41,578 bases of DNA, taken from NCBI GenBank assembly GCA_016935175.1, contig JAFGRK010000014.1, positions 1 through 41,578 on the forward strand, in the 5' to 3' direction. The notes below the pieces were generated by a model. That model searched no databases, was not told the DNA's origin, and saw only the letters and a program-made list of their open reading frames with translations. This DNA is from Candidatus Woesearchaeota archaeon (lineage in GTDB: Archaea > Nanobdellota > Nanobdellia > Woesearchaeales > SM23-78). The position numbers and the translations under genes were made by a program. Each line of letters starts with the position of its first letter. The first letter of the stretch is position 1. This document shows positions 1 through 41,578 of this stretch, one piece after another.

Positions 1-27
1 ATATTTATATATTCTCTAGTAAATACT

Positions 28-1158
28 TTGAGAGTGGAAAAGAAAGTAATTTTGATATTTATAATATTGTTTAGTTTCATGTTAATTGGATGTCAAAATG
101 AATTAGTTTGTAATCGACCATATATGGTTAAAGGGATTGAATGTTGTTTAGATCAAAATAGCAACGCCATTTGTGATGTAGATGAAGTAAATATTAATCT
201 AAATGCCAGAGATATAATTGAGTTAACAGGAGATAGTATTTATTTAGTTGAAACTAGATGTGATTATTTGTGGACTACTCCTATTTATGATATTATCCTC
301 CCTAGTTCTCCATCTCTAGAATTTACAGTTGATTTAGTAGAAACTGATAAGGTAATAAAAGAAGATGACATCTCTTATTTTAATGGAGCAGGATTCATTT
401 TAAACAATAAATTGTATTCAAGTAATCATTTGACTACTTGTGACGATGAATATTATGAAGATTACGTTAAATATGCTTTAGAAGACTTAACTAATGCTTA
501 TGAATTAGGATATTATCTACATTATGAAGATCTCATGGATTTTGTTGAAGAGGATACTTTTAACGATCAAGTTAATAGGATTTATAATTATTATTATGAT
601 TACTGGGAGATTACAAGAGAGGATGTCGAGGACTATTTGACGAATATTTATGCCTATTATCTTTCGGATTCTGTTAACGTTAAAACAGCAGATTCAGAAG
701 TTTTAGCATATCATAAAGAAGATGGATATGTTAATCCCATTGAGGTTTCATTTAAATCTAGAGGCGAAGATTTCCCTGGAAGAGATTATTTAATCATGGA
801 GATTAATAATCCGAAAAATAGTTTAGAGAGTTCGAGTGACATATCTATTGGTGAGGACATCTTCATTATAGGTTATCCATCAGTAAAAATAATAGATGAA
901 GAAGAGGGGCTGGAATGGGATGAGGATTATAATCCTGTTGATGATCATGAAGATATGAGTATTACCAAAGGGATTATCAGTTCAAAAACAACTACTGAAG
1001 ATGGGGTCTTATATTATGTTTTAGATATAACTGCAGATTTCGGAACTAGTGGAGGGCCTGTGTTAAATTCTAAAGGTGAAGTTTTAGGGATTATGACTGC
1101 CGGTTCTTTAGATGGAATACAAATTAATTATATGCTTCCATTAAGTGAGATAGAATGA
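28..1158 (+). CDS. Trypsin-like serine protease lipoprotein
   Basis: Predicted secreted, lipid-anchored serine endopeptidase. A hydrophobic signal (residues 7-21) ends in the lipobox-like LIGC with Cys22. Residues 39-53 form a Cys/Asp-rich CCLDQNSNAICDVDE stretch. The chymotrypsin-fold triad can be read as His134 (SSNHLTT), Asp253 (RDYLIMEI) and Ser341 in GTSGGP, followed by GEVLGIM as in HtrA/DegP-type proteases. About 120 acidic, Tyr-rich residues sit between His and Asp, much more than in ordinary family members. No PDZ domain is seen. TTG at 28 is the first start, with GTG at 34 as alternative; the gene begins near the window edge and upstream context is missing. The DNA is much more AT-rich than most of the window, suggesting a different history. 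Family call is firm, substrate unknown. Confidence 0.8.
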   Translation: MRVEKKVILIFIILFSFMLIGCQNELVCNRPYMVKGIECCLDQNSNAICDVDEVNINLNARDIIELTGDSIYLVETRCDYLWTTPIYDIILPSSPSLEFTVDLVETDKVIKEDDISYFNGAGFILNNKLYSSNHLTTCDDEYYEDYVKYALEDLTNAYELGYYLHYEDLMDFVEEDTFNDQVNRIYNYYYDYWEITREDVEDYLTNIYAYYLSDSVNVKTADSEVLAYHKEDGYVNPIEVSFKSRGEDFPGRDYLIMEINNPKNSLESSSDISIGEDIFIIGYPSVKIIDEEEGLEWDEDYNPVDDHEDMSITKGIISSKTTTEDGVLYYVLDITADFGTSGGPVLNSKGEVLGIMTAGSLDGIQINYMLPLSEIE

Positions 1159-1467
1159 GTGGAAATACTAAAAATGCAGTTATTAAAACCATCTGAAGCA
1201 AAATTCATAGGGAAAATTTTCTTATTCTTTTTTGGTTTATCTAATATGATTCCTAACAGATATAGCATTTATGATAAAATAATTTCATTAATAGAACCAT
1301 CAATTACTCCGGAAAATATTTTTTATCAAAGTTTATCATTGTTGATATTAATATTCCATTTATTGAGATTGGTAATATTCGCATTAACTTTTTGGGAATT
1401 TGTTGATACAATAAAATATGGAATTCATTATAATGTTTTTAGATTGCGAGATTTGTTATCAAAGTAA
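1159..1467 (+). CDS. Small membrane protein, unknown
   Basis: A short protein of 102 residues from GTG 1159, which directly abuts the TGA of the protease gene, or 97 residues from ATG 1174 (MQLLKPSEAKF). Two hydrophobic stretches are visible: roughly residues 18-33 (IFLFFFGLSNMI) and 58-78 (SLSLLILIFHLLRLVIFAL). The end is short and basic. It shares the AT-rich composition of the protease and is probably cotranscribed with it, so it may assist or anchor that protease, but this is only context. I do not recognise a family. Confidence 0.55.
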   Translation: MEILKMQLLKPSEAKFIGKIFLFFFGLSNMIPNRYSIYDKIISLIEPSITPENIFYQSLSLLILIFHLLRLVIFALTFWEFVDTIKYGIHYNVFRLRDLLSK

Positions 1468-1588
1468 TAATCTTCCCATATAACTCCTAATCATAAGAAA
1501 AAATTTGGATCCTACAGAAGACATCACCGTTAAGAAGTATCAGTTCATTTTTATCATCGTTAAAAGTAACTCAAAAACCGGATTCATC

Positions 1589-2566
1589 TCACTTCACTTG
1601 GAACTCTCCTTTTAGCACGTCCCTGTAGATGGAGTTGCCCTGGACTAGTTCCTGTGCATAGAAGAAGGCGTTGCCGAGGGCGTGCTGGCCGGGCTCCTTG
1701 GTTTCTTTAATCCTGTAGGATTCCTCTGCATCCATTAATGCCTTTGCCTTTATAATGCTTGGATATGCCTTTATGCCTAGCTTTTCTGAAACCCATGTAT
1801 ATGCTGACTTAAGCTCAGCTAGGTCTTGCAGGTTGATATGGCAATGAATGAATGCAGGGTTCTCTTTTAGCATGGCATACTTTAAGGCTAGTTGCCTTGT
1901 CGTGCCTCGAGCATGCCCTTCAATAAAGGCTTTTTGCTTGGGTTCCATTAGGTTAATGCCTTTCACACCTTGCACATGGTGCGTGTATTCATGGGCTAGC
2001 TTTATTATGGAAGGCACTTGCCTTGTGCTGGTGATGATTATTTGTCTGTAAAGGCAGTCATAGCTTGCCTCATTGAGGGTTCTTACTCTATGCTCCTGCA
2101 AAGTATCTTTCAGTCCTGCAGAGCCAAGGGCGATAGTGCCTAGCGACACCATTCCTTTCAAAATGGCTTCTCCAGAAATTCCTGTGCCCAGCATGTATTC
2201 TAAAGTGTTGCTTCCTAGAAAGCTTCCTATACATGCTAAAATGCCTGAGTGCAAATACCCGTATGCTAACCCTTTATTTTCCTTTATGGTGCCTAGAAAT
2301 CCCTGTTGGTAAACCTCAGGCTGCCTTATCCATTTTACTTCTAAGAACGCGTCCACTTCCTTTTTTATCCCTGGAAATTCTTGCTTAGCTTCATCCAAGC
2401 CTAGCTTTGGGCCATAATCCAGTCGCTTGCCAAAAATCCTCCTTAAGTCTTCCAGCCTTTGTGAGTCTATGGCTATTATGTGCTCTAGCCTTTGCACCTG
2501 CTCCTTGTGCATAAGCGTGCTTATGATATCCTTTTCTGCAATAACTGTGGGTTTTGGCTCGTCCAT
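1589..2566 (-). CDS. Putative zinc metalloprotease (HExxH) of unknown family
   Basis: A 325-residue protein with the zincin motif HEYTH at residues 192-196 (IIKLAHEYTHHVQG) and a plausible third ligand Glu216 in FIEGHARG, a gluzincin-like spacing. A Gly/Ala-rich hydrophobic section around residues 100-150 could be one or two membrane segments (LHSGILACIGSFLGS and ILKGMVSLGTIALGSAGL), so the protein may be membrane attached. The N-terminal third is charged and helical. It stands alone, on the opposite strand to both neighbours. Base composition matches the main part of the window. Metal-dependent peptidase activity is inferred only from the motif; I cannot assign a named family. Confidence 0.65.
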   Translation of the reverse strand: MDEPKPTVIAEKDIISTLMHKEQVQRLEHIIAIDSQRLEDLRRIFGKRLDYGPKLGLDEAKQEFPGIKKEVDAFLEVKWIRQPEVYQQGFLGTIKENKGLAYGYLHSGILACIGSFLGSNTLEYMLGTGISGEAILKGMVSLGTIALGSAGLKDTLQEHRVRTLNEASYDCLYRQIIITSTRQVPSIIKLAHEYTHHVQGVKGINLMEPKQKAFIEGHARGTTRQLALKYAMLKENPAFIHCHINLQDLAELKSAYTWVSEKLGIKAYPSIIKAKALMDAEESYRIKETKEPGQHALGNAFFYAQELVQGNSIYRDVLKGEFQVK

Positions 2567-2670
2567 TCATGGCTTGACGCAGCGATTATTTATAAACTTT
2601 TCGTATTTTAATCACTAAAGAGTGGTTATTTTATTGGGGCTTCAGAGAGCACTCTCGTCGAGAAACCCAA

Positions 2671-2689
2671 AACCCAAACATTTAAAAAC
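2671..2689 (+). promoter_or_regulatory. BRE/TATA promoter for a structured RNA
   Basis: AACCCAAACATTTAAAAAC matches the BRE/TATA form seen at 5502, 13679, 16031 and 31294 before real genes. No convincing ORF follows. The expected start, about 25 nt beyond the TATA centre, falls near 2710, where the first stem of the predicted RNA begins. Confidence 0.5.
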
Positions 2690-2710
2690 CCTGGAAAACT
2701 ACCTAAAAAC

Positions 2711-2792
2711 AAGCCCGGCACAGAGTTGCTCATGCGAGCCTGAGCGCAAAGCTCTTGGCAATGAGCATTGTGAGTTAGTGTTGGGCTACAAC
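2711..2792 (+). ncRNA. Candidate structured ncRNA, H/ACA-like fold
   Basis: A 10-bp stem AGCCCGGCAC/GTGTTGGGCT (2712-2721 with 2778-2787, two G-U pairs) is followed directly by the trinucleotide ACA (2788-2790). Above it an internal loop (AGAGT on one side, TTGTGAGTTA on the other) leads to a 7-bp stem TGCTCAT/ATGAGCA (2727-2733 with 2761-2767), then a short GAGC-GCAAA-GCTC hairpin. A lower stem, an unpaired pocket, an upper stem and an ACA box right after the lower stem is the layout of archaeal H/ACA guide RNAs. A clear kink-turn is not visible. The upper hairpin resembles one of the repeat modules at 21469 and 30577, so it could instead be a diverged repeat. Confidence 0.35.
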
Positions 2793-3190
2793 GCTTATAT
2801 TATATTCAATATATAGGTTAAGCAAAGGACAACGAAAGGCAAGAAAGGACAGGCACACAAGCTGTTCATTAATACTCACTTTATTTCCACAAAATATTTG
2901 TAGGATAAGAAGAAAGGATTTATTTAGGAAAGCAAAGAGGGATTGGGGAAATAACAGAAAAGCGTGCTTGTTCTTAAGAAAAATTAGGTTAAAAAGAAAA
3001 AGGAAGAAAAGAAAGGGCAAACATATTTGCTTGTTACACCATGTTCACAGATATCAATACCGAACATTCATTGTATTTAAGGTTGGTACTAGCAGATAGG
3101 ATAAGCTCTTTCTAAAGCCAGTAAAAAAAAGCCCCGCCGGCACTTGAGGCGCACTAAGTTAACGTTTTGTTTTTGTGCTCGCTCACGATG
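2793..3190. other. Intergenic, purine-rich, no convincing gene
   Basis: The + strand from about 2820 to 3020 is strongly purine-biased (AAGGAAAGAAGG-like runs), which produces a long but unconvincing minus-strand ORF of Phe/Leu-rich composition. From 3113 it carries one copy of the repeat that also follows dnaG. Nothing else is supported. Confidence 0.4.
3113..3154 (+). repeat. Direct repeat flanking dnaG, left copy
   Basis: TAAAGCCAGTAA, an A-run, then GCCCCGCCGG...GAGGCGCA. It parallels TAAAGCAGTAA-GGCCCGCCGC...GAGGCGCA at 4592-4627 just after dnaG. CGCC and GGCG in each copy can pair into a short hairpin. Confidence 0.5.
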
Positions 3191-3195
3191 TTCGC

Positions 3196-3210
3196 GAGGT
3201 TTATAATTAA
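3196..3210 (+). promoter_or_regulatory. Promoter of the dnaG leader
   Basis: GAGGTTTATAATTAA contains a TATA box at about 3200-3208. The expected transcription start is about 3227-3232, so the mRNA would begin at or just before the ATG of the 20-codon leader ORF at 3233. Confidence 0.5.
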
Positions 3211-3232
3211 ATTTAATGAAAGGTGATTAAAA

Positions 3233-3295
3233 ATGGCAACGACAAAAATCTTCGGATTTTTGGGTTGCCAAAATTACCTAATAGAGATAAAATAG
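3233..3295 (+). CDS. Possible dnaG leader peptide, 20 codons
   Basis: ATG 3233 opens a 20-codon ORF (MATTKIFGFLGCQNYLIEIK) ending at TAG 3293-3295, preceded by GAAAGGTGATT like the dnaG ribosome binding site. It is out of frame with dnaG and stops 14 nt before its TTG. Two strong hairpins overlap it: 3243-3262 lies inside the ORF, and the 5' arm of the hairpin that covers the dnaG start lies in its last third. Ribosomes on this ORF would open that second hairpin, so it may act as a translational leader. Real translation is unproven. Confidence 0.35.
   Translation: MATTKIFGFLGCQNYLIEIK
3243..3262 (+). promoter_or_regulatory. UUCG hairpin in the dnaG leader
   Basis: CAAAAATC-TTCG-GATTTTTG is a perfect 8-bp stem with a C(UUCG)G tetraloop, an exceptionally stable RNA loop. 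With the following GGTTGCC it resembles the repeat hairpin CAAAAGC-CTTA-GCTTTTG-TTGCC at 24562. Confidence 0.6.
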
Positions 3296-3316
3296 ATAGG
3301 TGATTAATTTTGGCAA
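3265..3316 (+). promoter_or_regulatory. Hairpin covering the dnaG RBS and start codon
   Basis: TTGCCAAAATTA (3265-3276) is perfectly complementary to TAATTTTGGCAA (3305-3316). CCTA (3277-3280) can add pairs with TAGG (3297-3300), bulging TGAT. The stem buries the ribosome binding site AGGTGAT (3298-3304) and the TTG start (3310-3312) of dnaG, so it should limit initiation unless opened by a ribosome, a protein or temperature. Confidence 0.55.
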
Positions 3317-4590
3317 AGATAGCACAAGTGTCAGCGAAGTACATAGTACACGCAGAGATCCAGATTGACGGAGTAGTAGACAGGCCAGACGTCATCGGAG
3401 CAATATTTGGCCAGACAGAAGGGCTCCTGGGAGCAGACCTTGAGCTAAGGGAGCTGCAAAGGAGCGGAAGGATAGGAAGGATAGAGGTCAACATCGAGAC
3501 CAGGGGAGGCAAGTCCTCAGGAGTCATCATCATCCCAAGCTCACTGGACAAGGCAGAGACAGTTATAGTCGCAGCAAGCCTTGAGATAATCCAGAGGATA
3601 GGCCCTTGCAACGCCAAGATAAAAGTAGTCAAGATAGAGGACGTAAGGGTTTCTAAGCGGCAGTTCGTGGTTGACAGGGCAAAAGAGCTATTGAAGACCC
3701 TCATGGAGTCTGTGATGCCAGACAGCCAGGAATTAGCAGATGAAGTGTCCTACGCAGTAAGAGTGATGGAAGCTCAGGAATACGGCAAGGATAGGCTACC
3801 AGCAGGCCCAGCAGTTGATGAGAGCGACGAGGTCATAATAGTGGAAGGAAGGGCAGATGTGCTCAACCTGCTCAAGCACGGCTTCAAGAACGTGATAGCC
3901 ATGAACGGCACCAATGTCCCAGAGACCATAATCGAGCTGACCAAGAAGAAGACAGTGACTGCATTTGTTGACGGTGACAGGGGAGGAGACCTGATAATCA
4001 AGGAGCTAGGCGAAGTCGCAGAGCTGGACTTTGTGACCAAGGCGCCAGACGGCAAGGAAGTCGAGGAATTGACCAAGAAAGAGATACACAAAGCCTTGAG
4101 GAACAGGGTAGCCTTTGAACAAGCCAAGACAGAGATACAGTCTGGAGCAGACAGGGATGACAGGAGAGATGACCGAAGGCAGCAGCAAGGCAGGGACCAC
4201 AGGGATTACAGGGACAACCGAGGAGACAGGAGACCCCAGCAGCAAAGGCCCATGCAGCAGCAACAGCCTCCGCCAACAGGAGGCAAGCCCAAAGAAGCAA
4301 CTCCAAAAGAGAAGGAAGCCTTTGGGGCCATGCTTGAAGACCTGATAGGCACAAGAGGAGCCTATATATTGGATGAGAAGCTTAACATCCTGGGCAAAGT
4401 GCCTTTCTCAGAAGTGCAAGGCACCATCAAGAGCTTGCGCTCAGGCATATACGCTGTGGTGTTTGACGGCATCATAGATAAGGATATCCTCATGACAGCA
4501 GAAAGGGCATATGTAAGCTTCCTAGTGGCCATGGACACCAAGCTCAAGAGCACAGGCAGGGTAGCGATACTCACCAGCGATGACCTTTAA
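3310..4590 (+). CDS. dnaG: Archaeal DnaG-like primase
   Basis: Archaeal DnaG, a TOPRIM protein linked to RNA primer synthesis and, in several archaea, to the exosome. The N-terminus with [20 protein letters not shown] and GQTEGLLG (residues 12-41) is typical. The TOPRIM core shows the catalytic Glu179 in [11 protein letters not shown] and the DxD pair Asp221/Asp223 in [10 protein letters not shown]. Residues 280-335 are a low-complexity Arg/Asp/Gln/Pro linker, then a conserved C-terminal domain ([20 protein letters not shown]). At 426 residues it has normal family length. The start is TTG 3310, since no ATG occurs nearby and homology begins here. That start and its ribosome binding site are buried in a hairpin preceded by a possible leader ORF. 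It is monocistronic and flanked by a short direct repeat on both sides. Confidence 0.95.
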
Positions 4591-4591
4591 G

Positions 4592-4627
4592 TAAAGCAGT
4601 AAGGCCCGCCGCCGAATGAGGCGCAAA
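4592..4627 (+). repeat. Direct repeat flanking dnaG, right copy
   Basis: TAAAGCAGTAA-GGCCCGCCGC-N6-AGGCGCAAA begins 1 nt after the dnaG stop codon. A compact version, AGGCCCGCCGCAGGCGCAAA without the spacer, lies on the minus strand at 30661-30680. Confidence 0.5.
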
Positions 4628-4628
4628 T

Positions 4629-4675
4629 TATTTTCAAATTTTTTACAAATTTTTTCATTTATTCTTTTTGATTAT
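4629..4675 (+). terminator. T-rich terminator after dnaG
   Basis: Successive runs CAAATTTTTTAC, CAAATTTTTTC and TTCTTTTTG follow dnaG. Oligo-T tracts without need of a hairpin are the usual archaeal termination signal. Confidence 0.6.
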
Positions 4676-4746
4676 CAACTTCTATTAGCGAAACGTAAAT
4701 ATTATTTGTCCCCTCAATCGCCGCAAGGGCCAAACTTTTCCACTAC

Positions 4747-4758
4747 CTTTTTATATCC
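4747..4758 (+). promoter_or_regulatory. TATA box of the RIO kinase gene
   Basis: CTTTTTATATCC lies about 25 nt before ATG 4778, fitting a leaderless transcript; no ribosome binding site is seen. Confidence 0.55.
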
Positions 4759-4777
4759 ATTTCAATTCTGATGATGC

Positions 4778-5485
4778 ATGCCCCGTGAATCACGAGAGGA
4801 ATGGAAGACTTACAAGAACGTGTTTGACCAGGCAGCGCTCTTGAACCTTGAGAAGCTTAGGAGCGAAGGGCACTTTGATGAGCTAGTAAGCCCAATAGCC
4901 CTTGGAAAAGAAGCTAACATCTTCACTGCAAGAAAAGGCGAAGACCTACTCATTGTCAAGATTTACCGCCTTGAGAACTGCAACTTCAACCAGATGTACC
5001 GCTATATCTCCCCTGACCCTAGGTTTGCAGGCTTGAAGAAGCGCAGGCGGCTGATAATATTTGCCTGGGTGCAGAGAGAGTACAGGAACCTGCTAAAAGC
5101 AAGGGAAGCCATACGCGTGCCTATGCCTATTGCAATCAAAGATAATGTTTTAGTCATGGAATTCATAGGCAGAAAAGATAGGCCTGCCCTTAAGCTAAAA
5201 GATGACCACCCGAGCAACCCAAAGGAATTCTTTGGCAAGACCGTCAAATGCATCAAGTCGCTCTACAACGCCGGGCTTATCCATGCAGACTTATCAGAGT
5301 TCAACATCCTTAACTTTGAGGAAGAGCCAGTGTTCATAGACCTGAGCCAGACCACCATGGCTGCTCACCCTCAAGCGCATGAATTCCTGGAGAGGGACGT
5401 GCATAATGTTGTGAAGTTCTTCAAGAAGCTAGGGGTCAAGGCTGATGAGAAGGAAGTGCTTGAAAGCGTTATAAAGAATAAATAG
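4778..5485 (+). CDS. rio1: RIO1-type serine protein kinase
   Basis: Atypical protein kinase/ATPase of the RIO family, which acts in maturation of the small ribosomal subunit. The 235 residues are almost all kinase domain: nucleotide loop GKEANIF (43-49), ATP-binding Lys61 in IVKIY, catalytic Asp171 in HADLSEFNIL and metal-binding Asp188 in FIDLSQ. The basic segment KKRRRLIIFAWVQREYRNL matches RIO1 rather than RIO2, and there is no N-terminal winged helix as in RIO2. The start ATG 4778 is chosen from the TATA spacing. The next gene encodes a Pno1-type KH protein that works in the same pathway, but it has its own promoter. Confidence 0.93.
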   Translation: MPRESREEWKTYKNVFDQAALLNLEKLRSEGHFDELVSPIALGKEANIFTARKGEDLLIVKIYRLENCNFNQMYRYISPDPRFAGLKKRRRLIIFAWVQREYRNLLKAREAIRVPMPIAIKDNVLVMEFIGRKDRPALKLKDDHPSNPKEFFGKTVKCIKSLYNAGLIHADLSEFNILNFEEEPVFIDLSQTTMAAHPQAHEFLERDVHNVVKFFKKLGVKADEKEVLESVIKNK

Positions 5486-5501
5486 CTTTTCAATCTAGCA
5501 T

Positions 5502-5517
5502 ACAAACATTTATAAAA
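5502..5517 (+). promoter_or_regulatory. BRE/TATA box of the KH protein gene
   Basis: ACAAACATTTATAAAA lies about 25-30 nt before ATG 5539, which suggests a leaderless mRNA. Confidence 0.6.
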
Positions 5518-5538
5518 AAAATCTGTCTCCGCTCGTTT

Positions 5539-6177
5539 ATGCCTAGGAAAAAGAAGCAGGAGGAGATGATTGAGCCAGGTGATGAGCCTGAGGCAGAGTA
5601 TAATGACAATTACTCAGCTATAGGCTCTGGAGGCTCTGACTATTCTTACACCATCAGGATACCGAGGGATAGGATTGCTGCGCTCATAGGAGTTAAGGGC
5701 AAGGACAAGAAAGAGCTTGAGGAATGCTCCAAGGCAAAGATTAATGTTGACTCGCAGGAAGGTGACGTCACTATTTCTGGAAGGGATGCTGTAAGCCTTT
5801 ACACCCTCAGGGAAGTCATACTTGCCATTGCCAGGGGGTTCAGCCCTGAAACTGCAAGATTATTGCTCAAGGCTGATTACATGCTTGAGATCATCAACCT
5901 AAAGGATTATGGGCTTGACAACAAGAACAAGCTTGCAAGAGTAAAATCCAGGGTCATTGGCACTGGAGGAAAGGCCCGGAGGGTTATTGAGGAGCTCACA
6001 GGAGCCTCATTGAGCGTTTATGGCAAGACCATAAGCATCATTGGCGAGTGTTCCCAGGTGCCTTATGCCAAGAGAGCTATTGAGCTGCTGATTAAGGGAA
6101 GCATGCATGCGACTGTCTTCAAATGGCTTGAGAACCAGAAGAGAAAGGAGAGAAGGGAGCGACAAGAGGCTTGGTGA
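5539..6177 (+). CDS. Pno1/Dim2-type KH-domain ribosome assembly protein
   Basis: RNA-binding protein of the archaeal Pno1 (Dim2/Rrp20) family, an 18S/16S rRNA processing factor that binds near the 3' end of the rRNA. Residues 1-33 are charged and probably disordered. KH domain 1 (about 35-100) has GxxG = GVKG at 51-54 (RIAALIGVKGKDKKELEE). KH domain 2 (about 115-190) has GTGG at 141-144 (SRVIGTGGKARRVIEELTGA). A basic tail (NQKRKERRERQEAW) ends the protein. The 212 residues fit the family. It follows rio1 by about 50 bp, consistent with a shared role in small-subunit biogenesis. Confidence 0.92.
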   Translation: MPRKKKQEEMIEPGDEPEAEYNDNYSAIGSGGSDYSYTIRIPRDRIAALIGVKGKDKKELEECSKAKINVDSQEGDVTISGRDAVSLYTLREVILAIARGFSPETARLLLKADYMLEIINLKDYGLDNKNKLARVKSRVIGTGGKARRVIEELTGASLSVYGKTISIIGECSQVPYAKRAIELLIKGSMHATVFKWLENQKRKERRERQEAW

Positions 6178-6217
6178 CTAAGGCAAGAGCAGATAAGCAG
6201 GATTAAAAAAAGGTGGC

Positions 6218-6904
6218 ATGATGAAGATACTTAACACTGAAAAAGAGGATTACCATGTGCACTCATTCAATTTCTCAGATGGCATGAGCGATGTTGATGA
6301 GCTAACCAAGTTTGCTGGCGAGATCGGCATGAAGAAGCTAGTGATAACAGACCATTCCCAGGCAGCTATTGAGGCCCATGGCGAGCCTAAGAAAGCTTCC
6401 AGGTCAATGCTTAAGGGCGAGAGGAGATGGTTTAATGTCTTCAATGATGTAGATGTGTCTTTCGGGGTTGAGGCTGACTTGCTTGATGAGGACGGCAGCA
6501 TCTGCGACCATATACAGGGAGTGAAGGGGGATTTTATAATCTTATCTTATCATGCCGAGGTTTTTAAGGGAGACCATAAGAAAATCACGCAGGCATTTGT
6601 CAATGCCATTGAAAAGCACCATGACAAGATCAACTGCATAGGGCATATATATGCTTTCATCAAGGGCACAGGCATTGACATAGCCAGGATTGTTGATTGC
6701 GCCAATAAATACAACGTACCTTTTGAGCTTAACTGCAGGTACATCACCAGCGGCAAGCACAAGGCAGATATGGACGCATTAAAGCTCATGCTATCAAAGG
6801 CAGATGCTATTTATGTGAACAGCGACGCCCACACATTATGGGAGCTTAGGGAGCTGAGGAAAAAAGGGTTTGAGTTCCTGAAAGAGAACGGTTATGTGAA
6901 ATAA
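6218..6904 (+). CDS. PHP-domain metal-dependent hydrolase
   Basis: Polymerase-and-histidinol-phosphatase family enzyme, expected to bind two or three metal ions and cleave phosphoesters. Motif 1 is DYHVHSFNFSDG (His13, His15), followed by TDHSQAA (Asp45, His46), ILSYHAE, CIGHIY and the last motif YVNSDAH. The size, 228 residues, matches single-domain PHP proteins. ATG 6218 follows a ribosome binding site AAAAAAGGTGGC with close spacing; ATG 6221 is the alternative. It may be cotranscribed with the KH gene 40 bp upstream. The substrate (histidinol phosphate, nucleotide or other) cannot be told from sequence. Confidence 0.85.
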   Translation: MMKILNTEKEDYHVHSFNFSDGMSDVDELTKFAGEIGMKKLVITDHSQAAIEAHGEPKKASRSMLKGERRWFNVFNDVDVSFGVEADLLDEDGSICDHIQGVKGDFIILSYHAEVFKGDHKKITQAFVNAIEKHHDKINCIGHIYAFIKGTGIDIARIVDCANKYNVPFELNCRYITSGKHKADMDALKLMLSKADAIYVNSDAHTLWELRELRKKGFEFLKENGYVK

Positions 6905-6948
6905 TTTTATGTGAAATAACCCAGCTAAATCTCCTGAAATTTTCGTTG

Positions 6949-6972
6949 TTTTACCATTTCTTTTCGTTTTTT
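6949..6972 (+). terminator. T-rich terminator after the PHP gene
   Basis: ACCATTTCTTTTCGTTTTTT follows the PHP gene and lies just before the top6 promoter. Confidence 0.5.
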
Positions 6973-6974
6973 GG

Positions 6975-6990
6975 GCAAACCTTTATAAAT
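6975..6990 (+). promoter_or_regulatory. Promoter of the top6B-top6A operon
   Basis: GCAAACCTTTATAAAT is a clear BRE/TATA pair. A start near 7010 would leave a leader of about 35 nt before ATG 7045. Confidence 0.6.
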
Positions 6991-7044
6991 AACTTATAAC
7001 CTTTTGAGAGTTGCAAATAAAATTGCAAACATAATTGTGCTAAA

Positions 7045-8802
7045 ATGGCAGAGACCAAAGCAGATGAGATGGCAAAGAAGCAGCGCGAGATAAGCGTTGC
7101 AGAGTTCTTTGAGAAGAACAGGCACTTGCTGGGCTTTGACAACAAGAGAAAAGCCTTGTTGACTGCAGTCAAGGAAGCAGTTGATAACTCCCTGGACGCC
7201 TGTGAAGAGGCAGATATATTGCCTGATATTAACGTGGAGCTCATAGACATGGGCAATGACAGGTTCAGGGTTGTTGTTGAGGATAACGGCCCAGGCATAA
7301 TTGAGAACCAGATACCTAAGGTGTTTGCCAAGCTGCTTTACGGAAGCAAGTTCCACAGGCTCAAGCAGAGCAGGGGACAGCAAGGAATCGGCATAAGCGC
7401 CAGTGTCATGTACGCCCAGCTCACAACAGGCAGGCCTGCCAAGATTCTTTCAAAGATAGGAGCAAACAAGCCTGCGCACTATTATGAGCTCAAGATAGAC
7501 ACTACTAACAACAAGCCTCTCACCTTGAAGAATGAAGAGCAGCAATGGGAAAAGCCCCAAGGAACAAAAGTTGAGCTGGATTTGGAAGGAAGCTTTCTTA
7601 AGGGCCCGCAGAGCGTGGATGAATACCTTAGGCAGACAGCAATCATTAATCCTCACGTAAATATTACTTATGTCAACCCCAAGGCAGAGCAGATAATATT
7701 CCCCAGGGCTACTGACAAGATGCCTAAGCAGCCCCATGAGATAAAGCCCCACCCTTACGGCGTGGAGCTGGGAATGCTTCTTAAGATGATGGCAAATACA
7801 GATAACAGGACAATGCAGGCATTCCTGACGAGCGAGTTCTCAAGGGTAGGCCCAGGCACTGCAAAGGAGATATGCGAGAAAGCATTTGTGCCTCCTAACA
7901 CTAATCCTAAAAAAATAACCAGGGATGAGGCTGAGAAGCTAATAGGCGCCATAAAGGAAACTAGAATTATAAGCCCGCCTACTGATTGCATCAGCCCGCT
8001 TGGCGAGGAAGCGTTTGAGAAGGGATTGAGAAAAGAGGTTAATGCAGAGTATTATTGCGCAGTCACCAGGAGCCCAGCAGTCTACAGGGGCAACCCCTTC
8101 CAGGTGGAAGTTGCAATTGCTTATGGAGGCACGCAGCAGGCTGATGGCTCTATCAACCTATTAAGGTTTGCAAACAGGGTTCCTTTGCTTTATCAGCAAG
8201 GGGCTTGCAGCATCTTTAAGAGCACTGCCCAGACCAACTGGAAGCCTTATGGCTTGCAGCAGAGCAATGGCTCACTGCCCAATGGGCCAGTCACAATCGC
8301 AGTTCATATTGCAAGCGTGTGGGTGCCTTTCACCAGCGAGAGCAAGGAAGCAATAGCGCATTACCCTGAAATAATAAGCGAGGTGAAGCTCGCCCTGCAA
8401 GAGGCAGGAAGAAGGCTCCAGACTTATGTGCATAAGAAGCACAGGGTGAAAAGGCAGCTTGAAAGGGCTAATCTTTTTGAGAAGTACATACCTGAAGTTG
8501 CTGACTCACTATCAAGGCTTACAGGAGAGGACAAGAACAAGTTGGTCAAGAAGCTCCAGGACATGACCAAGAAGGATGACATCCAGAAGGAGATATTTGA
8601 GATGGAGTCATTGAAAGGAGAGGTTGATGACGAGTATAATAATGGCAATGGCAACGGCGAGAATGGTGATAGCAGCAACAACGGCAATGGCAGCAATGGC
8701 ACCAATGGCTACGAAGAAGAGAAAGACAGCCCTGAGCCAAACAGGAAGAAAGGTAAGGAAGAGCCTAAGAAAAAAGCAAAAGTAAAAGGCAAGGCAAAGT
8801 AA
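7045..8802 (+). CDS. top6B: DNA topoisomerase VI subunit B
   Basis: ATP-binding subunit of the type IIB topoisomerase that relaxes and decatenates archaeal DNA together with subunit A. The GHKL ATPase fold shows KEAVDNSLDACE (N box), VVEDNGPGI (G1) and SRGQQGIGISASVMYAQ (G2/lid). A helix-two-turn-helix section and a transducer domain (FTSESKEAIAHYPEI, then ALQEAGRRLQTYVHKKHR) follow. The end is an Asn/Gly-rich linker and a Lys-rich tail. The 585 residues are normal length. The gene is followed after 23 bp by subunit A, forming the standard operon. Confidence 0.97.
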   Translation: MAETKADEMAKKQREISVAEFFEKNRHLLGFDNKRKALLTAVKEAVDNSLDACEEADILPDINVELIDMGNDRFRVVVEDNGPGIIENQIPKVFAKLLYGSKFHRLKQSRGQQGIGISASVMYAQLTTGRPAKILSKIGANKPAHYYELKIDTTNNKPLTLKNEEQQWEKPQGTKVELDLEGSFLKGPQSVDEYLRQTAIINPHVNITYVNPKAEQIIFPRATDKMPKQPHEIKPHPYGVELGMLLKMMANTDNRTMQAFLTSEFSRVGPGTAKEICEKAFVPPNTNPKKITRDEAEKLIGAIKETRIISPPTDCISPLGEEAFEKGLRKEVNAEYYCAVTRSPAVYRGNPFQVEVAIAYGGTQQADGSINLLRFANRVPLLYQQGACSIFKSTAQTNWKPYGLQQSNGSLPNGPVTIAVHIASVWVPFTSESKEAIAHYPEIISEVKLALQEAGRRLQTYVHKKHRVKRQLERANLFEKYIPEVADSLSRLTGEDKNKLVKKLQDMTKKDDIQKEIFEMESLKGEVDDEYNNGNGNGENGDSSNNGNGSNGTNGYEEEKDSPEPNRKKGKEEPKKKAKVKGKAK

Positions 8803-8825
8803 AAACCAAGGCGAAGTAGATATGC

Positions 8826-9947
8826 ATGGCAGAGCAAACAAAAGAAAAAACCAAGAAAGAGAATGAGCTCACCAACGGCGCAAGAAAAGAGCTTATCCAA
8901 CTAGGCTATGATGTGGTTGATGACATCAACAAGGGAAAGAACCCTCACATAGAATTGTCAGTCAGGGGCCTTAGCAATGTTGTTTATGATAAGGAATCCA
9001 AGACCCTTTCCCTAGGGGATAAAACAGCCCAGAGGTTCTTCTTCAACGTAGCCCACTCAAAAAAATTCCTCCAGACCATAGAGGTAGCAAGCATATGCAA
9101 GAGCCTGCTTGATGTGCAGAAGCACGCAAGCCTAAGGGATGTCTTTTACATGGCCAAGAGGACCATACCTGACACCAGGATCAATGTTGTTGATGAGCAG
9201 ACAGAATCAGACAAAGCAATAGAGGACTTGGAGCTCATAACAGGCTACTCAAGAGAAAACCTGAATGTGAACGCTAACAAGATGGGAAGCGTGGCAGGAA
9301 AGGTAGTGGTTGAGGACGCTGGAGACACCATTGACTGGTCAAGGCTAGGAAGCGGAGGATGGAGCATACCCAGCAATGTAGAGAACATCAAGTTCAAGAA
9401 AGTGGATGCAAAATATGTCATCTACATGGAGAAAGCAGCAGTGTGGGAGCGTCTTCACGAGGATAAGTTCTGGGCCAAGCAGAACTGCATCATCATGTCA
9501 TCACAAGGCCAGACTACGAGAGGGATAAGGAGGCTTCTCCAGAGGCTTAGCACAGAGCACAAGCTGCCGATATATGTCCTCGCAGACAATGACCCTTGGG
9601 GATGGTATATCTATTCAGTGCTTAAGTTCGGAAGCATCAGCCTTGCGCACATGGCCAATGAGATGGCAATATCAGATGTCAAGTTCCTGGGAATAACCTG
9701 CGATGATGTTGTGAATTATGACCTGAAAAGGCATTTCATCAAGCTGACTGACAAGGACATCTCCAGGCTTAAGCAGATGCAGAACTATGAATGGTTTGCC
9801 AAGCACAAGCAGTGGCAGCGCCAGTTCAAGATGATGAAAGACTTCGGAGCCAAGGTAGAGATCCAGGCCCTCTCATCCAAGGGAATAAGCTTTATTTCTG
9901 AAAAATACTTGCCAGAAAAGATAAGGAAGCAGGAGCTGCTGGACTAG
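8826..9947 (+). CDS. top6A: DNA topoisomerase VI subunit A
   Basis: DNA-cleaving subunit, homologous to Spo11. The winged-helix CAP domain carries the catalytic Tyr108 in SLRDVFYMAKR. The TOPRIM domain shows Glu202 (YMEKAAVWERL) and the Asp254/Asp256 pair in VLADNDPWGWYIYSVLKFGS. The 373 residues match the family. It is translated from the top6B message, with TGGTAT-free context and ATG 8826 shortly after the top6B stop. Subunits A and B form an A2B2 enzyme. There is no sign of damage. Confidence 0.97.
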   Translation: MAEQTKEKTKKENELTNGARKELIQLGYDVVDDINKGKNPHIELSVRGLSNVVYDKESKTLSLGDKTAQRFFFNVAHSKKFLQTIEVASICKSLLDVQKHASLRDVFYMAKRTIPDTRINVVDEQTESDKAIEDLELITGYSRENLNVNANKMGSVAGKVVVEDAGDTIDWSRLGSGGWSIPSNVENIKFKKVDAKYVIYMEKAAVWERLHEDKFWAKQNCIIMSSQGQTTRGIRRLLQRLSTEHKLPIYVLADNDPWGWYIYSVLKFGSISLAHMANEMAISDVKFLGITCDDVVNYDLKRHFIKLTDKDISRLKQMQNYEWFAKHKQWQRQFKMMKDFGAKVEIQALSSKGISFISEKYLPEKIRKQELLD

Positions 9948-9976
9948 TCAAGGCAATAAGGGTTTAATCGAATTTT

Positions 9977-10369
9977 TTAGGCAATCATTATGCAGGACAC
10001 GTTTTCAATGTTACCATTACTCTTTCTTATTTTTCCAGTGCAGCTACCCCCGCAAGGGTATGGCAAATCTTGCTTGCAAACTAGATTATTGTTAAAAACC
10101 CAATATCTGCCTTGCTCGTGGAAATTGCATGCATAACGATTAGATTTAAACTCCTGGCTCTGGTATTGATTCCAAAGGTTGCATGCTTTTTCTTCTGAGT
10201 CAATAGGCAGAGGCAAGTTTTTTATCTCAACAGATTTTACTTCATCGTTTAATCTATAGCGAATGGAGATATCATAGTTTTCTTTTCCTGCTGTACAACC
10301 GGTAATCAAGGCAATACACACACATATAACTGTAAAAACCACGATTAGTATGCTATTCGCTGGTTTCAT
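9977..10369 (-). CDS. Small lipoprotein of unknown function
   Basis: A 130-residue secreted protein. The signal has a hydrophobic stretch ILIVVFTVICVCIALITGC with a likely lipidated Cys at the end of LITGC, then TAGKENYD. The mature part contains several Cys residues (KACNLW, YACNF, LVCKQ, YPCGGSC, VSCIM) that could form disulfides outside the cell. It is convergent with top6A, stopping about 30 bp from it. No family is recognised. Confidence 0.7.
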   Translation of the reverse strand: MKPANSILIVVFTVICVCIALITGCTAGKENYDISIRYRLNDEVKSVEIKNLPLPIDSEEKACNLWNQYQSQEFKSNRYACNFHEQGRYWVFNNNLVCKQDLPYPCGGSCTGKIRKSNGNIENVSCIMIA

Positions 10370-10481
10370 AGGTCATTGCTAGTTTAGGTTCTTATTAAAT
10401 TTTTCGAAAGCTTCAATTTGGATTGAATAATTAAGGGAATAAATGTTTATTCGCTATGACAGTTAATTGTGTGCCAGAGCA

Positions 10482-10497
10482 AAACATTTATATAATC
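10482..10497 (+). promoter_or_regulatory. BRE/TATA box upstream of 10521
   Basis: AAACATTTATATAATC ends about 24 nt before ATG 10521. This supports that ATG as the leaderless start rather than the upstream GTG at 10467, which would lie before the TATA box. Confidence 0.6.
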
Positions 10498-10520
10498 CCA
10501 TCGCGAGTATTACTTGCATT

Positions 10521-11117
10521 ATGGGAGCTCTAAAGCTAAGGCCTGGCAATGATAGGGACATACTTGCTACCAAGTTCGAGATAGAGCATGAGGAAGTGTT
10601 CCACCTCAAGAACCTCTATAAGCTGATTTATGAATGGCTTGATGAGGAAGGCTTCACAGCAGTTGATGGAAAGGCAGATGACAAGATAGAGACCCTTTAC
10701 TTTGACAAGACTACTGCTGACGGGGCAAAAGAGCACCAGATATGGTGGAGAGCGTTCCAGGTGCCTAGGGATAACAAATACTACCGCTATTTCATCAAGA
10801 TTGACTGGCAGACCCTTTACATCAAGAGCATGGAGATAATGCACAAGGGACAGAAGTTCAAGACCAACAAGGGCGACGTAATATTGAGGATTGAGGCTTG
10901 GCTCCAGCTGGACTACCAGAATAAGTGGGAGAACCATCCCATACTCAGGATTTTTGACAGGTGGTTCAGGGAAAGGTTTTATCTTGAGAGGATAAAGAGC
11001 TACAAGCACGACCTCTACCTTACTGCTTTTAGGCTGCACCAGACTATCAAGCAGTACTTGCAGCTCAAGGCGCCTGTTGATTGGGGAAGGCCTTTCCACC
11101 CTGAAAGGGGCGTGTGA
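10521..11117 (+). CDS. Conserved-looking hypothetical protein
   Basis: A soluble protein of 198 residues beginning MGALKLRPGNDRD. It is rich in aromatic and charged residues (HQIWWRAFQVPRDNKYYRYFIKIDW, split by no membrane segment), with a mixed alpha/beta pattern and a helical C-terminal third. The start at 10521 is chosen because a TATA box lies 25 nt upstream. The sugar kinase gene starts 62 bp downstream on the same strand, so the two may be cotranscribed. No motif allows a function to be named; a nucleic-acid or membrane-adaptor role would be a guess. Confidence 0.75.
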   Translation: MGALKLRPGNDRDILATKFEIEHEEVFHLKNLYKLIYEWLDEEGFTAVDGKADDKIETLYFDKTTADGAKEHQIWWRAFQVPRDNKYYRYFIKIDWQTLYIKSMEIMHKGQKFKTNKGDVILRIEAWLQLDYQNKWENHPILRIFDRWFRERFYLERIKSYKHDLYLTAFRLHQTIKQYLQLKAPVDWGRPFHPERGV

Positions 11118-11179
11118 GAAGAAAACCATGCCTGTGCAAAAAAAGGGTAAGAAAGCAAAAAAGAGGGTGAACAAGCATA

Positions 11180-12205
11180 ATGATGTACGATGTTATAACC
11201 ATGGGCAGCAACACAGTGGACTTATTCGTCCATACTGACCGCTCTGAGATAATTGATATACGCTCAAAAGAAGGCTCTGAGGAGTTCATCTCTTACCCTG
11301 TTGGCTCTAAGATGCTCATAACCAAGTTCATGCAGGATTTTGGGGGCAATGGTGCCAACACTGCTGTGGCCTTTGCCAGGCTCGGCCTGAAGACAGCTTA
11401 CCTTGGGGAGATAGGCAAGGACCATTACGGCAGCCTAATACTAAAGGCTTTGCAAAAGGAAAAGATAGGCTTTATAGGCACTAGAGGGGACGCTTCAGGA
11501 ATATCCATAATCCTTGACTCAATAGAGGATGACAGGACTATACTCGTCTATAAGGGCTGCAATAATGACCTGAGGCTCAAGGATATCAGCCTGAAAAAGC
11601 TCAATGCCAAATGGCTTTATCTGACATCCATGCTAGGGGAGAGCCTTATAACTATGAAAGCAGTGGCTGCGCACGCCAAGAAGAACAATATCAAGATAGC
11701 CTTCAACCCCTCAGCAACGCTGCTGGAAAATGAGTGCAAGTCCGCACTAGAGCTTCTCAGCTTCACAGATGTGCTGGTGCTCAACAAGGAAGAGGCAGAG
11801 GCCTTGGCAGGGAAGAACTCACAAGAGGAAAACATCCAAAAGCTGCTTTCACACGGTCCTAAGGTAATAGCAATAACTGATGGTAAGAACGGGGCAGTTG
11901 CCTATAATGATGGCTATTATTATAAGATTGGCGTGAACAAAGAAGTGAAAGTTGTCGAGACAACAGGCGCAGGAGATGCATTTGCCTCTACCATGACAGC
12001 AGGAATTATAATGGGCAAGCCCTTTGAGGACTGCCTTAAGATGGCAATAATAAATGCAGAGTCAGAGATCTCCCGCCATGGGGCGCAGAACCTCCTGCTC
12101 AGCCGTAGGCAGATGATGGAACAGCTAAGCAAGGACAAAAGGCCTGTTGAGAAGAAAAAGGTAGAATGGCATGTTAATGCAGAAATGGCAAACCCTGAAA
12201 GGTGA
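11180..12205 (+). CDS. PfkB/ribokinase-family carbohydrate kinase
   Basis: ATP-dependent sugar or nucleoside kinase of the ribokinase superfamily. The first signature is FGGNGANTAVAFARLG (about residues 54-69) and the second, with the catalytic Asp, is VETTGAGDAFASTMTAG (about 259-275). The order of lid and core segments is normal. The last 30 residues are a basic extension beyond the usual fold. The start is ATG 11180 (MMYDVITMGS), after GAGGGTGA. The next gene begins right after its TGA, so it is probably cotranslated. The substrate is not evident: ribose, adenosine and fructose-6-phosphate kinases all share these motifs. Confidence 0.88.
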   Translation: MMYDVITMGSNTVDLFVHTDRSEIIDIRSKEGSEEFISYPVGSKMLITKFMQDFGGNGANTAVAFARLGLKTAYLGEIGKDHYGSLILKALQKEKIGFIGTRGDASGISIILDSIEDDRTILVYKGCNNDLRLKDISLKKLNAKWLYLTSMLGESLITMKAVAAHAKKNNIKIAFNPSATLLENECKSALELLSFTDVLVLNKEEAEALAGKNSQEENIQKLLSHGPKVIAITDGKNGAVAYNDGYYYKIGVNKEVKVVETTGAGDAFASTMTAGIIMGKPFEDCLKMAIINAESEISRHGAQNLLLSRRQMMEQLSKDKRPVEKKKVEWHVNAEMANPER

Positions 12206-13645
12206 ATGATTGTGCAATATGTGATATCCCTAAACAATGTGAAGAAATCAGACCTAGGCTCTGTAGGGGTGAGGGCTATGGACCTGGCAGAGCTAAGGGA
12301 GAAAGGCTTGAACATCCCTTTGAGCTTTGTGCTCAACAACCAGGCTTTTGAGGAGTTCTTGTCAGAGAATAATCTTCAGGAGAAGATTTTCCATTCCCTT
12401 AATTCCAGCAGCAGCCCAAGAAAAGCTTATGATGAGATACTGGCATTTTTTGCAGAAAGCCGCTTCCCTGATGCAATAAGCACTGAGATATCAGAGGCTT
12501 ATGAGTCACTGACCATTGAGCCTGGCTCAACAGCCAGCGCCATCATCTCAAAATGGGACATGCCCTTTGTGAATCTGATAAGAAGCCCTTATTACCCCCT
12601 GGGAACAGAGGATGTCGAGGGAATACTCCAGAACATAAGGGGATTGGAAACCTTGCTAGGGGCAATCAAGCTGTCATGGGCTTCATTCTACTCCCCAGAG
12701 TCAATATCTTTCAGGAAGGAAAAAGGCATAGGGGATAATTTCAGGGCTGGGCTCATCATCCAGAAGATGAAGAAAGCCAAGCAGGCAGCAGTGGCTTACT
12801 CTTATGCAGACCATGACGACAAGCTAATAGTGGTCAAAGGGTTCATAGGTATGCAGGACTTTGGGTTTGACAGGGAGATACTGGGCAAGGACTACCACGA
12901 GGTTAACCCTAACTCATTATCCATAACCAAGTCAGAGATTAATGTGCAGGAATGCGCTATCGAGAGAGGCTTGGAAAAGGAAGAGCTTATCCTGCAGGAC
13001 TTAAAAGGAGAGGGCTCAAGGCAAAAGGTTGATGACAGGCAAGTTAGCGAAATAGCCAGGATAACCAAGCGCGCCAAGAGCTTCCTGGGAAAGGACATAA
13101 AAGTATATTTTGAGATGAAGGATGATTACAAGTACGTGCTGCTGGCATGCCAAAGGGCAGGAAGCGCCAAGAGGGCAGTGATAGAGCATGAAGAGGCTGT
13201 TGTTCAGGTACAAGACGTCAAGGCAGGAGATAGCAAGGCAATAGTGGTTGAGCATAAGCACGAAGTCGAAGTGGCTGAAGGTGAAAACGAGCTTGGGCTT
13301 CCCAAGATACTAAGCCCAGAAGAGGCTAAGAAGGAAGTGCTTGCAGAGGACGAATACCTTGCAAGGGAGCTCTGCCCAGAGCCTGAAGATGACATTGTAA
13401 GGGTTGATGAGAGCACCATGGCAGAGCCAGAGGCGCAGGTGTACGATGCAAAAGCTGATGAGCCAGTAGAGGAAGAGAAGATAGAGGAGAAGGTAGAGCA
13501 GGAAGTCAACCTGCTGGAAGAAGTGCTCAAGATAAAGGAGATTACTGAGCGCATGGAAGAGCACGCGCTCAACAACAGCCACGAATCCTACAACCAGGAA
13601 GCAAGAAAGCTCAAGGAGATGATGAGAAGGCTCAGGGAGCAATAG
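12206..13645 (+). CDS. PEP-synthase N-domain-like protein with acidic tail
   Basis: The first 320 residues resemble the ATP-grasp nucleotide-binding domain of PEP synthase and pyruvate phosphate dikinase: GSVGVRAMDLAELREKGLNI then FVLNNQAFEEFL, and a degenerate LIRSPYYPLGTEDVEG in place of the usual VRSSATAEDLPG. The swivelling phosphohistidine domain and the PEP/pyruvate barrel are both absent. After about residue 330 the protein is acidic and probably disordered, then ends in a predicted coiled coil (EEVLKIKEITERMEEH...). It starts at ATG 12206, directly after the kinase TGA, with GAAAGGTGA as ribosome binding site. It is unlikely to make PEP; a nucleotide-binding regulator or assembly partner is possible. 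Confidence 0.6.
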   Translation: MIVQYVISLNNVKKSDLGSVGVRAMDLAELREKGLNIPLSFVLNNQAFEEFLSENNLQEKIFHSLNSSSSPRKAYDEILAFFAESRFPDAISTEISEAYESLTIEPGSTASAIISKWDMPFVNLIRSPYYPLGTEDVEGILQNIRGLETLLGAIKLSWASFYSPESISFRKEKGIGDNFRAGLIIQKMKKAKQAAVAYSYADHDDKLIVVKGFIGMQDFGFDREILGKDYHEVNPNSLSITKSEINVQECAIERGLEKEELILQDLKGEGSRQKVDDRQVSEIARITKRAKSFLGKDIKVYFEMKDDYKYVLLACQRAGSAKRAVIEHEEAVVQVQDVKAGDSKAIVVEHKHEVEVAEGENELGLPKILSPEEAKKEVLAEDEYLARELCPEPEDDIVRVDESTMAEPEAQVYDAKADEPVEEEKIEEKVEQEVNLLEEVLKIKEITERMEEHALNNSHESYNQEARKLKEMMRRLREQ

Positions 13646-13678
13646 ATTAAGGATAAATAGATTAATGTCAGGATTTCT

Positions 13679-13692
13679 AAACATTTAAAAAA
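13679..13692 (+). promoter_or_regulatory. TATA box of the tRNA thiolase gene
   Basis: AAACATTTAAAAAA lies about 22-25 nt before ATG 13713, giving a leaderless transcript. Confidence 0.6.
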
Positions 13693-13712
13693 AGGCTTGA
13701 TTTCTAAAGGCC

Positions 13713-14699
13713 ATGGCAAGGAAAAACAAGAAGTCAAGAAGATGCCTCAAGTGCAATAATCCAGTGTACTGCTCTAGCCTTTGCAAGCAGCACTTTGCTG
13801 ATTACTTTGAGAAGAAAGTCAAGAGGACTATAAAGAAGTTTGAGCTGTTCTCAAGAGATGACAAGGTAGCAGTGGCTGTTAGCGGAGGAAAAGACTCAAC
13901 TGTGTGCCTTTATGTGCTAAAAAAGCTCGGCTATGATGTGGAAGCAGTCACAGTTGATGCGCTAATTGGCAATTACACCAAGCAGAACCTTGAGAACCTA
14001 AGAAAGGTGTGCAATAAGTATGGCATCAAGCTGCACGAGATTTCTTTTCGCGAGGAATTCGGAATGGCGCTTTGCTCAATCAAGATAGTAGCCCATGAGA
14101 AGGGCTTGAAATACTCTTCATGCTTTATCTGCGGAGTTCTCAGGCGATACCTGCTTAACAAGTACGCGAAAAAGGAATGCTTTGATTGCATCTGCACAGG
14201 CCACAACCTGGATGATGAGGCCCAGGCTTTTATCATGAACGTGTTCAGGAACGACCTTAACCTTGCAAAGAGGCAGGGGCCGATAACTGGCAGCGGAACA
14301 GTGCCAGGAAAAAATGTGAAGGGCGGCAGCGCAGCCTTTGCCAAGAGGGTGAAGCCTCTCTACCTCTGCACAGAAGAGGAGACAACTGCCTATTCCAAGC
14401 TCATGAAATTCCCAGTCAACTATGCAGACTGCCCTTGCAGGGAAGGGGCATACCGAAAGGAGTACGCTGACATGCTTGATGAGTTTGAGAAGAAGTTCCC
14501 ACCCACAAAATACAATATCATACAGTTCTTCTTGCGGACCATTTACAAGATGAAAGATAAAGAAACAGAAGAAGGCATTGTTGTGAAAGAAGAAGGTGCT
14601 GTTGTGAATGCTTGTGCTTATTGCGGAGAGCCTTGCGCCAAGCAAGTTTGCAAGCGATGCGAGATACTTGTTGCGCTTAAAGGCGAGGAAAAAAAATGA
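13713..14699 (+). CDS. TtuA/Ncs6-family tRNA 2-thiolation protein
   Basis: PP-loop ATPase that adenylates and thiolates a tRNA uridine (position 54 or wobble position 34). An N-terminal zinc finger uses Cys11, Cys14, Cys20 and Cys24. The PP-loop SGGKDS is at residues 57-62. YSSCFICGVLRRYLL carries the catalytic CxxC and CTGHNLDDEAQA the second nucleotide motif. A third Cys, in YADCPCREGAYRK, completes the iron-sulfur/active-site set. A C-terminal zinc finger follows (CAYCGEPC, CKRC). The 328 residues match the family. The stop overlaps the next gene by 4 nt (ATGA), so the two are translationally coupled. TtuA versus NcsA cannot be separated by eye. Confidence 0.9.
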   Translation: MARKNKKSRRCLKCNNPVYCSSLCKQHFADYFEKKVKRTIKKFELFSRDDKVAVAVSGGKDSTVCLYVLKKLGYDVEAVTVDALIGNYTKQNLENLRKVCNKYGIKLHEISFREEFGMALCSIKIVAHEKGLKYSSCFICGVLRRYLLNKYAKKECFDCICTGHNLDDEAQAFIMNVFRNDLNLAKRQGPITGSGTVPGKNVKGGSAAFAKRVKPLYLCTEEETTAYSKLMKFPVNYADCPCREGAYRKEYADMLDEFEKKFPPTKYNIIQFFLRTIYKMKDKETEEGIVVKEEGAVVNACAYCGEPCAKQVCKRCEILVALKGEEKK

Positions 14700-15367
14700 A
14701 AAGAAAAGCAAAAGCGCCAAAAGAAGATAAAGATGGCTTTTTCAGCCCTGAGCTCATCAAGGCTTTCAGCAAGTTCAAGGCTCCTTGGGATGTCCAGTTA
14801 TACCTTAACAAGCTAAAATACAATCCAGGGGATGACTGCAAGTCTCCTGCCCAGGTTGTCAAAAGGAATAGCGCCCATTGCGCAGAAGGGGCTTTTTTCG
14901 CAGCAGCAGCCTTAAGGTATCTTGGCTTCAAGCCCTTGGTTCTATACATACTTTCACAGAATGATGATGACCATTTCCTTGCCTTGTTCAGGATGAACAA
15001 CCGTTGGGGAGCTGTTTCTAAGTCTAACTTCAGCGTTCTAAGGTACAGGGAGCCTGTGTACAAGAGCATACGGGAGCTGGTGATGTCATATTTTGAGGAT
15101 TACTTCAACTCAGCAGGCCAGAAGACCATGAGGGCATACACCATGCCAGTAAATCTTGAGAGGTTTGACAGCCAGCATTGGATGACCGCTGGCAAGGACA
15201 TCTCCTTTGTAGGGGATTATTTTGACAACCTAAAGCAGCACCGAGTTGTTGACAAGGCAATGGTTCGCTCCTTAAGCCCTGTTGACAGGGAATTGCTTAA
15301 GGGCTCGCTTCTTTACGCTAACAAGAGAGGATTGTTCAAGCCTGAGGGAGCAAAAAAGAAGAAATAA
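14696..15367 (+). CDS. Transglutaminase-like cysteine protein
   Basis: A 223-residue protein with a papain/transglutaminase-like core: Cys62 at the start of a helix (NSAHCAEGAFFAAAALRYLG) and His93 on a following strand (DDDHFLALFR), with WGAVSKSNF after it that may supply the third residue. This is the order of transglutaminase-fold proteases and amidases. N- and C-termini are Lys-rich and no signal peptide is seen, so it should act in the cytoplasm. It overlaps the tRNA thiolase gene by 4 nt; a link to tRNA modification or to cleavage of an ubiquitin-like sulfur carrier is possible but speculative. Confidence 0.6.
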   Translation: MKRKAKAPKEDKDGFFSPELIKAFSKFKAPWDVQLYLNKLKYNPGDDCKSPAQVVKRNSAHCAEGAFFAAAALRYLGFKPLVLYILSQNDDDHFLALFRMNNRWGAVSKSNFSVLRYREPVYKSIRELVMSYFEDYFNSAGQKTMRAYTMPVNLERFDSQHWMTAGKDISFVGDYFDNLKQHRVVDKAMVRSLSPVDRELLKGSLLYANKRGLFKPEGAKKKK

Positions 15368-15425
15368 TTACCACTTATCAAAATAAATCACAATAAATAA
15401 ATATTAGAAAGCCAATTAATCAGTT

Positions 15426-15986
15426 ATGTTCACTTTCATGCTAGTGCTTTTAGGAGTATTCTTGCTTTGCTATTCTATATTCATCTGCAAGAAGATGATA
15501 GAGTCATTCACCAAGAGCACTTATAGGCGCGCAGGGCAGATAATGCTTTCGCTGATAATAATCCTCTTTGTAGGCTACATAGGATATATACTTTTCAACT
15601 ATAACCTGCTATTCACAGATTTTATCGTAGGGATACTGCTTTTCATGATGGCTTTCTTTGTCACCTTGGTGCTGCATGTAAACCACTCGTTCATCATCCG
15701 CTTGACCATGCAGACCCTGGAGCTGAAGAGCTTCAGCGAAAAGCTATGGGAGGAGACGCAGTCATTAAGCTCCAACAAGGAGCGTTTGGAGAGCATCAAG
15801 TCCATCTTAGAGCAAAAGAACAATGATCTGGAGATGGCCTTGCGAAAGGTCTCTGCCAGGAATCTTGAGGCAGCCAAGCAGATGGCTGTCAAGGAGCTTA
15901 CCAAGGCGTTTGAGCCTAAATCCCCTTCTGATGATAAGGTTGAGGATGATAAGAGCAAGACAGGGCCAGGGACCAAGCCTGAGTGA
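15426..15986 (+). CDS. Membrane protein with C-terminal coiled coil
   Basis: A 186-residue protein with three hydrophobic segments: about 3-21 (TFMLVLLGVFLLCYSIFIC), 40-58 (IMLSLIIILFVGYIGYIL) and 65-85 (DFIVGILLFMMAFFVTLVL). A long amphipathic, probably coiled-coil region follows (about 95-160), then a short charged tail. The helical rod should lie in the cytoplasm. I do not recognise a family. The gene stands alone between two short AT-rich gaps. Confidence 0.65.
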   Translation: MFTFMLVLLGVFLLCYSIFICKKMIESFTKSTYRRAGQIMLSLIIILFVGYIGYILFNYNLLFTDFIVGILLFMMAFFVTLVLHVNHSFIIRLTMQTLELKSFSEKLWEETQSLSSNKERLESIKSILEQKNNDLEMALRKVSARNLEAAKQMAVKELTKAFEPKSPSDDKVEDDKSKTGPGTKPE

Positions 15987-16030
15987 CATTCATTTAATAT
16001 TTTAATATTTCTTAATCCAATAATCCCAAT

Positions 16031-16048
16031 GCAAACATTTAAAAAATA
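16031..16048 (+). promoter_or_regulatory. BRE/TATA box upstream of 16070
   Basis: GCAAACATTTAAAAAATA lies about 25 nt before ATG 16070, fitting a leaderless start. Confidence 0.6.
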
Positions 16049-16069
16049 CAGCCACCATTAATTGCCATA

Positions 16070-16402
16070 ATGAAAAAAAGAGGGAGGCCTGTAGGGAGCA
16101 GTATCCGCCAGAACCTGATTGAGATACTTTACCACAGGGGGAAGGCTTATGGATATGACCTTTACAGGGACTACTGCGCCATCTTCCCAAAAGTCACTCT
16201 GAGGGTTATTTATTACCACCTCAAGAAAGGCGTTGCCCTCGGAGAGTTCATCCTTGAGACTGTCAAGCTGGAGAAAGGTAATTATTCTTGGGGAGATGCT
16301 GCTGAGAAAAAATACTACAAGCTCGGCACTGGAGTGAAGCCAAGGCTTGATAAGCGTGTGCGAGATTATTTTTCAAAAAAGAGTTTTCCGAAAAAGAGGT
16401 AA
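16070..16402 (+). CDS. Small winged-helix DNA-binding protein
   Basis: A basic protein of 110 residues. It opens with KKRGRPVGSS, an AT-hook-like RGRP motif, followed by a winged-helix pattern (NLIEILYHRGKAYGYDLYRDY... LRVIYYHLKKGVALGEF) that recalls PadR/MarR-like transcription factors. No ligand domain follows, so it is likely a simple DNA-binding regulator or chromatin protein. ATG 16070 sits about 25 nt after the TATA box. The gene is followed by an unusual purine-rich repeat tract and then corA. Confidence 0.65.
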   Translation: MKKRGRPVGSSIRQNLIEILYHRGKAYGYDLYRDYCAIFPKVTLRVIYYHLKKGVALGEFILETVKLEKGNYSWGDAAEKKYYKLGTGVKPRLDKRVRDYFSKKSFPKKR

Positions 16403-16516
16403 ACAATAGTTAAACAATACTTAAAAAATAGGTAAACCATAGGTAAGGTAGAAGTAACGAAGAGGCAAGGCAGAGGTAAAGAAGGGGTAAATGAGAGGCG
16501 AGGGAGAGGCAATTCT
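16403..16516 (+). repeat. Degenerate purine-rich GGTAAA repeats
   Basis: Units such as AGGTAAACAATAG, TTAAACAATACTT, TAGGTAAACCATAG and AGAGGTAAAGAAGGGG recur at intervals of about 9-14 nt, with nearly no T-rich or C-rich sections on this strand. It separates the winged-helix gene from corA and replaces an ordinary promoter region. Confidence 0.5.
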
Positions 16517-16527
16517 TCAATAACAAA

Positions 16528-17517
16528 ATGATACGGACCCTGGTGCTTAAAGGCAACAAGCTCATTGATGGGGCATCCTTGAAGCAGATAAAGAAGTACC
16601 TGAAGGACAATAAAGCAACCATCTGGGTTGACTTGGAGAATGCTACTGATGAAGAGTTCAGCCTTATGCAGAAATCTTTTGATTTTCACCCATTAGCAAT
16701 TGAAGATGCTAAGAAGTCGATAGAGCTGCCTAAGATTGATGTTTTTGACCGCTACATATATGTAGTCCTGCACAGCGTCGCCTCAGAGACGCCTTCCATC
16801 TATTTCAAGAAGACAGAGATAGATTTCTTCCTAGGGAATAATTTCCTGGTGACATTCCACACCCATCCTTCCCCTAGCATAGAGCACCTGGTGAATAAGC
16901 TCAGGCGCAATCACTCAATCAATATTAAGACCCCTGATTTTCTTATGTACCAGATAATAGACTACTTTGTAGACCTTTACTTTCCGCTGCTTGACTACTG
17001 GGAGGATTATGTGGAGAACCTTGAGACCTTGATAATTTCCCACAAGAACTCCAAGAAGGTCCTTAAGGATATACTTAAGGTCAAGAGGGAGGTCATCAAC
17101 CTGAAGAAGAGCATAACTCCCCAGAGGGATGTTATTAACAAGCTCGCCAGGAGAGACTTCCCCTATATAAGGAAGCTTACGTCAGTGTATTTCAGGGATG
17201 TCTATGACCACATACTAAGGGTTCATACTGAGATTGAGACGGAAAAGGACCTCATCAACACTGCGTTCGAGGCTTACATGTCAACCATCTCCAACAGGAT
17301 GGCCACTATCTCCAACAAGATGAACCAGGTCATGCAGAAGCTCACAGTGGTAGCCACCATCTTCATGCCCCTGACGTTCCTGACAGGAGTTTACGGGACT
17401 AACTTCCATTATTTCCCAGAGATAACCTGGAAGTATGGCTACTTGTTCTTCTGGATTGCAGTCATAATAATAAGCGTGCTCATGTACTTATTCTTTAGGA
17501 AAAAGAAATGGATGTGA
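16528..17517 (+). CDS. corA: CorA-family divalent metal transporter
   Basis: Magnesium or cobalt channel of the CorA/Mrs2 family, a pentamer in the cytoplasmic membrane. The N-terminal 240 residues are a soluble alpha/beta plus long-helix domain (IWVDLENATDEEFSLMQKSF, DFHPLAIEDAKK). The long helix leads to the first membrane segment (LTVVATIFMPLTFLTGV) and the selectivity loop YGTNF, then a second segment (YLFFWIAVIIISVLMYLFF) and a KKKW tail. Family length is normal at 329 residues. The nearly invariant GMN motif reads GTN here, which may alter ion selectivity. The start is ATG 16528. It stands alone after the purine-rich tract. Confidence 0.9.
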   Translation: MIRTLVLKGNKLIDGASLKQIKKYLKDNKATIWVDLENATDEEFSLMQKSFDFHPLAIEDAKKSIELPKIDVFDRYIYVVLHSVASETPSIYFKKTEIDFFLGNNFLVTFHTHPSPSIEHLVNKLRRNHSINIKTPDFLMYQIIDYFVDLYFPLLDYWEDYVENLETLIISHKNSKKVLKDILKVKREVINLKKSITPQRDVINKLARRDFPYIRKLTSVYFRDVYDHILRVHTEIETEKDLINTAFEAYMSTISNRMATISNKMNQVMQKLTVVATIFMPLTFLTGVYGTNFHYFPEITWKYGYLFFWIAVIIISVLMYLFFRKKKWM

Positions 17518-17573
17518 AAGCTGGCAAATGGATATGAAGGGAATAGAATATGAGGGGATAAATATTTTTTGGA

Positions 17574-18503
17574 TTATTTGGCCTTATTACCCTTCTTAGC
17601 GCCCTTGCTCTTCTTCAAGTCCTTCTTATAGACTAAGGTCCTGTAAGGGAATGGGATTTCCACACCTTCATTATCAAACCTTTTCTTAATCCGCTCCCTC
17701 AGCTCGCAGGCAGACTTAAAGGCTTTTGGCTGCGTGGCAGCCCAATAATAGCCTCGCAAGTTGATTGATGAGTCGCCCATGCCTATAACTCTTACTTTCA
17801 CAGCATCAGACTTATCAAGAGCATCTCCTTCCTGGGTGTTAACGATGAAGTCCGGGTGGTTGACAATTTCTTCCCGCATGATCTTCCTGGCAAGATCGAT
17901 GTCAGAGTCAAAGCTTATGCCTATCTCAATGGTGGAGAGAATCTTCTCATCTTTCAAGGTGTAGTTGACTATTACCTCATCATTCATAATGGCATTTGGG
18001 ATGATTACCCGCCTGTTGTCCCATGTGTTAAGGACTGTGTGCCTTAGGGTTATGTCTTCTATTGTGCCGTACTCCTCCTTGAGCTTGACCCTGTCGCCTA
18101 TCCTGAAAGGCTGGCTTATGGATATCATCATGCCAGAGATGATGTTGGCAAAGGTCTTTTGCGTGGCAAAGCCTATTATGACTGCCATCACTCCTGCTCC
18201 TGCAAGCAATGAGTAAGAGAAGGTCCTGAGGCTGGGCACGCTTCCAATCATGAAAAGGATGCCCACAGTATATATTACGCCTATAGCCATCCTCCTTGTG
18301 AAGACAAACTTGGTCCTGTCAGCAGCCAGCATGGCCTTATGGTGGTCGTCATTATGCTTCTCAGCCAATTCTTCAAGGGCCTTCTCAGCCCTCTTGAAAA
18401 GCTTTTTTATTGCATAATTGGCAAAATGTCCTATGATGATAGTGACTATGGCTATAGAAATAGGAGGGACTATCTGGTTGACTACATTAGGGTCAAGTGC
18501 CAC
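17574..18503 (-). CDS. MscS-family mechanosensitive channel
   Basis: Small-conductance mechanosensitive channel that opens under membrane tension. Three membrane segments are visible: about 11-31 (IVPPISIAIVTIIIGHFANY), 72-88 (AIGVIYTVGILFMIGS) and the pore helix 97-125 (LLAGAGVMAVIIGFATQKTFANIISG). The beta domain follows (RIGDRVKLKEEYGTIEDITLRHTVL, then TWDNRRVIIPNAIMND) and the alpha/beta C-terminal domain. A Lys-rich tail ends the protein. The 309 residues fit the minimal MscS type. It converges on corA, and both would serve ion and osmotic balance. Confidence 0.92.
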   Translation of the reverse strand: MALDPNVVNQIVPPISIAIVTIIIGHFANYAIKKLFKRAEKALEELAEKHNDDHHKAMLAADRTKFVFTRRMAIGVIYTVGILFMIGSVPSLRTFSYSLLAGAGVMAVIIGFATQKTFANIISGMMISISQPFRIGDRVKLKEEYGTIEDITLRHTVLNTWDNRRVIIPNAIMNDEVIVNYTLKDEKILSTIEIGISFDSDIDLARKIMREEIVNHPDFIVNTQEGDALDKSDAVKVRVIGMGDSSINLRGYYWAATQPKAFKSACELRERIKKRFDNEGVEIPFPYRTLVYKKDLKKSKGAKKGNKAK

Positions 18504-18568
18504 GGCTCACCTCTATCTATAGGATTTATTTTTTTGTCCTTTATAAATTATTTTATTTTTGCAAGAAA

Positions 18569-19255
18569 CTACTTAATTTTCCTAAGGAAGCCCATCAAGG
18601 CATAGGCTTCCCTCTTGGTCATGAAGCTCTTGGTTATCATCCTCTTCCACACCTTCAGCTGGGTCTCCTCTTTTGCCTTGTTGAGGAAATCCATCTTCTT
18701 CATGGCTTCATTTAGCATCTTAATAATCTGTTCCTTCTCCCTCTTGCTTATTGGCGCGTAAGGCTTAAAGGTTTCCTTGGTGTTCCTCTCCTTGAAAACT
18801 TCATATAGCAATACTGCCAAGGCATGGCTTAGGTTAAGGGACTTATAGCTCTTGCTAGTTGGGATGGTGACCAGGAAATCGCACAATTTGACTTCATTGT
18901 TCCTAAGGCCATCACTCTCCCTGCCAAGTATGAGTGCAACCCTGCATTTCTTTAGCTCCTTGAGCTTGGCTGCCAGCTGCGAAGGGCTCATAGGACTTCG
19001 AGGGATGTTATAGTCAGTCCCTAGCTTAGAAGTGGTGCCTATGAGGTAGTCGAATTTCCCAAGGATGTTGAACCCGTTGATCTTGGCCTTGTCCAATATG
19101 TAGTTGGCGTTCTTGGCAAGCCTCCTGCTCTCCTCGCTTATCTTGCACTTGGGATGGATGAGGACTAAGTTCTTCAATCCAAAATTAGCCATCACCCGGG
19201 CGACGCTGCCCACATTGCCTGGGTGCTCAGGCTCAACCAAGACAACAGTAATCAT
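18569..19255 (-). CDS. SpoU/TrmH-type RNA 2'-O-methyltransferase (TrmJ-like)
   Basis: SPOUT-class methyltransferase with the trefoil-knot fold. The first motif is EPEHPGNVGSVARVMANFG. Motif 2 is ALILGRESDGLRNNEVKLCD and motif 3 is IPTSKSYKSLNLSHALAVLLYE, the last very typical of TrmJ (tRNA position 32) enzymes. A C-terminal helical extension (EKEQIIKMLNEAMKKM) also fits TrmJ. The start is placed at ATG 19255 (MITVVLVEPEH) and not at the in-frame ATG 19294. A TATA-like TTTTTAAAC lies on the minus strand at about 19275-19283, and homology begins at MITVV. The product is 228 residues. Confidence 0.88.
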   Translation of the reverse strand: MITVVLVEPEHPGNVGSVARVMANFGLKNLVLIHPKCKISEESRRLAKNANYILDKAKINGFNILGKFDYLIGTTSKLGTDYNIPRSPMSPSQLAAKLKELKKCRVALILGRESDGLRNNEVKLCDFLVTIPTSKSYKSLNLSHALAVLLYEVFKERNTKETFKPYAPISKREKEQIIKMLNEAMKKMDFLNKAKEETQLKVWKRMITKSFMTKREAYALMGFLRKIK

Positions 19256-19333
19256 GTGCCTGAGAATCAGCAATGGGTTTAAAAAGTTAACCATAAAAGA
19301 AAAGGTTGAACTGAAAGGTTATGACTAGAAGAA

Positions 19334-20491
19334 TCATATCAAAGCCCTGATTATGGGGGTTATTACAAGTATGATTATTATCCCTACCATGAAGATGGTT
19401 AGCTTGGTCCATACCCTGTTGCCCTTCTTCTCACCCATGACCTTGGACAGGCTTACCTGGATCATCCTTCCGCCATCTACAGGTCCTATGGGCAATAGGT
19501 TGGCAAGCCCTAAGCCTAGGCTTAGCATGAATATCCAGCTGAACAGCTCTACTATGATGAAGAAAAGCTTCATAAGGTCAGAATCATCATTTTGATACCT
19601 GGTCTCAAGGTTCACTCCTATCACTGGCTTGCCAGGCTCCTCTTCCTTGCTGGTAGTCACTACCTGGTATTCTGAATCCTCATTGGCTATTATGACTCTC
19701 TCGCCTACTCCTATATTGTCAAATGCACTGATGAACTCATAAGTGCTGTTAACTGTTATGTTGTTGACGCGGTTATACACCACACCTGGCTTAAGGCCTG
19801 CAAGGTCTGCTGGCATACCAGGAGTAACCTCAGTGAAGCTCACCCCTATCGGGTGCACATACGCATTGGCTATGGGGTTGAAGACTGCTATCACTATGAG
19901 TATAACCAGGCCTGCTAATAGTATATTGGAGAAGGGGCCTGCTGCGAAGATGCTGTACTGTACCACATCGCTCTCCTTCTTCATCTTTTTCTCATCAGGC
20001 TCAACAAAAGCTCCTATCAATGGCCCGAAGAACACTATGCCTGAGTTGAGAACAGGCAAGCCATGGGCCTTTGCCACAATGCCGTGGCTGAACTCATGTA
20101 TGAGCACCACTATGAACAGTGCTGCTATGCCGTACCAGAAAGGAACGAATATAGGGCTTCCAGGTATGTGAACCCCTGGCAATACAGGTGCTACTACTGC
20201 TGGCGCACCGGGCACAAACACTAAGTCATACACTCCCTTGACAATGAAATAAAGTATGAATAGCATCCCAGCATAGCCTATCCCTATTCCTATGTAGCCT
20301 AGTATCTTGATAAACTCAGAATGCTTGGTGCCTATCCTGTCAATCAGCTTCAAGCCTATTTTGGTCTTGTAGAGCGCTATGAACTTGGCCTGGAAAGTGA
20401 ATTTATCCCTTTTAGCGGTGATGAACAGGATTATCAGGATGTAGAACAATATTACCCACTTGTACTCTGTGATGAATCCTAAAACGTCCAT
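19334..20491 (-). CDS. Site-2-type intramembrane metalloprotease (M50)
   Basis: Zinc protease that cuts membrane proteins within the bilayer. The active-site motif is HEFSH at 132-136 in a membrane segment (ALFIVVLIHEFSHGIVAKAHG), and the third ligand lies in LLPIGPVDGGRM in a late segment. A PDZ domain sits between them (TPGMPADLAGLKPGVVYNRVN). At least five or six further membrane segments are visible. The 385 residues match archaeal S2P-like proteins. The last gene codon lies close to the TrmJ-like gene, which starts on the same strand further on. The likely targets, such as membrane-tethered regulators, are not indicated. Confidence 0.92.
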   Translation of the reverse strand: MDVLGFITEYKWVILFYILIILFITAKRDKFTFQAKFIALYKTKIGLKLIDRIGTKHSEFIKILGYIGIGIGYAGMLFILYFIVKGVYDLVFVPGAPAVVAPVLPGVHIPGSPIFVPFWYGIAALFIVVLIHEFSHGIVAKAHGLPVLNSGIVFFGPLIGAFVEPDEKKMKKESDVVQYSIFAAGPFSNILLAGLVILIVIAVFNPIANAYVHPIGVSFTEVTPGMPADLAGLKPGVVYNRVNNITVNSTYEFISAFDNIGVGERVIIANEDSEYQVVTTSKEEEPGKPVIGVNLETRYQNDDSDLMKLFFIIVELFSWIFMLSLGLGLANLLPIGPVDGGRMIQVSLSKVMGEKKGNRVWTKLTIFMVGIIIILVITPIIRALI

Positions 20492-20530
20492 TCTACTACT
20501 GCTAATTAACCCATGCCTTTTTATGTGTTT

Positions 20531-20713
20531 TGCTTTTAGTGGGCGCGTCCATAATGTCGTTTAGCAGCATAAGGTAGAATTTCTTTGGCAGCAGAAGAAT
20601 ACTGACAAGGTTGACGCCCCAGCCGGGGAAAGTCAGTTATCACAAATGAGAATCTAAAGTTTGAAGCTGCTAAACGCGAACAAAGTGAGATTCTGGGCGC
20701 ACCTGCTTTTAGT
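20531..20713 (+). repeat. Candidate MITE-like structured insertion
   Basis: A direct repeat TGCTTTTAGT at 20531-20540 and 20704-20713 brackets the stretch. Inside are the inverted repeat CGTTTAGCAGC/GCTGCTAAACG (20558-20568 with 20666-20676) and a hairpin ACTGAC...CCCC-AGCC-GGGG...GTCAGT (20601-20637). The direct repeats look like a target-site duplication. It fills the gap between the S2P gene and L40e; no ORF is seen. Confidence 0.45.
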
Positions 20714-20755
20714 TTTAAGCACTAACAGATTTACAAATAAATAGAGGAAAAGCCC

Positions 20756-20917
20756 TTACTTCTTCTTGATAGTCCTTAGGATCCTTGAGCCGCACTTCCT
20801 GCATTTGACCTTGCCTGCAATTACTTTGAGTGTGGGGGCCCTTATCTTGCTCTTGCACTTCCTGCAGACAAAGATGTTCTTAAGAATCCTTGCCTCAGCT
20901 TCTGGGAATTTTACCAT
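20756..20917 (-). CDS. rpl40e: 50S ribosomal protein L40e
   Basis: A 53-residue ribosomal protein, the archaeal counterpart of the L40 part of the eukaryotic ubiquitin fusion. It opens MVKFPEAEARILKN and has a zinc ribbon with FVCRKCKSKIRAP and VKCRKCGSRILR, that is four Cys in two CxxC pairs. The length and the basic KKK ending are as expected. ATG 20917 follows GGTGATACTA on the minus strand. The next gene upstream on the same strand is aIF5A, so the two may form a translation operon. Confidence 0.95.
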   Translation of the reverse strand: MVKFPEAEARILKNIFVCRKCKSKIRAPTLKVIAGKVKCRKCGSRILRTIKKK

Positions 20918-20962
20918 TAGTATCACCTATTTATACATGTAATGTATGTGCTCGTATATGCG

Positions 20963-21364
20963 CTACGCAGTTTTTATTTGTTTAAGGATTCTATCTTCAA
21001 GTATTACCCAGTAGACAACTATTGTGCCCTCATTGACTGAGCCCTTGAGCTCCTCAGGTATCTTCAGGTCAAAGGTCTCATAGGTCTCTGAGTCCATTAC
21101 ATTAGCTGTGTCATCTGTTACGCTGAGCACCTGGGCGTTCCTCTTGTCAATGACCGGAACATCAATCTCATCATGGCCCGGGGCCAATACCTGCCTTTTC
21201 TTGCCATCAACAATGCCCACTGCCTCAAGCCTGACCTTTGCGTGGCCGTGCTTTCCTGGCCTTGAAATCTGTATGCCTGTGACTGTGCAGGCAGCTCCCT
21301 CTACAACAACGTAGTTGCCTATCTGCAACCCGCCAATGCTCTTCCTTTTCACTTCTCCGCTCAT
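20963..21364 (-). CDS. Translation factor aIF5A
   Basis: Archaeal IF-5A, which promotes peptide-bond formation and termination on the ribosome. The hypusine loop is ISRPGKHGHAKVR with Lys38 as the modified residue. The first half is the SH3-like domain, the second an OB fold (APGHDEIDVPVIDKRNAQVLS). The start is ATG 21364 (MSGEVKRKSIGG). The GTG at 21373 belongs to the ribosome binding site GCGGTGAGAGAT and is rejected. At 133 residues it is normal. Its TATA box, with an upstream CGCAACC element, lies at about 21429-21446, giving a leader of about 45 nt. Confidence 0.95.
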   Translation of the reverse strand: MSGEVKRKSIGGLQIGNYVVVEGAACTVTGIQISRPGKHGHAKVRLEAVGIVDGKKRQVLAPGHDEIDVPVIDKRNAQVLSVTDDTANVMDSETYETFDLKIPEELKGSVNEGTIVVYWVILEDRILKQIKTA

Positions 21365-21428
21365 ATCTCTCACCGCAAAAATGATTATGCTGCTTAATAT
21401 AGCTCATTCTCAGGGATTATGTTGGCTT

Positions 21429-21446
21429 TAAAAAGGTTGCGAAAAA
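21429..21446 (-). promoter_or_regulatory. aIF5A promoter with CGCAACC element
   Basis: On the minus strand this reads TTTTTCGCAACCTTTTTA. Near-identical sequences stand before the genes starting at 24392 and 29042, where a second C is present (CCGCAACC). Confidence 0.6.
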
Positions 21447-21448
21447 GC

Positions 21449-21733
21449 CTTTGTTTACACAAAGCTAGCAAAAGAGCAAAGCTCTTTTGGAGCTCCAAAA
21501 ACATTTGGTTTTTGATAGCCTTTAGGGAAAGCAGGGGCATGCGCTCGCTTCGCTCACTTAGTCCCAATGTTAAAAAAGTCGCCACAGCAGCCTACGGCTA
21601 CGCCATGAACGAGAACAAAAGTTCTAGAGAATGGCGTCGGCTGTGGTGAAAAAAGGTACGCCTTTTGGCACTCAAAACTCGGGGTTTTGTTGAGCCCGGG
21701 GTCGCCCCACACGGGGTGACGAGGGCGACTTTT
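21449..21733 (+). repeat. Hairpin-mosaic element A
   Basis: Fills the gap between aIF5A and the lipase gene. First part: CAAAAGAGC-AAA-GCTCTTTTG (21469-21489), palindrome GGAGCTCC, CAAAAAC-N5-GTTTTTG (21496-21514). Second part: AAAAGTCGCC (21574-21583) pairs with GGCGACTTTT (21724-21733). Inside are CCACAGC/GCTGTGG (21582-21588, 21640-21646), ACGCCAT/ATGGCGT (21600-21606, 21631-21637), AGAAC-AAAA-GTTCT, AAAAGG-TACG-CCTTTT (21651-21666), module CTCAAAAC...GTTTTGTTG (21671-21692), and GTCGCCCC/GGGGTGAC (21701-21720). The pieces form a cloverleaf-like fold. Confidence 0.6.
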
Positions 21734-21746
21734 CAACCTTGCTGCC

Positions 21747-22760
21747 TTATTCAGAACTCTCTGGCTGTATAATCAGTATCTCCTTCTTGACTATATTATA
21801 TGCGTCCGGGCAGGTGTTAGGGTTGCTTATTGGGCCTTTGGGGTAGCTCTTCCTGAAGTCCAATAGCTCTGTGTGGCTGCACCCTTCTATCTGGTAGTAC
21901 TTGGCACCTGCCAGCTTGGTGGAGTCCAGCTTCACTATCACGTCTGAATTGCTGAAGAAGCTCTTCTCATAGTCTATGCCTTTTGGGTCAAGAATGGCAA
22001 GGCCGAAACTGACACTCTCATTAGCAAAATTATAAGTCCCTATGCTTACAATCCTATCCCTGTTGCTGGTGTCATCCTTGTCCAGCTGGTTGAGGAAATC
22101 GCTGCCAGGCCTCATCTGGTCTACTTCTTTCTCCCTGCCTGTGAACAGGCGTATTGCCATCAATATTATCTCCGTCCTGGTGAAGGAGTTAAACCCATAG
22201 TGGGGAGTTGCCAGAGTGATTAGCTTTTCAACGTGCTCATTTCCATAGTCAACCATGTATTTCCTTGACACCAACCCTCCCATGCTATGGCCTATCAATA
22301 TCACCTTGTCAGAGCCAGTGCAGTTCATCACCAGCCTCACTGCATGGTCTAGCTCCTTGGCATAATCCTCTATGCCTCGGTTTAAGTTGTCTGTGTAATA
22401 GTATTCTGAGCTCACGCTTATCCCTACAGGCCACTTCTCAGGGCATATTGCCTCGTTGCTGTAGCGGTCAATCAGTCCTCTAGCGATGGCCACTCCTTCG
22501 CGCTCCAGCTTTACCTCGTATTCAAGGTAATCAATGCTCTTGCCCATCCAACCGTGCACAAAGATTATGGGGTAAGGGGATGCTTCTGCTAAAGTTATGT
22601 TCTCATCTTCGTTCTCACCTGGCTTGATGACTTCAGAATCACTGCTTGGGTATTCATACGGGGGGCTTCTTACTTCCTTGAAGTAAAGGAAGGAGGTCCA
22701 GACAAGCAGCAGGACCAGCAGGAGCATCAGCATAATCACTTTCCTGATTGTTTTTCTCAT
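21747..22760 (-). CDS. Membrane-anchored lipase-like alpha/beta hydrolase
   Basis: Alpha/beta hydrolase of the lipase/PGAP1-like type, probably outside the cell on a membrane anchor (residues 8-26, VIMLMLLLVLLLVWTSFLY). The oxyanion region is PIIFVHGWMG (64-73), the nucleophile Ser159 is in LIGHSMGGLVSRKYM, followed by LATPHYGFNS. Likely acid is Asp273 (SDVIVKLDS) and base His296 (EGCSHTELL), so the triad is complete. At 337 residues it is a single domain. Start ATG 22760 has a minus-strand TATA-like GAATTTAAAATAG about 25 nt upstream. The substrate is unknown; ester or lipid hydrolysis is the best guess. Confidence 0.85.
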   Translation of the reverse strand: MRKTIRKVIMLMLLLVLLLVWTSFLYFKEVRSPPYEYPSSDSEVIKPGENEDENITLAEASPYPIIFVHGWMGKSIDYLEYEVKLEREGVAIARGLIDRYSNEAICPEKWPVGISVSSEYYYTDNLNRGIEDYAKELDHAVRLVMNCTGSDKVILIGHSMGGLVSRKYMVDYGNEHVEKLITLATPHYGFNSFTRTEIILMAIRLFTGREKEVDQMRPGSDFLNQLDKDDTSNRDRIVSIGTYNFANESVSFGLAILDPKGIDYEKSFFSNSDVIVKLDSTKLAGAKYYQIEGCSHTELLDFRKSYPKGPISNPNTCPDAYNIVKKEILIIQPESSE

Positions 22761-22849
22761 GCCAAGCAGGAAGTGGCTGCTATTTTAAATTCTTTTGGCA
22801 ATGGCAAGGATTATCAGGCAGGGCCCTGGTGATAGCCCTGGTTGCAATC

Positions 22850-22915
22850 AAAAAGTATTTATACCAGTTATCCCAAGATTAAGTGTTGCTTTATTAGGGT
22901 GGGTGGTTTTTTTTC
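22850..22915 (+). promoter_or_regulatory. TATA box followed by oligo-T, possible short RNA
   Basis: AAGTATTTATACC at 22851-22863 is a good TATA box. About 45 nt beyond it lies GGTTTTTTTTCG (22906-22917), an oligo-T stop. Any RNA made would be only about 30 nt, unless transcription reads on to the small membrane gene at 23004. Confidence 0.35.
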
Positions 22916-23003
22916 GCTTATAGGCGGCGCTGCCTTGAAAAGATGCTAATAAGGAAATTTTTTAAATATCTGCGGCTTTGGCGCCGCGGGGCTGAATGAA
23001 ACA

Positions 23004-23177
23004 TTGGTAAGGATTGATATCGCTTTGCCAGTAGCGACTTTTTTCGCCATCCTGGGAGGGGTGACCTTTATGGGCAATCATGAGTCCATAGGGATGCTCT
23101 TGCTAAGGGCAGGCATGTTTGCTGCTGGAGTAAATATCTTGGTGTCTCTCTTCTATGCTTTGCTAAGCTATGAGTAG
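23004..23177 (+). CDS. Tiny membrane protein with non-ATG start
   Basis: A 57-residue frame from TTG 23004 (61 residues if CTG 22992 is used) with LPVATFFAILGGVTFMG and MLLLRAGMFAAGVNILVSLFYALL as two clear membrane segments. A TATA-like TTTTTTAAATATC at 22958-22970 stands about 25 nt before 22992. No ATG lies at the start of the hydrophobic region; the first internal ATG would lose the first segment. The strongly patterned hydrophobicity and the promoter support a real gene. Family unknown. Confidence 0.45.
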   Translation: MVRIDIALPVATFFAILGGVTFMGNHESIGMLLLRAGMFAAGVNILVSLFYALLSYE

Positions 23178-23251
23178 GCACATCAATACTCATTAGGAAA
23201 AGGGAATAGGATTCTTGATTATGTTATTTACTAATCAGGCTAATGATAGAA

Positions 23252-23608
23252 TCAAGCAGATAGGACTGCAGTGATAAGCCAAACTGCAAAGAGGGCTATC
23301 AGCAACACCCCAAAAGCTTTCCTGAGTTTGTCACTCAACGACTTAACCACAAGCATGGTGAGGCCTTCTCCGAATGGTATGGCAAAGAAAAGCACCAATG
23401 ATGCCAATTCAGGAGCCTCCACTAGCTTCAATGGGAATGCATTGAAGATTACAAAGTTGATGAAGCTCATTCCTAAGAGCAGGTAGCCAAAGGTTTTCTT
23501 CATTTTATCATCAAGCCCCTTGAGCCTTAGCATGATTATCCCGATAATAAGATAGATGATGACTGAAGCAATCATTGCCAGCCCCATAATCAAGACATTA
23601 TCTACCAT
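23252..23608 (-). CDS. Four-helix small membrane protein
   Basis: A 118-residue protein that is nearly all membrane: segments about 5-28 (VLIMGLAMIASVIIYLIIGIIML), 39-58 (TFGYLLLGMSFINFVIFNAF), 68-88 (LASLVLFFAIPFGEGLTMLV) and 97-117 (AFGVLLIALFAVWLITAVLS), with short basic loops between. It converges on the tiny membrane gene at 23004. No signature of a transporter or enzyme is visible. Family unknown. Confidence 0.65.
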   Translation of the reverse strand: MVDNVLIMGLAMIASVIIYLIIGIIMLRLKGLDDKMKKTFGYLLLGMSFINFVIFNAFPLKLVEAPELASLVLFFAIPFGEGLTMLVVKSLSDKLRKAFGVLLIALFAVWLITAVLSA

Positions 23609-23728
23609 GCGAATGATAATGGCTGCTTGCTTATTTAAAGCTTGCCAAAACCAGGCGCTTTGCCAGCCTAAAACAGAAAAGCTTTAATAATGATGAGCTT
23701 ATGACAGGTGTAAGTGTGAGGTGCTATT

Positions 23729-23851
23729 ATGGATGAGGAGCCTGCAGAAGTGGCTGAAGAATACCAGTACGGCATTATTGAAGAGTTAAAGAGGATCAAT
23801 TCCACTCTTGAGAAGATTAGTGCTAATCTCGAGCTGATTGCCAAGAAGTAA
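23729..23851 (+). CDS. 40-residue acidic helical protein
   Basis: ATG 23729 follows GTGAGGTGCTATT, a good ribosome binding site, and opens a 40-codon ORF. The protein starts MDEEPAEVAEEYQ, then has heptad-like IIEELKRINSTLEKISANLELI, so it should form one amphipathic helix that oligomerises or binds a partner. It ends LIAKK. A TATA-like GCTTTAATAATG lies at about 23681-23692. It converges with the gene at 23883. Function unknown. Confidence 0.6.
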   Translation: MDEEPAEVAEEYQYGIIEELKRINSTLEKISANLELIAKK

Positions 23852-23882
23852 AGGGCTTTCAGAGCTAAAAACTTAGCCATAA

Positions 23883-24392
23883 TTAGTTGAATTTCCTCTT
23901 ATTAAGCTCTGCTTGCCTCTCAAATGCGCTGTAGAATAAGGTGAGGACTTTCACAGTGTTCTCTATGTTATCAGTCTCAAAAGAGAACTTCTCTATTAGG
24001 TTATATATGTGCGGGTTTGACTTCTTGACCATGCCATAACGCCTGAAGACGCACAAGTCATTGTTCATCCTGTATTCTCTATCAATATCCTTGATGGCTT
24101 TTCTTGTTACAATAGGCAGCGGGCCAGTGGACTTCATCATATGGTACACCAATGCTCCCATTAGTGTGACCCCGTCCTCTACCTTTGAGTTGGTAGTTAG
24201 GTAAAGAAGATAGCTTGCAGCCTCTGAGTTCTCATTTGCAAGGTTATTGGCAAGGATGCCTTGTGGCACTCGGTCAGAAAGCCTGTCAGCTAGCAAGCCC
24301 ATGGCTAATCCTTCACTCACAAAAGGCAGCTCTGTGATTAGGTCTGAGAGCTCTTCGCGATCCACCTCAAATGCATCTGAAGCTTCGTCCAT
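23883..24392 (-). CDS. Hypothetical helical protein
   Basis: A soluble, mostly helical protein of 169 residues beginning MDEASDAFEVDREELSDL. No membrane segment, signal or known motif is seen. A basic patch (VTRKAIKDIDREYRMNNDL) and an all-helical C-terminus could bind nucleic acid or protein. ATG 24392 lies about 28 nt from a TATA box with the CCGCAACC element, a leaderless start. The promoter is directly next to repeat element B. Family unknown. Confidence 0.65.
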   Translation of the reverse strand: MDEASDAFEVDREELSDLITELPFVSEGLAMGLLADRLSDRVPQGILANNLANENSEAASYLLYLTTNSKVEDGVTLMGALVYHMMKSTGPLPIVTRKAIKDIDREYRMNNDLCVFRRYGMVKKSNPHIYNLIEKFSFETDNIENTVKVLTLFYSAFERQAELNKRKFN

Positions 24393-24419
24393 GGCTAGCT
24401 TAAGGTGGATGTAGCAGCA

Positions 24420-24437
24420 TAAAAAGGTTGCGGAAAA
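24420..24437 (-). promoter_or_regulatory. Promoter with CCGCAACC element
   Basis: Minus strand TTTTCCGCAACCTTTTTA, about 28 nt upstream of ATG 24392. It shares its upstream element with the promoters at 21429 and 29071. Confidence 0.6.
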
Positions 24438-24450
24438 TAGGGGATTGCGT

Positions 24451-24602
24451 TTAAAAAGTGCTCGTCACCCGCCAGCGCCAACAAAATCTTTTAGGATTTT
24501 GAGCGGCGGTGGCGAGGCGGGGGTCGCCCCAGTCGGGGTGGTGCCGGAAACGCTGGCACCTCAAAAGCCTTAGCTTTTGTTGCCGAGTAGAGCACTTTTT
24601 AA
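24451..24602 (+). repeat. Hairpin-mosaic element B
   Basis: A perfect 13-bp terminal inverted repeat TTAAAAAGTGCTC/GAGCACTTTTTAA (24451-24463, 24590-24602) encloses: CACCCGCC pairing with GGCGGTG (one bulge); module CTCAAAA...TTTTGTTG in reverse orientation (24479-24503); the block GGGGTCGCCCC-AGTC-GGGGTG (24520-24540), differing from element A only in two loop bases; GGTGCC/GGCACC; and a forward module CTCAAAAGC-CTTA-GCTTTTGTTG (24560-24582). No ORF is present. Confidence 0.65.
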
Positions 24603-24674
24603 GAGATTATTCATTCAGAAAATAAGGCGCCAAATCCATAAAGCTTAAAAACTTCAGGCTTCAGGGAGATATGT

Positions 24675-25661
24675 ATGGAAGGCATGCACAGGAGGGATTT
24701 CCTGAAGAAATCATCTTTGCTCACCTTAGGCTTGCTTGCAGCGCCTGAAAAGCTTTTTTCATCTTCTAGCCTTGATGATGCAATATCCCTGAATGAGGCA
24801 GTATCCTTGTCTGAGGACCAAAAGATAGTTGTCAACCTGCCCGGATATGAGCTTAAGCTCTTTAATTATCAGGATGGTAAGATAGCCCGGGAATACAAAT
24901 TCACAGTGGGGGTTGGCAAGGGAAGGTATTGGCGCCACCCAACACCCATAACCACTGGCAGGGTGGTTGACAAGAGGCCTTGGATCCATTTCTTTTTTGA
25001 GAACGACAAGCCAGAGCGGGGAGCAAAGATAGGTGATGTAATAACTGAGACTTGGACTTTTGACGGGCAAGGAAACCCCGTGAAGTACCCTATGCCTTAT
25101 GAGAAGATGAGAGGTCTTGGTACCTTGATGAGGATGCCATCAGGCTATATGAACCCTGGCTTTGTCATCCATTCCACGACTGACGAGTTCACACTTGGGG
25201 CTGCCACTTCTAATGGTTGCATAAGGCTAGGCATGGAAGACATGCTAAAGCTCTATGAGCTGGTTGCTCCTGATGCCAAGCAGAAAGGAGGGCCGAAGCA
25301 GCCTATTCCATTGAAATATCCTGTGCCTATACAGACCTTGTATGAGCTGGTAGAGATAAAGGATAGCAGAGTGGTGATTCACAGGGATATCTATGACAAA
25401 GGCATTGACTATGTAGATGAGTTCAAGAAGCAGTTGGCAGCCAGTGATTGGCTAAAGGAATTAACAGGGGATGATGCGCTTTCCATGTTTGATTATGACT
25501 TGATAAAGAAAGAGTTTGCTGGTGCTCAGGAGCAGTTCAAGGAAGCTCACAGGGATATACTGCTGAAGCTGTTCAAGCCTTTCCCTGATAACTATATCTC
25601 TCCTGAGATGAGGCAGAAGCTGCATAAGGCTTATAGCATTGCTGACTTGATGAGAAAATAA
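24675..25661 (+). CDS. Tat-exported L,D-transpeptidase (YkuD)
   Basis: YkuD-fold enzyme with a twin-arginine signal: HRRDFLKKSSLLTLGLLAAP (residues 5-24), so it should be exported folded. The catalytic domain (about 50-215) has TPITTGRV, the His166 of FVIHSTTDEF and the nucleophile Cys182 in ATSNGCIRLGMEDM. The usual SHGC is SNGC here. About 110 residues follow as a mostly helical C-terminal domain (QLAASDWLKELTGDD...). In bacteria such enzymes cross-link peptidoglycan or attach proteins to it. Archaea lack peptidoglycan, so either another amide or amine is processed, or the target belongs to a bacterial partner. ATG 24675 has GGGAGAT as ribosome binding site. Confidence 0.85.
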   Translation: MEGMHRRDFLKKSSLLTLGLLAAPEKLFSSSSLDDAISLNEAVSLSEDQKIVVNLPGYELKLFNYQDGKIAREYKFTVGVGKGRYWRHPTPITTGRVVDKRPWIHFFFENDKPERGAKIGDVITETWTFDGQGNPVKYPMPYEKMRGLGTLMRMPSGYMNPGFVIHSTTDEFTLGAATSNGCIRLGMEDMLKLYELVAPDAKQKGGPKQPIPLKYPVPIQTLYELVEIKDSRVVIHRDIYDKGIDYVDEFKKQLAASDWLKELTGDDALSMFDYDLIKKEFAGAQEQFKEAHRDILLKLFKPFPDNYISPEMRQKLHKAYSIADLMRK

Positions 25662-25682
25662 ATAAACGCGCAGTGGCGATTC

Positions 25683-26426
25683 TCAGAAGAAGTCCCAGAA
25701 GCTTCTTTTCTTTCTCTTACGCGCATTGGCTGAGGGAGCATTGAAAGTGAAAGCCCTCTTCACCTGCTTTTTTGCCAGGAAATGCTTTAGCTCCTTTTCA
25801 ATGTTAGGGTTCTCAAAGGCCTTTTCCTGCTGCCTGAACTTCCTGGTGTGGTGGTAATTCTTGCCATTCTTACTCTTGAACTTGTGCTTCTTGTGCAAAA
25901 GCTCATGGTACATTATGTAGTCTAGCAATTCCTTGGCTTTTTCATCGTCTGCTTTTCCTTTGCTGTTTTCAGGGTTGAATATGCTTGATATGGTTACTGT
26001 GTTAGAGCCGTACTCATAGCATCCTAGCTTGGAAAAGCTTTGGCTTCCCCACCTCAGGTTAGGCTTGGGCAAAAACCCATTGAAGTACTTGTCATTAACC
26101 CTGGTGAAGCTCTGTTCCAGCAGAGGGTCTGCCTGGGTCACCTCTGAATAATCCCCTATTTTCCTGATGAAATTCTCGTACAAGTCCATATTAATAGTAT
26201 TTTTCTTTTCCTTGTAGATTTTCACTAGAAGGTGCTGGATAAGCCCTATCTTTATCTCATCACTGACTTTTTTCCAGTCATAGGAAAGCCTGAAAGTCAT
26301 TGAGAGCGCAGTGTACCTGGCATTGGCGTTATAAGCGTTGAAAGCCCTTGAGTATTTGATGCCCATTGCCTTTGACAGCTTTTTTTCTGGGAAAAGTTCA
26401 AAGAATGCGCGCTCTGCAAGGTTCAT
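25683..26426 (-). CDS. SprT-like zinc metalloprotease domain protein
   Basis: A 247-residue protein with a SprT-type zincin: KYFNGFLPKPNLRWGSQSFSK (about 113-133) precedes HELLH at 174-178, and YHHTRKFRQQEK (192-203) gives the third His. This order is typical of SprT/Spartan proteins, which degrade proteins cross-linked to DNA. The N-terminal 100 residues are helical and not recognised, and the C-terminus is basic (ARKRKKRSFWDFF), which may bind DNA. The start overlaps the upstream gene by 4 nt, so the two are translationally coupled. Confidence 0.75.
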   Translation of the reverse strand: MNLAERAFFELFPEKKLSKAMGIKYSRAFNAYNANARYTALSMTFRLSYDWKKVSDEIKIGLIQHLLVKIYKEKKNTINMDLYENFIRKIGDYSEVTQADPLLEQSFTRVNDKYFNGFLPKPNLRWGSQSFSKLGCYEYGSNTVTISSIFNPENSKGKADDEKAKELLDYIMYHELLHKKHKFKSKNGKNYHHTRKFRQQEKAFENPNIEKELKHFLAKKQVKRAFTFNAPSANARKRKKRSFWDFF

Positions 26427-27424
26427 TTTTCCACTTTCAGCTCTAGAAATTTGGTAACCATCTCTGCCTGCTGCACCAGCTTTTTGGCGTGAGGCACTGG
26501 AGCAAGCCCTGTCTCGATTTCCAGTGTAACTGTGCTTACAGGGTTGCAGGCTAATATTTCTTTTGCCATGTCTAGCAGGTATATGCTTACAGGGTCTTTT
26601 TTTATTTCTATCTGCTTGTCACCATAAACCTTGCCGCCAAGATCGTGAACTCCAGTTATGTGCAGCTGGTAGACTCTGCCAGCAGTGGCTTTGATTATGT
26701 TCTTTATGCATTCATCCTTGCTTTCCTGCAGCAATCCCTCGTTTGCAAGGTTGTGTATTGATATGAACACGTGGGCGACATCGAAAAGAAAGCCTAGGTT
26801 AGGGTTCTGGGATATCCTCTTGTCATTGAATATGCTTGATAAGAACTCAGGCATGTTCATCAGGCCAGCGCTCCTTAGGAACGCCAGGTGCTTGCCAGTG
26901 ACATCATTCTTCCTTTCCTTTACCAGGTTGAAATTAGTGTAGGGATAAGTCTCAAAAATAACTTTTTTCTTATTATCATCAGGCAAGCCTTGGTTTATCA
27001 TCTTTTCCAGCTTGACCAGGTTCATTATCATACTCTTTTTTAGCTTGTCCTCGGGCAAGCTTGGGAGTGTGCTCTCATCAAACGCAACCCCTTGCAGGGC
27101 AAAAAGCTCTAGCCTCCAGCTGGTGTAATGGATGTGGAAGCCTATTACTTTGGCATCTGAATTGATGATTGCCTGGATTATCTTCTGGTTTTCCTTTCTC
27201 TTAAGATTGCTTGTCAAGCCTTTGTCAAATAGGTTAATTCCTAAAGGCTTGATAGGGTTATGAACTGACATCTTCAGGCCTGCAGCCTTGAAACTTTCCA
27301 TCTCATCATAGAAGTTATATCCCTCAACTCCTGTTATTAATGGGCAGCTGCTAAGAATCTTCAAGGCTTCCTTGTCATTAGCAAGCCCCTTGCACCATGA
27401 GACATAAAGCTCGACCATTTTCAC
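26423..27424 (-). CDS. DUF692-like TIM-barrel protein
   Basis: A 333-residue TIM-barrel protein whose conserved acidic and His residues fall in the order of DUF692/xylose-isomerase-like enzymes: SVHNP, GFHIHYTSW, VIFETYPYTN, FLFDVAHVFISIHN, VYQLHITGVHDLGG and VTLEIETGLAP. The members LFDVAHVF..HN and QLHITG match the DUF692 signatures DVNN.Y.....HN and EIHLAGH. Characterised DUF692 proteins such as MbnB are multinuclear iron enzymes that modify Cys residues of peptides. An endonuclease-IV-like barrel is an alternative reading. It precedes and overlaps the SprT-like gene, and no partner such as MbnC is next to it. Confidence 0.55.
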   Translation of the reverse strand: MKMVELYVSWCKGLANDKEALKILSSCPLITGVEGYNFYDEMESFKAAGLKMSVHNPIKPLGINLFDKGLTSNLKRKENQKIIQAIINSDAKVIGFHIHYTSWRLELFALQGVAFDESTLPSLPEDKLKKSMIMNLVKLEKMINQGLPDDNKKKVIFETYPYTNFNLVKERKNDVTGKHLAFLRSAGLMNMPEFLSSIFNDKRISQNPNLGFLFDVAHVFISIHNLANEGLLQESKDECIKNIIKATAGRVYQLHITGVHDLGGKVYGDKQIEIKKDPVSIYLLDMAKEILACNPVSTVTLEIETGLAPVPHAKKLVQQAEMVTKFLELKVEK

Positions 27425-27497
27425 TCACTTAACTATTATCACTCACTAACACATCATTAATTTATTATATTATCAGATTTATATTATCAAATCAGTT

Positions 27498-28616
27498 TTA
27501 CATATGCACAGGATATCTCAGTATGGCTGCTATGCCTCCCATCTCTTTTAGCTGAATGCCTTCCCTGGTCTCTGTGGAGATTACTTCTGTGGCTGTTCCG
27601 TATTTCTGGCCTTCCTTGTCCATCTCATCCATCAGCTTCTCATCAACAGTCTCTGAGATGATGAGCGTATCCACTGCTCCCATCAATAGGCATTGCATGA
27701 CTTGGTGCTGCCCATAGCTTACCATCTCTGCTTTGGTTGATAATAATCCAAAGAATTTCTGCATAAGGGCCTTTTCCTTGGCAACTTCTTCCTCTGAGAG
27801 CACGTCCTGGCTCTTCTCCAGCAGTTCCTGGAGCCCGAAATCTCCTGTATAGCTCAAGTCCTTGACAGCAATTATCTTGTTGCGGACATCAGTTGTGAGG
27901 TATCCTTTGTTAAGGAAGTCATTGGTTGTGGTGCTTGGGCCCCCTAGTAGTATGCCTTTGAGGTCTTTCATGAACAAGAACTGCTCTTTCATGTAATCAG
28001 CTACTTTCTTGTAATGGTCCTTTATTGCTCCTTCCCTTAGGCGGGCGAATCTTGGGGCTGACTGCCCTCCTGCCCTTATCTTTCCTGGAACTTCTGAATG
28101 CGTGCTTGTTAGCGGGATGATTGTTTTTCCTTTTAGCAGGGCAATGGTTGCGTCTCTCCGGTCCATGACTACCATGCCATAAGCTTCCTCGTGCTCAGCC
28201 ATCTCCTTTAATGGCTCAAGAACGAATTCCTTGTCGCACCTGTAGATGCGGATGTTCAATGGCACTGGAGGCTCCAGGCTCCAGACTTGGAAGTCCTGCT
28301 GCCCTTCCCTCTCAGCAACATTGCCAGAGAACACAGCCAAGCCATTAGCAGGGGTCTGCTTGAACAATCTCAGGTGCTGCACCATCCTCTCCAAGGCGCT
28401 GATCACATTGTTCCTTGTTTGGGCGCTCTTGATATTGCTTGCTGTGCCTTGCTCTTGCTGCAAGTGGTTGATTATCTTGACCATATCATAGCCTGCAGGG
28501 ATGTAGACTGACACCAGTTCTGTATGCCTGCCTCTATGCTGCTCAAGTTCCTTTATGATGTGCTTAAGCTTGAGCTTCTCCTTAGCACTCATCCTGTGCT
28601 TCTCATCCTCTGCCAT
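27498..28616 (-). CDS. prf1: Peptide chain release factor aRF1, minidomain-less
   Basis: Archaeal class-I release factor that reads all stop codons and triggers hydrolysis of peptidyl-tRNA. Domain 1 has the stop-codon motif NIKS (61-64) and YxCxxxF region in IYRCDKEF; domain 2 has GGQ (183-185) in RAGGQSAPRFARLREGA. Domain 3 includes VSYGQHQVMQCLLMGAVDTLIISE but then runs directly into TATEVISTETREGIQLKEMGGIAAILRY. The zinc-ribbon minidomain normally inserted here, about 45 residues with CxxC pairs, is missing, giving 372 rather than about 415 residues. No frameshift is apparent. ATG 28616 is preceded by a TATA-like TTTTATAAAC. Confidence 0.93.
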   Translation of the reverse strand: MAEDEKHRMSAKEKLKLKHIIKELEQHRGRHTELVSVYIPAGYDMVKIINHLQQEQGTASNIKSAQTRNNVISALERMVQHLRLFKQTPANGLAVFSGNVAEREGQQDFQVWSLEPPVPLNIRIYRCDKEFVLEPLKEMAEHEEAYGMVVMDRRDATIALLKGKTIIPLTSTHSEVPGKIRAGGQSAPRFARLREGAIKDHYKKVADYMKEQFLFMKDLKGILLGGPSTTTNDFLNKGYLTTDVRNKIIAVKDLSYTGDFGLQELLEKSQDVLSEEEVAKEKALMQKFFGLLSTKAEMVSYGQHQVMQCLLMGAVDTLIISETVDEKLMDEMDKEGQKYGTATEVISTETREGIQLKEMGGIAAILRYPVHM

Positions 28617-28700
28617 TACATGGTTATAGGTAAAGAAAAGGGTTTATAAAATTTGTTGCAGCAAGGCAAAAAGCCTGCGGCTGCCTGCTGCAATAATAAG

Positions 28701-29042
28701 TCAAAGCTTGCACCCTAGGCTGGGAAGCACTTGTTTCAAGAAATCATCAACTTCCTTGCTGGTGCCAAGGCTTAAGTCCATTATTATGAACTTGAACTCG
28801 TCTCCAGAGTAGGCTTGCACCATTGCATCATATTCAGGATCTCCTTGCTTGGCGTTCTTTACGCAGTCAATTATTATGGCGTGCTTGTTAAGGTAGAATG
28901 AAGGCTTAGCCTCATGGCTGTTGATGTTGATGAGCTTGTCCCTCTCAAAGTCAACAAACTGCCTGTAGAGGAAATGGCTTATCCATTCCTTCAGCTCTGC
29001 AAGCGCTACTTTCTTCTGGCGTTCCTTCAAGTCAATTGCCAT
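28701..29042 (-). CDS. Hypothetical protein
   Basis: A 113-residue soluble protein with a charged, helical first half (LKERQKKVALAELKEWISHF) and an alternating pattern in the second (AIIIDCVKNA, FKFIIMDLSL) that looks like an alpha/beta domain. No motif is recognised. ATG 29042 follows GAAAGGAAAAATCAAAA, an acceptable ribosome binding site, and the promoter with the CCGCAACC element is at 29071. It lies before aRF1 on the same strand, but aRF1 seems to have its own promoter. Confidence 0.65.
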   Translation of the reverse strand: MAIDLKERQKKVALAELKEWISHFLYRQFVDFERDKLININSHEAKPSFYLNKHAIIIDCVKNAKQGDPEYDAMVQAYSGDEFKFIIMDLSLGTSKEVDDFLKQVLPSLGCKL

Positions 29043-29070
29043 TTTTGATTTTTCCTTTCAGATACTGGTA

Positions 29071-29088
29071 TATAAAGGTTGCGGAAAA
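29071..29088 (-). promoter_or_regulatory. Promoter with CCGCAACC element
   Basis: Minus strand TTTTCCGCAACCTTTATA, about 30 nt before ATG 29042. The element is shared with 21429 and 24420. Confidence 0.6.
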
Positions 29089-29144
29089 AAACGAAAAACA
29101 TTTTTTCCATAATATTTTTAAAACAACCCTCACCAAGGGGGCTT

Positions 29145-29615
29145 ATGAAGATAATAATCACTTTAGGCATAGGCGATGGGCCTACTGAACTGAGCGCTTT
29201 TGACAATGCATTGCACCAAGCAGGCATTGCTAACTATAATCTTATCAGGCTTAGCTCTGTGATTCCTGCGGGCTCTGAGATTATTGACAAGAAGATTGAC
29301 TGGAACAATAAGGAGTACGGCCATAGATTGTACCTCGTGTACAGCGAGTGCTCTGCATCTGAGCCTGGTAAGGAAGCTTGGGCAGGCCTTGGCTGGATTA
29401 CTGAGGAAAAGACAGGCAAGGGTTTGCTAGTGGAGCATCATGGGCCATCAGAGGCAGAAGTCAAGAAACAGATTAATGATTCTTTGAAGAGGATGCAGGA
29501 GTACAGGCCTGACAAATACGGTAAGATAAGCCATAAGGTTGTTGGCATCAAATGCAAGGGCAAGCCTGTGTGCGCAATAGTGGCTGCGGTCTATAAGAGT
29601 GAAGGCTGGAATTAG
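29145..29615 (+). CDS. Pyruvoyl-dependent arginine decarboxylase
   Basis: PvlArgDC family, which makes agmatine from arginine for polyamine synthesis and tRNA-Ile2 modification (agmatidine). The proenzyme self-cleaves in NLIRLSSVIPAGSEI, turning Ser into the pyruvoyl group; LSSVIP is the family signature. The ending KVVGIKCKGKPVCAIVAAVY and the catalytic EHHGP section also fit. At 156 residues it is of normal length. The start is ATG 29145 (MKIIITLGIGDGPTEL), after AAGGGGGCTT; the upstream in-frame extension to 29079 overlaps the promoter and is rejected. Confidence 0.92.
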   Translation: MKIIITLGIGDGPTELSAFDNALHQAGIANYNLIRLSSVIPAGSEIIDKKIDWNNKEYGHRLYLVYSECSASEPGKEAWAGLGWITEEKTGKGLLVEHHGPSEAEVKKQINDSLKRMQEYRPDKYGKISHKVVGIKCKGKPVCAIVAAVYKSEGWN

Positions 29616-29630
29616 GGCAAATGTTTCTTC

Positions 29631-30020
29631 CTATTTAACAAACTCAACCCCTTCCATGCCCTTGAAGGCATTGTCTCCTGTCAGGAATTTGATTCCCCTG
29701 CTCCTGGCCATTACGTAGCCTATGCAGTCAATGTATGAGAACTTTTTCTTCCTATTGGAGTTCCTGAACAAACTGGCTTTTTTGATGGTGTCATCGCTTA
29801 TTTCAACTGCCATGCCCCTGAAGAATTCAAAATAAGCATCTGCTATCCTTTCTCCTTTTTCCTTTAGCGCCAGATAATGCAGCTCCAACAGATTCATCTT
29901 GGTAGTTATGGCATTAATGTTTTTTCCGTACTGTTCGTAGTTTTTATTTCCATTTAACACTTCTACAAAGGCGTATGTGTCAAAAAAATATGTTTCTGAA
30001 TTATTCTGATCTATTCCCAT
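29631..30020 (-). CDS. PIN-domain toxin (VapC-like)
   Basis: PIN-fold ribonuclease, the likely toxin of a toxin-antitoxin pair. Acidic residues fall in the usual positions: ETYFFDTYAFVEVL (Asp near residue 14), KMNLLELHYL (Glu), FSYIDCIGYVMAR (Asp) and KFLTGDNAFKG (Asp). At 129 residues it has the normal VapC size. It overlaps the AbrB-like gene by 10 nt, so toxin translation depends on the antitoxin. Targets in other archaea and bacteria are tRNA, rRNA or mRNA. Confidence 0.85.
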   Translation of the reverse strand: MGIDQNNSETYFFDTYAFVEVLNGNKNYEQYGKNINAITTKMNLLELHYLALKEKGERIADAYFEFFRGMAVEISDDTIKKASLFRNSNRKKKFSYIDCIGYVMARSRGIKFLTGDNAFKGMEGVEFVK

Positions 30021-30220
30021 CCTTTCCTTTCCTCATCTTTCATTTGCTGGGCGCTTTTCTTGAATTTGAGGCTGCCAAATATTGCGCTCAGGTCTGTTTT
30101 CTTCACCACGTCCACTAATATGGTGTCTTCTGGCTTCAACTTGTGCTCCTCCACAAAGCTTTTCGGGAACACTCCACCTAATGAGTTGCCCCATTTCCTT
30201 AGCGTTACTTCGACTGCCAT
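30011..30220 (-). CDS. AbrB/MazE-type antitoxin
   Basis: A 69-residue protein with a swapped-hairpin AbrB domain: VEVTLRKWGNSLGGVFPKSFVEEHKLKPEDTI is a textbook match (split here for its parts: RKWGNSLG, PKSFVEEHKL). The C-terminal 20 residues, LKFKKSAQQMKDEERKGW, would cover the toxin. The start is ATG 30220, because AGGTGATTAAC before it is the ribosome binding site; the GTG at 30229 is part of that site. It should neutralise the overlapping PIN toxin and repress their common promoter, where a matching operator is seen at 30360-30392. Confidence 0.85.
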   Translation of the reverse strand: MAVEVTLRKWGNSLGGVFPKSFVEEHKLKPEDTILVDVVKKTDLSAIFGSLKFKKSAQQMKDEERKGWE

Positions 30221-30240
30221 GTTAATCACCTTTGCTTTAG

Positions 30241-30353
30241 GGAAATTGCCTCAGCCGTCTGCTTCACCATGAGTGAAAACTTTTCCATCTGAGCGAATGG
30301 TGATGGCTGACTCGGCGGGGGACGGCCCCTCGGGGTGCCGAGGGCAATTTTCC
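30241..30353 (-). repeat. Hairpin-mosaic element C in the toxin-antitoxin leader
   Basis: GGAAATTGCC/GGCAATTTTCC (30241-30250, 30343-30353; one bulge) closes two arms: TCAGCC/GGCTGA (30251-30256, 30305-30310) with TCACCAT/ATGGTGA (30264-30270, 30297-30303), and CTCGGC/GCCGAG (30311-30316, 30337-30342) with CCCC/GGGG inside. The arrangement matches element A (ACGCCAT/ATGGCGT, CCACAGC/GCTGTGG) with different bases in the pairs. It lies between the operator and the antitoxin ribosome binding site, so it is probably transcribed as the mRNA leader. Confidence 0.6.
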
Positions 30354-30359
30354 TTCAAA

Positions 30360-30404
30360 TAGTTATATTCTAGTTATATTTATGTATAACTAATATTTAA
30401 AGGT
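30360..30404 (-). promoter_or_regulatory. Operator and promoter of the toxin-antitoxin operon
   Basis: TAGTTATATT occurs at 30360 and 30371, one helical turn apart, and the inverted half TATAACTA lies at 30385-30392; the last two make an 8-bp palindrome arm around TTTATG. On the minus strand a TATA box CTTTAAATATTAG overlaps the distal end (about 30391-30403). This suits autorepression by the AbrB-type antitoxin. Confidence 0.55.
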
Positions 30405-30459
30405 TTGCAATCGGCATCCCAAATAAAGGCTTGAAACTGCTGCTTAATAAAATGCTATG

Positions 30460-30680
30460 GTGAAATTCCGTGATGTTTCCGGCAGGAAGCGGAGTTTATG
30501 CAAGCTTATGCTTTTTAACTTTTCAGCCAGTCCCTGACAGCTTTGCTGTCACAGCAAAAACGCAGTTTTTGCATGCCAAGAGCAAAGCTCTTGTCAGCTC
30601 AAAAATGCTAGCATTTTTGTTGGGCGCTTGAGGACCACAAGAAGAAAACGTGCTTTATTATTTGCGCCTGCGGCGGGCCT
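30460..30680 (+). repeat. Hairpin-mosaic region E
   Basis: A chain of hairpins: AAATTCCG...CGGAGTTT around TTTCC-GGCA-GGAAG (about 30465-30497), TGACAGC-TTT-GCTGTCA (30535-30551), GCAAAAAC-GCA-GTTTTTGC (30554-30572), CAAGAGC-AAA-GCTCTTG (30577-30593) and module CTCAAAAATG-CTAG-CATTTTTGTTG (30598-30622). It ends with the compact motif AGGCCCGCCGCAGGCGCAAA on the minus strand (30661-30680). No ORF is supported in this gap. Confidence 0.55.
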
Positions 30681-30713
30681 GACATGCACTTCTTTCCATC
30701 AGGGATATTTTTA

Positions 30714-30730
30714 GAAATATTTATATAATT
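30714..30730 (+). promoter_or_regulatory. TATA box upstream of 30750
   Basis: GAAATATTTATATAATT is AT-rich with a good TATA core; ATG 30750 follows about 22 nt later behind a weak purine stretch AAGGGCAAGG. Confidence 0.5.
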
Positions 30731-30749
30731 CAGTCACAAAGGGCAAGGT

Positions 30750-31280
30750 ATGTTTGTATCGTTTTTTGGCATGAGCGATGAATCCTATGATTTGGCAGCT
30801 GCAGAAAAGGGATTTAATGAGATATTACAGCAGATGCCTAGCGATGAAAGAAAGAGACTGAATTCAGAATTTGTCAAGGCTTTCCTTAAAAACTACAAAT
30901 CTATTATGAGAGAGGAAGTGCCTCCAGATAAGTATTATTCTAGAATTGAGAGCATTTTCTCTTTGGCAAAAGATGGTATCAACATTGGCCTCGAGCTAGG
31001 TATAAGAGAGTATAGCCAGCATTTGGGTGGCTCTTTGGGAGCGTACATGGCTGCGGTAGAGAAGTTTATTATTCCCCTTGACCCTAAAATGGTACCGGCA
31101 CTTCGCAGCCGCATCTTAGCATTAAACAATGAACTAGCTGTTATCCTAAGAGCTTCTAATAGGCATGTGAAAGAAAAGTTCATACGCTGGAGGCTTGAGG
31201 CAATTGCCAGCAAGCACAGGGATAAGCTGACTCCAGAGAAAATTGAACTTATTGTTATGATGGCCCGCCAATTCGCTTAG
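30750..31280 (+). CDS. Hypothetical helical protein
   Basis: A 176-residue, almost wholly helical soluble protein beginning MFVSFFGMSDESYDL. Charged helices (SDERKRLNSEFVKAFLKNYK) alternate with a Gly-rich turn (LGGSLGAYMAAVEKF). No catalytic or binding motif is visible. It ends 41 bp before nop5, but nop5 has a separate TATA box. It does not look like the missing beta-rich N-terminal domain of Nop5. Family unknown. Confidence 0.65.
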   Translation: MFVSFFGMSDESYDLAAAEKGFNEILQQMPSDERKRLNSEFVKAFLKNYKSIMREEVPPDKYYSRIESIFSLAKDGINIGLELGIREYSQHLGGSLGAYMAAVEKFIIPLDPKMVPALRSRILALNNELAVILRASNRHVKEKFIRWRLEAIASKHRDKLTPEKIELIVMMARQFA

Positions 31281-31293
31281 CACCTATTTTTTT

Positions 31294-31308
31294 AGCAACA
31301 TTTAAAAG
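31294..31308 (+). promoter_or_regulatory. TATA box of the nop5-fibrillarin operon
   Basis: AGCAACATTTAAAAG stands about 20-25 nt before ATG 31322. Confidence 0.55.
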
Positions 31309-31321
31309 ACTATTCCCACTC

Positions 31322-32119
31322 ATGGCTTGCATGAGCACATTATCTGAGCTTAGGAGGCAGAACCTGAAGCTAGCCAAGAAGCTTGTCAAGGAGTCTGTGA
31401 ACCAGGACTTGTTCATAGTCAACGCCATAAGCAATGTTGAGGAGCTGGCCAAGATTGCCAACACCCTTACCAAGAGGCTTAGGGAGTGGTATGCTATCTA
31501 TTTTCCTGAGCTTGAGAAAAAGGTTCAGGACAACGAGGCTTTTGTCAAGCTAGTGCTTAAGGCTGACAAGAAAGGCTTGCTCGCAGAAGGCAAGGATAAT
31601 GTCAAGGATGAGATGGGGGCTGACCTGGAAAAGCAAGACTTAGAGCCGATTCTTTCCTTGGCAAGCATCATAACAGACTTGCTCAGGGAAAAACAGCTCT
31701 TAGAGGATTATCTTGATAAGACAATGAAAGCCCACGCCCCTAACCTTTCTGCTGTTGCAGGCTCATTGATTGGTGCCAAGCTTTTGAAAGAGGCTGGCAG
31801 CCTTAAGAGGCTTGCGATGATGAGGAGCAGCACAATACAGCTGCTAGGTGCAGAAAAGGCTTTGTTCCGCCACATAAGGACTGGAGCTCGACCTCCTAAG
31901 TACGGCTATTTATTGCAGCACCAGTTTGTTCAGAAGGCAAAGAAGGATGAGCGAGGCAAGGCTGCAAGGGCATTGGCTGACAAGATATTCCTTGCTGTGA
32001 GAGTTGATTATTTCAAGGGCTCATATATTGCTGACAAGCTCATAGCAGAGCTTGAGGAGAGGTTCAAGATCAGCCTGGACAAAGCAGGGGATGCGAGCAG
32101 CAGGGGTGGCAGAGGATGA
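31322..32119 (+). CDS. nop5: Nop5/Nop56-related C/D RNP core protein, short form
   Basis: Scaffold of the box C/D ribonucleoprotein that guides 2'-O-methylation of rRNA and tRNA. The coiled-coil part covers about residues 1-135. The Nop domain follows and is typical: APNLSAVAGSLIGAKLLKEAG, LKRLAMMRSSTIQLLGAEKALFR, PPKYGYLLQH and RGKAARALADKIFLAVRVDYF. At 265 residues the protein lacks the N-terminal domain of about 120 residues that usually docks fibrillarin. ATG 31322 fits the TATA spacing, with ATG 31334 as alternative. It overlaps the next membrane-protein gene by 4 nt, and fibrillarin comes after that. Confidence 0.9.
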   Translation: MACMSTLSELRRQNLKLAKKLVKESVNQDLFIVNAISNVEELAKIANTLTKRLREWYAIYFPELEKKVQDNEAFVKLVLKADKKGLLAEGKDNVKDEMGADLEKQDLEPILSLASIITDLLREKQLLEDYLDKTMKAHAPNLSAVAGSLIGAKLLKEAGSLKRLAMMRSSTIQLLGAEKALFRHIRTGARPPKYGYLLQHQFVQKAKKDERGKAARALADKIFLAVRVDYFKGSYIADKLIAELEERFKISLDKAGDASSRGGRG

Positions 32120-32493
32120 AGATATCAAGGCATGACAAGGTCTTGTTGCTAGAGCGAGAAATACTGGCATTGCTGCTCTTGATAATAATAAGCATAGTCT
32201 TTTATTCATACCGCTATAATATCTCATTTTACATGCTGCTATTGGCTTCTGGGTTTGCTTTTTATTTCTGGATGCTCTATGAGGAGAGGATACACAAGAC
32301 AGGCAAGAAGCATTCATATTTTGAGCACACCTCCAGCTATATCATGCTGGCCCAGAGCGCAGTGGCCCTTGGCTTATTGTTCATGCTCATGGGATTGGAT
32401 TTTCTTATGTTCACTTTTAATATCATTAGCGTGGTCATGTACAGCGTAAGCCTAAGCAACATGATACTCTATAAGATAGTTTTCCCGAGGTAG
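32116..32493 (+). CDS. Small membrane protein within the C/D RNP operon
   Basis: A 125-residue protein overlapping the end of nop5 (ATGA) and ending 7 bp before fibrillarin, so it is cotranslated with both. Segments: about 14-32 (LLEREILALLLLIIISIVFY), 37-53 (SFYMLLLASGFAFYFWM), 76-93 (IMLAQSAVALGLLFMLMG) and 97-117 (LMFTFNIISVVMYSVSLSNM). The N-terminus is basic. No family is recognised. A membrane protein here is unexpected, since nop5 and fibrillarin are normally adjacent. Confidence 0.7.
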   Translation: MKISRHDKVLLLEREILALLLLIIISIVFYSYRYNISFYMLLLASGFAFYFWMLYEERIHKTGKKHSYFEHTSSYIMLAQSAVALGLLFMLMGLDFLMFTFNIISVVMYSVSLSNMILYKIVFPR

Positions 32494-32500
32494 TTTTCAA

Positions 32501-33175
32501 ATGCAGCAGATAAACAAGTTCAATGCTTACGACAACAGGAAGAGCAAGAGGAATATCTTCACTAAAAACCTTACTCCTGGCAAGAGCTTTTTTGCAGAGG
32601 AGCTGGTAAGGATTGGAGGAGTGGAGTACAGGTCATGGGATGTTTCCCGAAGCAAGCTAGGCGCTGCTATCAAGAAGGGCTCTTCGCAGATAGGCATAAA
32701 AGAAAAGGACTTGGTGTTGTACCTTGGGGCAAGCCACGGCTTCACTCCCAGCTATGTGTCTGACATGGTAGGCAAGGAAGGCTTTGTGTTCTGCATAGAC
32801 AACGCTCCCAGAGTTGTGAGAGACTTGGTGTTTGTTTGCGAGGAGCGCGAGAACATGGCACCTATCCTTGCAGATGCCAATCATCCTGAAGAGTACAAGG
32901 AATTAGTAACCAAGCAAATGGATATAGTTTTCCAGGACATAGCCCAGCGCAACCAAGTAGAAATCTTCCTTAAGAACTGCGATGCTTTCCTAAAAAAGGG
33001 AGGGTTTGGCCTCTTGGCATTGAAAGCCAGGAGCGTTGATGTCTCAAGGCGCCCATCAGACATTTTCAAGGATGTGAGAAGGCAACTGGAGCAGAGCAGC
33101 ATGGTGATAGTTGACTACAGGACTCTTGAGCCCTTTGAAAGGGACCACGCCATGTTTGTGTGCAAGAAGAAATAG
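32501..33175 (+). CDS. flpA: Fibrillarin, rRNA/tRNA 2'-O-methyltransferase
   Basis: Methyltransferase of the C/D ribonucleoprotein. The Rossmann fold shows the AdoMet loop LVLYLGASHGFTPSYVSDMVG, then FCIDNAPRVVRDLVFVCEER, ILADANHPEEY and DIVFQDIAQRNQ with the catalytic Asp region; the later KARSVDVSR supplies the catalytic Lys. The N-terminal beta part (KRNIFTKNLTPGKSFFAEEL) matches archaeal fibrillarin. The 224 residues are the full family length. It is the last gene of the operon with nop5. How it contacts the shortened Nop5 is an open point. Confidence 0.95.
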   Translation: MQQINKFNAYDNRKSKRNIFTKNLTPGKSFFAEELVRIGGVEYRSWDVSRSKLGAAIKKGSSQIGIKEKDLVLYLGASHGFTPSYVSDMVGKEGFVFCIDNAPRVVRDLVFVCEERENMAPILADANHPEEYKELVTKQMDIVFQDIAQRNQVEIFLKNCDAFLKKGGFGLLALKARSVDVSRRPSDIFKDVRRQLEQSSMVIVDYRTLEPFERDHAMFVCKKK

Positions 33176-33202
33176 GCCATGTCTTGGTAAGCTATGCTTT
33201 GC

Positions 33203-33652
33203 TTACAGCTCTACAAATTCTGTCTTGATCTGCTTCAGGCTCATGAGGGTGGTTATCTTGCTCACTCCTTTCCTTGAGATGACGCTTTTGACAAACTCAT
33301 AATAGGCATCCTGGTCATTTGCCCTGACCTTGATTACCATCTCCCAGTCCCCTGTGATGATGTCCACGCTCTCTATCTCTTCATACTTGGCAAGCTCCCT
33401 CCCTATCCTTTCAGGGTCGCCGTATTCATCTGGTGAAAAGTTCAACAGCACGTATGCGCAGAATCCTTGCTCTATCTTCTTGTAGTCAAACACTGCCTTA
33501 TAAGCCTTGACCTGCCCTTCATTTTCTAGCTTCTTTATATTATAGTGTATGGTGGTGGAGGGCTCTTTTAGCCTCTTGGCTATCCTTGCTATTTGTGGGG
33601 TTGCATATCCGCGGTGCAGCAATCCGATGAGCTTCTGGCTTATATCTTTCAC
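33203..33652 (-). CDS. Lrp/AsnC-family transcriptional regulator
   Basis: A 149-residue regulator with an N-terminal helix-turn-helix (LIGLLHRGYATPQIARIAKRLKEP... TIHYNIKKLENEG) and a C-terminal RAM/ACT-like domain (FCAYVLLNFSPDEYGD, VDIITGDWEMVIKVRAND). It should form dimers or octamers and may bind an amino acid. The start is GTG 33652, with no ATG nearby. Two identical-type palindromes TTGAAT-N3-ATTCAA lie directly upstream, in the gap shared with the divergent small-gene cluster, so autoregulation plus control of that cluster is likely. Confidence 0.88.
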   Translation of the reverse strand: MKDISQKLIGLLHRGYATPQIARIAKRLKEPSTTIHYNIKKLENEGQVKAYKAVFDYKKIEQGFCAYVLLNFSPDEYGDPERIGRELAKYEEIESVDIITGDWEMVIKVRANDQDAYYEFVKSVISRKGVSKITTLMSLKQIKTEFVEL

Positions 33653-33656
33653 ATTA

Positions 33657-33712
33657 TTGAATAATATTCAATTATTTATATATTTTACGCTAATTATTTG
33701 AATTTTATTCAA
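33657..33712. promoter_or_regulatory. Twin Lrp operators between divergent genes
   Basis: TTGAATAATATTCAA (33657-33671) and TTGAATTTTATTCAA (33698-33712) are both TTGAAT-N3-ATTCAA palindromes. Their centres are 41 bp apart, close to four helical turns, so both face the same side of the DNA, as Lrp octamers prefer. AT-rich TATA-like sequences lie between them. Confidence 0.75.
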
Positions 33713-33771
33713 TAAGATATATAAGGTTAAGACGACACACTACTACCTAGTAAAAAAAAGGAGGTGCAAAG

Positions 33772-33834
33772 ATGAGGATAAGCCAAAAAAGGAGAATAGG
33801 CAAAATAAGAGGTGGTTGCCGGTACTGTTGCTAA
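33772..33834 (+). CDS. 20-residue Cys-rich peptide ORF
   Basis: ATG 33772 follows AAAAGGAGGTGCAAAG, the strongest ribosome binding site in the window. It encodes 20 residues, very basic (MRISQKRRIGKIRG) and ending GCRYCC, then TAA. The next gene has an ATG 1 nt after that stop, so the ORF could be a coupling leader. Alternatively it is a real micropeptide, for example a metal-binding or modified peptide with a basic leader and a Cys-rich end. A frameshift in one longer gene cannot be excluded. Confidence 0.45.
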   Translation: MRISQKRRIGKIRGGCRYCC

Positions 33835-33835
33835 G

Positions 33836-34117
33836 ATGGCAACCCAAAGAGAGCTTGATGCAGGGCTCAGGATAGGCAGCTCTGCCATTGTTGATGTGGA
33901 ATGGCTTGACGCCTGCGCTCACATGGCAGTGGAAAAGATTAACCCAAAAAAGCTTTCTGAGCTGCTCTGCCCGACTCACACCATCGGCAAGGTGGTGGCT
34001 CAGGACAAACAGGTTCTATGCGTGGCTACTAACATTAGCGCAGCCAACGGCCTAGATCTCATAGCCATACCCATAAGATGGATCAAGCTCATAAGGATAA
34101 TCCAGACAGCACATTAA
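33836..34117 (+). CDS. Small protein resembling phage-type VEWLD proteins
   Basis: A 93-residue protein (MATQRELDAGLRIGSS from ATG 33836; GTG 33812 would add eight residues). The body AIVDVEWLDACAHM, then TIGKVVAQDKQVLCVATNIS and LIAIPIRWIKLIRII, follows the pattern of short beta-rich proteins common in phages and prophages (VEWxDS ... VGYLVxED ... IPKxxIxxI). Such proteins have no established biochemical role. The ATG comes 1 nt after the stop of the Cys-rich ORF and has no ribosome binding site of its own, implying translational coupling. Family link is from memory of that pattern. Confidence 0.5.
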   Translation: MATQRELDAGLRIGSSAIVDVEWLDACAHMAVEKINPKKLSELLCPTHTIGKVVAQDKQVLCVATNISAANGLDLIAIPIRWIKLIRIIQTAH

Positions 34118-34123
34118 AAACAG

Positions 34124-34147
34124 CGCAGTAAACTGCGGGAGGTGAAA
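34124..34147 (+). promoter_or_regulatory. Hairpin plus strong RBS before 34151
   Basis: CGCAG-TAAA-CTGCG (34124-34137) stands directly before GGAGGTGAAA. The same arrangement with other bases occurs at 34509. Confidence 0.6.
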
Positions 34148-34150
34148 CAA

Positions 34151-34477
34151 ATGGTGGAAGTCAACGTAAAAACCATAGAGCAAATGCTGGCTAGCTTTGA
34201 CCTGAGCGATCTGCCTGAGCACATAAGCGTTGAGGAGGAGCTAAAAGGGTTGCATAAATACCTTTACTACGGACCTGTTAGAGTGAGAGATAGCAATAAA
34301 CTGCTATATGAGAGACGCGACATCGCAGAAGCTAGGCGCGCATACGCATGGACGAATAAGGGTGAAGCATCCCGCATGCGGGCCCGAGGATTTACTGAAC
34401 AGGAAATAGAAACACAGTTACAAGGGCCTAAAGAGTTCAGAGACAGAAACTCGCCGTTTTACAGAGAACAGGATTAA
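34151..34477 (+). CDS. Hypothetical charged protein of the small-gene cluster
   Basis: A 108-residue soluble protein starting MVEVNVKTIEQMLASFDL, rich in Arg and Glu with many short helices (YERRDIAEARRAYAWTNK, RMRARGFTEQEIETQL). No membrane segment, Cys pair or known motif is seen. It has a hairpin and a strong ribosome binding site GGAGGTGAAACAA just upstream. It belongs to the cluster facing the Lrp gene. Function unknown. Confidence 0.6.
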   Translation: MVEVNVKTIEQMLASFDLSDLPEHISVEEELKGLHKYLYYGPVRVRDSNKLLYERRDIAEARRAYAWTNKGEASRMRARGFTEQEIETQLQGPKEFRDRNSPFYREQD

Positions 34478-34508
34478 GAGCAGGCTCGATTAGAGTAGAT
34501 TAAGACAT

Positions 34509-34533
34509 CGCACTGAAAGTGCGGGAGGTGAAA
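34509..34533 (+). promoter_or_regulatory. Hairpin plus strong RBS before 34538
   Basis: CGCAC-TGAAA-GTGCG (34509-34523) directly precedes GGAGGTGAAA. The last stem pair is G-C at 34124 and C-G here, so pairing is kept while bases differ. Confidence 0.6.
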
Positions 34534-34537
34534 TAAA

Positions 34538-34837
34538 ATGGAAGCAACAATAACTTTGGCAATAGTTGCGATGGTATCTTGCTTGATGGCAGGCATGTAC
34601 TCGACAAGCACAATGCATTCACAAGGCTACGAAGAGAGCTTGAGAGGGCATAACAACCCCCCAAAGAACAATGATTCAGAGCAAAAGCCAGAGCAGGATG
34701 AAAAGAAAAAAACTATGTCAGACTTGGAAAAGATGGCCCTTAGCGAGCTGCCAGAGAAGCTAGAAAAGAAGCCATCAGGAATACTCGGAGAGCTTTACGT
34801 CAAGAAAGAGATATATTTCAGGAAGGACTTGGCCTGA
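34538..34837 (+). CDS. Single-span membrane protein of the small-gene cluster
   Basis: A 99-residue protein with an N-terminal hydrophobic span (ITLAIVAMVSCLMAGMYS, residues 4-21) and then a long hydrophilic, Lys/Glu-rich tail (NNDSEQKPEQDEKKKTMSD) ending in a short helical part (GILGELYVKKEIYFRKDL). The span could be a signal anchor. It is preceded by a hairpin and GGAGGTGAAATAAA. It seems to be the last gene of the cluster, with a weak terminator after it. Family unknown. Confidence 0.6.
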   Translation: MEATITLAIVAMVSCLMAGMYSTSTMHSQGYEESLRGHNNPPKNNDSEQKPEQDEKKKTMSDLEKMALSELPEKLEKKPSGILGELYVKKEIYFRKDLA

Positions 34838-34849
34838 TAAATAAGCTTA

Positions 34850-34881
34850 GAGTGATAACTCTTATAAACTCTTTTTATCAC
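34850..34881 (+). terminator. Weak hairpin and oligo-T after the small-gene cluster
   Basis: GTGATAA (34852-34858) can pair with TTATCAC (34875-34881), and CTCTTTTTATC lies at the end. It could equally be part of the promoter region of the FHA gene. Confidence 0.3.
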
Positions 34882-34906
34882 CTATTTGATTTTAAGGAAA
34901 CCATAA

Positions 34907-34918
34907 TCTTTTTATATT
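34907..34918 (+). promoter_or_regulatory. TATA box of the FHA gene
   Basis: TCTTTTTATATT ends about 22 nt before ATG 34940, which argues for that leaderless start instead of GTG 34931. Confidence 0.5.
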
Positions 34919-34939
34919 CTCATCTTAATAGTGAACAAT

Positions 34940-36313
34940 ATGCTTTTCAAAAGAAATAATGGTGCCTTGGCCATTTTAGCTATGCTGTATGATGACCCAG
35001 AAAGGAATTATGTGTGGTATCTTAAGCATCAAGTTAATTCGATTGGCTTTTCTGGGGGTTGCACTGTTAACTTGCGCAAGGTTCTCTCTGATTTTGCCTT
35101 CAATGGCATAGGCCCCTATTTTAAGGCGTTAATTGTCTATGACAAGGAAAATAATACTTTTTTCCTGGAGAACCCTGATAAACACAAAGTCTTTCTTGAT
35201 GGGGAAGAGTTCCCTGGGGGCAAGAGAGAAAAGCTTGAAACTGGCAGCGTCATATCCCTCGGAGCAATAGGGCAGGATTTTGTCTTCTACCCTATAGAGT
35301 TTTGCATCTCTACAAGAGGGACTGATTATAACCTTGCAATGAATAAGCCTACAGTTATCGGAAGGCAAGGGGATATAAAAGTCGCCCCTGAACTTCAGTT
35401 CCATGCCTCTGAAAGGCATTGCTCCGTCCAGTTTGACTTCAAGAAAAACAGGTTCTTTATCATGGACTTGGGAAGCGCCAACGGGACCTTTGTGAATGGC
35501 AAGAAGATTGGAAAATTTCCTAAGGTTTACCTAAAGGATAGAGATGAGATTCAGTTTGCGCCAGCGCATTATGGCTTCGAGGAACATTTAATTTATCGTG
35601 AATACGGGAGACATTTTCTAAAGGATAGAGAACTACACCATCTTCCTTCTGTTAAGCAGAGGATTGAGGAAGAGATAAAGGAGAAGGAATTCAATTCTTT
35701 CAAACAGAAATTTTATAGGGGTGTGGAAGAAATATTCAGCAAGCATGGCTTTTTAGATAATTCATCACATCAAAAGCCATTCAGGTGGCGGGAGTTGCTT
35801 GGGAGCAGGTTCTGCGGATTTGGAAAAGGCGGTGATTGCTTAGAGCCGTGTTCCCATGATTACCAAAATACGAAGAACCCAGTATGCCAGCATTGCTTCA
35901 AGATATTCATCAATCCGACATCAGATGGCTTCTTGGAAGTTTTTGACAGGGCGCTTCAAATATTGGATGATAATCTTAAGGAGTTCAAAGCAAAAGTGAT
36001 TGGCAGCGCTGACGGCTTTCGGATGAACTCTTGCGAGGAGATAATCGTCTATTGCAGGAGCAAGGAGGATTGCAATAAAAGCGTGAAAGAGGCCCATGAA
36101 AGCGTATTGCAATTGGTTGACATACTTAAGAAGGGGTTGAAAGACCTTGAGAAATACGCTGACCCTATTCGCTCGAGAAGTTATTTATCTAAGAAAGTGA
36201 CTGGGCTGGTATATTACAGGCAGGGAGGCTCCTATCATAGGGGGGGCGAAAACTTTGATAGGCCAGAATTGTTTGCAGGTGAGAATCGATACCTTTTTAA
36301 TACGAACATATAA
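34940..36313 (+). CDS. FHA-domain protein, possibly with two FHA-like folds
   Basis: A 457-residue protein with a clear forkhead-associated domain at about 140-215: TVIGRQGDIKVAPE, then ERHCSVQF and DLGSANGTFVNGKKIG, with the phosphothreonine-binding Arg and Ser in place. The first 110 residues (VNLRKVLSDFAFNGIG, VFLDGEEFPGGKREKLETGSVISL) look like a second, degenerate FHA-like fold. After a helical stretch comes a Cys/His cluster (FCGFGKGGDCLEPCSHDY ... VCQHCFKIF) that may hold zinc, then a helical C-terminus. FHA domains read phosphothreonine; RIO1 is the only protein kinase seen in this window. Start ATG 34940 from TATA spacing. Confidence 0.75.
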   Translation: MLFKRNNGALAILAMLYDDPERNYVWYLKHQVNSIGFSGGCTVNLRKVLSDFAFNGIGPYFKALIVYDKENNTFFLENPDKHKVFLDGEEFPGGKREKLETGSVISLGAIGQDFVFYPIEFCISTRGTDYNLAMNKPTVIGRQGDIKVAPELQFHASERHCSVQFDFKKNRFFIMDLGSANGTFVNGKKIGKFPKVYLKDRDEIQFAPAHYGFEEHLIYREYGRHFLKDRELHHLPSVKQRIEEEIKEKEFNSFKQKFYRGVEEIFSKHGFLDNSSHQKPFRWRELLGSRFCGFGKGGDCLEPCSHDYQNTKNPVCQHCFKIFINPTSDGFLEVFDRALQILDDNLKEFKAKVIGSADGFRMNSCEEIIVYCRSKEDCNKSVKEAHESVLQLVDILKKGLKDLEKYADPIRSRSYLSKKVTGLVYYRQGGSYHRGGENFDRPELFAGENRYLFNTNI

Positions 36314-36365
36314 TGTTTCTAATTTTTCAAAAACAATTAAAAAGACTGCATTTATCCTTGGTTGT

Positions 36366-36983
36366 ATGAAAGGACTGCTATTACTGAGCTCAGGCATTGA
36401 CAGCCCTGTAGCTGGAGCCATGATGATTGAGAAAGGAGTTGAAGTGATAGCATTGCACTTGAGGATGCACAACTCTGAGGCAGAGGACAAGAAAGTAGTT
36501 GACTTGGCAAAGAAGATTAATGTCAAGCACTTATTCTTTGCAAGCATAATCCAGGCACATGATGCTTATCAGGAGAAGTGCAACCCTCGCTACACCTGCA
36601 TCTTCTGCAAGAAGACAATGCTTAGGGTGGCAGAGAAGCTTGCAGAGAAGGAGAAATGCGATTTCATCATAACTGGCGAGAACATGGGACAGGTGGCAAG
36701 CCAGACATTGGATAATATGGCTGTAATCATACCAGCTGTCAAGATGATGGTGCTCCAGCCATTGCTGAGCTTTGACAAGAACGACACAGTCAAACTGGCA
36801 AAGAAATTCAGCACTTATGAGCTGTCAATACAGAAAAGCCCTGGCTGCCCTTATCTTCCGCAGCACCCAGCAACCACCTCAACCATTGCAAAGCTGGAGG
36901 CAGAGGAAGCGAAGATTGAGATTGATAGATTGATTGAGGAGAGTTTGAAGACTATTAAGAAGATTGCCCTTAACAAAGCGTAA
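36366..36983 (+). CDS. ThiI-like PP-loop sulfurtransferase domain protein
   Basis: Stand-alone AANH/PP-loop domain of the ThiI family, which adenylates tRNA U8 for 4-thiouridine formation. The nucleotide motif is LLLLSSGIDSPVAGAMM, with SSGIDS instead of SGGIDS. The second motif ITGENMGQVASQTLDNM is diagnostic of ThiI. A CxxC pair is in YTCIFCKKTMLRVAEK. The N-terminal ferredoxin-like and THUMP domains that bind tRNA are missing, as is a rhodanese domain, so at 205 residues it is half of a normal ThiI. The start ATG 36366 (MKGLLLLSSG) follows 52 bp after the FHA gene. Confidence 0.85.
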   Translation: MKGLLLLSSGIDSPVAGAMMIEKGVEVIALHLRMHNSEAEDKKVVDLAKKINVKHLFFASIIQAHDAYQEKCNPRYTCIFCKKTMLRVAEKLAEKEKCDFIITGENMGQVASQTLDNMAVIIPAVKMMVLQPLLSFDKNDTVKLAKKFSTYELSIQKSPGCPYLPQHPATTSTIAKLEAEEAKIEIDRLIEESLKTIKKIALNKA

Positions 36984-37015
36984 ATTATTAATATTGCTAT
37001 GACACAGGAAGTGAT

Positions 37016-37522
37016 ATGAGAAAAACAATGCTTTTGCTAGTGATGCTTTCTCTGGCTACAGTTTCTGCTCTTGCCACTCCTTCAGAAGATGTTGCTGACC
37101 CTTTTTTTGTGCAATGCTTGCTAATAGGTTTTAGGCCAGAAATAGAGGAACGGATGGACATGGTTGCTAATCCATCTGAAAACATGACCCCTCAGCAAAG
37201 GGATGAAATGAGCATTAAGTTGATATCTGAGATAGAGAGTTGGGGCCGTGAGTGCTGTAATTTTACTATTGACCCTGTTAAATGCCGCCAAGAAACCCAG
37301 AAAATGGTTTGGCAACAAAGAAAGAAAGCTGCGATTTCCTTTATTTTCTATGTTGTAGCCCCCATATTGTTTTTGGCCATATCAGTATTTTACTTTGTAA
37401 TGCTGGCTAAAAAAGTGAGAAATAAAAAGCTTAGGGTAGCGCTGGCATTATTGGCAGTAATCCTTGTATGGGTAGCGATATGGCTTTTCGTAACACTCTG
37501 GAACATTGCGCATAGGATTTGA
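37016..37522 (+). CDS. Secreted-type membrane protein, unknown
   Basis: A 168-residue protein with a cleavable signal (MLLLVMLSLATVSALA, then TPSEDVAD), an exposed acidic domain of about 85 residues holding four Cys (VQCLL, RECCNF, VKCRQ), and two C-terminal membrane segments (AISFIFYVVAPILFLAISVFYFVML and VALALLAVILVWVAIWLFV). The Cys may form disulfides. ATG 37016 has GGAAGTGAT close upstream. It ends 3 bp before a methyltransferase gene, so they may be cotranscribed. Family unknown. Confidence 0.65.
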   Translation: MRKTMLLLVMLSLATVSALATPSEDVADPFFVQCLLIGFRPEIEERMDMVANPSENMTPQQRDEMSIKLISEIESWGRECCNFTIDPVKCRQETQKMVWQQRKKAAISFIFYVVAPILFLAISVFYFVMLAKKVRNKKLRVALALLAVILVWVAIWLFVTLWNIAHRI

Positions 37523-37525
37523 AAA

Positions 37526-38323
37526 ATGTCAAGAAAGTCTACTAAGGAAAGCGTCGAAATACATACCAGGCGCATGTACGATGAGTTCGGCTCAGAATAC
37601 CAGAAGAGAAGGGATGAGAAGGATATCACCAAGATATATAATGAATTCTTAGAAGTGCCTTGCATGATAAAGGCTGTCGGCAATGTCAAGGGAAAGAAGC
37701 TTCTGGATGTTGGCTGCGGAGCAGGAGTGCATGCAAAAGCATATGTGAAAAAAGGCGCAAAAGTGCAAGGCATTGACATAAGCAACACTATGATAATGCT
37801 AGCAAGGGAGCGCTGCAAAGGAGTTGATTTCAAGGTAGGCTCAATGAACAAGCTGCCTTATGCTAGCAGCTCTTTTGATATTGTGACTGCAAGCCTGGTG
37901 ACTGACTATATCAAGGACTTAAAAAAAGCTTTCCTAGAGGTGAACAGGGTTCTCAAGAAAGGAGGGTTGCTCTACACATCTGACAACCATCCCATTGCCT
38001 GTGCCAGGGAATTCTATGAGAATGATTATCTCAAGATCAGGGCTCTTGGCTATGTTATGGACAAGAAGACAGGCAAGAGGATTAATCTTGGCAGGAACTG
38101 GCTTGAGGGCATTGATGAGTTTGAGATGGTACCGGGCATGATGCTCAAGACCTATAAGAGGACTTTTCATACTTATCTCAAGGCCATTAGGGACGCAGGC
38201 TTTGAGCTCATAGATTATATTGACTGCAAGCCAATACCTGAGTTCAAGAAGTATGACCCTGATGCTTATGAGCTGTTCTGCAAGATACCTATATTTGGCA
38301 TAGCTGTGTGCAGGAAAAAATAA
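37526..38323 (+). CDS. Class-I SAM-dependent methyltransferase
   Basis: A 265-residue Rossmann-fold methyltransferase. Motif I is KLLDVGCGAGVHAKAYVKKGA, followed by VQGIDISNTMIMLARERC, DFKVGSMNKLPYASSSFDIVTASLV and VLKKGGLLYTSDNHP, all typical of the UbiE/Methyltransf_11 group. The C-terminal part (YKRTFHTYLKAIRDAGFELIDY) is the usual lid. The acceptor, small molecule, lipid or protein, cannot be inferred. It starts 3 bp after the membrane-protein gene and is convergent with the YIP1 gene. Confidence 0.85.
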   Translation: MSRKSTKESVEIHTRRMYDEFGSEYQKRRDEKDITKIYNEFLEVPCMIKAVGNVKGKKLLDVGCGAGVHAKAYVKKGAKVQGIDISNTMIMLARERCKGVDFKVGSMNKLPYASSSFDIVTASLVTDYIKDLKKAFLEVNRVLKKGGLLYTSDNHPIACAREFYENDYLKIRALGYVMDKKTGKRINLGRNWLEGIDEFEMVPGMMLKTYKRTFHTYLKAIRDAGFELIDYIDCKPIPEFKKYDPDAYELFCKIPIFGIAVCRKK

Positions 38324-38341
38324 GAAAATAATTTTCTTGCC

Positions 38342-39076
38342 TTAGGGAGCTGCTGCCCCGATAGTGGTTATGAGCTTGAAAAACAAGAGCATCACAACCC
38401 CTATTATTAAGGCCATGATCAGCATCATGAGCATTATTGCCAGGAAAGCCCTTAGCTTGCTAATCCCCTGGTACCTGGATATTCCTATTACTTGCGTGTA
38501 AAGCGTGTGCACCATTGACGCCAGGTATAGCACTGCATTCACAGCCAAGTAGCTTACTGGTATAAGGCTTATCATCCCTGAGAAGCTGGCAGGAGGCGTT
38601 GCTGGCAGCTCTAAAGGCTGCACAATGCTAAGGATGAAGTTGGCAATGTTTATGAAGAATCCGTAAACCACTCCTATAACCATGGCATAAGTGGTAGGCT
38701 TGAAAGTGTTATAGTATCCTTTCCTCCCTCCGAATATCAATACTCCAAGGTGGTTGATGCCTGAGCTTATGAAAGGGATTGCAAAGCCAATGCCTGCGGC
38801 AACTGCAATGCCGAAGAATGAGAACACCACTGCCAAGCCTCCCGTAGGCTGCTGAAGGGCTGAAGGGATGCTTAAGAGCACACTGGTGAACTGGGCTATC
38901 ACCAGGATTATCACGAAGTAAATCAAGGGAGGGAAATATTCCTTCTCGCCAGCCACTCCCTCAAAGAATGCCTTCGGGGAGAAGAAAAGCTTCTTTAGCT
39001 TATCAAATTGGTTGTTGAAAGCAGGCTTTTGCCCTGATTGCCTGATTGGTTTAGCTCTCATGACTTGATTTGCCAT
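38342..39076 (-). CDS. YIP1-family multi-span membrane protein
   Basis: A 244-residue protein of the YIP1 type. The hallmark is the soluble N-terminus leading to FFSPKAFFEGVAGEKEYFPPLIYFVIILV, which is the PxxFF...P pattern before the first segment (read here in two parts, SPKAFFEGV and FPPLIYF). Five membrane segments follow (including GIAVAAGIGFAIPFISSGI, VIGVVYGFFINIANFIL and AFLAIMLMMLIMALIIGVVML). The start is ATG 39076 because AGGTGATATTA upstream of it is the ribosome binding site, and the GTG 39085 lies inside that. The role in archaea is unknown; eukaryotic relatives act in membrane trafficking. Confidence 0.75.
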   Translation of the reverse strand: MANQVMRAKPIRQSGQKPAFNNQFDKLKKLFFSPKAFFEGVAGEKEYFPPLIYFVIILVIAQFTSVLLSIPSALQQPTGGLAVVFSFFGIAVAAGIGFAIPFISSGINHLGVLIFGGRKGYYNTFKPTTYAMVIGVVYGFFINIANFILSIVQPLELPATPPASFSGMISLIPVSYLAVNAVLYLASMVHTLYTQVIGISRYQGISKLRAFLAIMLMMLIMALIIGVVMLLFFKLITTIGAAAP

Positions 39077-39147
39077 TAATATCACCTGATATAAGGATTA
39101 TGGCTTCATATTAAAAGTTTGCTATTAAGAAATCTATGATGAATAAA

Positions 39148-39200
39148 ATTCACTCAACACAAGCCTTTACCAAGCCATAGAATAGCGGGCATGGCTTTTC
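39148..39200 (-). pseudogene. Relic of the pyrG 3' end (left repeat)
   Basis: 53 bp matching the 3' end of pyrG at 39807-39859 with two mismatches. On the minus strand it still reads EKPCPLFYGLVKACVE plus stop in frame, where pyrG has EKPGPLFYGLVKACVE. It lies just beyond the end of the acetyltransferase gene. It looks like one of a pair of repeats left by an insertion. Confidence 0.75.
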
Positions 39201-39213
39201 TAGAATCTTCAAG

Positions 39214-39759
39214 CTAATATTTTAATCGTAATTCCCAAGAAGTAGAGTTATTGCTCTTGTACTTTTCATTAGGTACCTGCATAAATCCAAGCCTCTGATA
39301 AAGCTGAGTTGCTGCTTTGAATTCTTTCCTGGTTGTCAAGAATAATTTTTCAAAGCCTAATACGCCTGCTTTTTGTATTAGGTCACTCACTAAAGCCTTG
39401 CCCAGCCCTTTTCCCCTTAGTTCAGGAATAAGGTATATGTCAGTAATCTCTCCAGTCATAGGCTCTTTTTTCGGATTCTTCTGTATAAGCCCTCCGCAAC
39501 CAACAACTTCTTCAGAGCGCTTTACAGTATAAAACACTCTTTTCTCAAGGTCTTGACCATTTGGGCCTCTAAATTCAGATTCAAAAACTTCAGGATGCCG
39601 ATTATACCAAGCAGATAATCTTGGGCACAGCTCATTGAAGATGGCGTATTTTAATTTTACTATTCCTTCTAAATCACCATTGCCTGAAGGCATAATAAAA
39701 AGCCCATTACTATCAAATGCCTTTTTTGTCTTTGCATAGGGCTCATAAAATTTATTCAT
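39214..39759 (-). CDS. GNAT-family N-acetyltransferase
   Basis: A 181-residue GNAT. The acetyl-CoA loop is EITDIYLIPELRGKGLGKALVSDLIQKA (motif R/K-G-x-G-x-G/A as RGKGLG) and the C-terminal strand-helix GFEKLFLTTRKEFKAATQLYQRLGFMQV is typical. The long N-terminal 70 residues fit small-molecule or protein acetylases. Start ATG 39759 (MNKFYEPYAK) has a TATA-like ATTTAAAAATAG about 25 nt upstream on the minus strand. The gene is more AT-rich than its neighbours and sits between the two copies of the pyrG 3' end, so it was probably inserted here. Confidence 0.85.
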   Translation of the reverse strand: MNKFYEPYAKTKKAFDSNGLFIMPSGNGDLEGIVKLKYAIFNELCPRLSAWYNRHPEVFESEFRGPNGQDLEKRVFYTVKRSEEVVGCGGLIQKNPKKEPMTGEITDIYLIPELRGKGLGKALVSDLIQKAGVLGFEKLFLTTRKEFKAATQLYQRLGFMQVPNEKYKSNNSTSWELRLKY

Positions 39760-39806
39760 CAATATCAGAATTTTTTAGCTATTTTTAAATTTTTCATTTA
39801 ATCACT

Positions 39807-39859
39807 ATTCACTCAACACAAGCTTTTACCAAGCCATAGAATAGCGGGCCTGGCTTTTC
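39807..39859 (-). repeat. pyrG 3' end, right repeat copy
   Basis: The functional copy: last codons and stop of pyrG. It is a direct repeat of 39148-39200, 659 bp away, with the acetyltransferase gene between them. Confidence 0.75.
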
Positions 39860-41431
39860 AAGCTTGCTTTTTAGCTCTGGATGGGCTTGGGTTCCTACAA
39901 AGTACTTGTGCTTTTCCTTTGGCAGCTCTATGAACTCAACTAGCTTGCCATCTGGGCTCATGCCTGAGAACACTAATCCATGCTTTTGAAGCACTTCATG
40001 ATATTCAGGGTTGACCTCATACCTGTGCCTGTGCCTCTCGCTAACTTCTTTTTGTTTGCTGTACAGGGCCCATATTATTGTGCCTGGCTTCATAATAGCA
40101 GGATAAGCTCCCAGCCTCATGGTTGCTCCCTTGTCCTTGACTTCTTTTTGTTCAGGCATGATATCTATGACTGGGTTCTTGGTCTTCTCATCGACTTCTG
40201 TGGTGTTGGCATCTTTCAAGCCGCAAACATTCCTTGCAAACTCAACAGTTGCTAATTGCAATCCAAGGCATATGCCTAGGAAGGGTATGTTTTTTTCGCG
40301 GCAATACTGCACTATTTGTATCTTGCCTTCTATTCCCCTGCTGCCAAACCCTCCAGGAACAATCACTCCATCTATTCCTTCAAGCAATTTTTTTGCATCT
40401 GCCTGGCTGCCCACCTTTTCAGTGTCTATCATTTTAACGCAAATCTTGGTTTTGAGATTGGCGCTGCAATGCTTCAATGCTTCCAATATGCTTGCATATG
40501 AGTCTTCTAGCTTAGTATATTTGCCACAGATAGCAATATTCACTGTCTTTTCTAGCTTGTCAAGGTTATCAACCAGCTTTTTCCACTCAGGGCTTACACC
40601 TGAGTCAATGCAAAGCTTTTCCTTGATTATGCTGTTAATGCCTTCATCTGAGAATATCACAGGCATTTTGTAGACGCAGTCAACATCAATGCCAGATATC
40701 ACTCCATTTTCTTCTACATCGCAGAAAGTGCTAATCTTCTTTTTTATGTGAGCATCTAGGTATTCAGAGCACCTGCCGATGATGATGTCAGGGTCAATGC
40801 CTCTTTCCCTTAATAATGCTACTGACTGCTGGGTTGGCTTGCTCTTCTGCTCATGCACATTAGTAGGTATGGGAATGTAAGTCAGGTGAACATACAAGAT
40901 GTTGCATTCTCCTACTTCTCTCTTGAGCTGGCGGCAAGCCTCAATGTAAAGCTCGTTCTCAATGTCGCCAACAGTGCCTCCTACTTCTATGAGCACTACA
41001 TCTGCTTTTTCATCATCAGCCACCTTGTAGAACCATTCCTTGATATGGTCAGTTACATGAGGGATTAGCTGGACTGTCTTGCCAAGATAATCCCCTCTTC
41101 TTTCCTTGACTCTCAAGGCTTCGTACACCTTGCCCATAGTAAGGTTCCAGTTGAACTTGCAATTAATGCCAAGAAACCTTTCATAATGGCCAAAGTCCAT
41201 GTCAACCTCTCCTCCGTCATCAAGAACAAACACTTCGCCATGCTCAACAGGGTTCATGGTTCCAGGGTCAACATTAAGGTAGCCGTCGCACTTGATAGGA
41301 ATAACCCTCAAGCCAGCTTTTGTTATCAAGTTGCCAATAGTAGCAGCAGCAACGCCTTTTCCCAAGCCAGAGAGAACACCGCCTGTAACGACAATGAATT
41401 TCTTGTTGTCATTCCTCTTTTTACGCGGCAT
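39809..41431 (-). CDS. pyrG: CTP synthase
   Basis: Glutamine-dependent CTP synthase, converting UTP to CTP. The synthase domain (about 1-275) opens KKFIVVTGGVLSGLGKGVAAATIGNL with the P-loop SGLGKG, and contains ALRVKERRGDYLGKTVQLIPHVT. The class-I glutaminase domain (about 295-540) has PGGFGSRGIEGK, the nucleophile Cys in FLGICLGLQLA and the His/Glu pair in GTQAHPELKSK. The length of 540 residues is standard. ATG 41431 follows a minus-strand TATA-like CTTTAAATATAA. Its 3' end is duplicated at 39148-39200. Confidence 0.97.
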   Translation of the reverse strand: MPRKKRNDNKKFIVVTGGVLSGLGKGVAAATIGNLITKAGLRVIPIKCDGYLNVDPGTMNPVEHGEVFVLDDGGEVDMDFGHYERFLGINCKFNWNLTMGKVYEALRVKERRGDYLGKTVQLIPHVTDHIKEWFYKVADDEKADVVLIEVGGTVGDIENELYIEACRQLKREVGECNILYVHLTYIPIPTNVHEQKSKPTQQSVALLRERGIDPDIIIGRCSEYLDAHIKKKISTFCDVEENGVISGIDVDCVYKMPVIFSDEGINSIIKEKLCIDSGVSPEWKKLVDNLDKLEKTVNIAICGKYTKLEDSYASILEALKHCSANLKTKICVKMIDTEKVGSQADAKKLLEGIDGVIVPGGFGSRGIEGKIQIVQYCREKNIPFLGICLGLQLATVEFARNVCGLKDANTTEVDEKTKNPVIDIMPEQKEVKDKGATMRLGAYPAIMKPGTIIWALYSKQKEVSERHRHRYEVNPEYHEVLQKHGLVFSGMSPDGKLVEFIELPKEKHKYFVGTQAHPELKSKLEKPGPLFYGLVKACVE

Positions 41432-41479
41432 TATTAGATGAAGTTAGAAGTTATATTTAAAGATTATTGAAAAGTTGGC

Positions 41480-41578
41480 AAGGCCTACGGCAAGTGCAAT
41501 GTCTTTTACGTTAGGAAAAGACTTGCACTGCGGCCTTTTGGGCGGGGTCGCCCAAGCAAAAGCGAAGCTTTTGATGTG
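41480..41578 (+). repeat. Hairpin-mosaic element D, cut by the window end
   Basis: AAGGCC/GGCCTT (41480-41485, 41532-41537) encloses AGTGCAA-GTCTTTT paired with AAAAGAC-TTGCACT (41493-41507, 41516-41529; one bulge). GGGC-GGGGTC-GCCC (41540-41553) carries the start of the GGGGTCGCCC block seen in elements A and B, and CAAAAGC-GAA-GCTTTTG (41557-41573) follows. The rest lies outside the window. Confidence 0.5.

Follow-up and report, generated by a model that had tools for sequence, protein, structure and literature searches.

A family of MITE-like palindromic elements with a predicted three-way junction in a woesearchaeal (DPANN) genome

Repeated elements in the window and in the genome

The window analysed in this work is the whole stretch of 41,578 nucleotides of contig JAFGRK010000014.1 (assembly GCA_016935175.1, Candidatus Woesearchaeota archaeon, order Woesearchaeales). 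It contains four members of a repeat family, referred to as elements A to D, whose features are the following:

21573-21734 (+), element A, an enlarged copy of 162 nt (covariance model R1, E=1.3e-7 in its own genome)
21574-21583 (+), A, left arm of the closing stem P1 (AAAAGTCGCC)
21698-21718 (+), A, conserved tip of hairpin P3, GGGGTCGCCCC-ACAC-GGGGTG
21724-21733 (+), A, right arm of P1 (GGCGACTTTT)
24451-24602 (+), element B, an enlarged copy with two extra hairpins, between two divergent genes (R1 match 24457-24554, E=0.0024)
24451-24463 (+), B, left arm of P1 (TTAAAAAGTGCTC)
24520-24540 (+), B, conserved P3 tip, GGGGTCGCCCC-AGTC-GGGGTG
24590-24602 (+), B, right arm of P1 (GAGCACTTTTTAA)
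30240-30353 (+), element C, a canonical 114-nt copy with the diverged tip GGGGACGGCCCC-TC-GGGGTG, 19 bp upstream of an AbrB-like/PIN gene pair (30011-30220 and 29631-30020) on the other strand (R1, E=1.3e-16); the AbrB-like protein was recognised by eye
41470-41572 (+), element D, a copy near the contig end whose match lacks the usual 3' arm, 38 bp upstream of the CTP synthase gene on the other strand (R1, E=7.1e-9)

The initial annotation had described A and B as two intergenic elements with terminal inverted repeats sharing the core GGGGTCGCCCC-N4-GGGGTG, had reported diverged or partial versions in C and D, and had proposed a repeat family of small non-coding elements, MITE-like or a structured RNA. 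Both elements, their inverted repeats and the core were confirmed, the two cores differing only at two loop bases, and C and D turned out to be true members of the family; the proposed interpretation is supported by the data presented below. The core is not expected by chance, since 0.02 occurrences with up to three mismatches are expected in the window and two were found. In the whole genome (hereinafter G000; 1,223,909 bases in 35 contigs, 93.6% complete) there are nine exact copies and none of the reversed pattern used as a control.

A covariance model (R1) was then built from seven canonical copies. It retrieved 55 matches at E up to 1 from G000, about 50 of which are convincing, 58 from the sister species G006, four from G005, three from G002, and none from G001 or G004 (G001-G005 being congeners). 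The boundaries of the element are sharp (AAAAAGTCGCC ... GGCGACTTTTT) and its canonical length is 101-114 nt; A and B are atypical copies enlarged by extra hairpins, and the copies overall range from 101 to 214 nt. Small A/T-rich hairpins (such as AAAAGCNTNAGCTTTT or AGAGCAAAGCTCT) recur in intergenic DNA of the window (21464-21500, 30540-30630, 41555-41575) and also as insertions inside element B and the copy L025, and probably represent a second, shorter repeat family. The window also harbors a 25-bp near-perfect A/T palindrome with a 12-base loop in an intergenic gap (33654-33715) and a 56-bp direct repeat, 95% identical, whose two copies (39148-39203 and 39807-39862) are 659 bp apart and flank the gene at 39214-39759.

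Structure and phylogenetic distribution

The copies fold as a three-way junction, in which the stem P1 closes the ends, P2 is a long hairpin with the base CAGCC/GGCTG, and P3 consists of a 6-bp stem, an asymmetric loop GGGGGNYG, a CCCC-NNNC-GGGG hairpin and a T; the tip of P3 is almost invariant (bulged GGGG-NYG, then CCCC-NNNC-GGGG, then TG). To check this structure, 44 copies from two species were aligned: 88.8% of the pair cells (96.5% in the P1 arms) are paired against 76.3% after shuffling, 208 cells are double-changed against 64 in the shuffles, and 28 of 38 pairs show a change on both sides, all three arms showing heavy compensatory change. Sliding the partner columns by one to three positions collapses every measure (at most 54 double changes), and RNAalifold, given no structure, returned the same junction. 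Non-standard cells are few, with G-T and A-C occurring 34 and 19 times, respectively, among 1646; thus, the data do not clearly indicate which strand, or whether RNA or DNA, is under selection.

Moreover, P2 carries a 5-base unit twice in tandem (for example GCAAC-CA-GCAAC), and the second unit tracks the first across the elements (4.23 of 5 bases identical against 3.20 when shuffled, z 8.6), so that the GGCTG strand can pair with either of them. An alternative pairing is therefore conserved. No Rfam 15 family matched the element at the gathering score, nor was any credible match found at E up to 5.

The core pattern was found in 19 of 288 sampled genomes of the order, belonging to 15 of 193 genera, with no match of the reversed control in any of them; the distribution is patchy, and the tip is multi-copy where present. 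A general scan of genome contigs retrieved many Woesearchaeota and Nanoarchaeota records, together with a GC-rich bacterial background expected by chance, and in these archaea the tip sits in other multi-armed palindromes. A second covariance model (R2) retrieved 3-28 matches from each core-bearing genome tested and none from seven good genomes lacking the core. In G201, a genome from another family, nearly every copy has different P1 arms that are still complementary.

Mobility, in-frame insertions and genomic setting

In the congener G003, ten contig ends terminate in one identical 142-bp unit; pairing of their flanks gives five copies, with outer ends GACATTGTC/GGTATTGTC, each bordered by a perfect 9-bp direct repeat of the target (ATTTATTAG, TGTTATAAC, TATAATCAG, CTTTTCCCA, and CTTATTTCT). 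The G003 unit has a diverged tip and matches R2 only at E=4e-5; its link to the core-bearing family is represented by the G201 copy L315, which is also 142 bp long, has the exact core, shares the termini (GACATTGT...), aligns along the whole length, and carries the 9-bp duplication CTTTTTCGC. A first test for target duplications with the boundaries placed at the A-run gave only a weak signal. In G000 and G006, when the ends were allowed up to 18 nt outside P1, 17 of 89 copies had flanking 9-mers matching at eight or more positions, against 5.2 expected and a maximum of 11 in 200 shuffles, and one copy (L016) has a perfect TTGCCTTTA on both sides, although most copies in these two genomes have no recognisable duplication. 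The orthologous sites of L189, L180 and L022 are empty in G006. A few sites are shared between the two species; in some of them (L186 and L220; L194 and L219) the same intergenic gap carries a copy in opposite orientation, which suggests either an independent insertion or an inversion. In other cases (L014, G000 contig C1, 280-1613; L233, G006 contig C26, 1557-1778; L231, G006 contig C15, 18303-18578), copies adjoin each other in opposite orientation, sometimes with no gap, as if the ends of old copies were preferred targets.

In two cases the element has landed inside an essential-type gene without breaking it. In G000, a copy lies inside the Bud32 kinase gene, between NMIL and FIDFGL, and the frame stays open; G006 has a longer copy at the same place, also in frame, while the five congeners G001-G005 have an uninterrupted Bud32. 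In G006, another copy lies inside HypF, and the alignment with the solved HypF structure (PDB 4g9i) jumps from query residue 407 to 457 while the template moves from 396 to 401. The elements have few stop codons in any frame, which makes such insertions possible, and two different insert lengths with open frames (37 and about 55 codons) speak for translation through the element, mRNA splicing being unlikely.

Concerning the gene context, 64 copies lie between tandem genes, 19 between divergent genes and four between convergent genes, whereas six were called inside genes, of which two are true in-gene insertions and the others overlap predicted gene starts. These proportions roughly follow the available intergenic space, and the orientation relative to tandem genes is random (28 of 64). 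Within tandem gaps, copies lean towards the upstream stop codon, with 30 of 56 lying within 20 bp of it against 16 expected.

The search for a mobilising enzyme in G000, which is only 93.6% complete, retrieved no match to Y1, reverse transcriptase, DDE_Tnp_1 or the transposase peptide described below, nor to TnpB above the cut-off. In G003, at least four contig ends share 24 of 26 terminal bases with the 142-bp element and then lead into the C-terminus of a transposase-like ORF (VNPHMQLKGATPAEKAGL...). Pfam and NCBIfam did not recognise this 43-aa tail, but its best full-length hit, 39% identical over the short peptide, is a DDE_Tnp_IS240 protein, its weak relative in the genome G084. This is the best lead for the enzyme, whose role is inferred; the full parental insertion sequence was not recovered. 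The G003 DDE_Tnp_1 element has different ends (GGAACCGTCC) and is not the parent; a complete DDE_Tnp_1 insertion sequence at the start of contig C50 of G003 (L280) has ends GGAACCGTCCAGAATCT and is unrelated to the palindromes.

Possible origin and meaning of the elements

Taken together, these data make it most likely that the elements are non-autonomous, MITE-like palindromic transposable elements of Woesearchaeales, which move by a transposition making 9-bp target duplications, most likely in trans by a DDE insertion-sequence transposase recognising terminal sequences outside P1. They settle mainly in intergenic DNA in either orientation, often just behind stop codons. Both the DDE transposase and a requirement of P1-P3 for mobility are inferences. 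The outer termini differ between genomes (GRYATTGTC in G003/G201 and GGRTGYGTT-like in G000/G006), so that a different but analogous insertion sequence must be assumed in the latter, and many G201 copies show only P1, with copy-specific arms and no evident duplication; this suggests that the structured module may ride on different transposons or be kept for another reason.

In principle, the module might instead be a functional RNA (cis-regulatory or a small protein-binding RNA) kept by selection on the host and spread by transposition, in which case mobility would explain where it is and RNA function why the three arms and the tip stay intact. This would agree with the compensatory changes, also seen at one orthologous site with the same orientation (L031/L227), where the two species differ by several compensated pairs in P1, P2 and P3, with the complementary but variable P1 arms of G201, with the near invariance of the bulge GGGG and of the tip across families, and with the conserved alternative pairing of P2. 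However, the orientation relative to genes is random, gene contexts roughly follow the available intergenic DNA, the neighbours are unrelated genes, presence is patchy within one genus, and the rare G-U pairs do not single out the RNA strand; structural selection on transposition itself, or gene conversion, would give the same covariation. We regard this explanation as possible but unlikely. Equally tentative is the bolder idea of a transposable structured RNA family rather than mere insertion-sequence debris, in which a module with one near-invariant, protein-binding-like tip and a conserved alternative pairing rides on several unrelated transposon ends across Woesearchaeales and, after landing, is kept as a host-used RNA or DNA switch.

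Two other explanations appear very unlikely. REP-type palindromes mobilised by a Y1 (RAYT/IS200-605) transposase (GTAG/CGTC families, PMC3733652) share with these elements the hairpin with a conserved tip, the high copy number and the intergenic location; nevertheless, no PF01797 match was found in the two copy-rich genomes G000 and G006, the GTAG/CGTC tag is absent, the tip is different, the length is 110-160 nt rather than 20-40, and the 9-bp duplications, which Y1 enzymes are not expected to make, largely refute this reading. A role as bidirectional intrinsic terminators or operon punctuation would fit the AAAAA...TTTTT ends on both strands and the closeness to upstream stop codons, but copies sit between rpoB and rpoA1 (G006), in the Spt5-L11 region (G000), between divergent genes and inside open reading frames, and only four lie between convergent genes; these locations and the random orientation make strong terminators unlikely. 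A TnpB/IscB-associated RNA (HEARO/omega RNA) is not supported either, since no PF07282 match above the cut-off was found in G000, in a search that included neither G006 nor IscB.

As in Sulfolobus SM1-SM4, ERIC and Correia (PMC10969869), the elements fall within 50-500 bp, have no ORF of their own, inverted ends, tens of mostly intergenic copies and a target duplication; in one genome they may also share their ends with a longer insertion sequence, of which only a partial end was found. They differ in that the interior is a conserved, covarying three-way junction with a near-invariant tip shared across many families while the ends change, and in the DPANN host group. In their behaviour they also resemble the Rickettsia palindromic elements (described in PMC10969869), palindromes of about 100-160 bp that insert in frame in unrelated genes with an open frame through them; here the hosts are archaeal, most copies are intergenic and only two in-gene sites were found.

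DPANN archaea have tiny genomes and, in a literature search that was not exhaustive, we found no described family of this sort, so that the present one is apparently the first such family in these organisms. About 50 copies of a structured mobile element occupy a 1.2 Mb genome, and in this genome and its sister species copies sit inside ribosomal-protein and RNA polymerase gene clusters and inside the kinase Bud32 and the maturase HypF. This gives an archaeal parallel to Rickettsia palindromic elements as a source of new protein segments, and a concrete, testable case for asking whether a transposon can spread a selected RNA structure.

Follow-up and report, generated by a model that had tools for sequence, protein, structure and literature searches.

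The question raised by this locus is how a complete acetyltransferase gene has come to stand between two copies of the 3' end of pyrG, where one copy ends the working gene and the other stands free. The locus lies in a window of 41,578 nucleotides (the whole stretch of DNA that was analysed), with pyrG, on the minus strand, at the window end. The window is contig C28 of the draft genome (1.22 Mb, 35 contigs) of a woesearchaeal DPANN archaeon, whose closest named relatives are Candidatus Woesearchaeota metagenome genomes. How DPANN symbionts, whose genomes are very small, acquire new genes is for the most part an open question. The answer developed here, to which we give about as much belief as doubt, is that a foreign one-gene segment was captured at the 3' end of pyrG in a homology-driven event, most likely with no dedicated integrase.

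The first-pass annotation described a 53-bp direct repeat with two mismatches as the tail of pyrG, with one copy ending the intact gene and the other beyond a GNAT gene, and both parts of this description are confirmed. The repeat extends to 56 nt with three mismatches (95% identical) at a spacing of 659, and no other direct repeat in the 41.6-kb window is as strong (E 6e-18 when the window is compared with itself by blastn). It consists of the last 17 codons of pyrG, the stop codon and 2 nt (Table 1). When the two copies are read in the frame of pyrG, they give LEKPGPLFYGLVKACVE and LEKPCPLFYGLVKACVE, each followed by a stop; of the three codons that differ, two are changed synonymously, a bias which for the window alone is not significant (P 0.12). 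The 42-nt core of the repeat has two copies only in the 1.22-Mb genome, and no third is found when up to three mismatches are allowed. The 603 bp that separate the copies are a foreign complete gene, not duplicated sequence. The only inverted pair near the ends of the unit (14 nt, 39137-39150 and 39748-39761) does not stand out from other pairs nearby.

Table 1. Features of the pyrG locus in the window (feature, position, strand, evidence or remark).
pyrG (CTP synthase, 540 aa), intact target	39809..41431	-	ORF; PF06418 (E 4e-109) and PF00117
Repeat copy 1: end of working pyrG (final 17 codons, stop codon, 2 nt)	39807..39862	-	probably the acquired tail
Repeat copy 2: pyrG-tail relic, stop codon included, directly next to the GNAT stop (39214-39216)	39148..39203	-	probably the displaced original tail
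Inserted unit, repeat to repeat, 659 bp (payload and one tail)	39148..39806	-	
GNAT acetyltransferase ORF, complete; start TTG 39762 or ATG 39759	39214..39762	-	PF00583; phrog_1249
TATA-like box TTTAAAAAT, candidate archaeal promoter, probably leaderless	39789-39781	-	about 26 nt before ATG 39759; read from the sequence
Yip1-domain protein gene, next past the relic	38342..39085	-	not found in congeners
thiI-like gene, convergent neighbour of pyrG	36255..36983	+	PF02568; tblastn synteny in G002, G005 and G006

The payload belongs to the acetyltransferase family PF00583, with an E value of 1.1e-18 and a score of 68.1 bits against a gathering score of 20.7. It is the only ORF in the unit, so that the earlier description of a one-gene payload with no integrase is borne out; compared with a casposon or a DDE transposon, the unit is without Cas1 and without transposase, and it has no terminal inverted repeats that stand out. 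The gene is foreign in composition, with a GC content of 37.5% and a GC3 of 33%, against 44% and 48-56% in the pyrG, Yip1, MTase and FHA genes. It is also very patchy in distribution: when 371 genomes of the phylum were searched, full-length relatives were found only in G269 (58%) and G392 (49%), and neither of these adjoins pyrG or has bounding repeats. No homologue was found in phages, and the matches in plasmids are partial, with less than 40% identity. With a TATA-like box some 26 nt ahead of the ATG, it is plausible that the GNAT gene is expressed from this candidate promoter of its own. Beside the relative in G269 (locus L390, G269:C13, near 7950-8250 and 11675) there is a MITE-like element, which is short, has GGCTCCATCCAAAAA as its inverted ends and is flanked by a repeat GGTCTGGTGGG; a gene 3.7 kb off has this end sequence as its final 11 codons.

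Consider now how such a unit could arise by homology-driven capture. The incoming foreign DNA, from a relative and either taken up or carried on a small circle, would have brought the GNAT gene together with its own version of the last 17 or so codons of pyrG and the stop codon. Recombination through the short conserved coding tail would have joined it to the chromosome at one end, and the second junction would have been closed by an illegitimate or homology-driven event. The acquired tail would then complete a working pyrG, while the displaced tail of the host would stay behind the payload as a non-functional relic. The coding tail of a housekeeping gene may in this way serve as a homology handle, and insertion there would keep the gene working. 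We infer that copy 1 is the acquired tail, because of the synonymous differences and because of one codon, which is AAA in copy 1 and AAG in the relic and in three congeners; the nature of the catalyst is likewise inferred.

The first-pass annotation proposed that the same site be compared in related genomes, in search of empty sites. In all four congeners whose pyrG was found (78-81% protein identity), the tail repeat and the GNAT gene are absent after pyrG, but the neighbours of pyrG are others than in the window. In three of the four, pyrG and the thiI-like gene are convergent with a gap of 0.5 to 2.3 kb, and in the genome of the window the gap is 2.8 kb with four ORFs. The gap thus differs among congeners, and the spot is therefore variable. 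Among roughly 100 pyrG loci scanned in the order, a second pyrG tail occurs at one, in G330 (L075), as an independent duplication in which the tail copy lies 143 bp beyond pyrG and the relic starts within a few codons of the relic start in the window. The gene downstream of pyrG is the same in G332 (L086), a congener of G330, where no tail copy is present; this is an empty site. The G330 relic has a Leu codon (TTA) and a TAA stop in common with G332, as would be expected of a displaced original. For the exact locus of the window, no empty allele and no donor with pyrG adjoining the GNAT gene was found in the collections searched, and no pyrG tail relic was found at pyrG of 45 bacterial and 80 viral loci. 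Tail fragments in G034, G317 and G260 proved to be contig ends.

The scar, i.e., a gene tail followed by a payload and a relic of the tail, occurs at other genes as well. It was sought by a blind self-repeat scan that covered 854 kb, and by a stop-anchored scan at the protein level, which added further cases and from which paralogues and pseudogenes were removed by hand. The targets (rtcB, radB, a trmJ-like gene, DUF7121 genes, a viral-type gene and unnamed genes) are unrelated in sequence. The payloads range from nothing to MazE/ParE-like toxin-antitoxin genes, a DtxR and FTR1 pair and a Mom-like protein, the units from 58 bp to 2 kb and the relics from about 9 to 26 codons. At rtcB of G259, found by the blind scan, DtxR-like and FTR1-like genes stand between the tail (L072 9988-10039) and its copy (11327-11378). 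A viral-type gene of G013 (L329) has a tail relic with a Mom-like protein (phrog_1384) as payload, and in G025 (L371) two convergent genes have tail relics in nested units, one of which flanks a MazE-like antitoxin and a ParE-like toxin. Tail relics are present at the orthologous DUF7121 genes of G278 and G279 (L118, L392), at radB in two taxa (L185, L202) and at the trmJ-like gene of a congener (L032), here with one exact extra copy; 30 further radB loci of the order have none.

The frequency of tail scars is about 0.5% of the genes scanned. They were seen in 10 of 2050 genes at DPANN loci and, as downstream tail relics, in none of 578 genes at 45 bacterial loci, a difference which is not significant (P 0.08). 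When the scan was anchored at gene starts instead, as a control, it gave a single orphan 5' duplication (L112), and otherwise paralogues and low-complexity matches. Orphan relics of 3' ends are more numerous than orphan copies of 5' ends. The loci L326, L142, L398, L406 and L178 were left out as paralogues, pseudogenes or cases of other geometry.

Several of these loci have features of their own. The rtcB gene at L072 (G259, 7107-11378) contains an intein, and its 3' end is duplicated 1339 bp on. At L329 (G013:C15, 12909-13973) the Mom-like ORF enters the relic out of frame and ends at a stop there. Both genes at L371 (G025, 12252-15001) keep a tail and a tail relic, and a C39-like peptidase is also among the payloads. 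At L118 and L392 (minus strand) the DUF7121 relics lie 58 and 154 bp after the gene, differ in length and have genome-specific residues; as read from these sequences, they may stem from repeated events at one gene or from concerted change. The radB relics lie 66-67 bp after the gene (L185 2528-3334, L202 1-353), and the tail of copy 1 with its stop codon is within a hairpin (GGGAATATTTCG ... CGAAATAGTCCC in L185). Local tandem duplication followed by divergence could account for the smallest units (58-67 bp). A different repeat is seen at L034 (G002, 11807-12798), where a unit of 37-57 nt with a hairpin and a ribosome-binding site (GCAGTCTAACCTGCGGGAGGTG) occurs in three copies before or between consecutive genes.

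When the tail copies differ, the kind of difference tells something of their history. In the repeats found at the DNA level (window, G330 and G259), 12 codons are changed, 7 of them synonymously, where random change would give 2.6 (P 0.008), and strong identity stops 2-4 nt past the stop codon in all three. When all eleven tails are pooled, there are 36 synonymous and 23 other changes against 10 synonymous expected, a count in which the cases found by protein similarity are biased toward synonymous change by the way they were detected. The synonymous bias and the end of identity both fit tails that had each evolved as the end of a functional gene, in separate genomes with only the coding sequence in common, before they came together; they do not fit a recent local duplication that decays freely. 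Integration at a gene end follows the same logic, in that the incoming segment provides the working tail.

The search for a recombinase gave the following. None is present in the pyrG unit or in any other payload inspected. Two tyrosine recombinases are encoded in the genome, XerA on C9 and another on C6, which scores as XerA and near the integron-integrase model and stands beside an attC-like array, and it has no serine recombinase or resolvase. An integrase elsewhere with the same att sequence, and other payloads flanked by the same repeat, had been suggested as places to look; no copy of the pyrG repeat lies near either tyrosine recombinase, and no other payload bounded by it was found. No junction motif common to the scars was seen by eye, the 42-nt core is absent from viral contigs, and a larger element with a pyrG tail downstream of pyrG was found neither in roughly 100 genomes of the order nor in viral contigs. 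Among 20 loci chosen for an accessory tyrosine recombinase, a clear attL/attR pair is present in L332 only, at a tRNA gene, and for none of the accessory integrases of the order was the tail of a protein gene seen to serve as att; L329 has two integrases, and the gene with the tail relic there is a different one. The element at L332 (G047:C16, 9636-18678) is an ordinary one of about 9 kb in the tRNA gene, with perfect 52-bp att repeats and an integrase at one end, and it serves as control. The array on contig C6 of the window's own genome (G000, 16001-26970, locus L066) is integron-like, with the recombinase at 9440-10291 and attC-like sites at 3517-3654, 5109-5229, 6317-6463, 7049-7190 and 8061-8179; there are seven attC-like matches (one duplicated, one short) against 0.2 expected in shuffles, and the cassettes include a deaminase and an OmdA-like gene.

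The main alternative to homology-driven capture is site-specific integration by a tyrosine recombinase at the 3' end of pyrG, either of a mini-element in trans or of a larger element which has since lost its integrase, like a CIME. Of site-specific integration as proposed in the first-pass annotation, the insertion with duplication of the tail is supported and an integrase is not; none with a matching sequence was found in the genome. Tail duplication is the classical outcome of such integration, with direct repeats that match the end of the target gene on both sides, and 56 nt falls inside the range of 29-69 bp for crenarchaeal att sites (PMC6563490). The genes pyrG, radB and DUF7121 have each been hit in two genomes, and the pyrG relics of the window and of G330 begin within a few codons of each other, a hint of site specificity. 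That relic lengths vary so little is, with these repeated hits, the main point for an integrase and counts against homology-driven capture, as it is not predicted by random illegitimate joining; homology-facilitated illegitimate recombination is not known to leave relics of 9-26 codons at the ends of genes. On the other side, the unrelated targets and the lack of a visible junction motif argue against one dedicated integrase and its att site, no integrase of the genome has this att, the core is missing from viral contigs, and the control att at L332 is perfect over 52 bp whereas the tail repeats differ by 5-25% or more. Since the copies differ by 5-25% or more, the genes are unrelated, and neither a shared junction motif nor a recombinase in the payloads is seen, homology-driven capture is favoured over an integrase in trans, which we rate as a lesser, though substantial, possibility.

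The other alternatives are much less probable. A tandem duplication of pyrG, named in the first-pass annotation as a possible account of the relic, fits poorly, whether as a local duplication of the tail with later divergence or as a whole duplicate decayed to its tail: a foreign complete gene stands between the copies, the relic is just 56 nt with no further pyrG sequence, the similarity ends at the stop codon, and the changed codons of the DNA-found cases are mostly synonymous. As near-tandem, payload-free tail copies do occur in the clade (L118, L392 and L032, the last with its exact extra copy), this account is unlikely rather than negligible. That the contig is an artefact, in which strain variants were joined during metagenomic assembly, is hardly credible, draft genome though it is with its 35 contigs, as the copies differ at three sites and have different contexts, the upstream neighbour of the relic has no long k-mer in common with pyrG, and the same scar recurs in independent assemblies. 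Least probable of all is that the genome's integron-type integrase placed an integron cassette here, using pyrG as a secondary site. Both copies of the repeat end in GTTGAGT, which fits GTTRRRY, the supposed cassette is a single gene with the repeat directly behind it, and the second XerA/IntI-type recombinase of the genome has its integron-like array; against this, there is no inverse core RYYYAAC near the GNAT gene, no attC-like pair in the window and no fold of the repeat better than those of shuffles, and an integron would leave unexplained why the repeat is the tail of pyrG.

If we return to homology-driven capture, the scar looks like a recurring, integrase-free route by which related archaea gain small genes. 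A more general form of this idea is that DPANN archaea have recombinase-free "tail cassettes", with zero to two genes between duplicated coding tails of essential genes, which spread via the conserved tail, so that any housekeeping 3' end is a docking site and a genome may have several scars; this we put forward tentatively, and consider it doubtful. The open papers searched describe neither a single-gene unit at pyrG nor a scar that recurs at many gene tails. Integron cassettes often carry GNAT and toxin-antitoxin genes. If the general idea is true, conserved coding tails are landing pads that need no integrase, and toxin-antitoxin and acetyltransferase genes travel as single units also outside integrons. 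Gene tail, payload and a relic with synonymous differences can all be read from sequence, and the scar may therefore be used to count and date small transfers and to find their donors.

Among known systems, the integrated elements of Thaumarchaeota (Krupovic et al. 2019, PMC6563490) are alike in that they sit at the 3' end of a conserved protein gene (14 of 68 elements are in 3'-distal regions of protein genes), have short direct repeats and restore the frame of the target by the element's own tail and stop. They are unlike the pyrG unit in being complex multigene elements (proviruses, casposons, ICE-like and cryptic elements), where here one gene occupies 659 bp with no recombinase, and pyrG is not among the targets listed for them (PMC6563490). 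CIMEs, or cis-mobilizable elements (PMC5704250), are also integrase-free segments between attL/attR-like repeats of a target gene end, but they have decayed from ICEs or IMEs and have their att in common with an element resident in the genome. For the pyrG unit no parent of this kind was found: roughly 100 genomes of the order and the viral contigs gave no larger element with the pyrG tail, and so no attL/attR in common with an ICE or IME family, by which a CIME is recognized. Archaeal integron cassettes (Ghaly et al. 2022, PMC9668308) are likewise single-gene mobile units, and the genome of the window also has an integron-like array, but the pyrG unit has no attC and its repeat is the coding tail of pyrG. 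Homology-facilitated illegitimate recombination, described in competent bacteria and in E. coli conjugation (PMC3240628), resembles the proposed capture in that foreign DNA is joined through homology on one side and illegitimately on the other; the donor is absent from the collections searched, and the homologous end is evident at pyrG.
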